Shown piece after piece: positions 1 to 64,000 of a stretch of 64,000 nucleotides of DNA (positions are counted from its first letter, which is position 1; every line of letters begins with the position of its first letter). The notes beneath the pieces were generated by a model. It had not been told where the DNA came from. It worked only from the letters and a program-made list of their open reading frames with translations, and ran no database searches. The DNA lies in the NCBI GenBank assembly GCA_035934015.1, contig DASYYH010000023.1, forward strand, positions 62,001-126,000, given 5' to 3'. The position numbers and the translations under genes were made by a program. The stretch comes from Candidatus Acidiferrales bacterium. GTDB taxonomy: Bacteria; Acidobacteriota; Terriglobia; Acidiferrales; UBA7541.

Positions 1-343
1 TTTCGCGGCCGGTGAGCTCGGGATGAAAGCCGGTGCCGACTTCGAGCAGGCTGCCGATGCGGCCGTGGAGCGTGGCGCGGCCGGCAGTGGGACGCGTGAT
101 GCGCGCGAGGAGTTTCAGGAGCGTGGATTTTCCAGCGCCGTTGCGGCCGATGAGGCCGACGACTTCGCCGTGCCGAACTTCGAAGGAAACGTCGCGGACG
201 GCCCAGATGTGGTCCTGCGGCGTGCGCTTGCCGTTAAGGCGAAATGCGTTGGTGAGCACGTCGCGCAGGGCGAGGTAACGCTGGCGCTCGCCGACGCGGT
301 AGCGTTTGCCGATCGATTCGACGCGGATGGCGGCGTTACTCAT
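1..343 (-). CDS. Polysaccharide ABC exporter ATP-binding subunit (Wzt/TagH-like), partial
   Basis: The ATP-hydrolysing half of a polysaccharide ABC exporter, cut by the left edge of the window. It starts with ATG at 343 and only the first 114 residues are visible. They contain a Walker A motif (GRNGAGKST) followed by a segment ending near TGFHPELTGRE, which is typical of KpsT/Wzt/TagH ATPases that energise export of undecaprenol-linked glycans. The Q-loop, signature and Walker B motifs lie outside the window. It starts 17 nt after the permease gene ends and is clearly co-transcribed with it. Confidence 0.9.
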   Translation of the reverse strand, partial: MSNAAIRVESIGKRYRVGERQRYLALRDVLTNAFRLNGKRTPQDHIWAVRDVSFEVRHGEVVGLIGRNGAGKSTLLKLLARITRPTAGRATLHGRIGSLLEVGTGFHPELTGRE

Positions 344-360
344 CGTTTGCGCGCGATGCC

Positions 361-1215
361 TCACACAACATCAGCGATAGTGCCTTCCATTTTCTGAAAA
401 TAGAAAAGCCCGGTTGCCAGGACAGCGAGCATGATGACGACCGAGATGATCAGCAAACGGCCCGGAGGGTCGCCGTGGCCGGTCAGCGACCAGCGAAAGC
501 CTTCGAGTACTCCCGCCATGGGATTCAATCCGTACAGCCAGCGCCATTTCGCCGGAACGATGGAGCTCGCATACGCGACGGGCGAGGCGAAAAGCCAAAG
601 CTGAATGAGAAACGGGACGACATAGCGCACGTCGCGATACATGGCGTTCATTGCTGAAAGCCAGAGGCCCGCGCCGACAGCCATTAGGACGACAAGAAAA
701 AGAAAAACGGGAAACCACAGCAACGGCAGGCCGGGACGAATGCGGTAGTAGGCGAGCAACGGAACTAGGAGCAAACAGCCGATGGCGAAATCGAGCAGGC
801 CGGAAAGCACGACGGAAAGCGGCAACGCCAGGCGCGGAAAGTAAACCTTCGTGATCATGGACTGGTTGAGGACCATGGCGTTCGTGGCGTTCGAGAGACT
901 GTTGGCGAAATACATCCAAGGGAGGAGCGCGGCGTAATAAAAAACGAGAATCGGAAGGCCTTCGGTGGGCATGTGGGCGAGTTTGCCGAAGAACAGCGCG
1001 AAGACGATCATGGCGAGCACGGGCTGCAAAATCGCCCAGGCTGCGCCGATGGCCGTCTGTTTGTAGCGGATTTTGATTTCGCGCCAGATGAAAAAGTAGA
1101 CCAATTCGCGGAACTGCCAGAGTTCACGGAAATCCACTTCCCACCAGCCGTGCGGCGGAGCGATGTGCAGAACAGGAGGTTCGGCGGCGATGACGTTGGT
1201 ATGCGCGGCGGTCAT
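361..1215 (-). CDS. Polysaccharide ABC exporter permease (Wzm/ABC-2 type)
   Basis: A 284-residue integral membrane protein with about six hydrophobic segments and the ABC-2 permease pattern: a cytoplasmic N-terminus with a WREIKIRYKQT segment around residue 45, and a YRDVRYVVPF loop near residue 195. This is the layout of Wzm, KpsM and TagG permeases, which move O-antigen, capsule or teichoic-type glycans across the inner membrane. Its partner ATPase follows 17 nt downstream. The start overlaps the stop of the upstream membrane-protein gene by 4 nt, indicating translational coupling. The exported glycan cannot be inferred. Confidence 0.9.
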   Translation of the reverse strand: MTAAHTNVIAAEPPVLHIAPPHGWWEVDFRELWQFRELVYFFIWREIKIRYKQTAIGAAWAILQPVLAMIVFALFFGKLAHMPTEGLPILVFYYAALLPWMYFANSLSNATNAMVLNQSMITKVYFPRLALPLSVVLSGLLDFAIGCLLLVPLLAYYRIRPGLPLLWFPVFLFLVVLMAVGAGLWLSAMNAMYRDVRYVVPFLIQLWLFASPVAYASSIVPAKWRWLYGLNPMAGVLEGFRWSLTGHGDPPGRLLIISVVIMLAVLATGLFYFQKMEGTIADVV

Positions 1216-2711
1216 GGCCTGTCTTTTTTCGGCGCGGGATTTGTGGACGGAGCTTCAGTGGGAGATTCGCCGAGCTGACGCAAATCTTTTTTCTCGATCT
1301 CCTGCATCAGAGCGTGGCGGTGCGTGAAGTAGCGCTCAAGCGAGCGCGAGAGATCTTCCGGTACGGCGTGAAATTGATTGGACGCCATCGCGCTCCAGGA
1401 GATTGGGCCACGGTCGGGGATCAAATGCATGCCCCATTGGAACAGAAGTCCGAGATTCCAGGCAATCAATAATGCCACGAGCGCAGCGGCGCTGGAAATA
1501 GCGGCGCGACCGTTGTTCAAAACCTTTTCCCACGCCGAAAGAAGTGCAGCGAGACCGAGGACAAAAATTGGCGTGAGCGAAACAAAAAAGCGATTGCCGA
1601 AGGAGGAAATGCCGTCCCAGTCGGGATAGGTGGCGATCAGAAAATAAAAAGCGAGCGAGGAGAGAAGCAGCGCCGCGCCAAGCTGGTGATCGCGCCGCAG
1701 CAAGAAAAATATGCCGATGGAGGCGAGCAGGAGGATCGGCGTCCAACTGAAAATGCCGTGATCGGAGGAGAACAAGACCTGCCCGAAAAGCGGATGGGCG
1801 AGGCTCCAAACGTGCACTTCGGTGTAACCCATGTCGAAAGGGCTGCCATAGATGATCCATCGCGTGATGAGTGTAGGGAGAAACGCAATGAGCAGCGCGA
1901 CGCTGAAAACGAAGCCTCGCGAGATAAGCGATGCCAGGTTCGCCAGGCGCTCGGGAGAATTTTTAGGCAGTATGCTTGCTGCAGTTCCCGCCATTTCCGC
2001 GACTACGACGAGAAGAAACATCGCATTCGGATAATACATATCGAGCATGAGGCCGGCGATGAGGCCGAGTAAAATCCACTGGCGCAGAGAGCGAGTTCCG
2101 CGCGTGCGATCCCAATACCAGAGAAACAAAGCGACCACGAAGGCGGAATGCGCATGCGACCACGACGGATTGAAGTACATGTAGACAATCAGTGAGCTGG
2201 CGAACCAGATGCCGAGCGTCGCGAGAAACGCGCAACGTTCGGAGAAATATTTGCGCGCGAGGCGAAACGAAATGAAAAGCGCCAGAAATCCAGCCAAAGC
2301 GGTGACAATCGCCATCGTGCCGACATACGGCCAGGAAAAACCGTCGGCGGGGATGCCAGCGCCGAGACGATGGGCGATTGACACCGCAAAATGAGTGACG
2401 GCAAGGAACGGTATCCAGATGAGCGCCGGACCAATTGAGAAATGATTATCGACGTAACCAGTGCGCGTGAGTTGGTCGGCGCGCAATTTGCCCGTGGCAT
2501 CGACGCGGCCGGAGGAAAAGCTGGGGTTGGCGTGAAGCCAATCCTGTTCGAATTGTAGGTTGTGATTAACGACAAGCGCACGCGCGTAGGCGTAGTAACC
2601 AACGCCATCGCCGCGCACCCAGGGATTCACGAGCGGAAGAGAGAACGCGAAAATCAAGATCAGAATCTTTTCGTAGCGGCTTAACTTCGATGGAGAAAAC
2701 AGGGATGTCAT
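1212..2711 (-). CDS. Polytopic membrane protein, glycosyltransferase-39/PMT-like
   Basis: A 499-residue protein with roughly ten or more membrane segments. An early RGDGVGYYAYARAL stretch (about residues 34-47) follows the first membrane helix. This resembles the first periplasmic loop of GT-C fold enzymes of the ArnT/PMT type, which transfer a sugar from a polyprenyl-phosphate donor. I see the topology and the acidic residue in that loop, but no decisive family motif, so the glycosyltransferase role is inferred. Both ends overlap neighbours by 4 nt (methyltransferase upstream, ABC permease downstream), placing it firmly in the polysaccharide operon. Confidence 0.6.
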   Translation of the reverse strand: MTSLFSPSKLSRYEKILILIFAFSLPLVNPWVRGDGVGYYAYARALVVNHNLQFEQDWLHANPSFSSGRVDATGKLRADQLTRTGYVDNHFSIGPALIWIPFLAVTHFAVSIAHRLGAGIPADGFSWPYVGTMAIVTALAGFLALFISFRLARKYFSERCAFLATLGIWFASSLIVYMYFNPSWSHAHSAFVVALFLWYWDRTRGTRSLRQWILLGLIAGLMLDMYYPNAMFLLVVVAEMAGTAASILPKNSPERLANLASLISRGFVFSVALLIAFLPTLITRWIIYGSPFDMGYTEVHVWSLAHPLFGQVLFSSDHGIFSWTPILLLASIGIFFLLRRDHQLGAALLLSSLAFYFLIATYPDWDGISSFGNRFFVSLTPIFVLGLAALLSAWEKVLNNGRAAISSAAALVALLIAWNLGLLFQWGMHLIPDRGPISWSAMASNQFHAVPEDLSRSLERYFTHRHALMQEIEKKDLRQLGESPTEAPSTNPAPKKDRP

Positions 2712-3442
2712 TTCCGCGCGACCGCCACCAGACTTTGACCGAGAGGCGGCTCCAGAATCCGTTCGAGCGGGAAGCTCCAGGGAATGACCCAGCGGTCGTA
2801 CCAGCGTACCTGCGCGGGATTCAGCGTCCGCTGGCGGAAAATCTTTCCCGCGAAAAACCAGGAGGCGACGCCCAGCGCGTTGGCGTATCGAAGCCGCACC
2901 AGCTCGAAGCCAGCGTCTTCGATTTTCGCGCGCAACGCCTGTCTACTGTAACGACGAAAGTGGTCGAACGCCTTGTCGAGCGAGCCAAAGTTCCATTCGA
3001 GCGCGGGAACAAAGAGAAGGAGATGGCCGCCGGGCGAGAGCGATTGATGAATTTCCGAAAGCAGGCCGGCGTCGTCACCAATGTGCTCGAGGACATTGAC
3101 CATGACGATGGAGTCGGGTGCTTTCTCGAGATGCGACGGATTGAAAGAGCCCAGGTGCAACTGCACGCGCGCATCGGCGAGAAACTGGCGCTCGAGCGCA
3201 GGGAAAAGATTGGCCGCTGCTTCAAAGAGGATCATTTCGCGAACGGCCGGCGCGCCGAGCAGCAATCGAGAAAACGTTCCCGTACCGGCGCCGATTTCGA
3301 CCACGCGTGTGCCAAGATGCGGCTGGAAAAACTGGAAAATCCAGCGGCAATAATTGCGCGCCTCGGCCATGGCGTCGAGTTCCGTTCCAGTGTAAACGAA
3401 GGAAGTGCTTACCGGCGTCGGCGGCGCTTGTGCTTCGGGCAT
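2708..3442 (-). CDS. Class I SAM-dependent methyltransferase
   Basis: A 244-residue soluble protein with a Rossmann methyltransferase core. Motif I is VVEIGAGTGTFSRLL near residue 47, an acidic residue follows strand 2 (LFEAA), and the motif II-like SIVMVNVLEHIGDD lies near residue 112. It probably methylates a sugar or lipid-linked glycan intermediate, because it sits inside the polysaccharide operon and overlaps the next gene by 4 nt. The substrate cannot be read from sequence. It lies 87 nt downstream of the epimerase gene, a gap in which I see no further gene. Confidence 0.8.
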   Translation of the reverse strand: MPEAQAPPTPVSTSFVYTGTELDAMAEARNYCRWIFQFFQPHLGTRVVEIGAGTGTFSRLLLGAPAVREMILFEAAANLFPALERQFLADARVQLHLGSFNPSHLEKAPDSIVMVNVLEHIGDDAGLLSEIHQSLSPGGHLLLFVPALEWNFGSLDKAFDHFRRYSRQALRAKIEDAGFELVRLRYANALGVASWFFAGKIFRQRTLNPAQVRWYDRWVIPWSFPLERILEPPLGQSLVAVARK

Positions 3443-3529
3443 GGGTTATTCAACAGCAACCAAGGGAGCAGGACGTTTCGCGACAGATGAATTTCGCGGG
3501 TTCACAATCCAGTTCATAGCGCGAAGGCG

Positions 3530-4573
3530 TCAGCGTGCCTCTTGCGCACGAGCTTGCACTGTGGCCACCGGTTCTTCCAGCGAATCGCCATTTGATGCCG
3601 CCGATTTTTCTTTCTCGCGGAAGTGAGCGATAACGCGGTCGACAATCGTGTTGAGCGGCGTGCGAGGACGGAAGCCAGTGATGCGTTCCAGTTTTTCGAG
3701 AGATGGGACGCGCCGCAGCATGTCTTCGAAACCGGGCTCATAGGCTTCGTCGTAGGGCGTATGCGTGATGGCCGAGGAGCTGTGCGTGCGCTGCTTTACG
3801 ACGCGCGCGAGGCCTTCAATGGTCACTTCCTCGTCCGTACCGACATTGATCACTTCGCCGACGGCCTTGCCGCTGTCGACCAGCCGAACGATGGACTGCA
3901 CGGAGTCCTGCACGTCGCAGAAGCAGCGCGATTGCTGGCCGGTGCCAAAAATCGTGATGGGCGCATTTTCGAGCGCCTGCGAAACGAAGTTGGGAAGCAC
4001 CATGCCGTAGCGGCCGGTCTGGCGCGGGCCGACGGTGTTGAAAAAACGAACGACGACGATGGGAAGCTGTTTTTCTTTCCAGTACGAAAGGGCCAGAAAT
4101 TCGTCGAGAGCCTTGGAAGCCGCATAGCTCCAGCGGCCTTTGGTGGTGGGGCCGAGAACCAGATCGGAATCCTCGCGGAATGGAACTTCCTTGCTCTTGC
4201 CATAGACTTCCGAAGTCGAGGCGACAAGAACGAGCTTCTTTTTCTTGTTGGCGGCATCGAGAACCAGTTGCGTGCCATTGACGTTGGTTTCGATGGTGCG
4301 CACGGGGCTTTCGACAATCAGGCGCACGCCGACGGCCGCAGCCAGGTGGAACACGACGTCGGATTCATCCACCATTTCGGCGAGAAGATGGCGATTCTGC
4401 AGCGAATCGAAGGCATAGTGAAATTTTTCCGAGGCTTTCAGGTGGCGAATGTTTTCCACGCTGCCGGTGGAAAGATCGTCGAGGATAAACACGTCATCTC
4501 CCCGAGCGATCAGCGCCTCCGCAAGGTGTGAGCCTATAAATCCTGCGCCGCCTGTGATCAGTGCGCGCATCAA
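3530..4573 (-). CDS. NAD-dependent nucleotide-sugar epimerase/dehydratase (extended SDR)
   Basis: A 347-residue extended short-chain dehydrogenase/reductase. It has the N-terminal NAD-binding GGAGFIGSH motif at residues 8-16, a catalytic STSEVYG serine/threonine segment, the YAASK catalytic Tyr-Lys pair, and the family RFFNTVGPRQTGRYGMVLP motif. Relatives interconvert or decarboxylate UDP-activated sugars such as UDP-glucose or UDP-glucuronate, so this enzyme probably supplies an activated sugar for the surrounding exopolysaccharide locus. It is encoded 15 nt downstream of the BY-kinase gene. The exact reaction (4-epimerase versus decarboxylase) is not decidable here. Confidence 0.88.
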   Translation of the reverse strand: MMRALITGGAGFIGSHLAEALIARGDDVFILDDLSTGSVENIRHLKASEKFHYAFDSLQNRHLLAEMVDESDVVFHLAAAVGVRLIVESPVRTIETNVNGTQLVLDAANKKKKLVLVASTSEVYGKSKEVPFREDSDLVLGPTTKGRWSYAASKALDEFLALSYWKEKQLPIVVVRFFNTVGPRQTGRYGMVLPNFVSQALENAPITIFGTGQQSRCFCDVQDSVQSIVRLVDSGKAVGEVINVGTDEEVTIEGLARVVKQRTHSSSAITHTPYDEAYEPGFEDMLRRVPSLEKLERITGFRPRTPLNTIVDRVIAHFREKEKSAASNGDSLEEPVATVQARAQEAR

Positions 4574-4588
4574 GACCTCCGTTCCGGG

Positions 4589-6871
4589 TCAGGAAATTGT
4601 GCCGGCTGGGGGAGAAACTTTTGCGTCATCCGGTTCGTCCCCGTGGCCATACGCGTCAGGATAATATCTGTAGGAGTAGTAATAATCCGGCTCTCCTGAA
4701 TCCACTCTGTTCAAAATGACACCTAGGATGCGTCCCTTCACCGAGGAGAGAAGCTCCCGCGTGCGCGTCAGCGCCTCCTTCGGTGTGGAACGGCTGCGGA
4801 CCACAAGCAGCACGCCATCGGCCAAGGCGGATGTAATCACCGCATCCGTCGCGGCCAAAATCGGCGGCGAATCAATCACAATAAACTTATAAATATGGCG
4901 AAGATCTTCGATGGCGTCGCCCATGCGGTGCGATGAAAGGAGATCCGCCGGGTTGGGCGGGACGGGACCTGTGGGAATGGCATCGAGATTCGCTACCGTC
5001 GGATGGGGAACAATGATGTCACGCAGCGGAGAGACACCGGCCAAGTATGAGCTTAACCCGATCACGTTTCCGCGCCCATTGAGCAAATCCAGTGCGGAGT
5101 GAACTCCCGGCTTGCGGAGGTCGCAATCCGCCAGCAGAGTGCGATCGCCCAGTTGCGCAAGAGTGACGGCGAGATTCGCGGCTGCGGTCGTCTTGCCTTC
5201 CTGCGGCAATGCGCTGGTTACCAAGATGACCTGAGGAGGATGCTCGGCCTGGGAAAGCAGGAGGGATGTTCGCAATCCGCGGAAGGCCTCCGAAACCATG
5301 GATTTCGGTTGCTGCATGGAAATGAATTCCACACGCGAATCCGAGACATTGCTCAAGGCCCCAGCGGAACGCGAAATGCCAGCCAAAGCGCGGCGCGCGC
5401 TTCCGTTGGTCAGCGCAGGTACCACGGCAAGCGAAGGAAGTCCCGTGAGGATTTGAACATCGTCCGGAGACTTGACGGTATTGTCGAGATATTCGCGGAG
5501 GAATGCCAGCCCGCAGCCGCCGACGAGTCCTACGAGGAGAGACAGAAGAATATTGCGCGCCTTTTGCGGCTGCGCAGGCGTGGAGGGCACAAGCGCCGGA
5601 TCCACGACGCGGATATTGCTCGAACGGAGCCCGGCGGAGATACCTGCTTCCTTCAGCTTCTGAAGCAAGCCATCGTAAAGCTCCTTATTCGTGTCGGCGT
5701 CGCGCTTCAGCAGATTGTATTGCACGAGCTTCTGCGCCATGTTGTCAGCGAGAGCTTCCTGGTGGTTCAAGTCGCGTTCAAGCAAAACTTCGCGCGCCTG
5801 CGTCTCGGCATATTCGTCGTCGATCTGATGAATGATGGCCTGCTTGGCCGTTGCCAATTGCTTGTTCAAGTTGTCTTCTTGGGCTTTGAGAATCTGGACT
5901 TTAGGATAATTCGGGCCAAATTGACTCAGGGCTTGCGCGTACTGGACATCGACCACAGATTTCTGTTTCACGAGATCCTGCACGACCGGGCTCGTCAGAA
6001 CAGCGGGCAATGAATCCGCGTTGGGTGAATGCGCTAATTCATAGCTCGCCTCTTTTAGAGCGAGTTCCGTTTGCGCCTCTGTCAGCGCGTGGCTTAGATC
6101 TGCGAGCTTTTGAGTGGTGGTGTTTTGATTGGCGTCGACCATCCAGATCTGGTTGTCGCGCTCGTAATTGACTTCTGCATTTTCGGAACTTTCCATTTTC
6201 TGGCGCAAATCTTCGAGCTCGGAAGAAAGGAAGTCGGAAGCCTGCATCGTCGAATCGTAGCGGCTCTTGAAATTTTCTTCCTTGTAGGTCTGGAGATGCG
6301 TGTTCACGACCAGGGCCGCGAGCTGTGGATCCTCGGCGGCAAACTGCACTTCAATCAAGCGGCTATTGGGGACGCGCTTCACCGAAAGACGGCTCAGAAA
6401 TTGCCCGAGGATAGCAGGCACTTGCTGATTGGGACCGATATTCGCCAATTCGGCCGGATTCCCGCCGAATTCCGGATAGCGCGCCAAATCCATCGCACGA
6501 ATGGTCTTCATCGCCAGCGTTTCGCTCTGAAGAATTTTCGTCTGCGTTTCGATGTAGGTATCGAGATCGATATACATGTCGTAGGAATCGGCGTTCTGGA
6601 AGGGCAGCGGATTTTCGACTTCGCGATCCACTTCCACACGCGCCGAAGCCAAGTACACAGGCTTCATTTTGAAGGAAGCGATCGTGACGATAGTGACCAC
6701 GGTCAGGAGAAACGTCAGAATCATCCACTGGTGCTTGCGAAGGATCAGGAAATAATCGAGCAGATTCGGGTCGCGCGGTCCCTGTTCCCAGGAAACTGGC
6801 CCAGCCGGAGAAACCACGGCGAGGGAATCTCTTCGCCGCTCCATCGGTGTCAGTTTCGACGCTTCTTCCAC
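4589..6871 (-). CDS. Wzz/BY-kinase: polysaccharide co-polymerase with tyrosine autokinase domain
   Basis: A 760-residue fusion of a Wzz chain-length domain (first membrane helix around residues 50-70, long periplasmic coiled coil, second helix around 440-460) with a cytoplasmic bacterial tyrosine kinase. The kinase has Walker A (SALPQEGKTT), Walker A' (LLADCDLRKPG) and a VIDSPP segment. The C-terminus has a tyrosine cluster (DYYYSYRYYPDAYGHG), the autophosphorylation tail known for Wzc. Such proteins cycle phosphorylation and oligomerisation to drive and measure exopolysaccharide assembly. It is flanked by the Wza-like export gene and the epimerase gene in the same operon. Confidence 0.93.
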   Translation of the reverse strand: MEEASKLTPMERRRDSLAVVSPAGPVSWEQGPRDPNLLDYFLILRKHQWMILTFLLTVVTIVTIASFKMKPVYLASARVEVDREVENPLPFQNADSYDMYIDLDTYIETQTKILQSETLAMKTIRAMDLARYPEFGGNPAELANIGPNQQVPAILGQFLSRLSVKRVPNSRLIEVQFAAEDPQLAALVVNTHLQTYKEENFKSRYDSTMQASDFLSSELEDLRQKMESSENAEVNYERDNQIWMVDANQNTTTQKLADLSHALTEAQTELALKEASYELAHSPNADSLPAVLTSPVVQDLVKQKSVVDVQYAQALSQFGPNYPKVQILKAQEDNLNKQLATAKQAIIHQIDDEYAETQAREVLLERDLNHQEALADNMAQKLVQYNLLKRDADTNKELYDGLLQKLKEAGISAGLRSSNIRVVDPALVPSTPAQPQKARNILLSLLVGLVGGCGLAFLREYLDNTVKSPDDVQILTGLPSLAVVPALTNGSARRALAGISRSAGALSNVSDSRVEFISMQQPKSMVSEAFRGLRTSLLLSQAEHPPQVILVTSALPQEGKTTAAANLAVTLAQLGDRTLLADCDLRKPGVHSALDLLNGRGNVIGLSSYLAGVSPLRDIIVPHPTVANLDAIPTGPVPPNPADLLSSHRMGDAIEDLRHIYKFIVIDSPPILAATDAVITSALADGVLLVVRSRSTPKEALTRTRELLSSVKGRILGVILNRVDSGEPDYYYSYRYYPDAYGHGDEPDDAKVSPPAGTIS

Positions 6872-6900
6872 GCGCTCGAAAATCCTTTCGCTTCGCTCTG

Positions 6901-7956
6901 CTATTGCGAACCGCGCAAAATAATCAGTCCCGATGTGATTCCCACGGCTGCATCGCCAGCTTTGTACAACGCCCGTTTCGCGGTGCTATCGGGAACGTAC
7001 AGCACGTCATTGGCATGCAGAAGAATATCCGGAGCCTTGCGGTTCATAATCATTTTCAACTTCACGTTAATCTGATTTGTTTTGCCCGTTGCGGGATCTT
7101 TGCGAAGGATAACCGCAGAATTTGTTTTCGCAGTACCCAGCAAGCCGTGAGCCAGGGCAATGACCTTCATCGTGTTGATGGCCTCGCCCGCATAACTCAG
7201 TGTGTAGCCGCCGGGAGTGACCACCGCGCCTGCGACATACACGATGCCGGCGCGCGGCACGGTGATGACGTCGCCCCCATAGACTGGAATGTTGAATGAC
7301 GGATCGCCGTTTTGCAGGAGATCGGAAACGCGGATGGTGATCGTTTGCGATCCTTCCGCGGGATCAGAAGGCGGATCCGGTTCTCCGCACGCCGTTGCCG
7401 GAGGTTTAGGCCGCGTGATGATGATCGAGTTTCCGGCATCGTCGGAAATGCCATCGGCATTGGCCAGAACTTCGAGAAGCGTCGTGGGGCGGTACTCATG
7501 AAAGACCATTGGATGGCGCACCGCACCGACCACCGAAATCGGCTCGCTATTCTGCTCCTTCACCATTATTGAAACCTGCGGATGCATGACCAGGCCATTC
7601 ACCTGAAGAAGCTTTTCAAGCCTGCTTTCCAACTGGAATGGCGTACAACCCGCGACCGAAATCCGGTCCGGGATCAAGGGCATGGAAATGAGGCCGGTCT
7701 CGCCGACGCGGACGTCGCGGGTGAGGTCGGGAACATCAAATACGTCAATATGCAAGACATCTCCGGCTCCAATGGGAATCTCTCCCGTCGAGGAACCCGA
7801 AGCCTGCGCCAGTTGTACGATCCGCGCGTTAGTCTGCTGCGGGGTTTGAGGATTTGCCTGAGCAAAGGCTAATTGGACACTCAGAAATACGGAGACAATC
7901 AACCAAAACGACCGCGGACTGGCGCAGTCCAGAGCTTTCCGGACTGTTGCTAGCAT
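6901..7956 (-). CDS. Polysaccharide export outer-membrane protein (Wza-like, SLBB)
   Basis: The mature protein starts with the polysaccharide-export domain (IGAGDVLHIDVFDVPDLTRDV), followed by SLBB-type repeats (one around VVGAVRHPM, another around VYVAGAVVTPGGY). Wza-family proteins form the outer-membrane channel for exopolysaccharide. I chose ATG 7956 because it gives a clear signal peptide ending near LAFAQANPQ. The frame stays open to a TTG at 8007, which would add 17 unhelpful residues. No lipobox cysteine is obvious, unlike canonical Wza. Its BY-kinase partner follows 29 nt downstream. Confidence 0.88.
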   Translation of the reverse strand: MLATVRKALDCASPRSFWLIVSVFLSVQLAFAQANPQTPQQTNARIVQLAQASGSSTGEIPIGAGDVLHIDVFDVPDLTRDVRVGETGLISMPLIPDRISVAGCTPFQLESRLEKLLQVNGLVMHPQVSIMVKEQNSEPISVVGAVRHPMVFHEYRPTTLLEVLANADGISDDAGNSIIITRPKPPATACGEPDPPSDPAEGSQTITIRVSDLLQNGDPSFNIPVYGGDVITVPRAGIVYVAGAVVTPGGYTLSYAGEAINTMKVIALAHGLLGTAKTNSAVILRKDPATGKTNQINVKLKMIMNRKAPDILLHANDVLYVPDSTAKRALYKAGDAAVGITSGLIILRGSQ

Positions 7957-8031
7957 TGAACGGTATGACCCCGCAAAAACTATGGACTGCTCATACCGGA
8001 AAGTCAATGAAGTATGTGATTTAGATACCGG

Positions 8032-9270
8032 CTAGGACTGCGGAGCTGGCTTCCTCCGGGGTAGGGCCGGGGATACGGCGATGGCGGTCAGCAGCAGGAA
8101 CACGAAGCCATTGGCCGGAATATGAAGATTAAAATCAATAATACTGTGAATTATCATACCCGCACAACCCGTGCACGCTGCCGCATGAATGGCCAGAGAA
8201 AACGAACTCTTGTCGGTCAAAAAACTCTTTCTTGCTTCTTGAAAAAAGATCAGGAAGAAGGCCAGGCCGCACAGGCCGCCGGCGACGCCGGTTTCGGCAA
8301 GCAGTTCGGCATAGTCGTCATGCGCGTGGTCTACGATTCGGCCGTCGTAATAGGTCTCGTACCGGGGATAGACGTCTACTAACGTTCCCAAACCAGTTCC
8401 CAAGATGGGATGGTCCAGGAAAATGCGCCATGTGCCTCGAAGCATCGTGATTCGCCGGTCAGCGGAGAGATCCGAAAGACTGGGAGAGGAGAAGCGATCG
8501 AGGACTTTGCTGACCCCGATCCAGCCGAGCAGAACAATGGCGGCCAGCAGAATCGAAGCCAGGATCGGCGCTTGAAGCTTTTGCACATTGCGCAGCCGCA
8601 TCAGAAGAATCAGTAGAACCACTTCAAAGGCGAAACTCGTGATGCCTCCGCGCGAACCCGTCAGGACAAGAGCGGCGATGGGCACCACGGTGAGAATTCC
8701 GGCGAACGGCAACTGCTCGCGGCGCACCCCCTGAAACAACATAACCGACAGGCCAAAGGGGGCCAGCATCTCCATCAAGCCCGCAAAATCATTGCGGTTG
8801 ACGTATGGACCGAAGGGGCTCCCGCCGCCGGTTAATGGGCGAACCCAATAGAGGACGTCGTGCGAAGTAAAATTCTGCACGATCCCAAAGACCGAAATTG
8901 CGAATGCAAAACCCATCAGAAACCAGGTCAAAGCGCGCAAATCGCGCCGGCCGCGAAACGCCTGGCAGGAGAGGAAAAACAAAACAAAGCAGGCGGCTAT
9001 CTTCAGCAGCGCGACGCGCGTTAGGAACGAGTAAGCCGTCAGGCCGAATGACAGTTGAACAACAACAAGGCCAAGAAACGCTATAAGAGGCCAGAAGATT
9101 ATGTTCCAGTGGATTTCCAGGTCGCGATGGCGAAAGATCAGGACAGCCCACCAGAGCGACAGAAACGCGGCGCCCACTTCCAGCAGAGTCTCGGACCAGA
9201 CTTCCACGGCGCCGAACGCCAGGACGCCGAACGCGAGAAGGACGATGATCCCGAGGCGCAATGTCTTCAT
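8032..9270 (-). CDS. O-antigen ligase / Wzy-like membrane protein
   Basis: A 412-residue polytopic protein with about eleven hydrophobic segments and a large periplasmic loop. The loop carries the Wzy_C signature GTGLGTLVDVYPRYE followed by HAHDDYAELLAETGVAGG near residue 315. This His-Asp-Tyr pattern is shared by WaaL ligases and Wzy polymerases, which join or polymerise lipid-linked glycans on the periplasmic face. Its start overlaps the stop of the TPR gene by 4 nt, and the Wza-like gene follows closely, so it belongs to the same assembly system. Ligase and polymerase cannot be separated from sequence alone. Confidence 0.85.
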   Translation of the reverse strand: MKTLRLGIIVLLAFGVLAFGAVEVWSETLLEVGAAFLSLWWAVLIFRHRDLEIHWNIIFWPLIAFLGLVVVQLSFGLTAYSFLTRVALLKIAACFVLFFLSCQAFRGRRDLRALTWFLMGFAFAISVFGIVQNFTSHDVLYWVRPLTGGGSPFGPYVNRNDFAGLMEMLAPFGLSVMLFQGVRREQLPFAGILTVVPIAALVLTGSRGGITSFAFEVVLLILLMRLRNVQKLQAPILASILLAAIVLLGWIGVSKVLDRFSSPSLSDLSADRRITMLRGTWRIFLDHPILGTGLGTLVDVYPRYETYYDGRIVDHAHDDYAELLAETGVAGGLCGLAFFLIFFQEARKSFLTDKSSFSLAIHAAACTGCAGMIIHSIIDFNLHIPANGFVFLLLTAIAVSPALPRRKPAPQS

Positions 9271-10568
9271 GGTCGAGAATTATCTGCTGCAGCGGCCCGA
9301 GGAACCAAGGTTACGTCGTCGATCCAGACTGTGCCGCCGAGCTTGTTATCGAAACGCTTGCTGGGGAATCGCCGCAAGCGAATCCAGAGAAATTTTGTGT
9401 CGGGACCGGTCAAGATGTTCGCTTGTACGGGGGTCCAGGGATTTGTGCCCGTCAAACTTGGAGTTAGAACGTTCACTTCCTTGTGTTGTTGATCGAGGAT
9501 TTCGAAGCCGATTCCGCTCTCCGTGGAAATGGCCTCAGTGCGCAGGAAGGCTTGAAACACATAGGGCGAGCTGGGCTGAACAGGAACAAATTCCTGAACA
9601 TTATAGAAATCCAGATTCATGCCCCCACTGAAGTCCACACGAAGGGAGTGCGTGCCGGAATGAGCCGTTCCGGCATCCACGCTGATGTACGCTCCCGGCG
9701 TTTGTTGAATGCGCCAGCCGAGCCCGCCATCGGCAATCGGAGACTCAAAGCCGCCATTCCATACGAGCGAACCGTCTTCTGGAGGTGTGGAGTCCCAACC
9801 GGCTGCGGAAAGAACCTGGCGCCAAACACGGCGAATATCGGCGGTGTCTCCTTGAGCGATCAGAGAGTCGAGAAAAGGGAAGGATCGCTTCAGGTCCAAA
9901 GGATGCTGGCGCGGAAGAGCAATGATACGGTCCCATGCAATCATGGCCGCGCTAGTGTCTCGATTTGCGGAAAAGAAATCCAGCGCCTGAAAGAACGCCG
10001 CCGGATCGGGCGGGAGAATATCCGTGAGAATCACATTCGCATCGTGGTCAAAGGTCCACATCTGCGAAATGGCCAGGGGCGTCAATTTTGGATCGGTCGC
10101 GATGGCGGCGTGAATTTGGCGCAGCCCTTCCGTTGTTTGTCCTTGGCGCACAAGGAAGTTCCCGTATTTCCAGGCGACATCGGCGGAAATGGGGTAATCC
10201 CTCTGAGCGGCTTCGTACGCGGATGATGCCTCCGCCGCGTTTCCAATCGCCTCGTAAGCATTTGCGAGGTTCAGCCAATTGTCGGCGGAACGCGGGTCAT
10301 CCGCCACGGCTTTGCGATAGTAAGAAACGGCGAGACTCGGATTGGGCGCATCGAAATTCCACTGCACGGCCTGGCCCAGACGATCCCAGGCTTCGGCGTC
10401 ACCGGGCAAGAGGTTTGCGCCACGAAGCTGTTCGGAAACATCGTTCGAACATCCCCAATACCACGCCAGGCAAAGCTTCCCGGCTTGAAAGATCGTCGCC
10501 AGAGAAAATAGGCCGGCCAGACAAAGGATCGCCAAACGCGATCGTAAACCTGCGGATAAAGAAGTCAC
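9267..10568 (-). CDS. TPR protein with C-terminal carbohydrate-binding-like jelly roll
   Basis: A 433-residue protein with an N-terminal membrane anchor or signal (residues 10-33). TPR-like helices cover about 60-180 (WLNLANAYEAIGNAAEASSAYEAA is a typical repeat). The C-terminal domain (about 270-425) begins LVWNGGFESP and ends GTVWIDDVTL, a pattern common in carbohydrate-binding jelly rolls. It probably acts in the envelope as a scaffold or glycan-binding partner for polysaccharide assembly. It overlaps the ligase gene by 4 nt and follows the lasso kinase gene by 46 nt, physically linking the lasso cassette to the polysaccharide genes. Confidence 0.7.
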   Translation of the reverse strand: MTSLSAGLRSRLAILCLAGLFSLATIFQAGKLCLAWYWGCSNDVSEQLRGANLLPGDAEAWDRLGQAVQWNFDAPNPSLAVSYYRKAVADDPRSADNWLNLANAYEAIGNAAEASSAYEAAQRDYPISADVAWKYGNFLVRQGQTTEGLRQIHAAIATDPKLTPLAISQMWTFDHDANVILTDILPPDPAAFFQALDFFSANRDTSAAMIAWDRIIALPRQHPLDLKRSFPFLDSLIAQGDTADIRRVWRQVLSAAGWDSTPPEDGSLVWNGGFESPIADGGLGWRIQQTPGAYISVDAGTAHSGTHSLRVDFSGGMNLDFYNVQEFVPVQPSSPYVFQAFLRTEAISTESGIGFEILDQQHKEVNVLTPSLTGTNPWTPVQANILTGPDTKFLWIRLRRFPSKRFDNKLGGTVWIDDVTLVPRAAAADNSRP

Positions 10569-10614
10569 GGCAACGTAATCTGCTACGAAGCTCTCCGATG
10601 GCGCAAGGATAAAA

Positions 10615-11655
10615 TCAGCGGGGCGAAGTGGTTGCGACGAAATCCTCGGTCACGGCCTGATAGAGGCGAGGCAACAGCGATGGGTTCTCCGCTGGAATCA
10701 GGCGGCGAACCGGCAGTGCGGCTACGAGGCGCCCCAGAAAACGGAATTCCTGTGCGCGCATGTTTGCATCGAGAAGTTTATTGCCGTACGTATTGGCGAC
10801 GAGCGCGACGAGAGCGTCCTGCGGACTGAGTGGTTCGATTCTCGGCGCATCCGCCGCGGAGGATCGTTGGGCAAGCAGATAAATGGCGCGCAGCGGCAGA
10901 GCTTCGCGCTGAAATGCGGAATCGCGGCCGTCCAGGCGAATTTGACGCTTGTCCGCATCGCGCGGAACAGCCCCGGCAGCGCCGACGGGGCCGTGAAGCA
11001 TCGCGACCGATTCTGGCCAGAGATTGAGGTAGGGATAAGCTGGGGAAACAATGAATTCGCCGGCGCGCTCGGACAGCGCAACAATGTCGTCAGTCAAAAT
11101 GGCGTGGCCTTTTTGCGCGAACAGAGCCGCCGTCGTGGATTTGCCAGCGCCCTCACAACCGACAAAAGCAATCGCCGAATCGCCGATTCTGGCCGCGCTT
11201 GCGTGAAGGCACGACACGCCGCGAAGCCGCAGAACAATGCCGAGGACCGGACCTACGAAAAATAAAGCCGCCTCGTCAAACGAAATGGTCTTTGGACAAT
11301 GGATGGAGATGTTTCGGGCGGCGGCGTCCACGAGGAAACTAGGGCCGTCGCAATAGCGGATTCGATAGCTACCGTCTCGCTGCCTTTTCCAGATCTTCAG
11401 AGCGGGATTGCCGCTGGCATCCAGAATGTCCGTCACATACCAGAGAGACTCGTCTCCGGAATTGTCTTCATCCGCGAACGCATCTTCGACGAAGGAGTGC
11501 ACGAAAATATCCGCCGGGCGCATGGAATCCTGATTGCAGGGAACGAGACCGGGAATGCGGCGGTCGCACTCCAAACGGAGACCGTAAAGTTCATAGGAGA
11601 TTTGCTTGATCGAATTTATTCCGGAAGGACTGGGTTTGATAGGCTGCGAAGCCAC
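10615..11655 (-). CDS. HPr-kinase-like protein, probable lasso peptide kinase
   Basis: A 346-residue protein whose C-terminal half matches the HprK catalytic fold. It has a P-loop FVGCEGAGKSTTAA near residue 163 followed by ILTDDIVALSE, the HprK motif region with a metal-binding acidic pair. The N-terminal ~140 residues lack an obvious HPr-kinase N-domain. Kinases of this type occur in some lasso clusters (for example that of paeninodin), where they phosphorylate the C-terminal serine of the precursor. The ATG lies only 6 nt after the precursor stop, so the two are tightly coupled. The substrate is uncertain because the predicted core has no serine (see findings). Confidence 0.75.
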   Translation of the reverse strand: MASQPIKPSPSGINSIKQISYELYGLRLECDRRIPGLVPCNQDSMRPADIFVHSFVEDAFADEDNSGDESLWYVTDILDASGNPALKIWKRQRDGSYRIRYCDGPSFLVDAAARNISIHCPKTISFDEAALFFVGPVLGIVLRLRGVSCLHASAARIGDSAIAFVGCEGAGKSTTAALFAQKGHAILTDDIVALSERAGEFIVSPAYPYLNLWPESVAMLHGPVGAAGAVPRDADKRQIRLDGRDSAFQREALPLRAIYLLAQRSSAADAPRIEPLSPQDALVALVANTYGNKLLDANMRAQEFRFLGRLVAALPVRRLIPAENPSLLPRLYQAVTEDFVATTSPR

Positions 11656-11661
11656 GCGGCC

Positions 11662-11811
11662 TCACACACGAGTGCGGATCTTACGGAAAGCGCCGCCATC
11701 TTTCTGGCCGTGGTGGCCAACCGCGCGCGTCAGATCGCGAACAGTGCCATAAACTTTCAAGGCTGGGGAAGCGTACTTTTTCTTCGCCGCTTTATCTTTC
11801 TTTTTCCGCAT
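11662..11811 (-). CDS. Lasso peptide precursor (A protein)
   Basis: A 49-residue basic peptide starting at ATG 11811. The leader (residues 1-29) contains Tyr13, Pro16, Leu18, Gly22 and Thr28. These spell the canonical lasso motif YxxPxLxxxGxxxxxTx with exact spacing (Y-17, P-14, L-12, G-8, T-2). Cleavage after Arg29 gives the core AVGHHGQKDGGAFRKIRTRV. Ala1 could close a nine-residue macrolactam on Asp9, the only acidic residue. The C, B2 and B1 genes lie upstream and a kinase gene follows 6 nt downstream. In-frame GTG codons at 11817 and 11826 are alternative starts that do not alter the motif. Mature structure is inferred. Confidence 0.9.
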   Translation of the reverse strand: MRKKKDKAAKKKYASPALKVYGTVRDLTRAVGHHGQKDGGAFRKIRTRV

Positions 11812-11830
11812 ACCCACGATTCTCACGCGA

Positions 11831-11858
11831 ATCTTATACCGAATCGCTTTTTTAGCAA
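11831..11858 (-). promoter_or_regulatory. Candidate sigma-70 promoter before lasso precursor
   Basis: On the minus strand, TTGCTA (11858-11853) and TAAGAT (11836-11831) are separated by 16 nt. They lie in the 176-nt gap between the cyclase gene and the precursor gene. A promoter here would start transcription about 12-15 nt before the precursor ATG. It would let the peptide be made in excess over the modification enzymes. The match is moderate and untested. Confidence 0.3.
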
Positions 11859-11987
11859 ACGAAAGAAGCTGTAATTCTATGGATTGGCGGCCGTTTATTC
11901 CCCGAACGTATCAACGGCATCAAGAATCTACTCTGAAAATTGGGATTCACACCGCGTGCACACTTCGCTCTCGTCGGGAGACCGCTC

Positions 11988-13856
11988 TCAGGAGTAATGC
12001 AGGGCCGTCATGTGCGCTTCCCGGTTCAGACGTTTCACTGACTGGAGCCAATGACTCAAGCTCAAGATGCGAAGCTTCAAATGGATCAGCTCCGGATCAT
12101 CGCTTGCGCGCAGCGCCGGAATTTCGTCAACAGAGACGTACTGGCGCAGCTCCTCTGTGAGTTTTGAAGTCTGTGGCTCTGGCCCGCGCCCGTGTTGCAG
12201 TGCCACGACCGCCGGATCGTTGCGCAAGGGAGTTTTCGGGCGCTTGCGAATTGCTTCCGGCAGGAGGCCGCGCATCGCGCGTCGCAGAAGGTACTTTCGG
12301 AATGACCATGGCATCACCGGTATCGCGAGCAGAAAGTTTACGAGCCGGAGGTCCAGAAACGGATAGCGCACTTCCACTGGCTGGCGCGTCGTTCCCGCGT
12401 CGAAATATTCGAACATGTTTTCCCATTGCGGCAAGAAAAGCGAGGCATAGGCGCGCGGATGAACCGGGTGGGCATTCTCGCGGGAATTCGAGAAGCCATT
12501 CTCCTGGCGATCCACCAGATCCAGCCGCGCCGCCAGATCAGGATGAATCCAGCGAGAAAGGTCGATATTTTCGCGTCTTTTTGAAAACGCGGCGCGGAAT
12601 CTTCGCAGAGGCCCGCGCATGCCATCGGGCGCAACCCATCGCTGAAGAACATGCTCCGATAAATCGAATGCTGCCTGGACCAATTTTCTTTCCTTCCAGA
12701 GACCGCGAAAATGCGCTCCCATTTCGAACGCGAGCAAGTTGTCGCAACCTTCGCCGTAGAGCGCAACATTTACGTTTTGTGCGATCATTCCCATCGAATC
12801 CAGCCATGCAGCGGCAAATGGGTCATCAAGGGGCTCGGGAAACCGCAAGCCTTCTTCCTCCCAGCCATCAAATAATCTCCGGCGATCCACGGTCCACGTA
12901 TGGGTGGGAATCTGCAGAGCCGCCGCCGCGGCGCGAGCGGCGGGCGCATCCGAATCAGGGATACTTTCAAATGTCGCCGTGAAGGCGGAGAGCTGCAGCG
13001 ACGGATATTTTTCCCGCTGCAGCTTGCGTGCCAGCGCAGCAATCGCCGAGGAATCGAGGCCGCCGCTCAAAAAAATTCCCATTTTTTTTGTTGTGAGCCG
13101 GTCCTCAATCGCCAAACTTAAAAGCTCGCGAAAGTTCTCGATGTATTCCTCGCGGCGGTTGTAGCGAATCGCGCCATTCGCCGGGGGACGCCAGTATTCG
13201 CGCAAACGCAAGCCATCGCGAGACCAGCACAGCACATGCGCGCGCGGCAGGCGGCGAATCTCGAGGAACGATGTCGACGCGGCGTCGCGGTTCAGGCCGA
13301 ACAACAGGAAGTCCACGATGGCTGCGTCATTCAATTCGCTTGACACGGCCGGATGCAGGCGAATGCAATTGAGCGTGTTACTGAAAACCAGGCAGCCAGG
13401 CAGCTCGGCGTAATAAAAGGGCTTGATGCCGAAGTGATCTCGCGCGCAAAAAAGCCGCCGTTGCCCGGCATCCCAAATCGCAAACGCAAAATCGCCGAGC
13501 AGACGCTCGACACAGGCTTCGCCCCAGGCCGCGTACGCATGGAGGATTAATTCTGAATTGCCAGAGGAAGAATCGGCCGCGCAGCCACACGACCGAAGAT
13601 CTGAGATCAATTCGCGGCGTGCGTCGATGCGTGCGTCAGCGACAATCCACGTTTTTCCGTCGAGGGTAGCCGGCTGGCGTTCCTGCTTTGCTTCGCTTGT
13701 TGTGCGTAAGAGCGCGCAGCCGAATCCCACGGAGGCGCCGGTCCACATGGTCTGTGCATCTGGCCCGCGAAACGAAAGAAAGCGCGTCATTCGCTCGAGC
13801 AGTGCCGAATCGACCTGCGCTCCGTCGCAGATGGAGATGCCACAAATCCCACTCAT
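11988..13856 (-). CDS. Lasso peptide macrolactam synthetase (C protein, asparagine synthetase-like)
   Basis: A 622-residue AsnB homologue with an N-terminal Ntn glutaminase-like domain (about 1-205) and a C-terminal synthetase domain with the ATP pyrophosphatase loop SGGLDSSAIAAL near residue 270. In lasso biosynthesis this enzyme adenylates the ring-forming Asp/Glu side chain and closes the macrolactam on the new N-terminus. The start reads MSGICGI, so Ser replaces the catalytic Cys directly after Met. Ammonia release from glutamine is therefore unlikely, as expected for a cyclase using the peptide amine. It starts 10 nt after the B2 gene. Ordinary asparagine synthetase is much less likely given neighbours. 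Confidence 0.9.
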   Translation of the reverse strand: MSGICGISICDGAQVDSALLERMTRFLSFRGPDAQTMWTGASVGFGCALLRTTSEAKQERQPATLDGKTWIVADARIDARRELISDLRSCGCAADSSSGNSELILHAYAAWGEACVERLLGDFAFAIWDAGQRRLFCARDHFGIKPFYYAELPGCLVFSNTLNCIRLHPAVSSELNDAAIVDFLLFGLNRDAASTSFLEIRRLPRAHVLCWSRDGLRLREYWRPPANGAIRYNRREEYIENFRELLSLAIEDRLTTKKMGIFLSGGLDSSAIAALARKLQREKYPSLQLSAFTATFESIPDSDAPAARAAAAALQIPTHTWTVDRRRLFDGWEEEGLRFPEPLDDPFAAAWLDSMGMIAQNVNVALYGEGCDNLLAFEMGAHFRGLWKERKLVQAAFDLSEHVLQRWVAPDGMRGPLRRFRAAFSKRRENIDLSRWIHPDLAARLDLVDRQENGFSNSRENAHPVHPRAYASLFLPQWENMFEYFDAGTTRQPVEVRYPFLDLRLVNFLLAIPVMPWSFRKYLLRRAMRGLLPEAIRKRPKTPLRNDPAVVALQHGRGPEPQTSKLTEELRQYVSVDEIPALRASDDPELIHLKLRILSLSHWLQSVKRLNREAHMTALHYS

Positions 13857-13866
13857 GTTTTCTCAC

Positions 13867-14334
13867 TCATTTGCCTTCGAGCATTTCGCGAGTTACCGGG
13901 GCGTCGAAGCGAGCGTAGTGGTCGACGACGTCTTCAGCGTCATTCACCGCCACACCCACAACTTCCACCCACGCGTGCGCCTCGAACGCATCGCCCGCCT
14001 TCTTTCCGCCGACGTGCAGCTCGGCGGCGATTCCTCGGCGATGCAGCAGCCAGCAGAGCGCCAGCGAGCGGGAAAGACAATTTCCTCTCGCGATGCCGTA
14101 GCGAGAAGCGGCTTGGATCATCCGCGCAGAGTTGCGGGCCTCTTGCAAGCAGTACGAGTCGTCCGTCGCGCGTTTATGTTCCGCTTGGCGGTAACGGGTG
14201 AGCGATCTTTGCACGTTCTGAAAATCGCGAATGCGCAGAACGGCGCTGGCCAAAGGAAGCAAGTAAAGAGCGCGGAAAAAGTCGCGTCGTTGCCGGTTGG
14301 AGAGTGTTCGGAACCTGCGCCACGCGCCCATCAT
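13867..14334 (-). CDS. Lasso peptide leader peptidase (B2, transglutaminase-like)
   Basis: A 155-residue protein of the lasso B2 family (transglutaminase-like superfamily), which cleaves the leader peptide by cysteine-protease chemistry. Catalytic candidates are visible: Cys in RGNCLSRSLALCWLLHRRG near residue 93, His in FEAHAWVEV near residue 125, and Asp in the following NDAEDV segment. The length is normal for a stand-alone B2. It begins 27 nt after the B1 gene and ends 10 nt before the cyclase gene, the compact B1-B2-C arrangement seen in split-B lasso clusters. Confidence 0.9.
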   Translation of the reverse strand: MMGAWRRFRTLSNRQRRDFFRALYLLPLASAVLRIRDFQNVQRSLTRYRQAEHKRATDDSYCLQEARNSARMIQAASRYGIARGNCLSRSLALCWLLHRRGIAAELHVGGKKAGDAFEAHAWVEVVGVAVNDAEDVVDHYARFDAPVTREMLEGK

Positions 14335-14361
14335 GCGATTTTTCCTGCTGCATGCAATTCT

Positions 14362-14697
14362 TCAGCGCCCGAGAATGCTCGAGCGCCTCCCGGCAAAAAA
14401 TCGGCGGGATTCGCCGGCGAATTCAACCAATCCTTCGCTCATCAATTGCTGCATCAAATTCAAGATATCGTCTTCGGCTTGCTTTGCGCTCACATCGTAT
14501 TCGCTTGCGATAGCGTCGCGAAGCTCGCTGACGCTCCGCGGCCGTTGCAAAAGGCGCCAAATCGCGGCGCCAACAGGATTCAGGCCGTAGTAGACGCTAT
14601 TTTTCATCCCGAGAATCGCGGCTTCGTCGCCCAGGTCGCACGACACCTGTTCCTTCGTCGCCACAATCACCGCGTCTGGTGTAAGAGCGTTCCTCAT
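14362..14697 (-). CDS. Lasso peptide RRE/PqqD-like leader-binding protein (B1)
   Basis: A 111-residue PqqD-like protein forming a RiPP recognition element. Such domains bind the leader through an edge beta strand, in lasso systems via the conserved Tyr, Pro and Leu of the precursor, and deliver it to B2. Family features include the NSVYYGLNPVGAAIWRLL segment near residues 33-50 and the helical half with SVSELRDAIASEYDV. It lies immediately upstream of B2. The C-terminal tail (about 95-111) is arginine-rich. It is the first lasso gene in the direction of transcription and follows the GT2 gene by 54 nt. Confidence 0.88.
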   Translation of the reverse strand: MRNALTPDAVIVATKEQVSCDLGDEAAILGMKNSVYYGLNPVGAAIWRLLQRPRSVSELRDAIASEYDVSAKQAEDDILNLMQQLMSEGLVEFAGESRRFFAGRRSSILGR

Positions 14698-14751
14698 GGA
14701 GTGCCTCTTGGCTTCGGCTTGTGAATGTGTTTCGCCGCGATTCGGATGCTA

Positions 14752-15606
14752 TCAGTCGAAGAACCGGTAACGCAAGATCGCCAACAGCGTGACGACGCCG
14801 TCGCGCCAGGTGATTTTTTTTCCTTCTTCATAGGAGCGGCCAGCATAGGAAATCGGCACCTCGTAGACGCGCCAGCGGCCTCTGGCCACTCGCGCGGTCA
14901 CTTCAGGCTCGAATCCGAAGCGATTCGAGCGCAAATGCATACTCTGAATCACTTCCTTGCGGAAAACTTTGTAACAGGTCTCCATGTCGCTGATTTTGAG
15001 GTTTGTCAGAATGTCGGAAAGCAGCGTCAGAAATTTATTTCCAACGTAATGCCAGAAAAAATGGACGCGCTGAGGGCCGCCGAGAAATCGCGAGCCGTAA
15101 ACAACGTCGGCGCGGCCGTCGAGAATCGGTTCAAGCAGCTTCGGATAATCGCGCGGGTCGTATTCGAGATCGGCATCCTGCACGAGGAGAATATCGCCGG
15201 TAGCTTCCGCAAATCCGCGGCGCAGAGCAGCGCCCTTACCTTGATTCTGTTCCTGAAAGAAAAATCGGAATTCGCCAAGCCGCAGCCGCGCCTTCCCCCC
15301 AAGAATCTCCGCTTGCGTTTCGCCCGCTTGCTGGCGGTGATGCATTTCTGCGAGCCATTCGCGTGTGCCATCGGTCGAGCAATCATCAACCACAAGAATT
15401 TCATGGGTGAGGCCGCCCGCTTGAACTCGGCGTAGAATTTCCTCGATGAAATTGCGTTCATTATATGCGGCGACGACGACGGAAAGCGTCATCGGTCGCG
15501 TCGGTGCAGTCCCTTGACCCTGTGGGAAAGCAGCGCCTTGCGTCCGCGATTGTTCCTGTGCCGCGTGAGAGAGAGGCATCGGGTTCCGAAAGATAAAGAT
15601 TATCAT
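14752..15606 (-). CDS. Glycosyltransferase family 2 (DPM1/polyprenyl-phosphate type)
   Basis: A GT-A fold enzyme. It has the nucleotide-binding SVVVAAYNE start, a [10 protein letters not shown] segment, and the DXD-like [19 protein letters not shown] motif shared with DPM1-like polyprenyl-phosphate sugar synthases, then GSRFLGG. It likely loads a sugar onto a lipid carrier or growing glycan at the inner-membrane face. The first 38 residues look non-conserved. The true start may be the internal ATG at 15492 (beginning MTLSVVV) or the one at 15579. It is the first gene of the minus-strand run and is divergent from the aminotransferase gene. Confidence 0.85.
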
Positions 15607-15686
15607 GGGCTGCTGCGGTCACGAATAGAAAGCAGGGTTCTTCTCCGCGTTTGCATCGGTGGCGCGAGAAACAGTAAAGTGGAAGC

Positions 15687-16805
15687 GTGAAAACGATGAT
15701 GAAAGTTCCGTACTTCGATTTGAAGATGCAATATGCGTCTTTGCGCGAGGAGATTCTGGCGGCGCTCGACCGCGTTTGCGCGAATACGGGCTTTTGCCTC
15801 GGCGATGAAGTCGCAAAGTTCGAAGAAGAGTTTGCGGCTTATTGCGAAGCCAAACATTGCATCGCCGTGAATTCCGGGACGAGCGCGCTGCATCTGACGC
15901 TGCTGGCTGCGGGCGTTGGGCCGAATGACGAAGTCATCACCAGTCCCAACACCTTCATCGCCACGGCCGAAGCGATTGCATACACGGGCGCGAAGACGGT
16001 ATTTGTTGACATCGATCCAGCAACGGCAAATCTTGATCCGCTCTTGGTCGAACGCGCGATCACGCCGCGTACCAAGGCAATTCTGCCGATTCATTTGTAT
16101 GGCCGGCCGGCGGACATGGACGCGCTCAAGCAAATCGCGCAGCCGCGCAAGCTTGCGTTGATTGAAGACGCCTGCCAGGCGCATGGAGCGCGCTATCGCT
16201 CGCGCCGTGTCGGCGCGATTGGAGACTCCGGCGCGTTCAGTTTCTATCCTTCGAAAAATCTCGGCGCTTATGGCGAAGGAGGCGCTGTCGTCACGAACGA
16301 GGATCACATTGCGGAATATTGCCGCGCAGCAAGAAGCCACGGCGAGTCACGCCGCTATTTTCACGACTTCATCGGATATAACTACCGCATGGAGGGATTC
16401 CAGGGTGCGGTCCTGCGCGTGAAGTTGCGCCGCCTCGATGAGTGGTCCGCGCGGCGTGAATCGCTCGCGGAGCGATATCGCCGAAACCTCAGGGGGGCGC
16501 ACTTGGAATTACTGCGCGATGATCCGCGGGACGAAAGTGCGCATCATCTTTTTGTTGTGTACGTTGAGAATCGAGACGCAGTGAAGCGGCAACTGGAAGA
16601 CCATGGAATTGGCACGGCCATTCATTATCCGCGTCCGCTGCATCTCCAGAAAGCGCTCGCATCGCTCGGTTATTGCACTGGCGATTTCCCGCTCGCGGAG
16701 CGCGCCTGCGAGCGCGCTCTGGCTTTGCCCTTTTTCCCGGAGATGTCGGAAGAGCAAGTCGACTACGTGGCGGAGTCGCTCGCGGAGATTGTTGGCAAGC
16801 GATAG
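15687..16805 (+). CDS. DegT/DnrJ/EryC1/StrS sugar aminotransferase
   Basis: A 372-residue PLP enzyme that transaminates keto-sugar nucleotides. Visible signatures are NSGTSALHLTLLA near residue 58, the IEDACQAHGA aspartate segment that pairs with the PLP pyridine, and the Schiff-base lysine in FSFYPSKNLGAYGEGG near residue 190. The frame opens with GTG at 15687; ATG codons at 15696 and 15699 are equally good starts. It probably makes an amino sugar for the divergently transcribed polysaccharide locus, 80 nt away. Confidence 0.9.
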   Translation: MKTMMKVPYFDLKMQYASLREEILAALDRVCANTGFCLGDEVAKFEEEFAAYCEAKHCIAVNSGTSALHLTLLAAGVGPNDEVITSPNTFIATAEAIAYTGAKTVFVDIDPATANLDPLLVERAITPRTKAILPIHLYGRPADMDALKQIAQPRKLALIEDACQAHGARYRSRRVGAIGDSGAFSFYPSKNLGAYGEGGAVVTNEDHIAEYCRAARSHGESRRYFHDFIGYNYRMEGFQGAVLRVKLRRLDEWSARRESLAERYRRNLRGAHLELLRDDPRDESAHHLFVVYVENRDAVKRQLEDHGIGTAIHYPRPLHLQKALASLGYCTGDFPLAERACERALALPFFPEMSEEQVDYVAESLAEIVGKR

Positions 16806-16856
16806 CGAAACGTTGATTGTCGAGTGCCGCGCGCAAAACGCGTTCGGCGATCTCAC

Positions 16857-19535
16857 TCACGCCGACGCGCGGTGTTCGCGCACGTCGCCATCGGGCAACG
16901 TTGCACGCTGCGATTCTGGCAACTCCGCCGCGCCGAGCAAGTTCTCCTTCATCGCGCGCGCCATCCCATCGAATGCGTCGAAGCAGGCCTTGCGCATCGC
17001 ACCCTCCGCCGTGCGCACGAGCGATTCAACGCGGTCGCGCCCGATTTCGTCGAGCTGCAGCAGGGAAGCATTCAATTGCGAATCGGAAGTGGCGCGCAGT
17101 CGCCCTTCGAAATCGTTGTAGGCCGTTTCGCTGGACGATTTCTGTTTCTCCATCCATTCCGCGATGTTGCTTTCGCCGCGCTCGCGGAGCGTTTCGAGCG
17201 ACGCTTCCGACTGTGCGGTGAGGCGCTGACTCGACTGCGCCAGGATTTCCTGGGTCTGCGCGGAAATTCTCTGACGGAAATCGTCAAATGTCGTTTCCGC
17301 ATGCGCTTCCAGGCTTTTGGTCAGCCGCTCTGTCGCAGCCATCCCCTGGGCGCGCTCCTCTTCTGCTTGCGCACTCAAGCTTGCGGAAAAAATCGCCAGC
17401 GCGTTCGATGAAGCATCTTGCAAATTATGTCTGAATCCCGCGGCTGCCGTTTCGGACTGGCGTGCAAACTCGTTCCTCGAGGATTCCAGATGCACTTCCG
17501 CCGCCTGAGCCAATTCGCTCCTGGCGGAATCGAGGCGCTCTGCGAATTGCGCTGCGGCCGCCTGCAATTTTTCACTGGCCGTTTGTTCGAGGGCCGCAGA
17601 AGCCTGTTGCAAGGCTTGCGCTCCGCTGGCAGCGAGCTCCTCATTCCATTTCGACAGCGATTCTTTGTTTCCAGCGGCGAGGCTCGCGTGGAGTTCATTG
17701 AGCGTCTCGGCCATGCGCGCGGCTGCTTCCTTCTGCACCTGTTCGCTCACCTGGCGCAATCGCTCGCGATGAATCCGAAGAATTTCTTCGGCTTGTTCTT
17801 CGCGCGCGGAAAGCTGGTAAACGGCGTCCGACGCGCGTTCGATTTGCGGCGATAGCTTCGCGCTGAGTTCCTCAATCGTCCGGCTGACGGTGCGCTGATT
17901 CGCTTGTGCCAGCAAATCTTCGGCGCGGGTCATCAATTGCTCCTGCAGTTCCGCACCCTGGTGCTCCATCTCCGCAATCCTGCTGGCAACGCTGTTTTCC
18001 AGTCGTTGCCTGAGCTCGTTGAGGCTATCCTGGCTCGCGGCTTCCAGGTGCCGCGAGTAGTCTGAAAATTGTGCGGCTTCCTTTTGAATCTGCGCGAGCG
18101 ACGTCTTTGCGTTCCGGATTTCCCGCTCGAGGCCGGTTTTGGTTTCTTCCAGCGCAGCGCGCGCAGCCTCCGCGCTCAGTCCCGATTCTTCCTGCAGTTC
18201 GATGACACGCGAGGCGAGCCTGTGCTCCGCTGTCTGAACCATTTGCTGAGAAGTCTCCGACAAGCGCCCGGCGAGCCTTTGTGCGGCGCTATCGAGCGAC
18301 GACTCAAGAAGTTCGATCCACTGGGCGCGAGTCTGCGCGACCTCCGACTTAAATTGCTCTTGCATCGCCACGGCTTGCGCCGGGACTCTTTCTTCCGCCG
18401 CCCGGGCGGATTGCCTCGGTGCGAATTCCTCCCGCAAATGCTCCAGTTGCCGGCGCAACTTTTCGTCGATGCGCTGCTCGGACTGCACGGCGACTTCTTG
18501 AGAGGCCATGCGCGATTCTTCGCGCAATCGTTCCGCGCGGCGCTCCCAGTCCATCAGCGCGGCATGCGTTCGCTCGATTGTGTTTTCCCATGTCGTGCTC
18601 AGATTTTCGTGTACTTCCTGCTTCACGCGCGCGATCTGCGCCGCCAGTTGCTGGCTCAATTCAGCGGAAAGTTGATCTTTTACGTCTGTCTGCCCTTTTT
18701 CAAATTCCTGCCGCCATTTTTCGTAGAAAGCCTGCGCCGTGGTTTTTTGTTCGGCATGCAGCTCCGAGGCGTGGTCCTTGGAGATTTGCTCCGCAACAGC
18801 CCGCGCTTCCTCGATGGCTCTCTGCGATTGCGTATGGAACTGGCTGCGCAGCTCGTCGAAGAGCGGACTGTCGAGCGCGCCCAATTCCGCAGCTGGTTTT
18901 GCGGGTCGCGAGGCGGAGCCTGTCGAAGCGTGAAACGCATTCGCCAAATAGGATTCCAGCGACGCATCTTTTTCTTCCTCGGGCGTAAGGAGCGAGGCCT
19001 GATCCGCCACGATCGCAGGCACGGCTTCGGGTTTCCCCGGTGTCCCCAGAGCATCTGCAGTGCTGGTCCAATCGTCGGGCGGAAAAGAAACTCCCCAGAC
19101 GTTGCCGCCGGATTCCATCTCCGCGCCGACTTGAAACAAATCCCGCAGGGTTCGCGGCCGCTGAATCCAGGCGACGCGCACACGCGCACAGTAGGGGCCC
19201 TTCTGCCCGTATCCAGACGGAATCTCCAGCGTGAGCCACGTATTTTTCGGAAGATGATGTTTCGATGCGTAACGGCAGCCATGAAAGCTGACGTTTTGCG
19301 TCGCGGTGCGTTCTTCGAATGGTTGTCCCAGCAAATCGACGCCGCGGACAATTACGGGAACCGCCTGATCAATGCGCGAGTTTCGTCGCCGCTGCTCTCC
19401 CAGGTAAGTCGATGCCGCCTGTGCCACGTCCCGCCTCCCGTCGTGCGACTGAAATGTGCAAAGCATAGCACTGTCGAGGCGCGCGGTCGAGCGGCGAGGA
19501 AATTTCGGCAGATGAGCTGCGTGGCGGAATTTCAC
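16857..19535 (-). CDS. PilZ-domain protein with very long coiled coil
   Basis: An 892-residue protein. Residues about 45-150 form a PilZ-like domain with the c-di-GMP signatures RxxxR (in QRRRNSR) and NxSxxG (in TQNVSFHGCRY). From about residue 215 to the end the sequence is almost continuous amphipathic helix, rich in Ala, Glu, Gln and Arg, resembling apolipoprotein or SMC-like coiled coils. There is no membrane segment. An internal ATG at 19466 would remove a poorly conserved 23-residue prefix. It may be a large cytoplasmic c-di-GMP-responsive scaffold. The role is inferred; only the domain motifs are seen. Confidence 0.75.
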   Translation of the reverse strand: MKFRHAAHLPKFPRRSTARLDSAMLCTFQSHDGRRDVAQAASTYLGEQRRRNSRIDQAVPVIVRGVDLLGQPFEERTATQNVSFHGCRYASKHHLPKNTWLTLEIPSGYGQKGPYCARVRVAWIQRPRTLRDLFQVGAEMESGGNVWGVSFPPDDWTSTADALGTPGKPEAVPAIVADQASLLTPEEEKDASLESYLANAFHASTGSASRPAKPAAELGALDSPLFDELRSQFHTQSQRAIEEARAVAEQISKDHASELHAEQKTTAQAFYEKWRQEFEKGQTDVKDQLSAELSQQLAAQIARVKQEVHENLSTTWENTIERTHAALMDWERRAERLREESRMASQEVAVQSEQRIDEKLRRQLEHLREEFAPRQSARAAEERVPAQAVAMQEQFKSEVAQTRAQWIELLESSLDSAAQRLAGRLSETSQQMVQTAEHRLASRVIELQEESGLSAEAARAALEETKTGLEREIRNAKTSLAQIQKEAAQFSDYSRHLEAASQDSLNELRQRLENSVASRIAEMEHQGAELQEQLMTRAEDLLAQANQRTVSRTIEELSAKLSPQIERASDAVYQLSAREEQAEEILRIHRERLRQVSEQVQKEAAARMAETLNELHASLAAGNKESLSKWNEELAASGAQALQQASAALEQTASEKLQAAAAQFAERLDSARSELAQAAEVHLESSRNEFARQSETAAAGFRHNLQDASSNALAIFSASLSAQAEEERAQGMAATERLTKSLEAHAETTFDDFRQRISAQTQEILAQSSQRLTAQSEASLETLRERGESNIAEWMEKQKSSSETAYNDFEGRLRATSDSQLNASLLQLDEIGRDRVESLVRTAEGAMRKACFDAFDGMARAMKENLLGAAELPESQRATLPDGDVREHRASA

Positions 19536-19544
19536 GAGAATGGT

Positions 19545-19583
19545 AAAAAAAACGGGCGGCGCATTTTTCGTGCGTCGCCCGTT
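19545..19583 (-). terminator. Rho-independent terminator after TPR gene
   Basis: On the minus strand a stem of about 13 bp (one G-U pair) closes a short AT-rich loop and runs straight into eight T residues (A-run 19545-19552 on the plus strand). It lies 26 nt downstream of the TPR gene stop at 19609, so it likely ends the dinG-que-TPR transcription unit. Confidence 0.85.
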
Positions 19584-19608
19584 TGCATTGCGAGGCGATT
19601 AGTGATCC

Positions 19609-20733
19609 TTAATTGTTTTGAGACGCGCCGGAGCCTTTCAACTGCTCAATTGTCTGGAGGCTTGCCTTTGCTTCGGCCGCATGAGGCCCGTTCGGTTCGA
19701 GTTTTAGATACGTTTGATATGCTTCGGCTGCGCCCGGGGGAATAACGGCGACTTCCTTGCCACCTTCTTTTTTCGTGCTGATCTCGTTCATCAGGCAATT
19801 CCCCAGCAGGTACCAGACAAGGGCGTCATTCGGATTCAGTTGCGATGCTTTTTGAAGAGGGCCAATCGCATCTACCATTTTATTTGAATTCGTCAGCACG
19901 ATAGCGATGTTCTTGTAGCAGTCCGCTCCGGCCGTTTTGTTCGTCGGATCCAATGAGCCGGCCTTGTCGCACGCCGCGCCGGCGTCTGACATTTTTCCTT
20001 GCCGAGCCAAATCCGTCCCCAATTGCGCATAGGTTCCCGGATCCGGTTTCAAGTCGTTGGACTTCTGGAGGTTATCCACAGCCTGATCGTACTTGCCGCC
20101 TCCATCGTACGCGATGCCAAGATTGGCGTAAATCACGCTGAGGTTCTTGTCTCCTTCCGGAGCGGATTGCTGCGCGGCCTCAAATTCGGTGATGGCGGTC
20201 TGATAGTCGGCGGTCAGTTTGGCTTGCAGCGTGCTCTTTTGATCCGCCGTTGCCGTTGACAGTTGTTGCTTGACAGCATCGGCATCGTCCATAGCCGCTC
20301 TGCCAGCCTTGAAGTGCGCCGCCATTTCGTTTGCCTTGGCATTTTTCTCCTTGGCTTTTTTCAGAGCATTAACGTCATAACCGGATTTTGCCGCGATATC
20401 CTTGAAATTGATGTTCTCCGGGTTGTTATCCCCCGCTCCCAGGGCGACCTCAGTCGAGTAGTTCACGAGGCTGTTCTTGAAATTAATCGTGTATTTGCCT
20501 GGAGCGAGATTTTGCTGGATATAATTGCCAGTCGCGTCGGTTTTCGTGTTGTACACCTGTCCTGTAGCGTCGTTGGTGATGATCACCGGCACATCGGGCC
20601 ACGGATTACCGTCGAAATCAAGCACCTGTCCTTTCAGGATCGAATTGTTCTGCCCCATCGCCACCGTCGCCAGCAGGAAGACCGGCGCAATCAGCAGGGC
20701 CAGCGCGCTAAACCTTAAAATCCAATTTTTCAT
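19609..20733 (-). CDS. Secreted TPR protein with carboxypeptidase-regulatory-like domain
   Basis: A 374-residue protein with a signal peptide (hydrophobic residues 7-25, ending near TVAMGQ). A beta-sandwich of the carboxypeptidase-regulatory type follows (about 30-100; GQVLDFDGNPWPDVPVIITN, then KTDATGNY). The remainder is TPR repeats (for example AQLGTDLARQGKMSDAGAACDKA near residue 240). Exported proteins of this design are common in Acidobacteriota. They probably mediate protein-protein contacts in the periplasm; no enzymatic motif is seen. It lies 43 nt after queC and is followed by a strong terminator. Confidence 0.75.
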   Translation of the reverse strand: MKNWILRFSALALLIAPVFLLATVAMGQNNSILKGQVLDFDGNPWPDVPVIITNDATGQVYNTKTDATGNYIQQNLAPGKYTINFKNSLVNYSTEVALGAGDNNPENINFKDIAAKSGYDVNALKKAKEKNAKANEMAAHFKAGRAAMDDADAVKQQLSTATADQKSTLQAKLTADYQTAITEFEAAQQSAPEGDKNLSVIYANLGIAYDGGGKYDQAVDNLQKSNDLKPDPGTYAQLGTDLARQGKMSDAGAACDKAGSLDPTNKTAGADCYKNIAIVLTNSNKMVDAIGPLQKASQLNPNDALVWYLLGNCLMNEISTKKEGGKEVAVIPPGAAEAYQTYLKLEPNGPHAAEAKASLQTIEQLKGSGASQNN

Positions 20734-20776
20734 GGCGCCACTCCTTCACTCTGAGTTCTTTAGATGCCTCATCGCA

Positions 20777-21475
20777 TTATCGCGCAACTGGCGCCCGATA
20801 CGCGATGGAGTCTGGAAATTCCGCCTCCGCGAAGGCGCGCAGTCGCAAGCGGCAACTATCGCAGACGCCGCATGCTTCCTCCTCGGATTGATAGCACGAC
20901 CAGGTGCGATCGAGGGGCGCCCCCAGCTCCATTCCCTTGCGCACGATTTCGCTCTTGCGCATGTGGATCACTGGCGTGACGATTTCGATATGCGTCTCCG
21001 GCTTCGTCCCAGCGCGGATCACTTCTGAATACGCGGCGTAATACTCTGGCCGGCAATCCGGATAGCCGGAGCTATCTTCCCACACGGCGCCGACGAAAAT
21101 CGCGCTGGCGCCAATCACCTCCGCCCAGCTCACCGCCGCAGCGAGAAAATGCGCATTGCGAAACGGCACGTACGTGACCGGAATCGCCGAATTCTCCGGT
21201 AAATCCTCCGGCACGGGGATGTCCCGGTCCGTGAGCGCGGAGCCGCCGATTTCCCGCAGCGCGTCGAGCCGCACGACGAGCCGGTCGTGCACCTGTACGC
21301 GATAAAAATCGGCGATCTCCTCGAATGCGCGCCGCTCGCGCACTTCTGTGCGCTGTCCGTAGGTCGCGTGCAGCAGCGCCAGAGAGTGCGTCTGGTTTGC
21401 AATGGCCGTTGTCACGCAGGAGTCCATTCCTCCGCTCAGCAGCACTACAGCCTTTGATTTTTCCATCTTTGCCAT
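20777..21475 (-). CDS. queC: 7-cyano-7-deazaguanine synthase QueC
   Basis: A 232-residue enzyme converting 7-carboxy-7-deazaguanine to preQ0 with ATP and ammonia, in the queuosine pathway. The ATP-pyrophosphatase loop is VVLLSGGMDSCVTTAIA at residues 10-26. The zinc-binding cysteines are in CYQSEEEACGVCDSCRLRL near residues 200-218. Length is normal. It is the last of the que genes, 41 nt after queE, and completes the queD-queE-queC set. GTP cyclohydrolase (FolE) is not in this window. Confidence 0.95.
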   Translation of the reverse strand: MAKMEKSKAVVLLSGGMDSCVTTAIANQTHSLALLHATYGQRTEVRERRAFEEIADFYRVQVHDRLVVRLDALREIGGSALTDRDIPVPEDLPENSAIPVTYVPFRNAHFLAAAVSWAEVIGASAIFVGAVWEDSSGYPDCRPEYYAAYSEVIRAGTKPETHIEIVTPVIHMRKSEIVRKGMELGAPLDRTWSCYQSEEEACGVCDSCRLRLRAFAEAEFPDSIAYRAPVAR

Positions 21476-21516
21476 TCTATCCTTCGTGGCTCTCCGCCGT
21501 GCGTTACGGCCGAATT

Positions 21517-22203
21517 CTACACGCCGTGCATCGCCGGATCCCAGATAAACTTGTGCAGTTGCAATCCCAGCCGCACAGGAAGATTATCCGCCAAAATCCA
21601 TTCCGCGAGTGCCCGAGTGTCCATCGCCGGCCATGTCCCTTCCGGATCGGCAAACACTGGCGAAAACAGAATTTCGTGGACTTTTTCGGCCAGGCCGTGT
21701 TCGGCCACGAATTGCCGCGCAAATTCGTAATCGCGCCGGCTGGCAATCACAAATTTCACTTCGTCCTTGCGTCCGAGCGCTTCAAGATTCGCCAGGCGAA
21801 ACGTCCCGAATTCGCCGGAATCCGGGCACTTCACGTCCACGATCTTGACAACTTCTCGCGGCAGCGCGCTTACGTCTTTTTCGCCGCTGGTTTCAATCAG
21901 TACGATATAGCCTTCGGCAAGAAGACGCCGCGCCAGTTCCGGCGTTTCCGGTTGCAAAAGCGGCTCCCCGCCAGTGATTTCCACCAATCGAACATCGCCT
22001 GCTCCGTTCGCGCCCCGGGAGAATTCTTTTATGCGGCCCACCACTTCATCGAGGCTGTGCTTCGTTCCGCCGTGAAACGCATACGCTGTGTCGCACCATG
22101 TGCACCGAAGATTGCAGCCGGTTAGCCGCACGAAAATGCACGGAAGCCCCGCGTAGCTGCTTTCGCCCTGGATTGACTTGAAAATTTCGGTGATATGCAT
22201 CAT
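21517..22203 (-). CDS. queE: 7-carboxy-7-deazaguanine synthase QueE
   Basis: A 228-residue radical-SAM enzyme that contracts 6-carboxytetrahydropterin to 7-carboxy-7-deazaguanine. The [4Fe-4S] motif is visible as GCNLRCTWCDTAYAF near residues 29-43 (Cx3Cx2C), preceded by the family start FKSIQGESSYAG. The VEITGGEPLLQPET segment is the radical-SAM GGE motif. It lies between a 57-residue membrane protein gene (18 nt upstream) and queC (41 nt downstream), all on the minus strand. Confidence 0.95.
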   Translation of the reverse strand: MMHITEIFKSIQGESSYAGLPCIFVRLTGCNLRCTWCDTAYAFHGGTKHSLDEVVGRIKEFSRGANGAGDVRLVEITGGEPLLQPETPELARRLLAEGYIVLIETSGEKDVSALPREVVKIVDVKCPDSGEFGTFRLANLEALGRKDEVKFVIASRRDYEFARQFVAEHGLAEKVHEILFSPVFADPEGTWPAMDTRALAEWILADNLPVRLGLQLHKFIWDPAMHGV

Positions 22204-22221
22204 TGCAATTTCCGCCGCGCT

Positions 22222-22395
22222 TCAGCGGCCCGCCGCGCGTGCAGCTTTCCGCCGCAGATAAATTACGCCGCCAATCGCCGCGGCCAATTCCAGGATGATC
22301 ACGATGACTGCCGCGGTGATTCCATAACCGTAATAGAGCCAGAAAAACGAAACAATGAAGGCGGGCACGGCAATGATGACGAATGCGCGATTCAT
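22222..22395 (-). CDS. Small two-helix membrane protein in the queuosine operon
   Basis: A 57-residue protein starting ATG 22395. Residues 4-22 (AFVIIAVPAFIVSFFWL) and 25-46 (GITAAVIVIILELAAAIGGVIY) are two hydrophobic helices, followed by a basic tail (LRRKAARAAGR). It lies 16 nt after queD and 18 nt before queE, so it is probably translated as part of the operon. I recognise no family. It could be a small membrane protein of unrelated function carried in the operon, or a membrane partner of the Que enzymes or of queuine/preQ0 traffic. Function is unknown. Confidence 0.7.
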   Translation of the reverse strand: MNRAFVIIAVPAFIVSFFWLYYGYGITAAVIVIILELAAAIGGVIYLRRKAARAAGR

Positions 22396-22411
22396 GCTCT
22401 CACCCCGCAGA

Positions 22412-22786
22412 TCACGGCCGGAAAGTCGCCGCGCTCGTGTCGGTTTCCCAGACCGTCACGCTCGATATCCTCGCCCCATTGGGAGACGCATGCATCTGCC
22501 TGGATGTTTCATCGTAAATGTGGCGCGCGATGTTCTCTGCCGAGGGATTCACCTTGTCGAAAGGCGCGAAATCGTTCAGGTTTTTGTGGTCGAGCGAGCG
22601 AATCACGCTCTGAATGATCTGCTTCAGATGCACAAAATCGTAGAGCAATCCGGTGGGATCGAGTTTCTCACCTGCCAGCGTGATGCGCACGCGATAGTTG
22701 TGCCCGTGCTGGTTTTCGCACTTGCCCTTGTATCCGCGCAGGTAATGGCCCGCGGCAAATCCTTCGTCAACGCTGATCTCATACAT
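22412..22786 (-). CDS. queD: 6-carboxytetrahydropterin synthase QueD
   Basis: A 124-residue member of the PTPS/QueD family that makes 6-carboxy-5,6,7,8-tetrahydropterin from dihydroneopterin triphosphate. The zinc-binding histidines are His14 (FAAGHYL) and the pair in CENQHGHNY (near residues 28-36), which also contains the catalytic Cys. YDFVHLKQ and LDHKNLND further match the family. It is the first que gene, 56 nt downstream of the helicase gene. Confidence 0.95.
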   Translation of the reverse strand: MYEISVDEGFAAGHYLRGYKGKCENQHGHNYRVRITLAGEKLDPTGLLYDFVHLKQIIQSVIRSLDHKNLNDFAPFDKVNPSAENIARHIYDETSRQMHASPNGARISSVTVWETDTSAATFRP

Positions 22787-22842
22787 GCGATCTAGCCGTT
22801 ACCTTTGCTCCGCGCCATTCATCCCGCGCACGCCCGGCCGGC

Positions 22843-24795
22843 TCAGAGATCCGCCGTGAAGCGCGCCACTTCGGCAAGGTCATGCGTAAGGGTGTATTCG
22901 GGCAGCGAGTCCAAGAAAATTCTACCATACTGCATGCGCTCGATGCGGTTGTCGAGAATCGCCAAAACGCCGCGGTCGCTGCGCGAGCGAATCAGCCTTC
23001 CGAATCCCTGCTTGAGCGAAAGCACTGCTTTCGGCACTTGGTATTCGGCGAACGGATTCTGCCCGTCCTCCTGCAGCGCTTTCACGCGCGCGGCAACGAT
23101 GGGATCCGACGGCACGGCGAACGGCAGCCGGTCGATAATCACGCAGGAGAGCTGCGAGCCGGGCACGTCCACGCCCTGCCAGAAGCTCGCCGTCGCCAGC
23201 AGCACTGCTCCCGGCGTCGTCTTGAATCGCTCGAGCAGCGCCATCCGCGGTCCTGTTCCCTGCAATAAGATCGGATACGGAATCACGCCGGCAAGTCGCT
23301 CATGGATTTCCCGCATTTGCGCATAGCTGGTAAAGAGGCAGAATGCCCGCCCGCGCGTCAGCTTCAGAATTTGGGCAATTTCCTCGGACGCGCGCGCCGC
23401 AAAATTTGCGTGGCGAATGTCGGGCAGCATTTTGGGAATGTAAAGTTGCGCCTGGCTTTTGTAATCGAACTCCGCCGGCAGCACTTCCTCGCGCGCCGCC
23501 GCAATTCCCAGCCGGTGCTTCACGTAGTCGAAGCGGCCCCCTACGGCGAGCGTCGCCGAGGTCAGCACAATCGTGTCGAAGCGTTCGAAAAGCTTTTCGC
23601 GCAGAATTTCGCTGACGTCGATCGGCGTTGCCACCAGATAAACGCCTTTTCCGCGCCGCTCGTACCAGTAGACGTATCCCTTTTCCTCGCTCTCGAGCAG
23701 AAACGCCAGCTCGCGCCGCAATTCCGCCGCGCGCCGCGCGACGTTCACCACTTCTTCGGGTTTGGGATTGAGCGCCGCGAGTTCCGCTTCCAGCCGCTTC
23801 AGTGCCGCCGCGAGCCCGTCGTACTCTTCGCGATTCTGCTCGAGAAACGCTCCACGCGCAGCTGGCTCGAAAGGAAAGCGCCCTTCGCGCTCGGGAAACC
23901 TTTCGAAAAACGCATGCGCGCGCTCGCGCACCTGCGCCAGCGGCCGGCGCGTCGCCGTCGTCGCGGCGTTGACCATCCGCAGCATCTGCTCGCCGTCGCG
24001 CACCAGTTCGTCGAATTTGTAGCTCGAAATCTCCCGGCCGAAATAATCGCTGGCCACATCCTCGATTTCGTGTGCTTCGTCGAAAATCACCGCCGCGTAT
24101 TCGGGCAAAATCGAGCCGAAATCATCCTGCCGCAGCGCTAGGTCCGCGAAAAACAGATGATGATTCACGATGATCACCTCCGCTTCCTGCGCGCGCTGCC
24201 GCATGGCCGTCAGAAAACACTGCTGAAACTGCGCGCACTTCTGCCCCGTGCAAGTTTCCTTGCGCGCGTCGATGCGGTTCCAAAGCTCTGCATCGTCCGG
24301 CAGGAAATTCAGTTCTGCGCGGTCACCCGTCTCCGTCAGTCTTTCCCAGTCGCGGATCTGCGTGAACCATTCGACTTCGTCCATGCCGCGCAGCACCGGC
24401 TGATGCGCCATCAAGCGCACCTTCTCACGGCACACGAAGTTGTTCCGCCCTTTCATCAGCGCCACTTTCAGTTCTGGCGCGAAGTGCTTCCGCAAAAAGG
24501 GAATGTCTTTCTGGAAGAGCTGTTCCTGCAACGATTTTGTCGCCGTGGAGATCACCACGCGCCGCCCGCTGCGAATCGCGGGAATCAGGTACGCAAGCGT
24601 TTTCCCCGTGCCGGTTCCGGCTTCGATCAGCGCGTGCTGATGCTTTTGGAAAGCTTCATCGGCCATTTCCGCCATTTCGAGCTGCGATCGGCGAAATTCG
24701 TATCCGGGATGGCATTTCTCCAACATGCCGCCCAGGCCGAAAATATCGGCCATGGTGATGGGCGCTTTCGCTTCGCTTGTCGCTCGTTTCGGCAT
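22843..24795 (-). CDS. dinG: DinG/XPD-like Fe-S ATP-dependent DNA helicase
   Basis: A 650-residue superfamily 2 helicase. Motif I is EAGTGTGKTLAY near residue 57. A four-cysteine Fe-S cluster is seen as Cys in FVCREK and three in ETCTGQKCAQFQQCF. Motif II is DEAHEIED. C-terminal motifs include FTSYAQM and the late FGRLIRSRSDRG (motif VI). Such enzymes unwind duplex DNA, R-loops or G-quadruplexes during repair. The frame runs upstream through der on the other strand; I chose ATG 24795 because conserved sequence begins there. An internal ATG at 24753 is the alternative. Confidence 0.9.
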   Translation of the reverse strand: MPKRATSEAKAPITMADIFGLGGMLEKCHPGYEFRRSQLEMAEMADEAFQKHQHALIEAGTGTGKTLAYLIPAIRSGRRVVISTATKSLQEQLFQKDIPFLRKHFAPELKVALMKGRNNFVCREKVRLMAHQPVLRGMDEVEWFTQIRDWERLTETGDRAELNFLPDDAELWNRIDARKETCTGQKCAQFQQCFLTAMRQRAQEAEVIIVNHHLFFADLALRQDDFGSILPEYAAVIFDEAHEIEDVASDYFGREISSYKFDELVRDGEQMLRMVNAATTATRRPLAQVRERAHAFFERFPEREGRFPFEPAARGAFLEQNREEYDGLAAALKRLEAELAALNPKPEEVVNVARRAAELRRELAFLLESEEKGYVYWYERRGKGVYLVATPIDVSEILREKLFERFDTIVLTSATLAVGGRFDYVKHRLGIAAAREEVLPAEFDYKSQAQLYIPKMLPDIRHANFAARASEEIAQILKLTRGRAFCLFTSYAQMREIHERLAGVIPYPILLQGTGPRMALLERFKTTPGAVLLATASFWQGVDVPGSQLSCVIIDRLPFAVPSDPIVAARVKALQEDGQNPFAEYQVPKAVLSLKQGFGRLIRSRSDRGVLAILDNRIERMQYGRIFLDSLPEYTLTHDLAEVARFTADL

Positions 24796-24912
24796 CTCGT
24801 TCTTTGTGGAGATTTGGGCGCGCGCACCGCAAACAGCTAAAATAGCATAGCGCAGCGCATTCTCCTCCGTCGTGATAGGGTAAGAGATCGCGTCTCTGTC
24901 GCGCGAATCATA

Positions 24913-26319
24913 ATGAACGCTGCATTGCCATCCATCGTCATCGTCGGACGCCCCAACGTGGGCAAATCGACGCTCTTCAACCGCCTCACCGGCACGCGCC
25001 GCTCCATCGTCACCGACGAACCCGGTATCACGCGCGATCGCATCTACGGCGCTGCCGAATGGGAAGGCAAGCCCTTTGAAGTCGTCGACACCGGCGGCAT
25101 CGTTCCCGAAGAAAAAGCCGGAATCCCCGGAGAAATTCTGCGTCAGGCGAAAGTCGCCATCGAAAATGCCACGCAGGTTTTGCTCGTCACGGACGCGCGC
25201 GCTGGCCTCGTTCCGCTCGATCTCGAACTCGCTCAGCTTCTCCGCCGCGCCGGCAAACCGCCCGTCATTGTCGCTAACAAAGTCGATTCGCCGAAGCAAA
25301 TGGCGCTCGCCGCGCCTTTCTACGAATTGGGCGAGAAAGTTTTTCCAGTCTCCTCCGAGCACGGTTTCGGCATCGACGAACTGCTCGACGCGCTCACTGC
25401 AGATTTTCCCGCGGGCTCCGCTCCTGCTCCGCCACCGGAAATCAATGTCGCCATTGTCGGACGGCCGAACGTCGGCAAATCCACGCTCCTCAATCGCATG
25501 GTCGGCGAAGAGCGCTCGATTGTTTCTTCCGAGCCTGGCACGACGCGCGACGCCGTCGACACCGTCGTCGAACGCAGCGGCAAAATGTACCGCTTCCTCG
25601 ACACAGCCGGCATCCGCCGCAAAGGCAAGACGCGCCTCGTCGCCGAAAAGCTCAGCGTCGTCATGGCACGGCGGCATCTCGAACGCGCAGACGTCGCCCT
25701 CCTGGTCATTGATGGCTCACTCGGTGTCACTTCGCACGACGCCACCATCGCCAGCTACACGCAGCAGTCCGGCAGCGCCTTGATTGTTGTGGTCAATAAA
25801 TGGGACCTCGCTCTCGCCGCAGCCAGCGAGCGCGCTGCGGAAGAAAGCAAATCGAAAGCGAGCCAGCCGCGCCTGAATCCGCAAAAGCTCATGGCCGACT
25901 ACGAAAAACTCATTCGCGCGAAATTGAAATTCCTCGACTACGCTCCCATTATTTTTCTTTCTGCCCTCACCGGCGAGCGCACCAGCGGACTTTTCGCACT
26001 TATCGACCATGTGGTCGCCTCGCGTCAGCGCCGCATTTCCACCGGCGAAATCAATCGCTGGCTCGCCGGAGTGGATCTCGAACGCGGCACATCGCCAGCC
26101 GAACGCAAAATCAAAATCTATTACGTCACCCAGGCTTCCGTCGCTCCGCCCACGTTTGTTTTGTTCACCAATCAGATTCGCCGCCTGCATTTCAGCTACG
26201 AGCGCTTCCTGGAAAATCAGTTGCGCAAGAAATTCGATTTCACCGGTACGCCGATCCGTTTTCAGCAGCGCGTCAAGCAGCGCACGCGCCGCTCTGCGCG
26301 CGCGGATCGCTCCGTTTGA
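24913..26319 (+). CDS. der: Ribosome assembly GTPase Der (EngA)
   Basis: A 468-residue GTPase with two tandem G domains. The first has GRPNVGKSTLFNRL at residues 12-25; the second has GRPNVGKSTLLNRM near residue 186. Each has switch and DTxG segments (VDTGGIVPEE, LDTAGIRRKG) and NKxD (VANKVD, VVNKWDLA). A C-terminal KH-like domain follows. Der acts in 50S subunit maturation. The insertion SERAAEESKSKASQPRLNPQ in the second G domain is longer than usual. It is divergent from dinG with a 117-nt gap. Confidence 0.97.
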   Translation: MNAALPSIVIVGRPNVGKSTLFNRLTGTRRSIVTDEPGITRDRIYGAAEWEGKPFEVVDTGGIVPEEKAGIPGEILRQAKVAIENATQVLLVTDARAGLVPLDLELAQLLRRAGKPPVIVANKVDSPKQMALAAPFYELGEKVFPVSSEHGFGIDELLDALTADFPAGSAPAPPPEINVAIVGRPNVGKSTLLNRMVGEERSIVSSEPGTTRDAVDTVVERSGKMYRFLDTAGIRRKGKTRLVAEKLSVVMARRHLERADVALLVIDGSLGVTSHDATIASYTQQSGSALIVVVNKWDLALAAASERAAEESKSKASQPRLNPQKLMADYEKLIRAKLKFLDYAPIIFLSALTGERTSGLFALIDHVVASRQRRISTGEINRWLAGVDLERGTSPAERKIKIYYVTQASVAPPTFVLFTNQIRRLHFSYERFLENQLRKKFDFTGTPIRFQQRVKQRTRRSARADRSV

Positions 26320-26353
26320 TCGGTTCCTGCAACATTGCCCGTGAATTCCGCGG

Positions 26354-28096
26354 ATGTTTTGCTTACAATCGCCTGGCGTGAAACGACAATTCGCCTTCGC
26401 CGCGTTACCGCGGCGATTTTGCAAAAGAAGTCAGCCTTTGAGCGCAAAAAACTCGAAACGTACAGGTTCCCAATTGAGTCGTCGAAAATTTCTCGGCTCT
26501 GCTGCAGCCATTGGCGCGGCATCCGTCGTCGCTCCGGCGCTCGCCGCACGCGGGAGTGAACCAGCACAGTCTTGGGAGATAAAGCCATTCGAGTTGGACG
26601 AAATTACCGTCGCTGAACTTCAGGGCGGCATAAGTTCGGGGAAATTTACGGCTCATTCCATCGTGCAGAAGTATCTCGACCGCATCGCGGAAATCGACAA
26701 GCAAGGCCCGGGCGTCAATTCCGTCATCGAACTCAATCCTGACGCGCTTTCCATTGCCGATTCGCTCGATGCCGAGCGCAAGAGCAAAGGCCCGCGCGGC
26801 CCGCTCCACGGCATTCCGGTGCTCATCAAGGACAACATCGGCACCGCCGACCGCATGATGACCACCGCAGGTTCGCTCGCGCTTTCCGGTTTCACTCCCA
26901 CAAAAGATTCTGGAGTTGCGCGGCGGCTGCGCGAAGGTGGCGCCGTGATTCTCGGCAAAACGAATCTCAGCGAATGGGCGAATTTTCGTTCGCGTCATTC
27001 TTCGAGCGGCTGGAGCGGACGCGGCGGCCAGACGCACAATCCTTACGCCATTGATCGCAATCCCTGCGGCTCGAGCTCCGGCTCAGGCGCCGCGGCTTCG
27101 GCAAATCTCGCCGCCATCACCATCGGAACGGAAACCGATGGTTCGGTCGTTTGTCCGTCTTCTGCCAATGGCGTCGTCGGAATCAAGCCGACGGTTGGTC
27201 TCGTCAGCCGCGCCGGAATCATTCCCATTTCGCACAGCCAGGATACTGCCGGGCCGATCTGCCGCACCGTCGCTGATGCCGCCGCCTTGCTGAGCGCGAT
27301 TGCCAGCGTCGATCCCGATGACCCAGCCACAAAAAATCCGGCGCGCAAAGCCGAGCCGGATTACACGAAATTTCTCGATCGCTCTGGTTTGCGCGGCGCG
27401 CGCATCGGCGTAGTACGAGAACTCTTCGGCTTCAGCGAAAAGCTCGCGCCCATTATGAAAAGTGCGCTCGACGCAATCAAAAGCGAAGGCGCCGTCCTGA
27501 TCGACCCCGTCGAAATTTCCTCCCTTGGTAAACTCGGAGAAAACGAAAATACCGTTCTGCAATACGAATTCAAATCCGACATGCGCGCCTATTTCGCACA
27601 ATTTCCCAATGCACCCATGCATTCGCTCCAGGACATCATCGAATTCAACGAGCGGAATTCCGATAAAGAGCTTCTCTACTTCGGCCAAAATATAATGATC
27701 GAATCGGAGAAGCGCGGCCCGCTCACGGATAAAGCCTATCTCGATGCGCTTGAAAAAAATCATCGCCTCGCGCGCGAGGAGGGAATCGACGCCGCGATGA
27801 ATAAGCACAATCTCGACGCGCTGATCGCTCCGACCGCAGGTCCCACCTGGGTCACGGATCTTGTCGACGGCGACCACGGCTTCGGCGGAAGCTCTTCTCT
27901 TCCCGCCGTCGCGGGCTATCCCCATGTCACCGTTCCGGCGGGTTTCATTTTTGGCTTGCCCGTGGGAATTTCCTTTTTCGGCCGCGCCTGGAGTGAATCT
28001 GCTTTGATTAAAATCGCTTACGCTTTCGAACAAACCACGCACGTTCGCAAGCCGCCGAAATTCCTGCCCACGGTGGATCTCGCGCCGGGATCGTGA
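26354..28096 (+). CDS. Tat-exported amidase (amidase signature family)
   Basis: A 580-residue enzyme with an amidase signature domain. The Ser-cisSer-Lys triad is visible: Lys in IPVLIKDNIG, a Ser-rich GSSSGSGAAAS segment and the nucleophile region TDGSVVCPSS. Before it is a twin-arginine signal, SRRKFLGSAAAIGAASVVAP (around residues 43-62), so the enzyme is probably folded in the cytoplasm and exported. The start is uncertain: the first 40 residues look non-conserved, and GTG at 26378 or a start just before the RR motif are possible. The amide substrate is unknown; it is not a GatA because no GatB/C partner is present. Confidence 0.88.
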   Translation: MFCLQSPGVKRQFAFAALPRRFCKRSQPLSAKNSKRTGSQLSRRKFLGSAAAIGAASVVAPALAARGSEPAQSWEIKPFELDEITVAELQGGISSGKFTAHSIVQKYLDRIAEIDKQGPGVNSVIELNPDALSIADSLDAERKSKGPRGPLHGIPVLIKDNIGTADRMMTTAGSLALSGFTPTKDSGVARRLREGGAVILGKTNLSEWANFRSRHSSSGWSGRGGQTHNPYAIDRNPCGSSSGSGAAASANLAAITIGTETDGSVVCPSSANGVVGIKPTVGLVSRAGIIPISHSQDTAGPICRTVADAAALLSAIASVDPDDPATKNPARKAEPDYTKFLDRSGLRGARIGVVRELFGFSEKLAPIMKSALDAIKSEGAVLIDPVEISSLGKLGENENTVLQYEFKSDMRAYFAQFPNAPMHSLQDIIEFNERNSDKELLYFGQNIMIESEKRGPLTDKAYLDALEKNHRLAREEGIDAAMNKHNLDALIAPTAGPTWVTDLVDGDHGFGGSSSLPAVAGYPHVTVPAGFIFGLPVGISFFGRAWSESALIKIAYAFEQTTHVRKPPKFLPTVDLAPGS

Positions 28097-28130
28097 CGCA
28101 GGCGCATCCGTTCCACGTGCTTGTCAAGGG

Positions 28131-28158
28131 TTGACACCGCGCGGAATCGGTCTACGAT
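28131..28158 (+). promoter_or_regulatory. Sigma-70 promoter for merR-tRNA-Pro
   Basis: A perfect -35 TTGACA (28131-28136) and TACGAT (28153-28158) are separated by 16 nt, 24 nt before the MerR start codon. A purine-rich stretch (CGAGAGAGC) follows and may serve as the ribosome binding site region. The unit probably continues through the tRNA gene. Confidence 0.65.
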
Positions 28159-28182
28159 AACGAGAGAGCACGGACAAGCCAG

Positions 28183-28599
28183 ATGGCCACGGCGGCCCAA
28201 CACGCGCCAGCAATTCCTGACAAAAGCCTGTTTCGCATCGGTGAAGTCAGCCGCCTGACAGGAACAAAGGCGTTCGTCTTACGTTACTGGGAAACGGAAT
28301 TTCCGACGCTGCAGCCGGTGAAAAGCTCGAGCGGCCATCGCATGTACCGCCGTGAAGACATCGAGAGCGTTTTCGAAATCAAGCGCCTGCTCTATGACGA
28401 AGGATTCACGATTGCCGGCGCGCGCCGTCATCTTGCTGAACAAAACGGAACTGCCGATGCAAGCGCCGTTGCCGAATCCGTTGCGCCTCCCGCACGCGAG
28501 CGCGAACGCGATCACGAACTTTCGCGCGCGCAGCGAAAATTGTTGCTCGATCTCCGCGAAGAGCTTCTCGCTATCTTGACCCTTCTCGAACCGCGGTGA
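28183..28599 (+). CDS. MerR-family transcriptional regulator
   Basis: A 138-residue regulator. The winged-helix MerR DNA-binding domain spans residues about 16-85, beginning [21 protein letters not shown] and continuing with [14 protein letters not shown] linker rich in Ala and Pro follows, then a C-terminal coiled-coil helix ([20 protein letters not shown]) for dimerisation. No cysteine or effector domain is seen, so it is a minimal MerR. It is followed after 21 nt by tRNA-Pro. I recall a similar merR/tRNA-Pro pairing near ihfA in Proteobacteria, but there is no ihfA gene here. Confidence 0.88.
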
Positions 28600-28620
28600 T
28601 ACGCTATTTTTGCTTGTTGT

Positions 28621-28697
28621 CGGGACGTGGCGCAGCCTGGTAGCGCGCACGCTTGGGGTGCGTGAGGTCGCTGGTTCGAATCCAGTCGTCCCGACCA
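28621..28697 (+). tRNA. tRNA-Pro(GGG)
   Basis: A 77-nt cloverleaf with CCA encoded. The acceptor stem CGGGACG pairs with CGTCCCG, and the D arm contains AGCCTGGTAGC. The anticodon stem CACGC/GCGTG encloses the loop TTGGGGT with anticodon GGG. The T arm contains GGTTCGAATCC. It starts 21 nt after the merR stop and is likely co-transcribed with it. Confidence 0.95.
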
Positions 28698-28757
28698 TTC
28701 TTTGCCGACAGCAATAATTTCACCGGTTCGCCCCTCCGGCTGTTGCATAATCTTTTC

Positions 28758-29510
28758 ATGCCCAATATTTTGGTGACCAACGACGACGGCATCTCCGCGC
28801 ACGGTCTGCGCGCGCTTGTTCACGCGCTGCAATCGGTCGGCACAGTGATCGTTGTCGCGCCGTCGCACGAGCGCAGCGCAACAGCGCAATCGCTCACGCT
28901 GCGCCAGCCGATTTTCTGCGAGCAAGTCGCGGAGCGCGAATGGTCCGTCGAAGGCACGCCGGCGGACGCCATGATTCTTGCGTTTCACACGCTCTTGCCG
29001 CAGCGCCCGGACTTGGTCGTCTCCGGAATCAATCGTGGCGCGAATCTCGGCGAAAATATTTATTACTCCGGGACAGTCGGCGCGGCGATGGAGGCGGCGA
29101 TCAATCACGTTCCGGCGATTGCGATTTCCGTGGCGGCGCGAGCGAGAGAGTTCGATTACAAACCCGCGGCGGAATTCATAGCGCGGCTCGCGCCCGTCGT
29201 CTTAAAAGAAGGATTGCCGCCAGGAGTGCTGCTGAACGTCAACGTGCCGAATCCGTGTACGGGCGCGGTGCGGTTCACGCGGCAATCGCCGAAAATCACG
29301 CGCAACGTTCTTGAGCGCGGCGAAGATCCGCGCGGCCGAACTTACTATTGGCTGCACGAGCAAAAACTTACCGAGGACATCGAGCCGGATACGGATTATG
29401 CAGCGATTCGCGACGGTGCGATTTCCGTCACACCGCTTGAGCTCGATCACACGCACACCGCTTCGCTGAACCATCTCTCGCGCTGGACGCCGCTGCTCGA
29501 GAAAAAATAG
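28758..29510 (+). CDS. surE: 5'/3'-nucleotidase SurE
   Basis: A 250-residue metal-dependent nucleotidase. The N-terminal MPNILVTNDDGISAHG carries the catalytic Asp pair, ending at residue 16. SHERSATAQSLTL, SGINRGANLGENIYYSGTVGAA and LLNVNVPN are further family motifs. The frame is open upstream into the tRNA gene, so I chose ATG 28758, where conserved sequence starts. Its cellular role in nucleotide salvage and stationary-phase survival is known for relatives. It lies 60 nt after the tRNA gene. Confidence 0.95.
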   Translation: MPNILVTNDDGISAHGLRALVHALQSVGTVIVVAPSHERSATAQSLTLRQPIFCEQVAEREWSVEGTPADAMILAFHTLLPQRPDLVVSGINRGANLGENIYYSGTVGAAMEAAINHVPAIAISVAARAREFDYKPAAEFIARLAPVVLKEGLPPGVLLNVNVPNPCTGAVRFTRQSPKITRNVLERGEDPRGRTYYWLHEQKLTEDIEPDTDYAAIRDGAISVTPLELDHTHTASLNHLSRWTPLLEKK

Positions 29511-29540
29511 CTCCGCGATTCATCCTTCATTCCCTTGCAT

Positions 29541-30722
29541 TTATGCGCTGGCACGAGCGCCTGCGGATTTTGCGAGCCGTGCACACAGCGCGGTGTTCGT
29601 GGCCATTTCAATCGCCGTCCAGGCCATCGCCAGGCCGCCATCGAGCACGGCTTTGTCAGCGTCCGGCGTGACGCAATGTGCAGTGAATTCCGGCTGATGA
29701 TTCGCGGCCGGGAAAGAATTAATTCCGATCATCGGATGGATGGACGGAATGGCGTAAGAAACATTTCCCATGTCCGTGGAAGCGGCCATGCGCTGCATCA
29801 TGGGCGTCATCTCGGGGAATTTGCGGCCGAGCGTTTCCGCGTTGCGTTTGTAAATCAAGCCGATTTCGTGGTCGTACTTGACGTCGGCATAAGGTTTGTC
29901 ACCGCCGCGAATTTCGAGCTTCGCGCCGGTGGCGATGGCGCCCGCCTCGAAGCAGCGATGCACTTTCGTGCGCACGTCGTCGAGTTCCTGAATATTTTCC
30001 GCGCGGACCATATATTTCGCGGAAGTGTGCGCGGGAACGACATTAGGTGCGTCGCCGCCGTGCGTGATGATTCCGTGCACGCGATCGGTGGGACGCAAAT
30101 GCTGGCGCAAGAGTCCAATGGAAGTTTGCGCGACCGTGAGCGCATCGGCGGCGTTGATGCCCATTTCAGGGAACGCCGAGGAATGCGCTTCTTTTCCGGT
30201 GTAATAAACGTCAAAGATGGACGCGGCGATGAGATGCGCTTCCAGCATTTCCATGGGCGCGGGATGAACCATCATGGCGGCGTGCATTCCCACGAACGCG
30301 CCGCGCTCGAGGAGAATGATTTTGCCGCTGGCGTTGCCGACTTCCTCGGCAGGCGTGCCGATGACAGTGACCGTGAGGCCGACGTCATTCGCGACTTTCG
30401 CCGCAGCAATTCCTGCGCCGACAGCCATCGCGGCGATGATGTTGTGGCCGCAGGCGTGGCCGATGGCCGGCAGGCAATCGTATTCCGCGCAGATGGCGAC
30501 ATGCAGAGGCCCGTTTCCGGCGCGCGCAGAAAAAGCCGTGGGGAGATCGCAGATGTTGCGCTTTACGTCGAAGCCAGCATCAGCCAGTTCATCGGCGAGC
30601 CATGCGGCGGCTTTTTCTTCTTCGAAGCCAAGCTCCGGATGCGCGTGGATGCGATGGCTCAAGTCGAGAAGCTTTTTTTCTGACTGCCGAAATCGCTCTT
30701 GCGCTCCTGCTTTTGCGTCCAT
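29541..30722 (-). CDS. M20-family amidohydrolase (aminoacylase/AbgB-like)
   Basis: A 393-residue metalloenzyme of the M20D group. Signatures are the start HRIHAHPELGFEE, ICAEYDCLPAIGHACGHNIIAA (metal ligands, near residues 85-110), GTPAEEVGNASGKIIL (catalytic Glu) and YYTGKEAHSSAFPEMGINAADA (start of the dimerisation domain). It hydrolyses amide bonds of N-acyl amino acids or small dipeptide-like substrates. The exact substrate is unknown. It is convergent with surE (30 nt gap) and lies 28 nt after the Rieske oxygenase gene, with which it may be co-transcribed. Confidence 0.88.
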   Translation of the reverse strand: MDAKAGAQERFRQSEKKLLDLSHRIHAHPELGFEEEKAAAWLADELADAGFDVKRNICDLPTAFSARAGNGPLHVAICAEYDCLPAIGHACGHNIIAAMAVGAGIAAAKVANDVGLTVTVIGTPAEEVGNASGKIILLERGAFVGMHAAMMVHPAPMEMLEAHLIAASIFDVYYTGKEAHSSAFPEMGINAADALTVAQTSIGLLRQHLRPTDRVHGIITHGGDAPNVVPAHTSAKYMVRAENIQELDDVRTKVHRCFEAGAIATGAKLEIRGGDKPYADVKYDHEIGLIYKRNAETLGRKFPEMTPMMQRMAASTDMGNVSYAIPSIHPMIGINSFPAANHQPEFTAHCVTPDADKAVLDGGLAMAWTAIEMATNTALCARLAKSAGARASA

Positions 30723-30750
30723 GGTCGTTCTCCCTATTGATTCGCTCGCA

Positions 30751-31884
30751 TTATTCCTTCATGGCGGCTCGCAAGTCCGCGGCGAGCAACCGATGAAACA
30801 GATGCTCGCCTGCCTCACGGCGGACGGAAAGCCTTCCGGCGCGATAGGCGCGGGAATGCAGGCCGCGCTGCACCGATTCGCAGATGTCCACGTCCTCTTC
30901 CTGCACGCGATGGCTCACGGCGATGCTCTGGCGATTGTATTCCTTTGCGGCGTCATTTGTGGCTGCGAAATAAAAATCGAAGATGACGCGGCAGCGGTCC
31001 ACGGAAAGCGGCAAGACAAGGTTCGTATCGAGATAGCCTTCATACCAATTGAGCATGAAATTCGGATATTGCCAGAAATAATTGGCGCGATTGCCCTGGC
31101 GCGTAGCGACCGCGTCGGGATCGGCGGAGGCGCCGGAAGTTTCCATAGGGCTCGATTGCAGGCAGAAGCGGTCCTCATTTTCAATGGTGTAGTTCGCATA
31201 ATCGAGAACGCTGTTCAGGCCTTTGTGCAGATGCGGGACGTGATAGCCGCCGTCGAGATAATTGTCGACGTAAACTTTCCAGTTGCAGTTCAAATCGTAC
31301 ACGCGGCGCTCGAAAAAATGCAGCGAGCCGAGACCGAGCGGCTTCGCGCGCGCGACAAGACCGCCGAGAAATTCTTCGAGCGGCGCGGCGTGCGCGTCGA
31401 GATTGACGAAGACGAATTTTTCCCAAGCGGCGACGCGAACGGGAACGAGGCCGTTTTTCGCGCGATCGAAATTGCAGACGCCATCGAAATCGGGCGTGCC
31501 TTTCAATGCGCCATCGGTGCCGTAAGTCCAGCCATGATACGGGCAGCGGAAATTCGCGGCGCTTCCTTGCGCTTCGGTGACGACGGCGGCGGCGTGGTGG
31601 CGGCAGACGTTGTAGAAGGCGCGAAGTTCGCCATCGGCGCTGCGCACGACGACGATGGGTTCGCCGGCGAGATCTACGGTGAAAAATTGGCCGTGCGCGG
31701 CAACTTGATCCAACCGGCCGACAGCCTGCCACGTGCGGCCAAAGACGGATTGACTTTCGAGTTCGGCGACGCGCGAATCGATGTACCACGAAGCGGGGAT
31801 CGTGAAGGCCTCGGCGAGCGGGGCGCAAGCGTCGTAGGCGTCGAGAGTTTGTTTCAGAGAATCATTCTTGAGCGATTCGGGCAA
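30751..31884 (-). CDS. Rieske non-heme iron oxygenase, alpha subunit
   Basis: An oxygenase alpha subunit with a Rieske [2Fe-2S] motif, CRHHAAAVVTEAQ followed by CPYHGWTYG (Cys-x-His and Cys-x2-His). A catalytic mononuclear-iron motif follows, NYLDGGYHVPHLHKGL. The C-terminal VQRGLHSRAYRAGRLS resembles the choline/GbcA-like branch, so a quaternary-amine or small-amine substrate is possible but not shown. There is no ATG near the conserved N-terminus. I place the start at TTG 31884, giving 377 residues. The frame stays open to 32271 through repeat sequence, which is unlikely to be coding. No reductase gene is adjacent. Confidence 0.8.
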   Translation of the reverse strand: MPESLKNDSLKQTLDAYDACAPLAEAFTIPASWYIDSRVAELESQSVFGRTWQAVGRLDQVAAHGQFFTVDLAGEPIVVVRSADGELRAFYNVCRHHAAAVVTEAQGSAANFRCPYHGWTYGTDGALKGTPDFDGVCNFDRAKNGLVPVRVAAWEKFVFVNLDAHAAPLEEFLGGLVARAKPLGLGSLHFFERRVYDLNCNWKVYVDNYLDGGYHVPHLHKGLNSVLDYANYTIENEDRFCLQSSPMETSGASADPDAVATRQGNRANYFWQYPNFMLNWYEGYLDTNLVLPLSVDRCRVIFDFYFAATNDAAKEYNRQSIAVSHRVQEEDVDICESVQRGLHSRAYRAGRLSVRREAGEHLFHRLLAADLRAAMKE

Positions 31885-31978
31885 GTCGCGGCCTCGGGCT
31901 GAGTTTCGGTGCGCGCCGATTATGGCGCGAAATGGCGCGGCGGGGAAGGTGGCTGGTGAATTTAGATCAGAACGGGGA

Positions 31979-32102
31979 GCGAGTGTCCGAGAACGGACAG
32001 AGACACGAAAAAAATCGCGAAAAAACTCGATTAGAAATAGCTCCGATGCCCTGTTTTGTGCGAGTTGCATGAGGTTCTTATTTCCCATAGAAACTCGATT
32101 AG
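31979..32102. repeat. Intergenic direct repeat, copy A
   Basis: First of two imperfect ~124-nt direct repeats. It starts with GCGAGTGTCCGA, has CGATTAG at 32028 and 32096, and contains a TGTTTTGTGCGAGTTGCAT core near 32051-32070. Copy B at 32182-32304 has the same order of blocks at nearly the same spacing. A GC-rich segment separates them (32103-32181), including CCGCCTTCGCCAGAGGCTACGGCG, an imperfect palindrome. Confidence 0.75.
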
Positions 32103-32181
32103 CCCGCCTTCGCCAGAGGCTACGGCGCGCTGGGGCCCGGCTTAGTGGCGAGCCAAACCCACGGCGCGAGGAGGGACGGAG

Positions 32182-32304
32182 GCGAGTGTCCGAAATCGCA
32201 AAGTTTTTCAAAAAACCGAAAGAATCAGCGATTAGAACGACTTCCCGTTGTTTGTTTTGTGTGAGTTGCATCGAGTTCTAATAATTCATATCTCTAGCGA
32301 TTAG
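32182..32304. repeat. Intergenic direct repeat, copy B
   Basis: Second copy of the 124-nt repeat, offset by about 201-203 nt from copy A. The GCGAGTGTCCGA block is identical, the two CGATTAG blocks are 69 nt apart (68 in copy A), and the core reads TGTTTTGTGTGAGTTGCAT. The A-rich first third differs in sequence but keeps its length. Repeat copies elsewhere in the genome are expected but not visible here. Confidence 0.75.
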
Positions 32305-32314
32305 AATCTCCTAA

Positions 32315-32352
32315 AGCGCATAAAAAGCGAAAAGGCCACGTCGCCGTGGCCT
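32315..32352 (-). terminator. Rho-independent terminator after 123-aa gene
   Basis: On the minus strand an 8-bp perfect stem (AGGCCACG/CGTGGCCT, plus-strand 32333-32340 and 32345-32352) with a four-base loop is followed by a T-rich tract TTTCGCTTTTT. It lies about 105 nt downstream of the stop of the gene at 32457-32828. Confidence 0.7.
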
Positions 32353-32456
32353 GGCATACTTCCAGCGCTATCGTTTGCAGCCTGGATTTTCCAGGCTGCT
32401 ATCTACTGTGTACCATAGAGTTAACTAAAAGTCAAGGATAAATATTGCGCGGTGCG

Positions 32457-32828
32457 TTATACGTCGACCTTAATTTTCCGCGACCGCTTTTCTACCAGCT
32501 TGAGGTGCTTCTTTAGCGCTGGGTGGACCACGATTTCTTTTGAGAGATCGATTTGGATTAGAGGGTCACTGTACTTGAGTTCCAGCGTCGAACCACCTGT
32601 GCTGCCGCCGATTCTCAGGGTTCCGACGATCGAATACTCAAAGAGAATCTTAACCGCGGTTTGAGCATCAACCGCTGAAATTCCGGCTCGTGCGAATTCC
32701 TGCTCGAATTTGGTGTAGGTAAAGCGCTCGTGTCCGAGGCGGCGCAGAACCTCGAAGAGATTTTCGACGAACGGGTACTGCTTGTGCATCTCGTCCACGA
32801 ACTCGCGATAGATTCGTTCGGAGTACAT
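32457..32828 (-). CDS. Hypothetical protein, possibly remnant of a P-loop ATPase C-terminus
   Basis: A 123-residue protein with an all-helical first half (YREFVDEMHKQYPFVENLFEVL) and a C-terminal beta region with LKYSDPLIQIDLSKEIVVHPALKKHLKLV. The last segment resembles, from memory, the extreme C-terminus of the Sll1717-type P-loop ATPases, whose ATPase domain would lie upstream. Upstream sequence here is repeat DNA, so if the resemblance is real this is a truncated remnant. It has its own start codon and a terminator downstream, so expression is possible. Confidence in the family is low. Confidence 0.5.
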   Translation of the reverse strand: MYSERIYREFVDEMHKQYPFVENLFEVLRRLGHERFTYTKFEQEFARAGISAVDAQTAVKILFEYSIVGTLRIGGSTGGSTLELKYSDPLIQIDLSKEIVVHPALKKHLKLVEKRSRKIKVDV

Positions 32829-32959
32829 GGCCTCTGCAGTATAGATATCGCTGTTTTCGATGGTATCGTGATTATTCTCGAGAGCTGTGTCCTTGCAATG
32901 CTTGCAAAAAGCGATGCGGGGATGAAGAAGCGCAAAAGGAAACGGGCGTTTGGAGCGTG

Positions 32960-33345
32960 TTTACGGCACGGCTGAAGCCGTGCCCTCCTGAAAGGCAAGT
33001 GCCTGAAGGTCGGCGCTACGGTTGGTGGGGAGACGCGACTCGAGGAGTCGTCCGCCCGGGTGGGCACTGCCCCGGGCAGGCGCGGGGTGAGAACGAAGAA
33101 CGCCACTGAACGCGACTTGCTGAGTCGCGCGGGCGCAGCAAGCAGCGCCCCTACGAACGGCAACAACACACAGGCTGAGAGCCAGCGCGGCAGGCAGGTT
33201 CCGGCCTCGCCCGCCACGGCAGGCAAGCCGGAATCCGCGAGGCGTACCGCCGCGCTCCAAAGAGGAAACAGCAGGTTCCTCGTCGCCCTTCGCAAGAGAC
33301 GCTCAGGACTCACTCGGAATGACAGCGTTAGGCGTTAAGCCGCGG
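32960..33345. repeat. Palindrome-dense intergenic repeat mosaic
   Basis: A gene-free stretch packed with perfect hairpins: 32965-32984 (8-bp stem), 33036-33050 (6 bp), 33054-33077 (7 bp), 33111-33129 (7 bp), 33131-33150 (6 bp) and 33199-33233 (7 bp). Short modules such as GGCACGGCTGAAGCCGTGCC and GCAGCAAGCAGCGCCCCTACG look like dispersed intergenic repeats. The end (CTCACTCGGAATGACAGCG) has the same character. Reading frames across it give low-complexity Arg/Pro/Ser peptides that I do not accept as genes. The flanks at 32829-32959 and 33346-33408 show nothing else. Confidence 0.7.
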
Positions 33346-33408
33346 CGAGCGGCTGCGCGTTGCAAAAAAGGGGAGCGGGGCGGAGAATTGAAGACGAGGA
33401 AGGACGAA

Positions 33409-33615
33409 ATGTTCGAAGAAGGGCAGCGAGTGCGGGCGAATCTGGCGGGAATCGAGGCGAAAGGCGTGCTATTTCATGCGGCGGTGACGGATGCGGTGGG
33501 GAATATCGTGCGGCAAACGTCGGAGAATCCGCCGAAGTATCTGGTGCGGCTGATGTTTTCGTTCAAGGGAGTGAATGAAGTGGAAGTGCCCGCGGAGCGA
33601 ATCAAGGCGATTTGA
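33409..33615 (+). CDS. Small conserved-looking hypothetical protein
   Basis: A 68-residue protein starting at ATG 33409, preceded by the Shine-Dalgarno-like GAGGAAGGACGAA. The sequence is beta-rich (GQRVRANLAGIEAKGVLFHA, YLVRLMFSFKGVNEVEVP) and ends with PAERIKAI. It looks like a small beta-barrel or SH3-like fold. I recognise no family. The frame is open upstream into repeat DNA, but the ribosome site argues for the short form. A hairpin CCTCTGC/GCAGAGG lies just after the stop. Confidence 0.55.
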   Translation: MFEEGQRVRANLAGIEAKGVLFHAAVTDAVGNIVRQTSENPPKYLVRLMFSFKGVNEVEVPAERIKAI

Positions 33616-33731
33616 AGAAGACCTCTGCGCGGAAATCGGGCAGAGGGTCCGCGTGAATTGCGACTTCTCGTGTCGCGATTCGGAAAATTCAAAATGACCT
33701 GCCATCGAGAATTTTTCAAGCGAAGAAAACC

Positions 33732-34730
33732 ATGAAAGCCTGCATGCTGCGCGCGCCTGCGCCAGTCAACACGAATCCACTTGCGTTTGCGGATGCACCC
33801 GAACCGCAGCCGGGACGAGGCGAAGTGCTCGTGCGCGTCTCGGCGTGCGGAGTGTGCCGCACGGATTTGCACGTCATCGAAGGCGAATTGCCGGCGCGAA
33901 AATCGCCGATTATTCCCGGGCACCAGATCGTGGGCAAAATCGAAAAATCAGGGCCGGGCGTGACGCGCTTTCGCGCGGGTGACCGCGTGGGAATCGCGTG
34001 GCTGCACAGCACGTGCCACGAATGCGAATTCTGCCGCGCGGGGAAGGAAAATCTCTGCGAACGCGCGAACTTTACGGGATATACGGTGGACGGCGGCTAC
34101 GCGCAGTACGCGATCGGCGTGGAAGATTTCGTGTATGAGATTCCCGCGAGCTTCAGCGACGAGCAGGCGGCGCCGCTGCTGTGCGCAGGGATTATCGGAT
34201 TTCGCTGCCTGCGGATTTCAGGAATACAGAAGGGACAGCGGCTGGCGTTTTACGGCTTCGGCGCGGCGGCGCATATTGCAATTCAAGTGGCGCGGCATTG
34301 GGGCGCGGAAGTTTTTGCGTGCACGCGCGAAGCGAAACATCAACAGCTCGCGCTTGAGCTGGGCGCGGCGTGGGCGGGAGGAACGGTGGCCGAGCCGCCG
34401 GAGAAGATGGATGCGGCGATTGTTTTTGCGCCGGCGGGAGAGATTGTACCAGCGGCGCTCGCGGCGCTGAAGAAAGGCGGAACGCTCGTGCTGGGCGGGA
34501 TTCACATGAGCGCGATTCCGTCATTCGATTATGAGCTGCTCTATGGCGAGCGCGTGATACGCAGCGTGGCGAACAATACGCGAGAGGATGGCGAAGATTT
34601 TCTGCGCGTGGCTGCGGAGATTCCCATTCGGACGCAGACGCAGGTTTTCGAGCTGAGCGAAGCGAATCGGGCGTTGAATGCGCTCAAGGGCGACGGCGTG
34701 CGCGGCGCGGCGGTGTTGCGGATTCCATAG
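33732..34730 (+). CDS. Zinc-dependent alcohol dehydrogenase
   Basis: A 332-residue medium-chain dehydrogenase. The catalytic zinc ligands are Cys in [16 protein letters not shown] (residues 38 onward) and His in GHQIVGKIE. The structural zinc is bound by four cysteines in [18 protein letters not shown] near residues 94-111. The nucleotide-binding [20 protein letters not shown] (GxGxxA variant) lies near residue 176. It oxidises or reduces alcohols and aldehydes with NAD(P). The downstream aminotransferase gene has its own putative promoter, so the two may not form an operon. Confidence 0.93.
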
Positions 34731-34800
34731 ACATTTTCCGGCGCGCCAAGAGCGATGCGCGAGGTAAACGTTCGCGCCCGCGCATGACGCATGGATGCGC

Positions 34801-34806
34801 TACAAT
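34801..34806 (+). promoter_or_regulatory. Putative -10 element (TACAAT)
   Basis: TACAAT within GCGCTACAATGG sits 23 nt before the aminotransferase ATG at 34829. A GGAGAAAGCGGAGGACGG ribosome-site region follows it. The -35 region is poor. Similar GCTACAAT/GCTATAAT words precede starts at 37363, 44665 and 63161 (see findings). Confidence 0.35.
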
Positions 34807-34828
34807 GGCTGGAGAAAGCGGAGGACGG

Positions 34829-35701
34829 ATGCTGCACCGATTCATTTTTCACAACGACAAACTTGTGGCCATGGAGGAAGCACGGCTTTCGCCCGGGCAA
34901 GCGGGACTGCTGAACGGCTGGGGATTGTTCACGACGCTGCACGTCTTCGATGGCGAGCTTTTCGCGTTTGAGCGGCACTGGAAACGGCTGGAGAAAGATG
35001 CGGCGCGAACGCATTGCCCGCTTCCTTTCGAAGCGGAAAAAGTGCGCGAGCAATTGCGGGAAGTGATTCGCGCGAATCATGTGAAAGAAGGCGCGGCGCG
35101 GATTTACGCGATTTACAATCGGGTGGGACACTGGCGGAGCGACGAACATTTTCCGCTTGTGGATCTGATTTTGGTCACGACGAACCTGCCGGAGTACCGC
35201 TCGCCGGCGCGGCTGAATCTGCGCGCGGAGGGACGGCATGCGACGTCGCCGCTGGCTGGAGTGAAGGTGACGTCGTGGCTGAACAATGCATGGAATGCTT
35301 ACGAGGCGCAGCAGGCGGGTTTCGATGAGGTTGTGCTGCTGAACGAGCGCGGCGAAGTTTCGGAATGCACGGCGGCGAATGTTTTTTGCGTGCGCGGAGG
35401 CAAAGTGCAGACGCCGCCGCTCGGGTCGGGATGCCTGGAAGGAATCACGCGCAGCATTTTGCTGGAGATCGGACCGCGCATCGGGATTTCGTGCGCGGAG
35501 GCGACGCTGCGGCCGGAAGATTTGTACGCTGCGGAGGAAGTTTTCATTTCGTCGACGAACCGGAATCTGCTGCCGGTGGGCGAAATCGCCGGACATCGCT
35601 ACGCGAACGCGCCGGGGCCAGTGACGCGGCGGCTCGATGAGGCGTTTTCGGCGTACATCAAGGAATATCTGGCGGGAAAAGCGGCGACGGCGAAGCGCTG
35701 A
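34829..35701 (+). CDS. Class IV PLP aminotransferase (BCAT/ADC-lyase fold)
   Basis: A 290-residue fold-type IV PLP enzyme: LSPGQAGLLNGWGLFTTLHVFDGELFAF at the start, GVKVTSWLNNAWNAYEA with the probable PLP lysine near residue 150, and DEVVLLNERGEVSECTAANVF, then GCLEGITRSILLE. The family includes branched-chain aminotransferases, D-amino acid aminotransferases and aminodeoxychorismate lyase; these cannot be separated here. I chose ATG 34829 because of the strong ribosome site. An upstream in-frame ATG at 34784 would put the -10 element inside the gene. Confidence 0.85.
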   Translation: MLHRFIFHNDKLVAMEEARLSPGQAGLLNGWGLFTTLHVFDGELFAFERHWKRLEKDAARTHCPLPFEAEKVREQLREVIRANHVKEGAARIYAIYNRVGHWRSDEHFPLVDLILVTTNLPEYRSPARLNLRAEGRHATSPLAGVKVTSWLNNAWNAYEAQQAGFDEVVLLNERGEVSECTAANVFCVRGGKVQTPPLGSGCLEGITRSILLEIGPRIGISCAEATLRPEDLYAAEEVFISSTNRNLLPVGEIAGHRYANAPGPVTRRLDEAFSAYIKEYLAGKAATAKR

Positions 35702-35742
35702 AGGTTCGGCAGCGAAGCGCCGATTTGCGCGCGGAGTTGCTT

Positions 35743-37218
35743 TCACGCTGCCGCGCGATGAGAGCCATCGCGGAGAGCCAACTTCAAAAGCGGCGGCGCG
35801 ATAAACGTGGTGATCATGACGACGGCGACGACGGCGGAAAACGTCGCGTCGTTGACGACACCGAGGCTGCGGCCGATGCTGGCGAAGATCAGCTCAACTT
35901 CGCCGCGCGGAATCATAGCGACTCCCACAGCGAGCCAGCGAACACGGCGAACGCAAACGGCGCCGGCGGCGAGTTTGCCGAGAATGGCAGCGACGGCGAG
36001 GCCGGCTGTGAGCCAGAGGGTCGTCGGGCGGGCGAACGTCTCGATTTTTACCTGCATACCCATCAAGACAAAATAAATCGGCACGATGAGAGCTTCGAGC
36101 GGAGAAAGAATCTCGCGCAGGAGATGGCCCTCGGCGGCTTTGTCTTTGAAAAAATCTTCGAGTACAAGACCAGCGGCGAAGGCGCCGACGATGGTGGCGA
36201 GGCCGATGCGGTTGGCGAGCCAGGCGAATACGAAGGCGAGGCCAAGACCGAAAAGCAAATAAAGATTGGGGATACGATAACGCGCAAGGCGGCGAAGCGC
36301 GATGGGAGTGATCCACAAGCCGAGAGCGATGCAGGCGATCAGAAATCCGGCGGCGCGGAGAGTGACGCCGGCGATGAAAACCGGGCTGACGAATCCCTTG
36401 ACGACGAGAGCAGACGCGGCGGCGAGGATAATCAGGCCGAGAATGTCGTCGATGACGGCGGCGCCGAGGACGATGCGCGCTTCGGGGCGGTGGGTCACGC
36501 CGATGTCGCGAAAAACGCGGGCGCTGATGGCGACGCTGGTAGCGGTAAAAATGGCGCCGATGAAGAGATTCGCTGTGAATCCGGCATCCGGCTGAATCCA
36601 GCGAATCACCGCGAAAGAGAGCGACCAAGAGCAAACAATGCCGACAGAAGCTACGGCGAGAGAAAGCAAGCCGAGACGCTTCATTTCGTGCAAACTTGTC
36701 TCGAGGCCGACGAGAAACAACAAAAGGATTACGGCAATGCGCGCGAGCTGGTCAACGAACTGGTAGACAGCGACGGCGGCAATGCCGGCGCTGCCGCCGA
36801 GAATTTCGATGATGCGGCGAGAGGATTCGACATGGGGCAAGAGTTGTTGGGCAGCTTGCTGAAGTGTGACGGAGTGCGTGAGCGCAAAATTCACGACGTC
36901 GAGAATAACGGGCCCTTCGCGAAGGACGGTCAAAATGGGGCGATGGAAGGCGTAGGCGAGATTGGCGACGAGCATGCCCACGAGCAATTCGCCGAGGACC
37001 GCGGGCTGGCCGAGGCGGCGCATGGCCAAGCCGCCAAGAAAAGCGGCGAAGACGATGAAAACGACGGTCAAAAGGATAGGAGCAATCGGATCGCCAGGCG
37101 AGGCTTCTGGCGCGGGGGAGGCATTTGACATAGCGAGGGCCGAGGGAACGAGAAAGAGAATGGCGACGACGACTTTTATCGAAGCGAGCAGTGGGCGGGG
37201 AATGAGTTCGGTACACAT
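35743..37218 (-). CDS. CPA2-type cation:proton antiporter
   Basis: A 491-residue transporter with about 12-13 membrane segments. Family marks are the FLVGLETSLHEMKRLGLLSL segment, the GAIFTATSVAISARVF unwound-helix motif and the VLGAAVIDDILGLIILAAASALV segment with the conserved Asp pair that carries cations. It exchanges Na+ or K+ for protons across the inner membrane. There is no C-terminal RCK/TrkA regulatory domain, so it is the short form. An N-terminal hydrophobic stretch resembling a signal peptide precedes the first true helix. Confidence 0.9.
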   Translation of the reverse strand: MCTELIPRPLLASIKVVVAILFLVPSALAMSNASPAPEASPGDPIAPILLTVVFIVFAAFLGGLAMRRLGQPAVLGELLVGMLVANLAYAFHRPILTVLREGPVILDVVNFALTHSVTLQQAAQQLLPHVESSRRIIEILGGSAGIAAVAVYQFVDQLARIAVILLLFLVGLETSLHEMKRLGLLSLAVASVGIVCSWSLSFAVIRWIQPDAGFTANLFIGAIFTATSVAISARVFRDIGVTHRPEARIVLGAAVIDDILGLIILAAASALVVKGFVSPVFIAGVTLRAAGFLIACIALGLWITPIALRRLARYRIPNLYLLFGLGLAFVFAWLANRIGLATIVGAFAAGLVLEDFFKDKAAEGHLLREILSPLEALIVPIYFVLMGMQVKIETFARPTTLWLTAGLAVAAILGKLAAGAVCVRRVRWLAVGVAMIPRGEVELIFASIGRSLGVVNDATFSAVVAVVMITTFIAPPLLKLALRDGSHRAAA

Positions 37219-37362
37219 TTCATGGACACGGAAGGTGTCTCCGAGTTTCTAACGTTTTTGAACGGGAAGCACAACGGAAATCGGCAAGGGAAAGCGGATT
37301 GCTTTCGTGCGCGACGGCGAATCCGCTACAATCGATAAAGCAAAGCGCAAAGGAAGGAGGAT

Positions 37363-37689
37363 ATGATGAGCGAGCTCGCCAGCAAGACTTGCGTGCCGTG
37401 CAAGGGCGGCGTTCCGCCGCTGAAGGGGAAAGAACTCGAAGGATATTTGAAGCAAGTGCCCGGATGGAAAGCGATCAACGAGCATCACATTACGAAGACG
37501 TTCACGTTTCCGGATTTCAAGCAGGCGCTGGCGTTCGTCAATCGCGTGGGAGAAGTGGCGGAGAAAGAAGGGCACCATCCGGCGATCAACTTCACCTGGG
37601 GCAAAGCGGAAATCACAACCTGGACGCACAAGATTGACGGACTGACAGAAAGCGATTTTATTTTGGCAGCGAAGATCGACCGATTGTGA
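37363..37689 (+). CDS. phhB: Pterin-4a-carbinolamine dehydratase
   Basis: A 108-residue protein of the PCD/DCoH family, which dehydrates 4a-hydroxytetrahydrobiopterin after aromatic amino acid hydroxylation. Catalytic histidines are in EHHITKTFTFPDF and EGHHPAINFTWGKAEITTWTH (near residues 64-84). A strong ribosome site AAGGAAGGAGGATATG precedes two adjacent ATG codons (37363 and 37366). The N-terminal KTCVPCKGG Cys pair is an extension seen in some relatives. It lies 6 nt before the sigma-54 activator gene, without a partner hydroxylase here. Confidence 0.92.
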   Translation: MMSELASKTCVPCKGGVPPLKGKELEGYLKQVPGWKAINEHHITKTFTFPDFKQALAFVNRVGEVAEKEGHHPAINFTWGKAEITTWTHKIDGLTESDFILAAKIDRL

Positions 37690-37695
37690 TTCCTC

Positions 37696-39774
37696 ATGAA
37701 TGCTGCGCAACCTCCCCTGCAAAATTCGGATAACGCGGAAAAATTGCGGGCGCTGCTGGAAGTTTCGGAATCGGTGTCGCTGCACCGGGAACTTCCGGCG
37801 CTCTTTCACGACCTAGCGCGGCGGCTGCGCGGAATCGTGCGATTCGATTTCCTTGCGCTGATTCTTCACGAGGCGGAACGCAACGTGATGCAATTGCGGT
37901 TGTGCGAGGCCACGAATCCGGTGCCGGCGGCACCGAGCCTGGAGCTGCCGGTGAATGAGTCGCCGAGCGGAATCGCAATGCAGACGCAGAAGCCGCTTTC
38001 GGTGAATTCAGTGGATGAGGAGACGCGATTTCCGCGGCTGCGCGAATCGCTGCTGGAGCAAGGAATTCATTCGTTCTGCGTGGTTCCGCTGAGCACGGCG
38101 CAACGGCGGCTGGGCGGGCTGGGATTCGCAAACCGCGGGCACTACGAGTACACAGCGAGCGAAGTGAATTTGCTCGAACGAATCGCGCGATTGGTGGCTG
38201 TCGCGGTGGACAATGCGCTGAATTACCAGCGAGCGCAGTCGTATCAGCAGCAACTGGTGCATGAGCGGGACCGCTTGCGGATGTTGCTGGAGATAACGAA
38301 TGCAGTGGGATCGAAACTGGATTTGCGGCAGCTTTTCAGCGCGATTTCGGCGAGCCTGCGGCGGCTGGTGGAGTGCGATTACGTGAGCCTGGCGCTCTAC
38401 GATGCGGAAACAAAAATGATGCGAGTGCGCGCACTGGATTTTCCGGGCGGCAAAGGATTTCTTCAGGAAGAGTTGACGCTGCCGGTGGATGAGTCGCCGG
38501 CGGGCTATGCCTTCCTCACGCGACAGCCTTACCTTTTGAGCGGCGACAACATGGCGCGAATGTATCCGCATCTGGCGTCGCTGGTGGAAGCCGAAGGACT
38601 GAAATCGGGAGTGGGGCTGCCGTTGCTGACGCCGGATCAGGCGCTGGGGACGCTGAATTTCGGGAGCCGCCGCGAGGCGGCTTTCTCGCAAGAAGATGTT
38701 GAGTTCCTCCGACAGGTCGCGGGACAGATTGCCATCGCTGTGGAAAATGCGCTGGCTTACCAGACGGTGGAGCAAATCAAGGAAAAGCTTACAGAGGAAA
38801 AGCTTTATCTCGAAGATGAGATCCGCAGTACGTACAACTTCGAGGAGATGATCGGCGAAAGCGCAGCGTGGCGAAATATTCTCTCGCAGGTGGCCACAGT
38901 GGCCGGGACGAATTCCACGGTGCTGATCTTGGGCGAAACGGGCACGGGAAAAGAGTTAATTGCCCGGGCGATTCATAACAATAGTCCGCGGCGGGAACGA
39001 ACATTCGTCAAACTGAATTGCGCGGCGATTCCGACCGGGCTGCTGGAATCGGAACTCTTTGGACACGAGAAGGGCGCGTTCACGGGCGCCATCGCGCGGC
39101 GGCTTGGGAGATTCGAGCTTGCCAACCGCGGCACGCTTTTTCTCGATGAGATCGGCGATATTCCGCTGGAGTTGCAGCCGAAGCTGTTGCGCGTCCTTCA
39201 GGAGCAGGAATTCGAGCGACTGGGAAGCACGAATACGCAGCGCGTCGATGTGAGGCTGGTGGCGGCGACGAATCGGGATCTGGCGCAGATGGTGACGGAG
39301 GGAAAGTTTCGAACGGATTTGTATTACCGGCTGAATATTTTCCCGATCAGCATTCCGCCGCTGCGAGAGCGGGCAGAAGACATTCCAGTCCTGGTTCGCC
39401 ATTTGGTGCAAAAGCATGCGCGAGAATTGAATCGGCCCATCCATACGGTTTCGAACGAAGCAATGGATGCGATCATGAGATATTCGTGGCCGGGGAATGT
39501 TCGCGAACTGGAGAACTTTCTCGAGCGCGCCATCATCTTGTCCCCGGGAAGCGAATTGCGCGTGCCCGTGGCGGACCTCCGGCAGCAAGAGCCGGAGCAG
39601 AAAGGGCGCGTTACGACGCTGGCGGCTGCGGAACGGGAACATATTCAGCGCGTGCTGGTGGAAACGCGCGGAGTCGTTGGCGGACCAAATGGGGCCGCTG
39701 CACGATTGGGAATGAAGCGCACAACACTACAGTCGAAAATGCAAAAGCTGGGGATTCGGCCCGCCGGAAGGTAA
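37696..39774 (+). CDS. GAF-GAF sigma-54-dependent activator (FhlA/NtrC-like)
   Basis: A 692-residue enhancer-binding protein. Two GAF sensory domains occupy about 20-180 and 190-350. The AAA+ domain follows, with Walker [16 protein letters not shown], the sigma-54-contacting GAFTGA (residues near 460), [21 protein letters not shown] (Walker B) and an arginine-finger region. The C-terminal Fis-type helix-turn-helix is [26 protein letters not shown]. It should remodel RNA polymerase-sigma-54 at promoters in response to a small ligand or redox signal. A -24/-12 promoter and two dyads lie directly downstream, pointing to the efflux operon as its target. Confidence 0.95.
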
Positions 39775-39775
39775 G

Positions 39776-39886
39776 TGCCGAGATATAGTCATATGCCGAT
39801 ATATCAGCACACAAACTCATAGCATTCACTCTTAAAGCCTCGTTTTGACCCTATTGTTTGCTTGTAAGCATTTACATATAAACAAT
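39776..39886 (+). promoter_or_regulatory. Putative activator-binding sites (two dyads and repeats)
   Basis: The AT-rich gap after the activator gene holds two dyads. GATATA/TATATC are at 39782-39787 and 39800-39805. TGCTTGTAAGCA is a perfect 12-bp palindrome at 39859-39870, nested between ATTGTTT (39853-39859) and AAACAAT (39880-39886). TGCCGA occurs as a direct repeat 18 nt apart (39776, 39794). They lie about 30-140 nt upstream of the -24/-12 element, where sigma-54 enhancer sites occur. The assignment to the neighbouring activator is inferred. Confidence 0.5.
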
Positions 39887-39914
39887 TTGATGGAATGCCG
39901 AATTAGCGGCAGTT

Positions 39915-39929
39915 TGGCAAGCGAACTGC
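39915..39929 (+). promoter_or_regulatory. Sigma-54 (-24/-12) promoter for efflux operon
   Basis: TGGCAAGCGAACTGC at 39915-39929 matches the TGGCACG-N4-TTGC consensus. The invariant GG (39916-39917) and GC (39928-39929) are exactly 10 nt apart. Transcription would begin about 12 nt further, around 39941, so the first usable start codon is ATG 39965. The gene directly upstream encodes a sigma-54 activator. Confidence 0.6.
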
Positions 39930-39964
39930 GGTCGTACAGTCCCGAAAGCGACGGAACGAAGCCG

Positions 39965-41629
39965 ATGATGAAAGCGACGATAGAACGAGGTGAAGAGGAA
40001 ATCGTGCTGAAGGTTGAAGGGAAAGTATCCGGGCTGTGGGTGGATGAACTGCGGCGTTGCTGGGAGTCGCTACTCGCGACGGCGGCCGGGCATCCAATAT
40101 CGGTCGAACTGACGGACGTTGGCTTCATTGACGAACGCGGGAAGGAACTTCTTTCGATGATGGCAGAGACCGGAGCGAAAATTCGAGGAAAGGGCTGTTT
40201 TACGGCGGCGATCGTAAATTCGATTCGGCCAGGGAAGAAAGAGGACGGCGCGGCGGGAAATTCGTCCGAGCGGAGATCGCGAGGAGCACAACGATTCTTG
40301 ATCATCCCGCTATTGATTTTTCTCGCCGTGGGAATGGCGAGTGCGCAGCAAAACGGAATGCCATCCGGCGAAGGCGGCGCGGCGCCAATGCAGCTGAACC
40401 TGCACCAGGCCGTGCAGATGGCGCTGAAGGAAAATCCAAGCGTGCAGATTGCCGCTCTGAATCTGGCAGAGAGCCAGAAAGATAAAAACGTCGCACTGGC
40501 GAAACTGTTGCCGCAGGCGGATTTGAATGTGAGCGAACATATCAATCGCCTCAATTTACAAGCGCAGATCGGGCTTACTTTTCCGGGCTTTCCCAAGGCG
40601 GTCGGGCCGTTTCAGGTTGTTCAGGGCGGCGCGGATTTTTCGACGCAAGTGTTTGACTTGTCGCTTTGGCGGAAATGGCAGGCGTCGCGCGAAGACGTGA
40701 CGACGGCGGACGCACAACGACAGTCGGTCCGAGAGCAGATTGTTCTGCTCGTCGTGTCGCAATACCTGACTGCGCTGCGGCAACACGCGGAGGTGACGGC
40801 GGCGGACGCGGAAGTAAAGCTGGCACAGGCGCTGTACGATCAAGGCGCGGACATGGAGAAGCGAGGCGTGGCCACCGGCGTCGACGTGCTGCGCGCGAAC
40901 GTGGAGCTGCAGAATCAGAAGCAGGGATTGATTGTGGCGCAGACGAACGAACAAATTGCCCTCTACGGGCTGGCGAAACTGCTGAATATCGATCCGCAAC
41001 AGAAGATTGAACTGGCCGACCAGGCGAGCTTTTCCGAAACACCGAACGTCGACGAAAACGAGAGCTTGAACGCGGCGTATCAGGCGCGTCCGGAGATGCG
41101 GGCGCTTGGAGCGGAAGAGCAATCACTCGAATATCGGAAACGCGCGGACAGCGACTCGCGTTTGCCGGCGCTGCACTTTGACGGCGAATACGAGCAAGAA
41201 GGGACGCAGCTCAATAACGTGATTCCGACGTACGTCCTCGAGGGAGCGGTCAGCGTGCCAATTTTTACGGGCGGGCGCATCCATAACGAGATCGCACGCG
41301 ACAGCCTGGAGATGCAGAAAGTGCAGCAGCGCATGCTGGATGAGAAAAATCAGGTGGCGCTGGATGTGCGGACGGCGATCGCGGAGCTGGATTCGGCAAG
41401 AAACCAAGTGCAGGTGGCCAATCTGGGCGTGCAACTGGCGAAAGAAGAAGTGGACCAAGCGCAGGATCGATTCCACGCAGGCGTCGCGGACAATATCGAA
41501 GTGACTACGGCGCAGGATGCCCTGGCGCGGGCGTATGAGAATCAAATCTCCGCGCTTTATCAATACAACCAGTCGCGCGCAGATCTGGCGCACGCGATTG
41601 GCAAGACAGAATTTCTGTACAACGAATGA
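39965..41629 (+). CDS. STAS domain fused to TolC-family outer-membrane efflux protein
   Basis: A single 554-residue reading frame. Residues 1-90 form a STAS-like domain (KATIERGEEEIVLKVEGKVS; VELTDVGFIDERGKELLSMM). A linker and a signal-peptide-like segment follow (residues about 107-127; RFLIIPLLIFLAVGMASAQQ). After that come about 420 residues of TolC/OEP type with periodic helices (LNLHQAVQMALKENPSVQIA near 142). TolC proteins form trimeric outer-membrane channels for tripartite pumps, here with the adjacent EmrA/EmrB-like genes. The frame is open to 39845, but the sigma-54 promoter lies inside that extension. A TTG internal start for TolC alone is possible. Confidence 0.85.
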   Translation: MMKATIERGEEEIVLKVEGKVSGLWVDELRRCWESLLATAAGHPISVELTDVGFIDERGKELLSMMAETGAKIRGKGCFTAAIVNSIRPGKKEDGAAGNSSERRSRGAQRFLIIPLLIFLAVGMASAQQNGMPSGEGGAAPMQLNLHQAVQMALKENPSVQIAALNLAESQKDKNVALAKLLPQADLNVSEHINRLNLQAQIGLTFPGFPKAVGPFQVVQGGADFSTQVFDLSLWRKWQASREDVTTADAQRQSVREQIVLLVVSQYLTALRQHAEVTAADAEVKLAQALYDQGADMEKRGVATGVDVLRANVELQNQKQGLIVAQTNEQIALYGLAKLLNIDPQQKIELADQASFSETPNVDENESLNAAYQARPEMRALGAEEQSLEYRKRADSDSRLPALHFDGEYEQEGTQLNNVIPTYVLEGAVSVPIFTGGRIHNEIARDSLEMQKVQQRMLDEKNQVALDVRTAIAELDSARNQVQVANLGVQLAKEEVDQAQDRFHAGVADNIEVTTAQDALARAYENQISALYQYNQSRADLAHAIGKTEFLYNE

Positions 41630-41642
41630 AAGGCTAAATTTC

Positions 41643-43010
41643 ATGAATTACAAAACGACGGAAACGGAGCCGCAAGACGCGCAATTCGAGAAGGAAATTG
41701 GCCGCACGCAGGGCGATGGAAAGCCGCAAGCCAAAAATGCGGCGTTGAACGCAAATGCGCCGCAGACAGAGGAACAAACGGCGCGGCAGGAGCCGAGCGG
41801 ACTGAAGAATCCGCGCGTGCGGCAGCGCTTGATGATCGCGGGAGCGATCCTCGTAGCCGTGATTTTGGGAATGTGGCTGCATTACCGGAACCGACAGACA
41901 ACGGATGACGCCGAAGTCGACGGGCACATTATTCCGATTTCGTCGCGCGTGCCGGGGAGCGTCGTTCAAGTGCTGGTGAAAGACAACGAGTACGTGACGA
42001 AAGGACAAATCCTTGTGGAGCTCGACCCGCGGGATTATCAAGCGAAGGTCGATGACGCCAAGGCAGCACTGGCTATGGCCCAGAGCCGCGCGCAATCGGC
42101 GAACGTGAACGTACCGCTGACGAGCGAAACGACCCAGAGCGGCACGAGCGGCGCCGACGCAGGAGTGATCGCTGCGCAGGCAGCTTACGATCAGGCCAAT
42201 CTCGCGCTGAAGCAGGCGTCGACTTCGGAACTCGCGTACGCGCAGGCGAATGTGCAGAAGGAACAAGCGGCGAACGATAAAGCGCAGTCGGACCTGGCGC
42301 GCATGAAGCCACTAGCGGCAAAAAACGAGATTTCGCAGCAACAGTACGACGCGTACGATGCGGCGGCGACGGAAGCCAAGAGCGAACTCGACGCGGCGCA
42401 GCAGAATCTTGCGCTGGCACAGCAGACGATTGGCGTGCGGCAGGCGCAGGTGGAATCGGCGCAGGCGGATTTGGAGAAGGCCAAGGCAGATTTAGCGGCA
42501 GCGCAGGCGAACACGAAACAGGTGGTCATCAGTTCGGCGAATGCCTCCTCGGCGCACGCGGCTGTGGCGCAAGCGCAGGCAAATCTGGAAGCTGCTGAAT
42601 TGAACCTCGGCTATACGAAGATTGTTGCGCCGGAAGACGGCGTGATTACAAACAAGACCGTGCAGGTGGGAGAGATTCTGGCCCCGGGCCAGGGATTGCT
42701 CGTTCTGATTCCTTTAAAGGATGTATGGGTGACGGCGAACTACAAGGAAACGCAACTGGCCAAGGTGCAGCCGGGCGATCGCGCGGAAATTTACGTGGAT
42801 ATGTACGGGAAAACGTTCACGGGACACGTGGACTCGATCGCTGGTGCGACGGGATCACGGCTGAGCTTGCTGCCGCCGGAAAATGCGACAGGCAACTACG
42901 TGAAAGTGGTCGAGCGCATACCTGTGAAGATTGACCTTGATCCGATTCCCGCGAACGAGGCCATCTTACGGCCAGGCATGAACGTCGAAGCAACGATCAT
43001 CACGAAGTAG
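41643..43010 (+). CDS. HlyD/EmrA-type periplasmic adaptor
   Basis: A 455-residue membrane-fusion protein. A cytoplasmic N-terminus of about 60 residues precedes one membrane helix (LMIAGAILVAVILGMWL). The lipoyl half-motif DGHIIPISSRVPGSVVQVLVKDNEYVTKGQ follows, then a long alpha-hairpin rich in Ala and Gln, and a second lipoyl/beta-barrel part (LGYTKIVAPEDGVITNKTVQVGE). It bridges the inner-membrane pump and TolC. The frame opens earlier inside the TolC gene; ATG 41643 is 13 nt after the TolC stop and is the sensible start. Confidence 0.93.
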   Translation: MNYKTTETEPQDAQFEKEIGRTQGDGKPQAKNAALNANAPQTEEQTARQEPSGLKNPRVRQRLMIAGAILVAVILGMWLHYRNRQTTDDAEVDGHIIPISSRVPGSVVQVLVKDNEYVTKGQILVELDPRDYQAKVDDAKAALAMAQSRAQSANVNVPLTSETTQSGTSGADAGVIAAQAAYDQANLALKQASTSELAYAQANVQKEQAANDKAQSDLARMKPLAAKNEISQQQYDAYDAAATEAKSELDAAQQNLALAQQTIGVRQAQVESAQADLEKAKADLAAAQANTKQVVISSANASSAHAAVAQAQANLEAAELNLGYTKIVAPEDGVITNKTVQVGEILAPGQGLLVLIPLKDVWVTANYKETQLAKVQPGDRAEIYVDMYGKTFTGHVDSIAGATGSRLSLLPPENATGNYVKVVERIPVKIDLDPIPANEAILRPGMNVEATIITK

Positions 43011-43016
43011 GGACGC

Positions 43017-44591
43017 ATGGCAACACTTGCACTACCTCGAGAGAGAACGCACGAAATCAATCCGTGGCTGATCGCTGCGACGGTGATGCTGGCGACGTTC
43101 ATGGAAGTGCTGGACACGAGCGTCGCCAATGTGTCTTTGCCGCATATCGCCGGAAATTTGAGCGCCAGCGTGGACGAAAGCACATGGGTGCTGACGTCCT
43201 ATCTTGTTTCCAACGCCATCGTTTTGCCGCTGACCGGCTGGCTTTCGAATGTCTTTGGCCGCAAACAGTTTTATATGGCGTGCGTGACGATCTTCACGAT
43301 CAGCTCGTTCCTGTGCGGGCTGGCGCCGAGCCTGGGGATGCTGGTGTTCTTCCGCGTCTTGCAGGGGGCCGGCGGCGGGGGTTTGCAGCCGATCTCGCAG
43401 GCGATCCTCGTGGATCATTTCCCGCGCGAAAAGCAGGGGATGGCGATGGCCGTCTACGGCATGGGTGTCGTCGTGGCTCCGACGATCGGGCCGACGCTCG
43501 GCGGATGGATCACGGACGATTTCACGTGGCGCTGGATTTTCTTCATCAATATCCCGGTTGGCATTCTTTCCATTCTGATGACATCGCTGCTGATCAAGAA
43601 TCCCGCGCATCAGGAGAAAAGGAAACTGAAGATCGACTACATCGGACTGGGATTGCTGAGCGTCGGGGTCGGGTTTCTACAAGTCGTGCTCGATAAGGGG
43701 CAGCGAGACGATTGGTTCGGGTCACATTTCATCGAATGGGCGACGATTGTTGCCGTGATTGCGATCGTGGGCGTGATTATTTGGGAACTGCGGCAAAAAG
43801 AACCCATGATCGATCTGCGGCTGCTGAAGGAAAGGAATTTCGCGATCGCAGTATTCACGATGTACATCCTGGGATTCGTGCTCTACGGAACGACGGTCTT
43901 GCTGCCGATCCTGCTGCAAACGGAGCTGGGCTATACGGCGATGCAGAGCGGGCTGGTGCTGCTGCCGGGCGGCGTGTGCATGATGATGATCATGCCGCTA
44001 GTGGGGTGGGGACTGGGCAAGTTTGAAGCGAGATGGCTGGTGGTGGTGGGATTGCTCATCACAGGAACAGGATTGTTCCTGATGGGCTCGCGTTTCGATT
44101 TGCAGATGGGAATCCAAACACCTGTACTGGTGTGGATTGTTTCGCGGTTCGGCGTGGCGTTTCTCTTTGTGCCGATCAACGTCATTGCGTTCTACTACGT
44201 CGACAAGCTGAAGACCAACGACGCAACGGGCATCATCAATCTGGCAAGAAATATCGGCGGGAGCATGGGAATTTCGTTTGTCACGACGCTCCTGGATCGC
44301 GGCGGACAATCGAATCAAGTCACACTGGGCGCGCACATCACGGCAATGAATCAATACTTTCAGGCAGCCATGCAAGCGACGGCACAGCGTTTGATGGCTG
44401 CGGGGTCCTCCGCAACGGAAGCGATGCAGCAGGCACAAGCGATGTTCTACCGGACGCTGCAGAACCAGGCGACGATGCTCTCTTTCATTCAGGACTTTCG
44501 CATCATGGGGTATGTGTGCATGGCAATGATTCCCGTCATGTTCATCCTGAAAAAAACCAAGCCGGGAAAATCCCGCGGCGTGGCCCACTAG
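43017..44591 (+). CDS. DHA2-family MFS multidrug efflux pump (EmrB-like)
   Basis: A 524-residue 14-helix drug:proton antiporter. Helix 1 has the FMEVLDTSVANVSLPHIAGNL motif typical of DHA2. Motif A appears as GWLSNVFGRKQFYM, and motif C-like glycine/proline patterns appear in MGVVVAPTIGPTLGGW. It starts 6 nt after the EmrA-like gene and completes the tripartite pump. Substrates are unknown, probably hydrophobic toxicants. The operon appears to be under sigma-54 control. Confidence 0.93.
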   Translation: MATLALPRERTHEINPWLIAATVMLATFMEVLDTSVANVSLPHIAGNLSASVDESTWVLTSYLVSNAIVLPLTGWLSNVFGRKQFYMACVTIFTISSFLCGLAPSLGMLVFFRVLQGAGGGGLQPISQAILVDHFPREKQGMAMAVYGMGVVVAPTIGPTLGGWITDDFTWRWIFFINIPVGILSILMTSLLIKNPAHQEKRKLKIDYIGLGLLSVGVGFLQVVLDKGQRDDWFGSHFIEWATIVAVIAIVGVIIWELRQKEPMIDLRLLKERNFAIAVFTMYILGFVLYGTTVLLPILLQTELGYTAMQSGLVLLPGGVCMMMIMPLVGWGLGKFEARWLVVVGLLITGTGLFLMGSRFDLQMGIQTPVLVWIVSRFGVAFLFVPINVIAFYYVDKLKTNDATGIINLARNIGGSMGISFVTTLLDRGGQSNQVTLGAHITAMNQYFQAAMQATAQRLMAAGSSATEAMQQAQAMFYRTLQNQATMLSFIQDFRIMGYVCMAMIPVMFILKKTKPGKSRGVAH

Positions 44592-44664
44592 AAAAAACTC
44601 AGCCGACAGTAAAATATGGGACCGTGCGCTACAATCGCACGATGATTCGCGAGCGAAGGGGAGC

Positions 44665-45156
44665 GTGCTGAAATTGAAGGAAAAGAACGCTCCAAACCTT
44701 TTCATGACGAGGGCGCTGGAACTGGCGCTCGAGAACGTGCGAACTCTCCAAGGAGGCCCCTTTGCCGCCCTGGTGGTGAAAGACGGCCAAATACTGGCGG
44801 AAGGCGTGAATCGCGTGACGTCGCTGCACGATCCCACAGCGCACGCAGAGATTCTGGCCATTCGCGAAGCTTGCCGGAAGCTGGGACATTTCGAACTGAA
44901 GGATTGCGAGATTTACGCGACGTGCGAACCTTGCCCGATGTGCCTTGGAGCCATTTATTGGGCGCGCGTGGCCAAGATTTACTTTGCGGGAACGGTGGCA
45001 GACGCATCGAAAGCCGGATTTGACGACTCCTTGATTTACCGCGGGCTGCGCCGCCCCGCGCGAGAACGAAAAATTCCAATGATTGGCATGATGCGCAAGG
45101 AAGCGCGAGAGATTTTCGAAGCCTGGGAGAAAGAACAGGACAAAATCCGTTATTGA
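44665..45156 (+). CDS. guaD: Guanine deaminase-like (CDA fold)
   Basis: A 163-residue zinc deaminase. Zinc and proton-shuttle motifs are HAEILAIREACRKLG (His-Ala-Glu) and CEPCPMCLGAIYWARV (PCxxC). The segments TSLHDPTAHAEI and GFDDSLIYR match bacterial GuaD, which converts guanine to xanthine, better than tRNA adenosine deaminase. The frame opens with GTG 44665; ATG 44704 is an alternative. A TACAAT element is 30 nt upstream. A urate oxidase gene follows 14 nt later, supporting a role in purine breakdown. Confidence 0.85.
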   Translation: MLKLKEKNAPNLFMTRALELALENVRTLQGGPFAALVVKDGQILAEGVNRVTSLHDPTAHAEILAIREACRKLGHFELKDCEIYATCEPCPMCLGAIYWARVAKIYFAGTVADASKAGFDDSLIYRGLRRPARERKIPMIGMMRKEAREIFEAWEKEQDKIRY

Positions 45157-45170
45157 GCGGAGACGGACTT

Positions 45171-46046
45171 ATGACCATCGCACTGGAACAAAACAACTAT
45201 GGGGAATCGCATATCGGACTGCTGCGGGTGATGCGCCGAGGAAGTTTTCATGAAGTGAAGGATTTGGACGTCTCCGTGCGCTTTGACGGCGACTTCGAAG
45301 CGGCGCATACGAGCGGAGACAACCGCAACATCCTGCCGGCGGACACGGTGAAAAACACAGTGCACGTTCTGGCGCGGCAATATCCGGCGGAGGCCATCGA
45401 AGAATTCGCGCAGCATATCATCGAGCACTTCCTGACGTACAACGAGCAAATTTCGAAGGTGAATGTTTCGGTGAAAGAGCGGCCATGGTCGCGCATTCCC
45501 GTCGGCGACAAGCCGCAGGCGGCGGCGTTCATCGCAGGAGGGAGCGAGAAACGCACGGTGCAGATTCTGGCCACGCGCGAAGGGATGATTCTGCAATCGG
45601 GCATCGAGGAACTGACAGCGATGAGGACGACTTCATTTTCGTTTGAAGATTTCCGGCGCGATCCCTATACGACTCTGACGGGAACGCACGAGCGAGTCTT
45701 TGCGACGTCCATCAGCGCGGCGTGGGCTTACGAAATTTTGGAGCAAGAACTGCCCTTTTCGACGATGTGGCACAGCGCGAGAAAGATTCTACTGGAGACG
45801 TTTGCCGCGCATGAAAGCCGCTCGCCACAACATATGCTCTACGCTATGGGACAGGCAGTGCTCGACAACCTCGAAGCGATTGCAGAAATCCGGCTGGCAC
45901 TGACGGACAACCATTATTCCCTGGTCGATCTCAAACCGTTTGGCATGGAGAATGAGAACGAGGTTTTTTCCACGGCAGACGCGACGCACGGAACGGTGGA
46001 AGCCACGCTGAGGCGCGAGAGCGACCACCACAGAGGACGCGTCTAG
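45171..46046 (+). CDS. Factor-independent urate oxidase (uricase)
   Basis: A 291-residue uricase of the tandem T-fold type. It oxidises urate to 5-hydroxyisourate without cofactor. Family features are the catalytic Lys/Thr region RNILPADTVKNTVHVLARQY near residue 55, VKERPWSRI, the T-fold repeat with FSFEDFRRDPYTTL, and the C-terminal DNHYSLVDLKPFGMENENEVF containing the conserved Asn-His. I chose ATG 45171; a TTG at 45153 overlaps the guaD stop. Together with GuaD it suggests purine degradation. Xanthine dehydrogenase is not in the window. Confidence 0.9.
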   Translation: MTIALEQNNYGESHIGLLRVMRRGSFHEVKDLDVSVRFDGDFEAAHTSGDNRNILPADTVKNTVHVLARQYPAEAIEEFAQHIIEHFLTYNEQISKVNVSVKERPWSRIPVGDKPQAAAFIAGGSEKRTVQILATREGMILQSGIEELTAMRTTSFSFEDFRRDPYTTLTGTHERVFATSISAAWAYEILEQELPFSTMWHSARKILLETFAAHESRSPQHMLYAMGQAVLDNLEAIAEIRLALTDNHYSLVDLKPFGMENENEVFSTADATHGTVEATLRRESDHHRGRV

Positions 46047-46088
46047 CGGGGTGACCGGCGCCGCGGGCCTAAGCTTCTGGCCAGACCG

Positions 46089-47117
46089 ATGAACGAGAAA
46101 ATACTCATTGTCGATGACGAAACAGCGACTTGCGCGGGGCTGGAGCTTCTCCTGCGGCGGCAGGGATACGAAATCCGCATGACAGACGAGGGGGACAAAG
46201 CTCTCGAAGAATGCACGGCATTTCAGCCGGACCTAATTCTTCTCGACGTGATGATGCCTGGCCGCGATGGATATGAAATCTGCCGGGAAATCAAATCGCG
46301 GCCGGAGATGCGCTTGATTCCGATTGTGCTGATTACGGGGCTCTCCGAAAAAACCGACCGTATCCGAGGGATCGAAGCGGGCGCCGATGATTTCCTGAGC
46401 AAGCCTATCGACGTGAGCGAACTGAACGCGCGCGTTCGGTCGCTGCTGCGGCTGAAATCGTTCACGGACGAACTGGAAAATGCCGAGGCCGTGCTTTTCG
46501 CACTGGCCCTGGGCATCGAGGCACGCGATCCCTACACGCATGGCCATTGCGCGCGTTTGTCGGAGCTATCGTCGGGAATGGGAGAGCGCATGGCGCTCTC
46601 GGCGGAGGAAATCACAGCGCTGCGGCGGGCGGGAATTGTCCATGACGTGGGGAAAGTCGTCGTGCCGGACGCAATCCTGCTCAAGCCCGGCCCGCTGACG
46701 GCCGAGGAGCGGTCGGTGATGAAGGAGCATCCGGCTGCAGGAGAAAAAATTTGCGCGCCGTTGAAAGCCTTCCGGACGGTCTTGCCAATCATTCGCCACC
46801 ATCATGAACGATGGGACGGATCGGGTTATCCGGACGGCCTGAAGGGCGAAGCGATCCCGCTCACAGCCCGAATTCTGCAAGTCGTCGATGTTTATGATGC
46901 GCTGACGACGAACCGGCCTTACCGGAGCGCGGTTTCTCCTGAGGAAGCATGGAGGATCCTGCGGGCGGAAGTTGAGCGAGGATGGTGGGACGGGCACTTG
47001 GTCGAGGAGTTTCGGGCGATGATGCGGAGCAACGAACAGGCGCTGCAGACGGCCAAGAATGGCGAACTTGCCACAGCAGTTGCGAAACAAGCGGCAAAGA
47101 GCGCCGGCGCGAGATAG
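46089..47117 (+). CDS. Response regulator with HD-GYP phosphodiesterase domain
   Basis: A 342-residue protein with an N-terminal receiver domain and a C-terminal HD-GYP domain. The receiver has Asp pair DDE at 10-12, phospho-acceptor Asp in LILLDVMMPG near residue 56, and Lys in FLSKPI. The HD-GYP domain has IVHDVGKVVVPDAIL, the metal-binding HHHERWDGSGYPDGLKGEAIPL and RILQVVDVYDALTTNRPYR. All HD and GYP residues are present, so it should hydrolyse c-di-GMP on phosphorylation. No histidine kinase gene is adjacent. The last ~40 residues are Ala/Lys-rich. Confidence 0.95.
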   Translation: MNEKILIVDDETATCAGLELLLRRQGYEIRMTDEGDKALEECTAFQPDLILLDVMMPGRDGYEICREIKSRPEMRLIPIVLITGLSEKTDRIRGIEAGADDFLSKPIDVSELNARVRSLLRLKSFTDELENAEAVLFALALGIEARDPYTHGHCARLSELSSGMGERMALSAEEITALRRAGIVHDVGKVVVPDAILLKPGPLTAEERSVMKEHPAAGEKICAPLKAFRTVLPIIRHHHERWDGSGYPDGLKGEAIPLTARILQVVDVYDALTTNRPYRSAVSPEEAWRILRAEVERGWWDGHLVEEFRAMMRSNEQALQTAKNGELATAVAKQAAKSAGAR

Positions 47118-47175
47118 CGAAGACGCGCCAGCGCGCTTCAATGCCGTTTGCCGCTTCAAATCCTGAAGAAAGCGA

Positions 47176-47856
47176 TTAGAGGGCGTACTTAACGATTTCC
47201 GCCAATAAGGGAGAAAATTCCGCTGGCAGAGCTACTTTGCCGTTGAGAATGGTCTCCGGACTGATGCCTTCGCCGTAGAGGGCGACGTCGCCGTCGTCGT
47301 CCGGTTCAAAGACCGCACCATCCAAGCTGACTCCTGCAAAAATTCCGCGGCTGCGCGAATAGCTGAGAATTTGGGCATGCAACTGGAGGTCGGTGCTGGC
47401 CTCGGCGCTGCGCCCGAGAGGGCCGGCGGCGGCCGTGGCATCGCCGCCGATCTTAAATTTGTCGCTGAGAAGTTTTTTCAGGCCGTCGCGATTGCGGAAC
47501 ACGAGGATTAAATCGGTGGATGAACCGCCGATTTGAAAACCAAAACTTCCTCCGCTGATCATGACGAACGCGGGCGCGCTCCAGGTCTTGTTGCCCGTAC
47601 GGCAAGTGACGATGCCTTTGCCGTATTTTCCGCCGACCACAAAGGCGAGCTGCTTTTCACCAGGAATGATCGAGATGCATGCAGCTGACTGCAACAAATC
47701 CAGAGGAAAAGAACTGTCCGGTGCGTCGACGATGTCCTTAAAAATGTCCGTGGAGTCCTGAATGCGCTTAATATCATCGTCTTTCGAAGAACCAGCCACG
47801 GCCGGCAAGGCCAGTGCGATCACCAGGAGCCCGCACAACAGCAAATTTCTCTTCAT
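47176..47856 (-). CDS. Secreted SYLF (YSC84/DUF500) lipid-binding domain protein
   Basis: A 226-residue exported protein with a signal peptide (MKRNLLLCGLLVIALALPAVAG) and a SYLF domain: CISIIPGEKQLAFVVGGKYGKGIVTCR, then APAFVMISGGSFGFQIGGSSTDLIL, RSAEASTDLQLHAQILSYSRSRG near residue 160 and the terminal GKVALPAEFSPLLAEI. Relatives bind membranes or phosphoinositides; the bacterial role is unclear. I chose ATG 47856; an upstream ATG at 47871 adds MGGMF in front of the signal. It is convergent with the HD-GYP gene. Confidence 0.88.
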   Translation of the reverse strand: MKRNLLLCGLLVIALALPAVAGSSKDDDIKRIQDSTDIFKDIVDAPDSSFPLDLLQSAACISIIPGEKQLAFVVGGKYGKGIVTCRTGNKTWSAPAFVMISGGSFGFQIGGSSTDLILVFRNRDGLKKLLSDKFKIGGDATAAAGPLGRSAEASTDLQLHAQILSYSRSRGIFAGVSLDGAVFEPDDDGDVALYGEGISPETILNGKVALPAEFSPLLAEIVKYAL

Positions 47857-48047
47857 GAACATTCCTCCCAATTCTGGCTGGAATCATACAAGGATGCGCT
47901 CGCAGACGCAAAAGTTGCGCAGAAGATAGAAATGGAGCGGCAGCTTTATGCTGGCACATAAGCCCGTGATAACGGGCGCTCGCGGTCCTCCGCAGTTTGC
48001 GCCAGATCGAGAATCTCGCGCTGAGCATTTCTGTTAGAATCGGCGCG

Positions 48048-48077
48048 CTTTCGCGCGTGAAACGCTCCGCGCGAAAG
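48048..48077 (+). promoter_or_regulatory. 10-bp stem-loop in the leader of the class III aminotransferase gene
   Basis: CTTTCGCGCG (48048-48057) is a perfect inverted copy of CGCGCGAAAG (48068-48077), with a 10-nt loop. It ends 14 nt before the GTG start. A TAGAAT word at 48035-48040 could be the -10 element, which would put the hairpin at the very 5' end of the mRNA. The rest of the 220-nt gap from 47872 shows nothing definite. Confidence 0.45.
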
Positions 48078-48091
48078 GGCTGTGAAGGAAT

Positions 48092-49456
48092 GTGACAGCA
48101 GGAAAGATGAGAGAAGCGCTCTTCCCACGAAATTTTAACAAGAGCTATCCGGAAGCGGTGCGCGGGGAGGGCTGCATCATTCATACGGCCGACGGGCGGA
48201 AAATTCTTGACGCGTGCGGCGGGGCAGCGGTCGTTTCAATCGGCCATGGGGTTGAGCAAGTAGCACGAGCGATGGGCGAGCAGGCGCGTGACCTTGCATA
48301 CGCTCATTCATCGCAATTCATCACGCAGGCGGCGACGGAACTGGCGCGCCGCATCCTCGAATTGGCGCCACAGAATTTTCGCGATTCAGAAGATGGCCCC
48401 GGTCGTGTGTATTTTACAAGCGGCGGTTCGGAAGCGACAGAAACAGCCCTGAAACTCTGCCGGCAATATTATTTGGAACGCGGCGAGCCGCAACGCACAG
48501 AATTTTTGTCACGCTCGCAGAGTTATCATGGCAGTACGCTCGGCGCGCTGGCTGTCTCCGGCAACATCAAGCGGCGAACACCGTTCGAGCCGCTCCTGCC
48601 GAAATGGGAACGCATTGTTCCCTGCTACTGCTATCGCTGCCCTTTGGGATTGCGGTATCCGGGGTGCAAGGTGGATTGCGCCGAGGATTTGGAGCGGCAT
48701 CTCGCCGGGGACAGCGGACGCTGCGTGGCCGCATTCTTCGTGGAACCGCTTTCCGGCGCAACACTGGGAGCTGTGCCGCCGCCTGCGGAATACTTGCCAC
48801 GGATAGCGGAAATTTGCCGCGAGCGGGACATTCTGCTGGTCGCCGATGAAGTGATGACAGGAATGGGCAGGACTGGCAAACCATTCGCCGTACAACATTG
48901 GAATGTCGAGCCAGACATGATTCTGGCCGGCAAAGGAATCGCCAGCGGATACGCGCCGCTCGGAGCCGTGATTGTTACCGGGAAAATCGCACGAGCCATC
49001 GAGCGCGGATCAGGAGCATTTCTGCACGGATTTACGTACGGCGCGCATCCCGTTTCGACGGCTGCCGGCCTAGCCGTGCTTGGCTATATCGCGGAAAAAA
49101 ATCTTTTTGCTCGCGTTGCACCAGCAGGTGAAGAACTTCGCGTGGCGCTTGAGCCTTTGAAGCAATTGCCGATTGTGGGAGATATGCGCGGACTTGGATT
49201 GCTTGCCGCTGTGGAATTTGTGCGCGATGCGAAGACGCGGGAACCTTTTCCGGCAGAAGCAGGAGTGGCTTCGAAGATCTACGATGCGGCGCTGGCGCGC
49301 GGAGTCTTGACGTATCCCATTCAAGGCTGCGTAGACGGCAAGCAGGGAGATCATATTCTGCTGGCACCACCGTTTGTGGTTTCTTCTGACGAGATACGTT
49401 TTCTTGGCAAAGTTCTCTACGACGCTATCGCCGAAGTTTCTCCAATAAGAGGCTGA
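48092..49456 (+). CDS. Class III PLP aminotransferase
   Basis: A 454-residue fold-type I aminotransferase. It has YFTSGGSEATETALKLCRQYY (cofactor phosphate binding) near residue 108, the LLVADEVMTGMGRTGKPFA aspartate segment and the PLP lysine in ILAGKGIASGYAPLGAV near residue 277. Relatives act on omega-amino acids, diaminobutyrate, ornithine or KAPA; the substrate is not evident. An unusual cysteine-rich segment (CYCYRCPLGLRYPGCKVDC) lies near residue 180. The GTG 48092 start could instead be ATG 48107. A hairpin precedes the gene. Confidence 0.88.
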   Translation: MTAGKMREALFPRNFNKSYPEAVRGEGCIIHTADGRKILDACGGAAVVSIGHGVEQVARAMGEQARDLAYAHSSQFITQAATELARRILELAPQNFRDSEDGPGRVYFTSGGSEATETALKLCRQYYLERGEPQRTEFLSRSQSYHGSTLGALAVSGNIKRRTPFEPLLPKWERIVPCYCYRCPLGLRYPGCKVDCAEDLERHLAGDSGRCVAAFFVEPLSGATLGAVPPPAEYLPRIAEICRERDILLVADEVMTGMGRTGKPFAVQHWNVEPDMILAGKGIASGYAPLGAVIVTGKIARAIERGSGAFLHGFTYGAHPVSTAAGLAVLGYIAEKNLFARVAPAGEELRVALEPLKQLPIVGDMRGLGLLAAVEFVRDAKTREPFPAEAGVASKIYDAALARGVLTYPIQGCVDGKQGDHILLAPPFVVSSDEIRFLGKVLYDAIAEVSPIRG

Positions 49457-49532
49457 TTCCAGCAAGGCACCGTGGTTGCTGCAGTACGTGGCAATCAAGA
49501 ACGGTGCGGCAGCGGATTTGGAGAAGGGAGCT

Positions 49533-50696
49533 TTACGGACGGCGAGCGCGCGCTTCGTTGGGCAAGCGGGTGACCTGCTCGCGCATGGAACGCAGGGAAA
49601 GACCGCTGCGCACCAGGGCATAGAAACCGAGGAAAAGAAACGGCAGGGTCAGCATCAAGAAAGCGAAAATCGAGAAGCCGGTCGCAGTGGTCTTTTCCAC
49701 ATTAAAAATACTGAGGCCCAGGACGCAGAAGAACTGATACGCCCCCACGTTCGCGGGCGCATTGGGCAAGGAAACGCCGAGATTGATCACGAGGAGCACT
49801 ACGACGGCTGCGAGGAACGGCAATCCCAGCGCAAAAGATTTCATGAGCGTCCACAAAGCCATCAACTGGAAAAAAGGCAGGAGGAGAGAAGCAAAGACAG
49901 CCGGATAAAAGCTGGGCGAAGTGCCCATGGCATGGAGCCCAATGAGCGCGGACATCAACTTACCCGGCACGCGCCTTCCGCCCGTCATCAGGCGCGGATC
50001 GCCGCTGAAGCGGAACTCGATGTAGAGAATCAAACCGACGAAAAGTCCCAAAATGACAAGAGTGGTGATGGTGAGGGCATCGACCGCGTGCGGGAATCGC
50101 GTGCGCTGGGGCACAAAGGGCGATATGACCGCGAGGCCCGCGGTGATCACCACTAGGTCGATCAATCGTTCAACGCCGACGGAGCCCAGCACGGTGACGA
50201 ATCCGATGTCTTCGGAATTGGAAAGAAGATAGGCACGGAGCACTTCGCCGGGGCGCAGCGGGAAGACCAGATTCGCGAATAAACCGGTAAACACGGCGCG
50301 GACAGAATCCCTGATTCTCACATGGCCGAACGGGGCCAACAGCAGCTTCCAGCGGATGCCCTGCGCCACGTAGCTGAGGACATCGAAAACAATGGCCAAG
50401 GCGACCCAGCGCCAGCTTACGCTGGCAAGATGCTCGAGTGCGCGCTTGACGTGGAAGTCGTAGAGGACCCAGACGAGGAAAATGACAGACAGGGCATAGC
50501 CGATATAGATGAAGGTCCGGTGTCTCGGCGGAGCGGTTCTTGTGACAGTTGTGCTCAACGCGGCGTTCCCACCCCCCAGGCGCGATGCGTTCGCAGACAC
50601 TCTAGGCGAATGAATGAGCAGCCAAAGGCCATCTTTAACCCTGCCCCCCAGGGCCGAAATAGGGTACAGGGTACTGTAAGGGCCTTGCGGAGGCAA
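49533..50696 (-). CDS. Flippase-like/LPG-synthase transmembrane domain protein (UPF0104)
   Basis: A 387-residue polytopic membrane protein with about eight helices. Family marks are RWKLLLAPFGHVRIRDSVRAVFTGLFANLVFPLRPGEVLRAYLL and the later SLPNAPANVGAYQFF. This matches the lysylphosphatidylglycerol synthetase transmembrane family, thought to flip lipids or lipid-linked sugars. The first ~55 residues are non-conserved; a GTG start near residue 33 (beginning VSANASRLG) is plausible. It is convergent with the aminotransferase gene. The 230 nt between it and lepA contain nothing I can name. Confidence 0.85.
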   Translation of the reverse strand: MPPQGPYSTLYPISALGGRVKDGLWLLIHSPRVSANASRLGGGNAALSTTVTRTAPPRHRTFIYIGYALSVIFLVWVLYDFHVKRALEHLASVSWRWVALAIVFDVLSYVAQGIRWKLLLAPFGHVRIRDSVRAVFTGLFANLVFPLRPGEVLRAYLLSNSEDIGFVTVLGSVGVERLIDLVVITAGLAVISPFVPQRTRFPHAVDALTITTLVILGLFVGLILYIEFRFSGDPRLMTGGRRVPGKLMSALIGLHAMGTSPSFYPAVFASLLLPFFQLMALWTLMKSFALGLPFLAAVVVLLVINLGVSLPNAPANVGAYQFFCVLGLSIFNVEKTTATGFSIFAFLMLTLPFLFLGFYALVRSGLSLRSMREQVTRLPNEARARRP

Positions 50697-50926
50697 TGCC
50701 GATGGGACGAAAGGCCGGCTGACGTGGCTGGAGAGGCACTGCCGGGTTGAAGCCTCCGACGGCCGTCAACCGAGCTGCAAACCGGCGGCTGGCCGGAGGC
50801 GAGAATCTGTGACAGACTGGAGAATCAAGGAAGAAATGGGGGATTTCTTAGCCGATTTTTGACGTTCGGGCACGGTGCGCCCACCGGAATGACTGACGCC
50901 GAAGTAAAATCGCCATAGAGAACTCA

Positions 50927-52741
50927 ATGGACCCGCAATTCATACGGAATTTCTGCATCATCGCGCATATCGACCACGGGAAATCGACACTGGCCGACCG
51001 CTTGCTGGAGCTGACCGGCGCGCTGAGCGAGCGCGAAATGACCGCGCAAGTGCTGGACTCGATGGATTTGGAGCGCGAGCGTGGGATAACGATCAAGGCC
51101 AAGAGTATTCGGCTGCATTACAACGCGCGCGACGGCAAAGAATACCGGCTGAACCTGATTGATACGCCGGGGCACGTCGATTTTTCATACGAAGTTTCGC
51201 GCGCGCTTTCCGCCTGCGAAGGGGCATTGCTCGTTGTGGACGCGAGTCAGGGAGTGGAGGCGCAGACGGTCGCCAATGCGTTCCTCGCTTCGCGGCACAA
51301 TCTGGCGATCATACCCGTTATCAACAAGATTGACTTGCCAGCGGCGGAGCCGGAGCGCGTGAAGGAGCAAATTGAAAATGTACTGGCGATTCCGGCCGCA
51401 GACGCCTTGCCGATCAGCGCGAAAAGCGGGTTGGGCGTGGCGGACGTGCTCGAAGCGGTGGTCGCGCGAATTCCTCCGCCACGAGGATCGGCTGATGCTC
51501 CGCTGCGCGCACTGATCTTCGATTCGTGGTTCGATTCGTTTCGCGGCGCTGTAATTCTGGTTCGCGTGATGGAAGGGCGCATCACGCCGCGGATGAAGAT
51601 TCGCCTGTGCGCGATGGATCAGATTTACGAGGTCGAAAATCTCGGCGTGATGACGCCGAAACCCGTCGCGCTCGAGGAACTGGCGGCGGGCGACGTCGGA
51701 TTTGTGATTGCGAATATCAAGCGCGTCGCGGACGCGCGCGTAGGCGACACAATTGTCGAAGCGGAACGACCCGCCGCGCCTCTGCCGGGATTTGAGGCCA
51801 TCAAGCCGATGGTCTTCGCGGGACTTTACCCCGTGAACTCGAGCGACTATGAACTGCTGCGCGACGCGCTGGGCAAGTTGCAACTAAACGATGCGGCGTT
51901 TTTCTATGAGCCGGAGAATTCCGCCGCGCTGGGATTCGGATTTCGCTGTGGATTTTTGGGCCTGCTGCACATGGAAATTGCGCAAGAGCGGCTGGAGCGG
52001 GAATTCGGCATTGACTTGATCACGACGGCGCCGAGCGTGCGCTATCGCATCACGACAACGGCGAACGAAACCATCGAAGTCGACAACCCGACGAAGTTTC
52101 CGCCGCCGGCGCAGATCGCGCGCATTGAGGAACCGATCCTGACGGCGATGATCATCACGTCGGATGATTCCGTAGGCGCGATCCTGCAACTCTGCGAGGA
52201 AAAGCGCGGAGTGCAAAAGAATTTCGAATATCTTTCGCCAACGCGCGTCATGCTGACGTATGAAATGCCACTCAACGAGATTGTCCTGGATTTTTACGAC
52301 CGGCTGAAGAGCGTTTCGCGCGGGTACGCATCGCTGGATTATCACCTCGAAGGCTATCGCGAGGCGGATCTGGTGAAGCTCGATGTGCTGGTGGGCGGCG
52401 AGCCCGTGGATGCGCTGACGCTCATCTGCCATCGCGATCAGGCGTATGAGCGCGGGCGCGAACTGGCGTCGCGGCTGCGGAAATTGATTCCACGGCAGCA
52501 GTTTGAAGTGCCAATTCAAGCAGCCATCGGCAGCCGCGTAATCGCACGCGAGACAATCAGCGCGCTGCGCAAGAATGTGCTCGCCAAATGCTATGGCGGC
52601 GACATCACGCGCAAGCGGAAGCTGCTCGAACGGCAGAAGGAAGGCAAAAAACGCATGAAGCGCGTGGGCAAAGTGGATATTCCGCAGGAAGCGTTCTTAG
52701 CCGTGTTAAAGGTCGCCGGCGGCACCGCCGACGAAGAATAA
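50927..52741 (+). CDS. lepA: Elongation factor 4 (LepA)
   Basis: A 604-residue translational GTPase that back-translocates or remodels stalled ribosomes. G motifs are [15 protein letters not shown] (G1), RERGITIKA (G2), DTPGHVDF (G3), INKIDLP (G4) and SAKSGLG (G5). The C-terminal half has the LepA-specific [17 protein letters not shown] and ends with the basic [20 protein letters not shown] segment of the LepA C-terminal domain. Length and order are standard. Confidence 0.98.
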
Positions 52742-52751
52742 ATTCGTAATC

Positions 52752-53783
52752 ATGACGATGATCCCTCACATATCTGTCCTGCCGATCGATGTGTCGTGGG
52801 ACTTCATCGGCCCGAATGAATCCAATCCGGGGCGACTGCCCTTCCCGGTCGTTGATTCGGTTTTCCTTGAGGATGTGGCGGGTGTCATTGCGCAAACAAA
52901 TTTTATATGGACGCGGTACGTTTCTGAGGAGGAGATTAAGAGTCTCGAACATATTCGTTATGCCCTCGTCCATCACTTTGAAGTAAAAAGCGAACGTCTA
53001 CACGAGCGACCCAAGGACGAAAACTCCAAAAATCTGCTATATCGTCTCCATTTGGGACTGAAGATTATTCGACCAACAAGGGCGCGGTTTCAGGTTTTCA
53101 CCTTTAACATGCAGGACCCAATTCCTCGAACACCTCGCTGGGATCGGAACGACTATGGAACGATCCTTTGTGACTATGAAGACGGTCTCATTCAGAGTCA
53201 CGATATTGAGGAATTGGCAGCGTCCGCGTCGTCCATTTTGAGAGTCCTCGGCAAACCTACTTCGCCCATTTCACAGGCGATTCAGAGCCTAGAGATCGGT
53301 TACAGATCAGAGTGGTTCAATGTGAGGCATCTCCTGTGGGTTGTCGGACTGGATGCGCTCTTCACATCCACCGAGTGGGAAAACCGAGGCTCGGAGACAG
53401 CGATAGATAGGATATGCAACTTCCTGGGAGATCGTTTCAGAATCTACAACGAGGACTCGCTGCTGTCGGTCGGACTTCCACCGCTACCAGATATTACGCT
53501 CGGGGAGGTCCTAGATGACATGTACAGGCTACGGAACAGCTTCGCTCATGGCAGGTGGCCCGACAAAGAGTGGACAGGAAAAGTATGCCGCCGAAGTAAG
53601 GATGGCACCAGAGATATCCATTATGCAGAGGTTCTCGCGGAAGCGGCTTCAGTCTGCTTGCGAGGATGCTTGCGAAAGATGCTTGCAGACAAGCAACTAG
53701 TTGAAATGTTCAACGAGAAGGCTCAAATGAACGCCCACTTCACTTCAAAGGGTCTTGTACGCTGGAAGAAGACGGATGCATAG
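52752..53783 (+). CDS. Orphan HEPN-like (Apea-type) protein
   Basis: A 343-residue protein that starts 10 nt after lepA but does not look like its neighbours. It uses many AGA, AGG and ATA codons and is visibly less GC-rich. The C-terminal domain has the MYRLRNSFAHGRWPDKEW segment near residues 257-274, an Rx4-6H HEPN motif (Arg-Asn-Ser-Phe-Ala-His) of the Apea type. HEPN proteins are often metal-independent RNases in toxin-antitoxin or phage defence systems, but many have other roles. No antitoxin partner is adjacent. N-terminal residues 1-180 match no family I recognise. Confidence 0.55.
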   Translation: MTMIPHISVLPIDVSWDFIGPNESNPGRLPFPVVDSVFLEDVAGVIAQTNFIWTRYVSEEEIKSLEHIRYALVHHFEVKSERLHERPKDENSKNLLYRLHLGLKIIRPTRARFQVFTFNMQDPIPRTPRWDRNDYGTILCDYEDGLIQSHDIEELAASASSILRVLGKPTSPISQAIQSLEIGYRSEWFNVRHLLWVVGLDALFTSTEWENRGSETAIDRICNFLGDRFRIYNEDSLLSVGLPPLPDITLGEVLDDMYRLRNSFAHGRWPDKEWTGKVCRRSKDGTRDIHYAEVLAEAASVCLRGCLRKMLADKQLVEMFNEKAQMNAHFTSKGLVRWKKTDA

Positions 53784-53812
53784 GTCTCACAAATGATTGT
53801 CCTGAGCGGCCA

Positions 53813-55309
53813 CTAGCTATCGCCCTTGCGCTGCACCTTCGCGCTAATCTCCCCCCTCGACAGGCGCACGCGAATGGCATCGCCCTCGGTGACTTGCGCG
53901 ACCGAACGTAAGACGCGGCCGTTCGCGTCGTAAGCAATAGCGTAGCCGCGCTCGAGCAAGTGGAATGGGTTGCGCTCTTCGAGGCGCACTGAGGCAGCCT
54001 CGAGTTTTCGGCGCGAGAGAACGATGTGGCGGCGCGCATGCGTGATGAAGCGGTCCGCGTCGCGCTCCAAACGGAGACGCAGATTGCCGACGCGCGCACG
54101 CAAATCGAGCGAGGCGATGCGAACCTCAGCTGCGGCATAACGGCGGCGTTTGCGCGAGACGGCACGCTCGAGCGAAGCGCGCAACTCCCCAGCTCTGCGT
54201 TCCAGTCTGATTCGCGCTGCCGTGACGCGCCCGCCCAAGTCAAACGAGCCTAATCTCGTTTCGGCCAGGCGCGTGCGCTGGCGTACGACATCGAGGCGCA
54301 TGCGCAGTCCAACTCCCAATGCTGCGCTCAACTCATCCAGCCTCTGGCGGCTTCGCCGCACCAAGTCTTCCGGCCGGCGAAAGGCGCGATGCGTGGCCAG
54401 ATCGCGCAAACGATGCCGCCTCTCGGAGAAAAGATAGCGCATCTCCTGCGCGAGGCGGCGCGCACATTCGGCGATGTGTTTTTCGAATTCCGCGCGGGTG
54501 CGGATGACAATTTCGGCAGCGGCGGACGGCGTGGGAGCGCGGAGGTCGGCGGCGAAATCAGCAATCGTGGTATCGGTTTCGTGGCCGATTCCGGTGATGA
54601 TGGGAATTTGCGAAGCGGCGATGGCGCGTGCCACGGACTCTTCATTGAACACCCACAAATCTTCAAGCGAGCCGCCGCCGCGGGCGACGATCATGACGTC
54701 GACGAGGGATTCGCGATTGAAATAACGAATCGCGCGGACGATTTCCACAGCCGCGCCCTCGCCCTGAACCTTCACGGGATAGAGCGTCACATGGAGATTC
54801 GGAAAGCGCCGCCGCAGAACGCGCAGAATATCGCGAATCGCCGCGCCCGTCGGTGAAGTGACAATCCCGATGCGCCGCGGCAGGGCGGGCAGCGGCTTCT
54901 TGCGACTTTCATCGAAAAGACCTTCGGCTTGCAACTGCTTTTTGAGCTGCTCGAAAGCCAGTTGCAGCGCGCCCAGGCCGACCGGTTCGATGTGCGAGAC
55001 GTAGATTTGATATTCGCCGCGCGGTTCATAAACGCTCACGGAGCCGCGCACGGTGATTTTCAGGCCGTCTTCCGGGCGGAATTTCAGCCCGCGCACCTGA
55101 TCGCGGAAACAGACGCAGCGAACCTGGGCCTTTTCGTCCTTCAACGTGAAATACAAGTGGCCGGATTGCGCGGAGTGGAAATTCGAAACTTCGCCTTCGA
55201 CCCAGATGTCAGGAAATTCGCCCTCGAGCATGTCGCGAATGCGCAGCGTGAGCTCGCTGACGCGCCAGATATGCTTCTCTGGGATCAGATTGAGCGAGAA
55301 TTGAGTCAT
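53813..55309 (-). CDS. xseA: Exodeoxyribonuclease VII large subunit
   Basis: A 498-residue protein. The N-terminal OB fold (IWVEGEVSNFHSAQSGHLYFTLKD, then VRCVCFRD) precedes the catalytic domain with RIGIVTSPTGAAIRDILRVLRRR, VMIVARGGGSLEDLWVFNEE and GIGHETDTTIADFAADLRAPTPSAAAE. A long coiled coil follows. It degrades single-stranded DNA with small subunit XseB, which is not in the window. I chose ATG 55309 because conserved sequence begins there; the frame opens 22 codons earlier. Confidence 0.95.
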   Translation of the reverse strand: MTQFSLNLIPEKHIWRVSELTLRIRDMLEGEFPDIWVEGEVSNFHSAQSGHLYFTLKDEKAQVRCVCFRDQVRGLKFRPEDGLKITVRGSVSVYEPRGEYQIYVSHIEPVGLGALQLAFEQLKKQLQAEGLFDESRKKPLPALPRRIGIVTSPTGAAIRDILRVLRRRFPNLHVTLYPVKVQGEGAAVEIVRAIRYFNRESLVDVMIVARGGGSLEDLWVFNEESVARAIAASQIPIITGIGHETDTTIADFAADLRAPTPSAAAEIVIRTRAEFEKHIAECARRLAQEMRYLFSERRHRLRDLATHRAFRRPEDLVRRSRQRLDELSAALGVGLRMRLDVVRQRTRLAETRLGSFDLGGRVTAARIRLERRAGELRASLERAVSRKRRRYAAAEVRIASLDLRARVGNLRLRLERDADRFITHARRHIVLSRRKLEAASVRLEERNPFHLLERGYAIAYDANGRVLRSVAQVTEGDAIRVRLSRGEISAKVQRKGDS

Positions 55310-55340
55310 GCGCGGGCTTGGCGAAGCTTGGTCATTATAT

Positions 55341-55574
55341 TCAGCGCCGGAGCGAACCAACAATCCAAAAAACAAGCGTGAGTAGAACGCTCAATATGAT
55401 GCACGTGACGACCGGGAAATAAAACGTCGTGTTTCGGCCATGATAAACAATGTCGCCGGGCAGCCGGCCGATTCGAAATGGCAGCCGCGGGCCGGCAAGC
55501 AAAATTGCACCGACGATTGCAATCAAAACGCCAAAAATCAGCAAAACCTTGCCGAGTTCGCGCGCCGGCTCCAT
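55341..55574 (-). CDS. DUF2905 small membrane protein
   Basis: A 77-residue protein starting at ATG 55574. It has two helices (VLLIFGVLIAIVGAILLAG at the N-terminus, VVTCIILSVLLTLVFWIVGS at the C-terminus). The middle reads FRIGRLPGDIVYHGRNTTFYFPV, the DUF2905 signature. Function is unknown in the family. It lies upstream of xseA, 31 nt away, so it may be translated in the same unit. Confidence 0.85.
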   Translation of the reverse strand: MEPARELGKVLLIFGVLIAIVGAILLAGPRLPFRIGRLPGDIVYHGRNTTFYFPVVTCIILSVLLTLVFWIVGSLRR

Positions 55575-55617
55575 GGCATTTTCTCGCGCCGATTCTACCT
55601 GAAAATGTTCTCCGCAA

Positions 55618-56799
55618 TTAAACGTGAGGGAATTTTGTTTGGCAGTTATTGCCAAAGGTAAATGAATCGATCTGAATTCCTGGCTCGGTGGGGATCAACT
55701 CCAGCGTGTGACTGCCAAACTGCGGATTCGCTGCGAGGTAATACATCCGCGAACTGTCAACATCGATGTAGGAGTGTCCCTGCCCATCGATTTTCACGTC
55801 TGCGCCTTTGTCGGCGCTCGTCAAATCCTTCCCGTCCTGCAAAATATAAAGCCGCTCCGGCTTTCCTTGCGCGACATTCATCACGGCATAAATCTGTGTG
55901 GCGTGATATTTCATCTCCATCCGCGCGCCGTTTTTATCGGGCTGCTGCGTCTTCCCTTTAAAAATCATTCCATTTTGATCTGTTTCCCATTTCCCGGAAA
56001 GCGCCGCGCGTCCATCGTCCACATTTGCCGGCAGTTTGTAATCATCAACCAGCCCGGGATGGTAAGAATTTTCATTCTCCAGAATGCCGCGGCCCTCCCA
56101 CGGCCCGACGTACATTTCCGGCGTAGTCATGCCGCCGCATGCCTGCGAGTAAGTGTTTTCCGCTCCGGGCAACTTATCCTCCGGCGGAAACGTCAACCCC
56201 GGATGCGCTTCGATGAGCAGACGCCGGATGGCCACTTCAAAATTGTGATCGTCGCCCTCTCCATCGAGATGAAAGCGCACGTTTCCGTTTGCATCGATCA
56301 AGAACCGGCTGGGCCATGCCTCGTTCGAATAATCCTTCCAAATCTTGAACTTGTCATCAACCACAATCGGATACGGCAATTCGTAGCGCTTCACCGCCGC
56401 TTGCACGTTGACGACGTCATAAGCGATTTGAAACTCTGGATCGTGCACGCCAATGATTTCGAAGCCATATTTCTGGTAGCGCGCATACCACTCTTTATTC
56501 TGCGGAAATGTGCGGATGCAATTGATGCAGGTGTACTCCCAAAAATCCAGCATGACGACTTTGCCGCGCAATTGTTTGAGCGTCAGCGGTTCGGAATTGA
56601 TCCACGTGGTTCCGGAAACCTTAAAGCCGGGACGCGGGAAATCGGGCGCTTTCTGATTGAGCGCCATCATATGCCCATCGACGGTTTGGCCCGTCAGTTG
56701 TACCTGTCCCCGCGCCGCGCCCACCGATATGAGCGTGCTCGCCACTACAATTGCTGCGAACATAAGATTCCGCATCACTCTGTGCAACCCTCCTGACAC
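55618..56799 (-). CDS. Exported thioredoxin-like protein with DipZ-type C-terminal domain
   Basis: A 393-residue protein with a signal peptide (MFAAIVVASTLISVGAARG). A thioredoxin-fold domain (about 45-195) has the redox motif YTCINCIRTFPQ and VVDDKFKIWKDYSNEAWPSRFLI. A C-terminal domain (about 215-390), rich in beta strands, matches the carbohydrate-binding-like module seen in DipZ. It may be a periplasmic thiol:disulfide reductase acting on envelope proteins. The CINC dipeptide differs from CGPC, suggesting a different redox potential. No membrane CcdA-like domain is fused, unlike full DipZ. Confidence 0.8.
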   Translation of the reverse strand: MSGGLHRVMRNLMFAAIVVASTLISVGAARGQVQLTGQTVDGHMMALNQKAPDFPRPGFKVSGTTWINSEPLTLKQLRGKVVMLDFWEYTCINCIRTFPQNKEWYARYQKYGFEIIGVHDPEFQIAYDVVNVQAAVKRYELPYPIVVDDKFKIWKDYSNEAWPSRFLIDANGNVRFHLDGEGDDHNFEVAIRRLLIEAHPGLTFPPEDKLPGAENTYSQACGGMTTPEMYVGPWEGRGILENENSYHPGLVDDYKLPANVDDGRAALSGKWETDQNGMIFKGKTQQPDKNGARMEMKYHATQIYAVMNVAQGKPERLYILQDGKDLTSADKGADVKIDGQGHSYIDVDSSRMYYLAANPQFGSHTLELIPTEPGIQIDSFTFGNNCQTKFPHV

Positions 56800-56818
56800 A
56801 AACTAACGTTCGCAAACA

Positions 56819-57295
56819 TTAATACATCACAACGGGCTTCGGACGCGCGCTTTGCAACGAAACCCTAATCCCCTTACCTGGAGCGAAGTGGATACTGATG
56901 GCATCCGCAGTGCCCGGTGGTGCACTTACGTACACGAATTCGACCGGAACCGTGCCGGTCGTTTCGTCCGGGAATTCCCACGACGCCGCGCACTGGCGCG
57001 CGTTGGCCACAAGCCATTTTTCAGCAGCCTTGCTGCTGGCCGATACGAAAGAAACGTCCCCGACCTTTCCATTATGCACCTTAACATTCAGCCGCACCGT
57101 TCCACTGATCCCGGCAGCACGGGCGATCGCCGGATAGACGGGAATGCCCCCTGCCACAATACGCGTCGGAAGATTAGGGGGATTCGCCGTCTGGGCCATT
57201 AACACAGACGCGCCCAGAACGACGACAGCTAGAACGCTCGCCACTTTCCTACCAAGTATACGAGCTCGCCGATCTCTTGCGTTCACAGAAGACAT
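56819..57295 (-). CDS. TonB C-terminal domain protein (periplasmic)
   Basis: A 158-residue protein with an N-terminal membrane anchor or signal (VASVLAVVVLGASVLMAQ). A TonB-C domain follows: YPAIARAAGISGTVRLNVKVHNGKVGDVSFVSASS, then AASWEFPDETTGTVPVEFVY. The proline-rich spacer of true TonB is missing, so energy coupling to outer-membrane receptors is doubtful. Such short TonB-C proteins are common in Acidobacteriota. It lies 19 nt before the thioredoxin-like gene in the direction of transcription and may form an operon with it. Confidence 0.75.
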   Translation of the reverse strand: MSSVNARDRRARILGRKVASVLAVVVLGASVLMAQTANPPNLPTRIVAGGIPVYPAIARAAGISGTVRLNVKVHNGKVGDVSFVSASSKAAEKWLVANARQCAASWEFPDETTGTVPVEFVYVSAPPGTADAISIHFAPGKGIRVSLQSARPKPVVMY

Positions 57296-57364
57296 GCCTT
57301 CTCAGTTCTCTACCGCTTTGCGCGCAAATCGACTTTGCATTTCACTAACCACTCACCACTGCCT

Positions 57365-57784
57365 TCAAATCAATTCCATCCCTGAAAAAAAGTATCCGAT
57401 TTCGAATCGCGCCGTCTCTGGAGCGTCCGATCCGTGCGTGCAATTGTTCTGAATACTGGTGCCGAAGGTGTTGCGAATCGTGCCGGGAGCGGCTTTGGCT
57501 GGATCCGTCGCGCCCATGGTCTCACGCCAGCGCGAAATGGCGTTTTCAGCTTCGAGCGCAATGACGACGACTTTGCCGGAGCTCATGAATTCGGTGAGGT
57601 CCTTGAAAAATGGGCGTTCGCGGTGCACGGCGTAGAATCCTTCCGCTTCGCTTTTCGTCAGCCGCAATGATTTGATGGCGACGATCTGAAATTTCGCATC
57701 GCTGATTTTCTTCAGGATTTCGCCTGCGAGTCCGCGGCCCACAGCGTCGGGCTTGATGATGGCCAATGTGCGTTCGATTGCCAA
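57365..57784 (-). CDS. ndk: Nucleoside-diphosphate kinase
   Basis: A 139-residue NDP kinase, balancing (d)NTP pools by transferring the gamma phosphate via a phosphohistidine. Family motifs are [28 protein letters not shown] and the active-site [15 protein letters not shown] with the catalytic His (His in THGSD, near residue 117). It lies 58 nt downstream of sucD. SucCD-Ndk linkage is widespread and allows GTP made by the ligase to be converted. Confidence 0.97.
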
Positions 57785-57842
57785 GATTTGTCTCCTTAGA
57801 TTTCCACTTCTGCGTTGATTTGCAAACTACAAGGCGGTCTCC

Positions 57843-58727
57843 TTACTTTCTGGCCGCTTTGCCCAAAACCGCTTCCATGGTGCGGCCAATCTCCGCCGGG
57901 CTTTGCACAGTGTGAATGCCGGCGGCCTGCATCGCGGCATATTTCGTCTTGGCAGTGCCCTGGCCGCCGCTGATGATTGCGCCGGCGTGGCCCATGCGGC
58001 GTCCTGGAGGCGCGGTCTGACCAGCCACAAAGCCCACGACAGGCTTTTTCACATGAGCTTTGATGTACTCCGCGGCGGTTTCTTCGGCGTTGCCGCCGAT
58101 TTCGCCGATCATCACGATGGCTTGCGTTTCTGGATCTTCGTTGAAGAGCTTGATGGCGTCGAGGAAATTCGTACCGATGATCGGATCGCCGCCAATGCCG
58201 ATACAGGTGGATTGACCGATACCCAGGCGCGTGAGCTGATCAACGGCTTCGTACGTGAGCGTTCCGCTGCGACTCACGAGGCCGACGTGTCCCGCTTTAT
58301 GAATGTGCCCGGGCATGATTCCGATTTTGCATTTGCCCGGAGAAATAAGGCCAGGGCAATTGGGACCGATCAATCGCGTTTTCGATTCGCGCAGCACGGC
58401 GGCGACGCGCACCATGTCGAGCGTCGGGATACCTTCCGTGATGCACACGACCAGCGGCAGGCGCGAGTCGATGGCTTCGAGAATCGCATCCGCGGCGAAT
58501 GGCGGCGGAACGAAAATCACGGAGGCGTTTGCGCCCGTCTGCTTCACGGCGTCGGCCACCGTGTTGAACACGGGAACGTCGAGATGCTTTGTGCCGCCCT
58601 TGCCGGGCGTCACGCCAGCGACGACTTTCGTGCCGTAGGCGATCATCTGCTCGGAATGGAAGCTGCCTTCGCGGCCGGTGAAGCCCTGCACGACGAGGCG
58701 CGTTCTTTCGTCAATTAAGACGCTCAT
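57843..58727 (-). CDS. sucD: Succinyl-CoA ligase alpha subunit
   Basis: A 294-residue subunit of the TCA-cycle enzyme that converts succinyl-CoA to succinate with NTP synthesis. The CoA-binding Rossmann fold ([19 protein letters not shown]) is at the start. The phospho-histidine loop is in [19 protein letters not shown] near residues 242-260, with His as the phosphorylated residue. [11 protein letters not shown] and EIGGNAEE match the family. It overlaps sucC by 4 nt. Confidence 0.97.
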
Positions 58728-59893
58728 CGCGCACCCCCCGCCAGCGCCACGACCTTTTCCGCGCCTTCCCTCATGCCTGCAGCGACCGTGAAATTGAAGC
58801 CCGAATTCTGCAGGATTTCCTTGCCCTTCTCGACGTTGGTGCCTTCCATGCGTACAACCACGGGAACTTTGATTTTCAACTCCTGAGCGGCGTTGACGAC
58901 GCCCGTGGCGAGGACGTCGCAGCGAAGAATGCCGCCAAAAATGTTGATGAACACGGCGCGGACGTTCGGATCGCCAAGGAGAATCTTGAACGCATTCTTC
59001 ACCTGCTCGGCAGAAGCGCCACCGCCGACGTCGAGGAAGTTCGCCGGATTCCCGCCGGCGAGCTTGATGATGTCCATCGTGGCCATGGCCAGGCCCGCGC
59101 CGTTGACCATGCAGGCGACGTTGCCGTCGAGTTTGATGTAGTTCAATTTGTACTTCGAGGCTTCGACTTCGAGCGGAGTTTCTTCGTCGAGGTCGCGCAT
59201 ATCGCGAATTTCAGGATGGCGTCCGAGCGCGTTGTCGTCGAAATTCATTTTCGCGTCGAGCGCAACGAGCCGGCCATCTCCCGTGACGACGCACGGATTG
59301 ATTTCGAGAAGCGACGCGTCCGTTTCCAGAAATGCGCGGTAGAGCGATTGGAAAAACGGCACGGCAACGTTGACCATTTCTGCGGGGAGGCCAAGGCCGA
59401 AGGCGAGCTTGCGAATCTGATATGGTTCCAGACCCGTGGCGGGATTAATTGCCTCGCGCAGAATCGCCTCGGGGTTTTCCTTGGCCACTTCCTCGATTTC
59501 CATCCCGCCGGAAGCGCTGGCCATGAAAACGGGCGCGGCCACGGCGCGGTCCACCAAAATGCTCAGATAAAGTTCGCGTTTGATGTCGAGGCCCTCCTCG
59601 ATCAGCAGGCGGCGAACGATGCGGCCCTCAGGGCCGGTCTGCGGCGTGACGAGCTTCATCCCCATGATCTGCCCGGCAAGTTCGGCAGCCTGATTCACCG
59701 ACCGCGCCAGCTTGACGCCGCCTGCTTTGCCGCGGCCGCCAGCGTGAATCTGCGCCTTGACGACAACAACGGGAGTCCCGAGTTCTTGCGCGACGCGCTG
59801 CGCGTCTTCTTTTTTGAAAACAGCCTGTCCGTGCGGGACGGGAACGCCAAATTTGGCAAGAATCGACTTGGCCTGGTATTCGTGTATCTTCAT
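58724..59893 (-). CDS. sucC: Succinyl-CoA ligase beta subunit
   Basis: A 389-residue ATP-grasp subunit. [20 protein letters not shown] starts the nucleotide-binding domain. [16 protein letters not shown] contains the nucleotide loop, and the C-terminal CoA-ligase domain has [20 protein letters not shown] and [12 protein letters not shown]. It carries a Shine-Dalgarno-like GGAAGGGC just before the ATG. It is transcribed away from trpD with a gap of about 130 nt. Confidence 0.97.
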
Positions 59894-60026
59894 TGCCCTT
59901 CCAGTAGTGCTAAAATTAGTGAACGCTCAAAGCGATAAAGTTTACAGCGGAACGGGAGAGCGGAGCAAGGAAGCGCGTCCGCGCGAGCAGTTTTGTTCCA
60001 TCCGATTGAATGCGGTTCTGTTGCTT

Positions 60027-61082
60027 ATGATTCGAGATGCACTGGGAAAAATCGTCGCGGGAGAGAATCTGTCGCGCGTGGAAGCGGAAGCGGCGATGGA
60101 GCAAATCCTCTCCGGCAACGCGTCCGATGCGTTGATCGCGGCGCTGCTGATGGGGTTGCGTCTGAAGGGCGAAACCGTGGACGAATTGGTCGGTTTTGCA
60201 ACAGCGATGCGACGCCACGCCGGACCGGTCTTTCCCGCTGGACGTGCGAGCGTCCAAGAAACGCTCGTCGACACGTGCGGCACGGGCGGGGACGGATCGA
60301 ACACGTTCAACGTCTCAACGGCCGCAGCGTTTGTCGTCGCCGGAGCCGGTGTGCGGGTCGCGAAGCACTGCAACCGCTCGATCAGCTCGCGCTGTGGCTC
60401 GGCCGACGTACTCGAGCAGTTTGGTGTTCCGCTTGACCAGCCTGTCGAACAAGCAGGGCGCGCGATCGAAGAAATTGGCATCGGTTTTCTTTTTGCTCCG
60501 GCTGTCCATTCTGCAATGAAACACGCGATGAACGCGCGGCGCGAATTACGCATGCGCACGGTGTTCAATCTGCTTGGGCCACTGACAAATCCCGCTGGAG
60601 CATCCGCGCAGGTTGTGGGCGTATTCGAGGCGCGAGTCACGGAGCTTGTCGCCCGAGCGCTCAGCGAACTTGGCGTACAACGGGCGTTCGTCGTTCACGG
60701 CGCCGATGGGATGGACGAGATTTCGCTGAGCGACGAGACATACGTGGCCGAACTGAAGGATGCCGCGATTCGCAGCTACACACTTGCGCCAGAAGATTTC
60801 GGGTTGCGCCGCGCACCGCGCGAGGCATTTCACGGCGGCGATGCCAAGCAAAATGCCGAGATCATTCACAAGATCCTCGGACGCTCGCTGCTGTACCGCG
60901 AACACGGGCCACATCGCGAGATTGTCCTGGCCAACGCGGCGGCGGCGTTCGTCGCAGCAGGACGCGCCAGCGATTTTCGCGAAGGAGTTCGGCTGGCGAC
61001 GGAGTCGATTGATTCTGGCGCCGCGCGCGAAAAACTAGAGCAGCTTGTTGCCTTCACAAGGGCGCGAAGCACCTCGGCCTGA
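60027..61082 (+). CDS. trpD: Anthranilate phosphoribosyltransferase
   Basis: A 351-residue enzyme of tryptophan synthesis joining anthranilate and PRPP. It has an N-terminal helical domain and the PRPP/glycine-rich motif DTCGTGGDGSNTFNVSTAAAFV near residue 88. KHCNRSISSRCGSADVLEQFG and PAVHSAMKHAMNARRELRMRTVFNLLGPLTNPA (anthranilate site) also match. The frame opens inside sucC on the other strand; ATG 60027 gives the family's usual length. No other trp genes are nearby. Confidence 0.95.
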   Translation: MIRDALGKIVAGENLSRVEAEAAMEQILSGNASDALIAALLMGLRLKGETVDELVGFATAMRRHAGPVFPAGRASVQETLVDTCGTGGDGSNTFNVSTAAAFVVAGAGVRVAKHCNRSISSRCGSADVLEQFGVPLDQPVEQAGRAIEEIGIGFLFAPAVHSAMKHAMNARRELRMRTVFNLLGPLTNPAGASAQVVGVFEARVTELVARALSELGVQRAFVVHGADGMDEISLSDETYVAELKDAAIRSYTLAPEDFGLRRAPREAFHGGDAKQNAEIIHKILGRSLLYREHGPHREIVLANAAAAFVAAGRASDFREGVRLATESIDSGAAREKLEQLVAFTRARSTSA

Positions 61083-61151
61083 GAAAACACTTCAGCCTCT
61101 TGCCTCCAGGTTCTTTGTGACTTCGCTTGCCGCTCGATTGTTCCCATCAAA

Positions 61152-61907
61152 CTAACCCTGCTCGCGCAGGCATCGGACTGCATACGCGAAACTGGCAAGC
61201 GCAAAGAGTGCGAAGGCGATGCTCTCCCACACGAGTTGCTTCGGGACGCCGAGGCCGATCGACGTATAGCGGAACAAATCCACTTCCCAGGTGATCGGAT
61301 TTGCTAGCGCGGCCACGCGAAACCAGCGCGGAAGTGGATCAAGCGGATAGAACATCGAGCTGGCGAAGAGAAAAACGAAATAGAAGACGGAAGTCACGCT
61401 ATTGAACAAATCGTTGCGGCGGATTTTCAGCGCGAAAATCGAATAAAAGAAAAACCATCCGGCCGTGCCACCAATCACAACAACAGAGAGAAGCGGCAGC
61501 AAGCTCCACTGCACATGAATTTTGAGCAGCAAGCAACCCACGGCGATGGTGATGGCGGCTTGCACGATGCCGATGCAAAGATTGAATAGCACCTTGCCGA
61601 GCAAATACTGCGAGCGACGCATCGGATAGGTCAGCATTTCGTAAAAAATGCCGTTGTCGCGGTCGAGAAAGAACGACCAGGAGCTGTTGGATGCGATTCC
61701 GAAGCTCGCCATTCCCAGCACGCCTGCCAGGAAGAAAGAATCGTAATCGACGTGCGCGCCAAGCGCCGGCGAGCCCAGCGCGGCATTCACGCCGACGCCG
61801 AAGACGAGCAGATAGCACATTGGGTAGAACAAATCCCAGAAGAGAAATGTCGTGTTCGTCGCGCGAATTTTGCTTTCGCGATAAAAAACGGCTGCCAGTG
61901 GGTTCAT
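61152..61907 (-). CDS. ABC-2 type permease
   Basis: A 251-residue membrane protein with six helices and the ABC-2 family pattern (NSSWSFFLDRDNGIFYEMLTYPMRRSQYLLGK near residues 75-105). It forms a transporter with the preceding ATPase; the start lies 1 nt after that gene's stop. This architecture (NodJ/DrrB-like) exports lipids, glycolipids or drugs. The substrate is not evident. Confidence 0.9.
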   Translation of the reverse strand: MNPLAAVFYRESKIRATNTTFLFWDLFYPMCYLLVFGVGVNAALGSPALGAHVDYDSFFLAGVLGMASFGIASNSSWSFFLDRDNGIFYEMLTYPMRRSQYLLGKVLFNLCIGIVQAAITIAVGCLLLKIHVQWSLLPLLSVVVIGGTAGWFFFYSIFALKIRRNDLFNSVTSVFYFVFLFASSMFYPLDPLPRWFRVAALANPITWEVDLFRYTSIGLGVPKQLVWESIAFALFALASFAYAVRCLREQG

Positions 61908-61908
61908 T

Positions 61909-62850
61909 TCACTTCTCCTTCGTCAATTCCACGAAAATATCTTCCAGACTTGCGCCGCTGACTTCGACGCGCAGCACGCGGCCTTTTTTCGAAAGCTCGC
62001 TCACGATAGCGAGAATGTTTTCCTCTTCGGCTTTCAATGCGATTTCGACCGAATTGTCGTCGATGTGCGAGCGAAGCGGGGCGAGGCGCGCGACATCCGC
62101 CGCGATGGTTTCCGGCAACTTGTCGAACGTGAGCGAGATTTCATACACGCCCGCGGAGAGCAATTTGAGCGCGTTCAAATCGCCGCGTGCCACCTGCTTG
62201 CCGCGATTCATGATGAGAATGTCGTCGCACAGCTCTTCGGCTTCGCTGAGAATCTGGGTGGTGAGTACAATCGTGCGCCCTTTTGCTGCTTCTTCGCGTA
62301 GATAGCCCATCACGGCGCGCTTGAGAATCGGGTCCATGCCGGTGGAAAATTCGTCAAGGAAAACCACCGGCGTTTCGATCATGAAAACCTTGGAAACCTG
62401 GACGCGCCGGCGCGAGCCTCCGCTCAAGTCCTGAACCTTTTGCTCGGCATAAGAAGTGATCTGAAATTTTTCCATCACCGTGTCCGCACGGCGGCGCGCC
62501 TCATGGGAGTCGAGGCCGTGAAATCGCGCGAAGGTCAGGAGATTGTCGCGGACGCTGAGGAATAATTCCGCGGCCGTCTCCTGCAGCACCATCGAGATGC
62601 GTTTGCGCACTTCGAGAGGCCGCGCCACGACGTCAAATCCCTCGATGTGCGCCGCGCCGGAGGTTGGGCGCAGCAGCGTCGTCAGGACTTTCAGCAAAGT
62701 GGTCTTGCCTGCACCATTAGGGCCGAGCAGGCCGAAAATTTCGCCGCGCGGAACGGAAAAAGAAATTCCGTCCACCGCGCGCACCGGCGCCTGGCCGCGG
62801 CGCTGATAGAGTTTGGCCAAATTTTCAACTTCGAGAGCAAAGTTGCTCAT
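61909..62850 (-). CDS. ABC transporter ATP-binding protein (DrrA/NodI-like)
   Basis: A 313-residue ATPase. Walker A is GPNGAGKTTLLKVL near residue 43, the signature LSGGSRRRVQVSKVF near residue 140, and Walker B VVFLDEFSTGMDP. The signature has Ser-Arg instead of the usual Gln-Arg (LSGGQ). A C-terminal extension (about 225-313) is typical of DrrA-like exporters. I chose ATG 62850, preceded by GGAGAAGC; an upstream ATG at 62865 adds five residues. Its permease partner follows directly. Confidence 0.9.
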   Translation of the reverse strand: MSNFALEVENLAKLYQRRGQAPVRAVDGISFSVPRGEIFGLLGPNGAGKTTLLKVLTTLLRPTSGAAHIEGFDVVARPLEVRKRISMVLQETAAELFLSVRDNLLTFARFHGLDSHEARRRADTVMEKFQITSYAEQKVQDLSGGSRRRVQVSKVFMIETPVVFLDEFSTGMDPILKRAVMGYLREEAAKGRTIVLTTQILSEAEELCDDILIMNRGKQVARGDLNALKLLSAGVYEISLTFDKLPETIAADVARLAPLRSHIDDNSVEIALKAEEENILAIVSELSKKGRVLRVEVSGASLEDIFVELTKEK

Positions 62851-63023
62851 GATCTGCTTCTCCATGCTCTGTGCTGTGCGCACAGCGATAAACGGTGAAA
62901 AATAGGAAATGGAAAAAACGGAAAATGCCACCAGCGCAAGAATGCTTCGCGCGCGGCCGGAACTTAGAGGAGAGACTTAAAGGTACGCATAGGCAAACTA
63001 CCTGCCTTTCGTTTAACAAAGAG

Positions 63024-63052
63024 ACTCTACGCAGGGTCAGTCTGAATGTCAA
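63024..63052 (-). promoter_or_regulatory. Sigma-70 promoter for ABC exporter operon
   Basis: On the minus strand, TTGACA (63052-63047) and TAGAGT (63029-63024) are 17 nt apart, in the 310-nt gap upstream of the ABC exporter genes. It would give a leader of about 165 nt. The remainder of this gap is A-rich with no gene. A TATAAT word at 63106-63111 on the plus strand may serve the hydrolase gene. Confidence 0.55.
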
Positions 63053-63160
63053 TCGGATTGAGCGGGATACCGAAACGAAAGATGTCCCAGAAAGAGGAGA
63101 ACCGCTATAATCACGCGATGTGAAATTCCGGTCCGTGAGCTAAAGGAAAAAAATCTGGCC

Positions 63161-64000
63161 ATGACAAGAGCGGGGAATATGAGACGAGTCGCTGTTGTGG
63201 CGTTCATGGCATCTGTGGCTGTGTGCATGACGTCGCTGACTACGTTTGCTGCGCCGTCCTCGGGACAGATGGGACTCCATTTGGCCAACTGCACGGTTGG
63301 GTCGAAGAAAGTTCCGGCCCGTTGCGGAACATTCACAGTGTATGAGGATCGCGCGGCGAAGTCGGGGCGGACTGTGGCGATCCCTCTGGTCGTGATACCG
63401 GCGGAGCATCCCATGCACCGGGCGATCTTCTGGAATCCTGGGGGGCCTGGTGAAGGTGCAGTAGACTCCGCGGGTGACATTGCCGATGGCTCGGAAGAAA
63501 AGGAATTAATGAAGCTGCACGAGCATTACGACATCGTGCTCGCGAACAACCGCGGAGTCGGCGGACCACATGCACAGCATTGTGACCTTTATCCCCCGGC
63601 TCATCCTGAATACTACTTTTTGCAGAACTGGCCTGACGTATCACTCAAAGCGTGCCGCGACCGGCTTGCCGTAAACGCGAATCTCAGCCTCTATACCTCA
63701 AGCATCAGCGCCGACGATCTCGACGACATCCGCGCGGCGCTCGGATATCCAAAAATTGTGCTTGATGGCGGTTCCTATGGCTCATATTTCTTTTTCGTCT
63801 ATATGCGTCAATATCCCGAGCACGTGGAAAGCGCAGTTTTTCAGGGGGTGGCTCCGCCAGCGTTTTTGAAGATTCCGCTGGAGGACGCTGCTGGCGTCCA
63901 ACTCGCCATGGACCAGCTGATTGCGGCCTGCCAGCAGGACGCTCCATGTGAAGCGCACTTCCCCAAGTTCAAAGAACACTTCGCCGCGGTTGCACATCGA
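63161..64000 (+). CDS. Exported alpha/beta hydrolase (proline iminopeptidase/tripeptidyl-type), partial
   Basis: An open reading frame of 280 codons running off the right edge. A signal peptide-like stretch (RRVAVVAFMASVAVCMTSL) precedes the hydrolase fold. The oxyanion-hole region is FWNPGGPGEGAVDSAG, then the NNRGVGG strand and the nucleophile elbow GGSYGS (near residue 206). ISADDLDDIRAALGYPKIVLDGGSYGS matches secreted alpha/beta hydrolases of the tripeptidyl aminopeptidase group. The start could be ATG 63161 or 63179. The His and Asp of the triad fall outside the window. Confidence 0.85.
   Translation, partial: MTRAGNMRRVAVVAFMASVAVCMTSLTTFAAPSSGQMGLHLANCTVGSKKVPARCGTFTVYEDRAAKSGRTVAIPLVVIPAEHPMHRAIFWNPGGPGEGAVDSAGDIADGSEEKELMKLHEHYDIVLANNRGVGGPHAQHCDLYPPAHPEYYFLQNWPDVSLKACRDRLAVNANLSLYTSSISADDLDDIRAALGYPKIVLDGGSYGSYFFFVYMRQYPEHVESAVFQGVAPPAFLKIPLEDAAGVQLAMDQLIAACQQDAPCEAHFPKFKEHFAAVAHR

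Follow-up and report, generated by a model that had tools for sequence, protein, structure and literature searches.

The window, a stretch of 64,000 nucleotides from a Candidatus Acidiferrales genome, carries a predicted lasso-peptide cassette of five genes, B1, B2, C, A and K. All are found on the minus strand, with intergenic gaps of 27, 10, 176 and 6 nt (Table 1). The coordinates, strand and gaps that a first-pass annotation had given for these genes were confirmed from the open reading frames. Its placement of the cassette within an exopolysaccharide locus was borne out by Pfam matches of the flanking genes. A DegT gene lies beyond GT2 on the B1 side of the cassette, and beyond the window edge the locus continues with a Wzt-like ATPase and GT4 glycosyltransferases (locus L202). 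A scan of positions 11600-12100 for sigma-70 promoters and terminators found nothing.

Table 1. Features of the predicted lasso cassette and of its polysaccharide-type flanks (positions in the window)
Feature	Position	Strand	Basis
B1: PqqD-like RiPP recognition element, 111 aa	14362..14697	-	NF033536, PF05402
B2: transglutaminase-fold leader peptidase, 155 aa	13867..14334	-	NF033537, PF13471, Cys86/His120
C: AsnB-like macrolactam synthetase, 622 aa	11988..13856	-	NF033535, PF00733, SGGLDS PP-loop
A: predicted lasso precursor, 49 aa	11662..11811	-	leader motif and Asp9; similar ORFs beside C in relatives
A leader, 29 aa, YxxPxLxxxGxxxxxTx	11725..11811	-	dN/dS 0.12 vs L002
A core, 20 aa, AVGHHGQKDGGAFRKIRTRV; predicted ring Ala1-Asp9	11665..11724	-	position after T-2/R-1; D/E at core 7-9 in relatives
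Core Thr18 codon, predicted phospho-acceptor	11671..11673	-	tail motif in clade cores; putative role
K: HprK/PEPCK-fold kinase, 346 aa	10615..11655	-	conserved residues, AF2 model, Foldseek
GT2 glycosyltransferase, upstream flank	14752..15606	-	PF00535 116 bits; same position in cassette-free G040 locus
TPR protein, downstream flank	9267..10568	-	Pfam TPR; same position in G040
Wzy_C/O-antigen-ligase-like membrane protein	8032..9270	-	PF04932 83.1 bits
Wza-like, Wzc-like, epimerase, methyltransferase, PMT-like, ABC-2 permease	361..8007	-	Pfam

B2 passed the cut-offs of both NF033537 (81.9 bits; cut-off 33) and PF13471 (76.4 bits; cut-off 26). B1 scored above the cut-off of PF05402 (68.1 bits; cut-off 23.4), and its 65.6 bits against NF033536, the lasso PqqD chaperone model, did not reach the cut-off of 80 and were still its best NCBIfam match. 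Similarly, C matched PF00733 with 134 bits (cut-off 21) and had NF033535 as its best NCBIfam match, at 348 bits with a cut-off of 525. Its translation shows an SGGLDS PP-loop, and its N-terminus reads MSGI, a start found in many related C proteins; C therefore lacks the Cys2 of a glutaminase. Among 122 aligned B2 proteins, Cys86 is conserved in 120 and His120 in 121, and the presumed third residue, Asp132, is Asp in just 52. Within NCBIfam, the best matches of B1, B2 and C are all lasso models, and none of the three is better matched by a non-lasso family there.

Precursor A reads MRKKKDKAAKKKYASPALKVYGTVRDLTR/AVGHHGQKDGGAFRKIRTRV, divided into predicted leader and core. Counted from Ala1, the translation has Tyr, Pro, Leu, Gly and Thr at -17, -14, -12, -8 and -2, as annotated. 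Asp9 of the core, which was absent from the earlier description, is spaced correctly for a nine-residue macrolactam. Gly occupies core position 3, and Thr18, third from the C-terminal end, is the sole Ser, Thr or Tyr. The calculated masses are 2189.20 Da for the linear core, 2171.19 Da for the lasso (the annotated value, reproduced on recalculation) and 2251.16 Da for the phospho-lasso. Translation could start at the ATG at 11811 or at a GTG 15 nt upstream (11826; the longest start); the homologue in a congener, L002, has an ATG at the matching codon and is likewise 49 aa long. Comparison with L002 gave a dN/dS of 0.12 for the leader and 1.17 for the core (few sites), which suggests purifying selection on the leader and diversification of the core, as would be expected if the leader is recognised and the product diversifies. 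Reverse-complement frame 1 of the same ORF also gives a dN/dS of 0.31; this frame shares its third positions with the coding frame, which makes the frame test weak by itself. When the peptide was compared with lasso precursor models, as the first-pass annotation had proposed, the best matches were lasso families, with scores just under the cut-offs: 28.3 bits for the best match, NF033528 'lasso_cyano' (curated cut-off 33), and 18.9 bits for NF033521 (cut-off 19).

In order to compare the cassette with its relatives, two sets of loci were combined: the best 80 of at least 578 that a scan with C gave, and 90 places with a B2 within the window's family, where 66 of 89 genomes carry that gene. The window's own genome (G000; 98.6% complete) has one B2. 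The 171 loci were reduced to 134 with both C and B2 matches and to 122 after removal of duplicate C sequences. A precursor-like ORF was found in 94 of these (a count that includes the likely spurious L146, L148, L157 and L169), a same-strand K in 85, the order C-A-K in 78 and the full order B1-B2-C-A-K in 72. We judge the small ORF with its lasso leader to be more than a chance occurrence, as it recurs beside C in relatives, at the corresponding position in the 78 C-A-K loci. Because these 78 of the 122 loci have a leader-matching ORF between C and K, C-A-K is the usual order in the window's clade. The earlier view that a precursor located after C is uncommon was thus overturned; C-A-K was seen in 78 of the 81 loci having both K and a precursor-like ORF. 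The conserved small ORF and the lasso families as best NCBIfam matches for B1, B2, C and A uphold the reading of the locus as a lasso cluster. Some scores weigh against this reading and its predicted product: B1, C and A fall short of the lasso-model cut-offs, and K does not reach the TIGR04352 and PF07475 cut-offs.

The most informative gene of the cluster is K. It matches HprK-related models weakly (TIGR04352, 31.6 bits, cut-off 200; PF07475, 21.9 bits, cut-off 33.3), and a profile of 34 K sequences matches HprK/P in the PDB (E 3e-8). An AlphaFold2 model of K (pLDDT 89.8, pTM 0.88) was searched using Foldseek, with PEPCK as the best match (E 6e-9; TM about 0.5 on the query). For HprK/P the best E was 5e-6, with TM at most 0.61 on the target and at most 0.33 on the query. 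His151, Lys172 and Ser173 are invariant in the 34-sequence alignment, and Asp189 and Asp190 are conserved in at least 90%. Across 89 K sequences, the His and the Lys are each present in 88, the first Asp in 74 (Glu in 10) and the second Asp in 83. The conserved residues correspond to the lasso-kinase motif H-G-G-G-K-S-D-D as published (PMC10368454). The core of A has Ser neither at its C-terminus nor at position 3, the two acceptor sites of the known lasso kinases.

A candidate acceptor emerged from the cores of relatives. Cores were counted for the tail motif only if their leaders had Tyr, Trp or Phe at -17, Gly at -8 and Thr, Ile or Val at -2. Among K loci of the window's clade, whose boundary (a C score of 285 bits, with L043 and L052 added manually) was chosen after inspection of the data, 45 of 52 cores end in [KRH][TS] followed by 0-3 residues. 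Shuffling core positions 10 onward 2000 times gave 9.7 such cores on average and 19 at most; the sequences counted are related and thereby not independent. Ser or Thr occupies the tail position in 50 of these 52 cores, and the full basic-Thr/Ser motif is missing in 7. The motif lies 0, 1, 2 or 3 residues from the C-terminus in 8, 12, 22 and 3 of the 45 cores, respectively. The window core, the L043 core and the two cores of L037 contain no Ser, Thr or Tyr other than the tail Thr. Among more distant K loci, which include many from cyanobacteria, 3 of 38 cores have the motif, and several end in Ser; an earlier count that pooled clade and distant K loci found it in 48 of 90 (shuffle mean 12.5, maximum 23). 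Loci lacking K have it in 1 of 12 cores, in the probably spurious ORF of L146, and most of the others end in acidic residues. One of the nine K-less loci in this count, L073, lies close to the end of its contig and may have lost its K to the break. In a K tree built by a quick method, with the motif on 46 of 78 tips, 8 changes suffice to explain its distribution, versus at least 18 in 200 label shuffles.

This conservation strongly suggests that the tail Thr matters. The association of K with the tail is confounded with ancestry, because the K-less precursors come mostly from a separate clade with Ile or Val at -2 of the leader. Given this, the post hoc clade limit and the non-independent sequences, the evidence for K acting on the tail Thr is only circumstantial, and we regard phosphorylation of core Thr18 by K as moderately probable. 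The open-licence literature, covered mostly at the level of titles and the opening lines of abstracts, yielded no phosphothreonine or C-terminal-threonine site in lasso peptides. Records in the branch of kinase-bearing lasso clusters are named Acidobacteriota, Cyanobacteriota, Pseudomonadota, Myxococcota and Rokuibacteriota.

Within the window's genus, the cassette lies beside the same polysaccharide-locus genes in four of five genomes (G000, G037, G038 and G039). The order K-TPR-Wzy is common to all four. The flank with GT2 is visible in G000 and G037, is on a second contig in G039, where the locus is split within B2, and falls beyond the contig start in G038. The fifth genome, G040, has QueE-QueC-TPR2-PilZ-DegT-GT2 followed, after 181 nt between GT2 and TPR, by TPR-Wzy-Wza-Wzc-epimerase-methyltransferase. 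All five cassette genes are absent at this syntenic site, and no B2 or K was found anywhere in the 91% complete G040 genome. Because the site lacks all five genes, K appears to belong to a unit that comes and goes, with the empty site known from this one assembly.

An ABC exporter, D, is common in lasso clusters and is not universal. In G037 and G038, a divergent ABC-2 pair, D1/D2, lies upstream of B1; no such pair adjoins the window cassette. An orthologue of the D1 permease was found neither in G000 (best 25 bits) nor in G039 (no match), so within the genus a cassette without D1 occurs in the window and G039 only. D2-type ATPases occur elsewhere in G000 (best 146 bits, 36% identity) and are common in all five genomes, too common to be informative. 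The description of the cluster as complete holds for its five intact genes and fails for the exporter pair of two congeners, which is missing here. A broader notion of acidobacterial loci without an exporter, drawn from an ABC signature scan (22 of the 122 loci), was rejected when a homology search recovered ABC-2 pairs that the scan had missed, with D1 in 22 loci.

The polysaccharide link is real in the window's genus but is not a general feature of kinase-type lasso loci, and we draw no functional conclusion from it. A general link was not supported by either of two counts. In the window's family, at least one polysaccharide-type ORF was found at 8 of 27 K loci and 3 of 26 K-less loci with at least 9 kb (Fisher p 0.18); in named genomes, the counts were 24 of 52 and 3 of 5 (p 0.66). 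TPR and Wzy both lie downstream of K in 5 of the 19 family loci with enough sequence.

Several published systems resemble the cassette in part. The acidobacterial clusters BGC 44.1 and BGC 40.1 were described from a soil metagenome by Negri et al. 2022 (PMC9064862). BGC 44.1 (D1-D2-B1-B2-C-A) shares with the window the order B1-B2-C-A and a 150-bp precursor after C, but has the D1/D2 pair that the window lacks. A DegT aminotransferase gene adjoins B1 in BGC 40.1 and lies one gene further away in the window. Unlike for the window, no kinase is listed for either cluster in the table rows consulted, and a 975-bp hypothetical gene is listed beside C in BGC 40.1. According to the same report, no product could be detected from three acidobacterial lasso clusters expressed in E. 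coli, nor from one in Burkholderia. With such related clusters in print, the suggestion of a possibly undescribed peptide stands for the window's sequence and not for its type. Another lasso peptide from a soil metagenome, metanodin, was assigned to Gammaproteobacteria (PMC12670498).

Among kinase-bearing systems, paeninodin-type clusters also have an HprK-like kinase gene within the lasso cluster, and PadeK, ThcoK, SyanK and PsmK are reported to phosphorylate the C-terminal Ser on the precursor (PMC9266682, PMC8498205). The predicted acceptor of the window is instead a Thr that follows a basic residue and is the third residue from the end (0-3 residues from the end in relatives). The bsf cluster of Bradymonas sediminis likewise encodes an HprK-related kinase with H-G-G-G-K-S-D-D. 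This kinase, BsfK, modifies Ser3 and accepts S3T, and B1 speeds the reaction (PMC10368454). The bsf precursor differs in having Ile at -2 of the leader and the site at Ser3, where the window has Thr at -2 and Gly at core position 3. The pba and lpp clusters of Paenibacillus resemble the window in that their lasso and HprK genes lie inside capsular polysaccharide loci, but they are from Bacillota and have an extra signal-peptidase RiPP (lpp) adjoining the lasso cluster; the authors state that what paeninodin-type lasso peptides do biologically is unknown (PMC13381572).

Taken as a whole, the locus is very probably best explained as an intact class II-type lasso cassette, B1-B2-C-A-K, of an acidobacterium. 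B1 would bind the YxxPxL leader, and K would phosphorylate the linear precursor on core Thr18. B2 would cleave after Arg(-1), and C would use ATP to activate Asp9 and join it to the amino group of Ala1. The product would have a nine-residue ring and an 11-residue basic tail. Threading, like the steps assigned to B1, B2 and C, is modelled on known families.

The alternative that carries the most weight, unlikely in our view yet far from negligible, keeps the lasso cassette but has K act elsewhere, for instance on a cell protein or on a residue of the leader, with the basic-Thr tail kept for the cyclase, export or a target. The sites modified by known lasso kinases, the last Ser or Ser3 (PMC9266682, PMC10368454), would favour it, as Thr18 is third from the end. 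So would the distant loci, many cyanobacterial, that have K and seldom the basic-Thr tail. On the other hand, Thr18 is the lone hydroxyl residue of the window core, as is the tail Thr in L037 (two cores) and L043. The variable distance of the motif from the C-terminus is ill suited to a fixed steric role, and the motif follows the K tree. A non-lasso RiPP, in which the same enzyme types yield an unthreaded or otherwise modified peptide, is very improbable: the score of C under its curated lasso cut-off would fit such a product, but lasso systems share the leader spacing, Asp9, a B1 separate from B2 and a C that lacks Cys2, and the best NCBIfam matches of B1, B2, C and A are lasso models.

A remnant that is silent or in decay, with the exporter gone in the window's lineage and the whole cassette gone in a sister species, is also improbable. 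Consistent with decay, D1 is present in G037 and G038 and missing from G000 and G039, and neither B2 nor K was found in G040. Divergence points the same way: between G000 and G039, its closest relative by sequence, C and K are each 73% identical, versus 84-98% for the flanking TPR (84%), Wzy, Wza, Wzc and epimerase. Faster divergence would, however, also fit diversifying selection on the product, and B1 (81%) is near TPR2 (82%) and PilZ (84%). Against decay, none of the five reading frames is interrupted, B2 and K retain the catalytic residues that were checked, and the leader appears to be under purifying selection.

The cassette of the window is genuine, intact and kinase-bearing, with a phosphorylation site that is plausibly new. 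More tentatively, the K-bearing lasso branch may make peptides that carry a phosphate on a tail Thr preceded by a basic residue. In the window's genus, the module would be gained or lost as a single unit, at a constant position within a surface-polysaccharide locus. As the acceptor motif is conserved across clusters of several phyla, it offers a direct and cheap way to test for a new kinase specificity and to ask whether phosphorylation has to be the first step. Prior phosphorylation of the tail might explain the productless acidobacterial cluster that was cloned as A, B1, B2, C and D (PMC9064862). The genus itself provides a natural series in one locus: a cassette accompanied by an exporter, a cassette lacking one, and an empty site.

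Seven related loci (L160, L162, L168, L171, L185, L186 and L190) belong to the window's family and lack the HprK-like kinase gene, K. Their leaders carry Ile or Val at position -2, a feature that PMC10368454 already notes for Acidobacteriaceae, and their C-terminal ends are acidic (ELDD, YEADE and similar). The mean tail charge is -2.75 in all 12 cores without K versus +1.5 in the window's clade. Several precursor copies are present in three of the seven. Two or three copies also lie between C, the macrolactam synthetase gene, and K in L003, L037, L051, L065, L119 and L134, and the copies within each locus differ in their core.

L030, L032, L117 and L187 form a small group of related clusters in which the precursors sit 3' of C. 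Because their cores have a ring of eight residues closed at Asp8, as predicted from the precursor sequence, with two Cys per core and no basic-Thr tail, it is suggested that the products are disulfide-bearing lasso peptides.

An ABC-2 permease/ATPase pair adjoins B1, the PqqD-like gene, in 15 of the 66 K loci with enough flank, a count that scored L006, L126 and L142 as lacking the pair, although a homology search shows both genes in all three. The pair is absent upstream of B1 in the window and in the congeneric genome G039.

The window's PilZ-domain ORF evolves rapidly (identity of 42% to G040 and 44% to G037, both of the same genus), and its synteny is kept within the genus.

Coordinates of the PilZ-domain ORF and of one ABC-2 gene pair
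Feature	Location	Strand	Remarks
892-aa ORF, weak PilZ domain	window 16857-19535	minus	23.1 bits, cut-off 22.5
Divergent ABC-2 permease and ATPase genes	L003 5309-6936		upstream of B1
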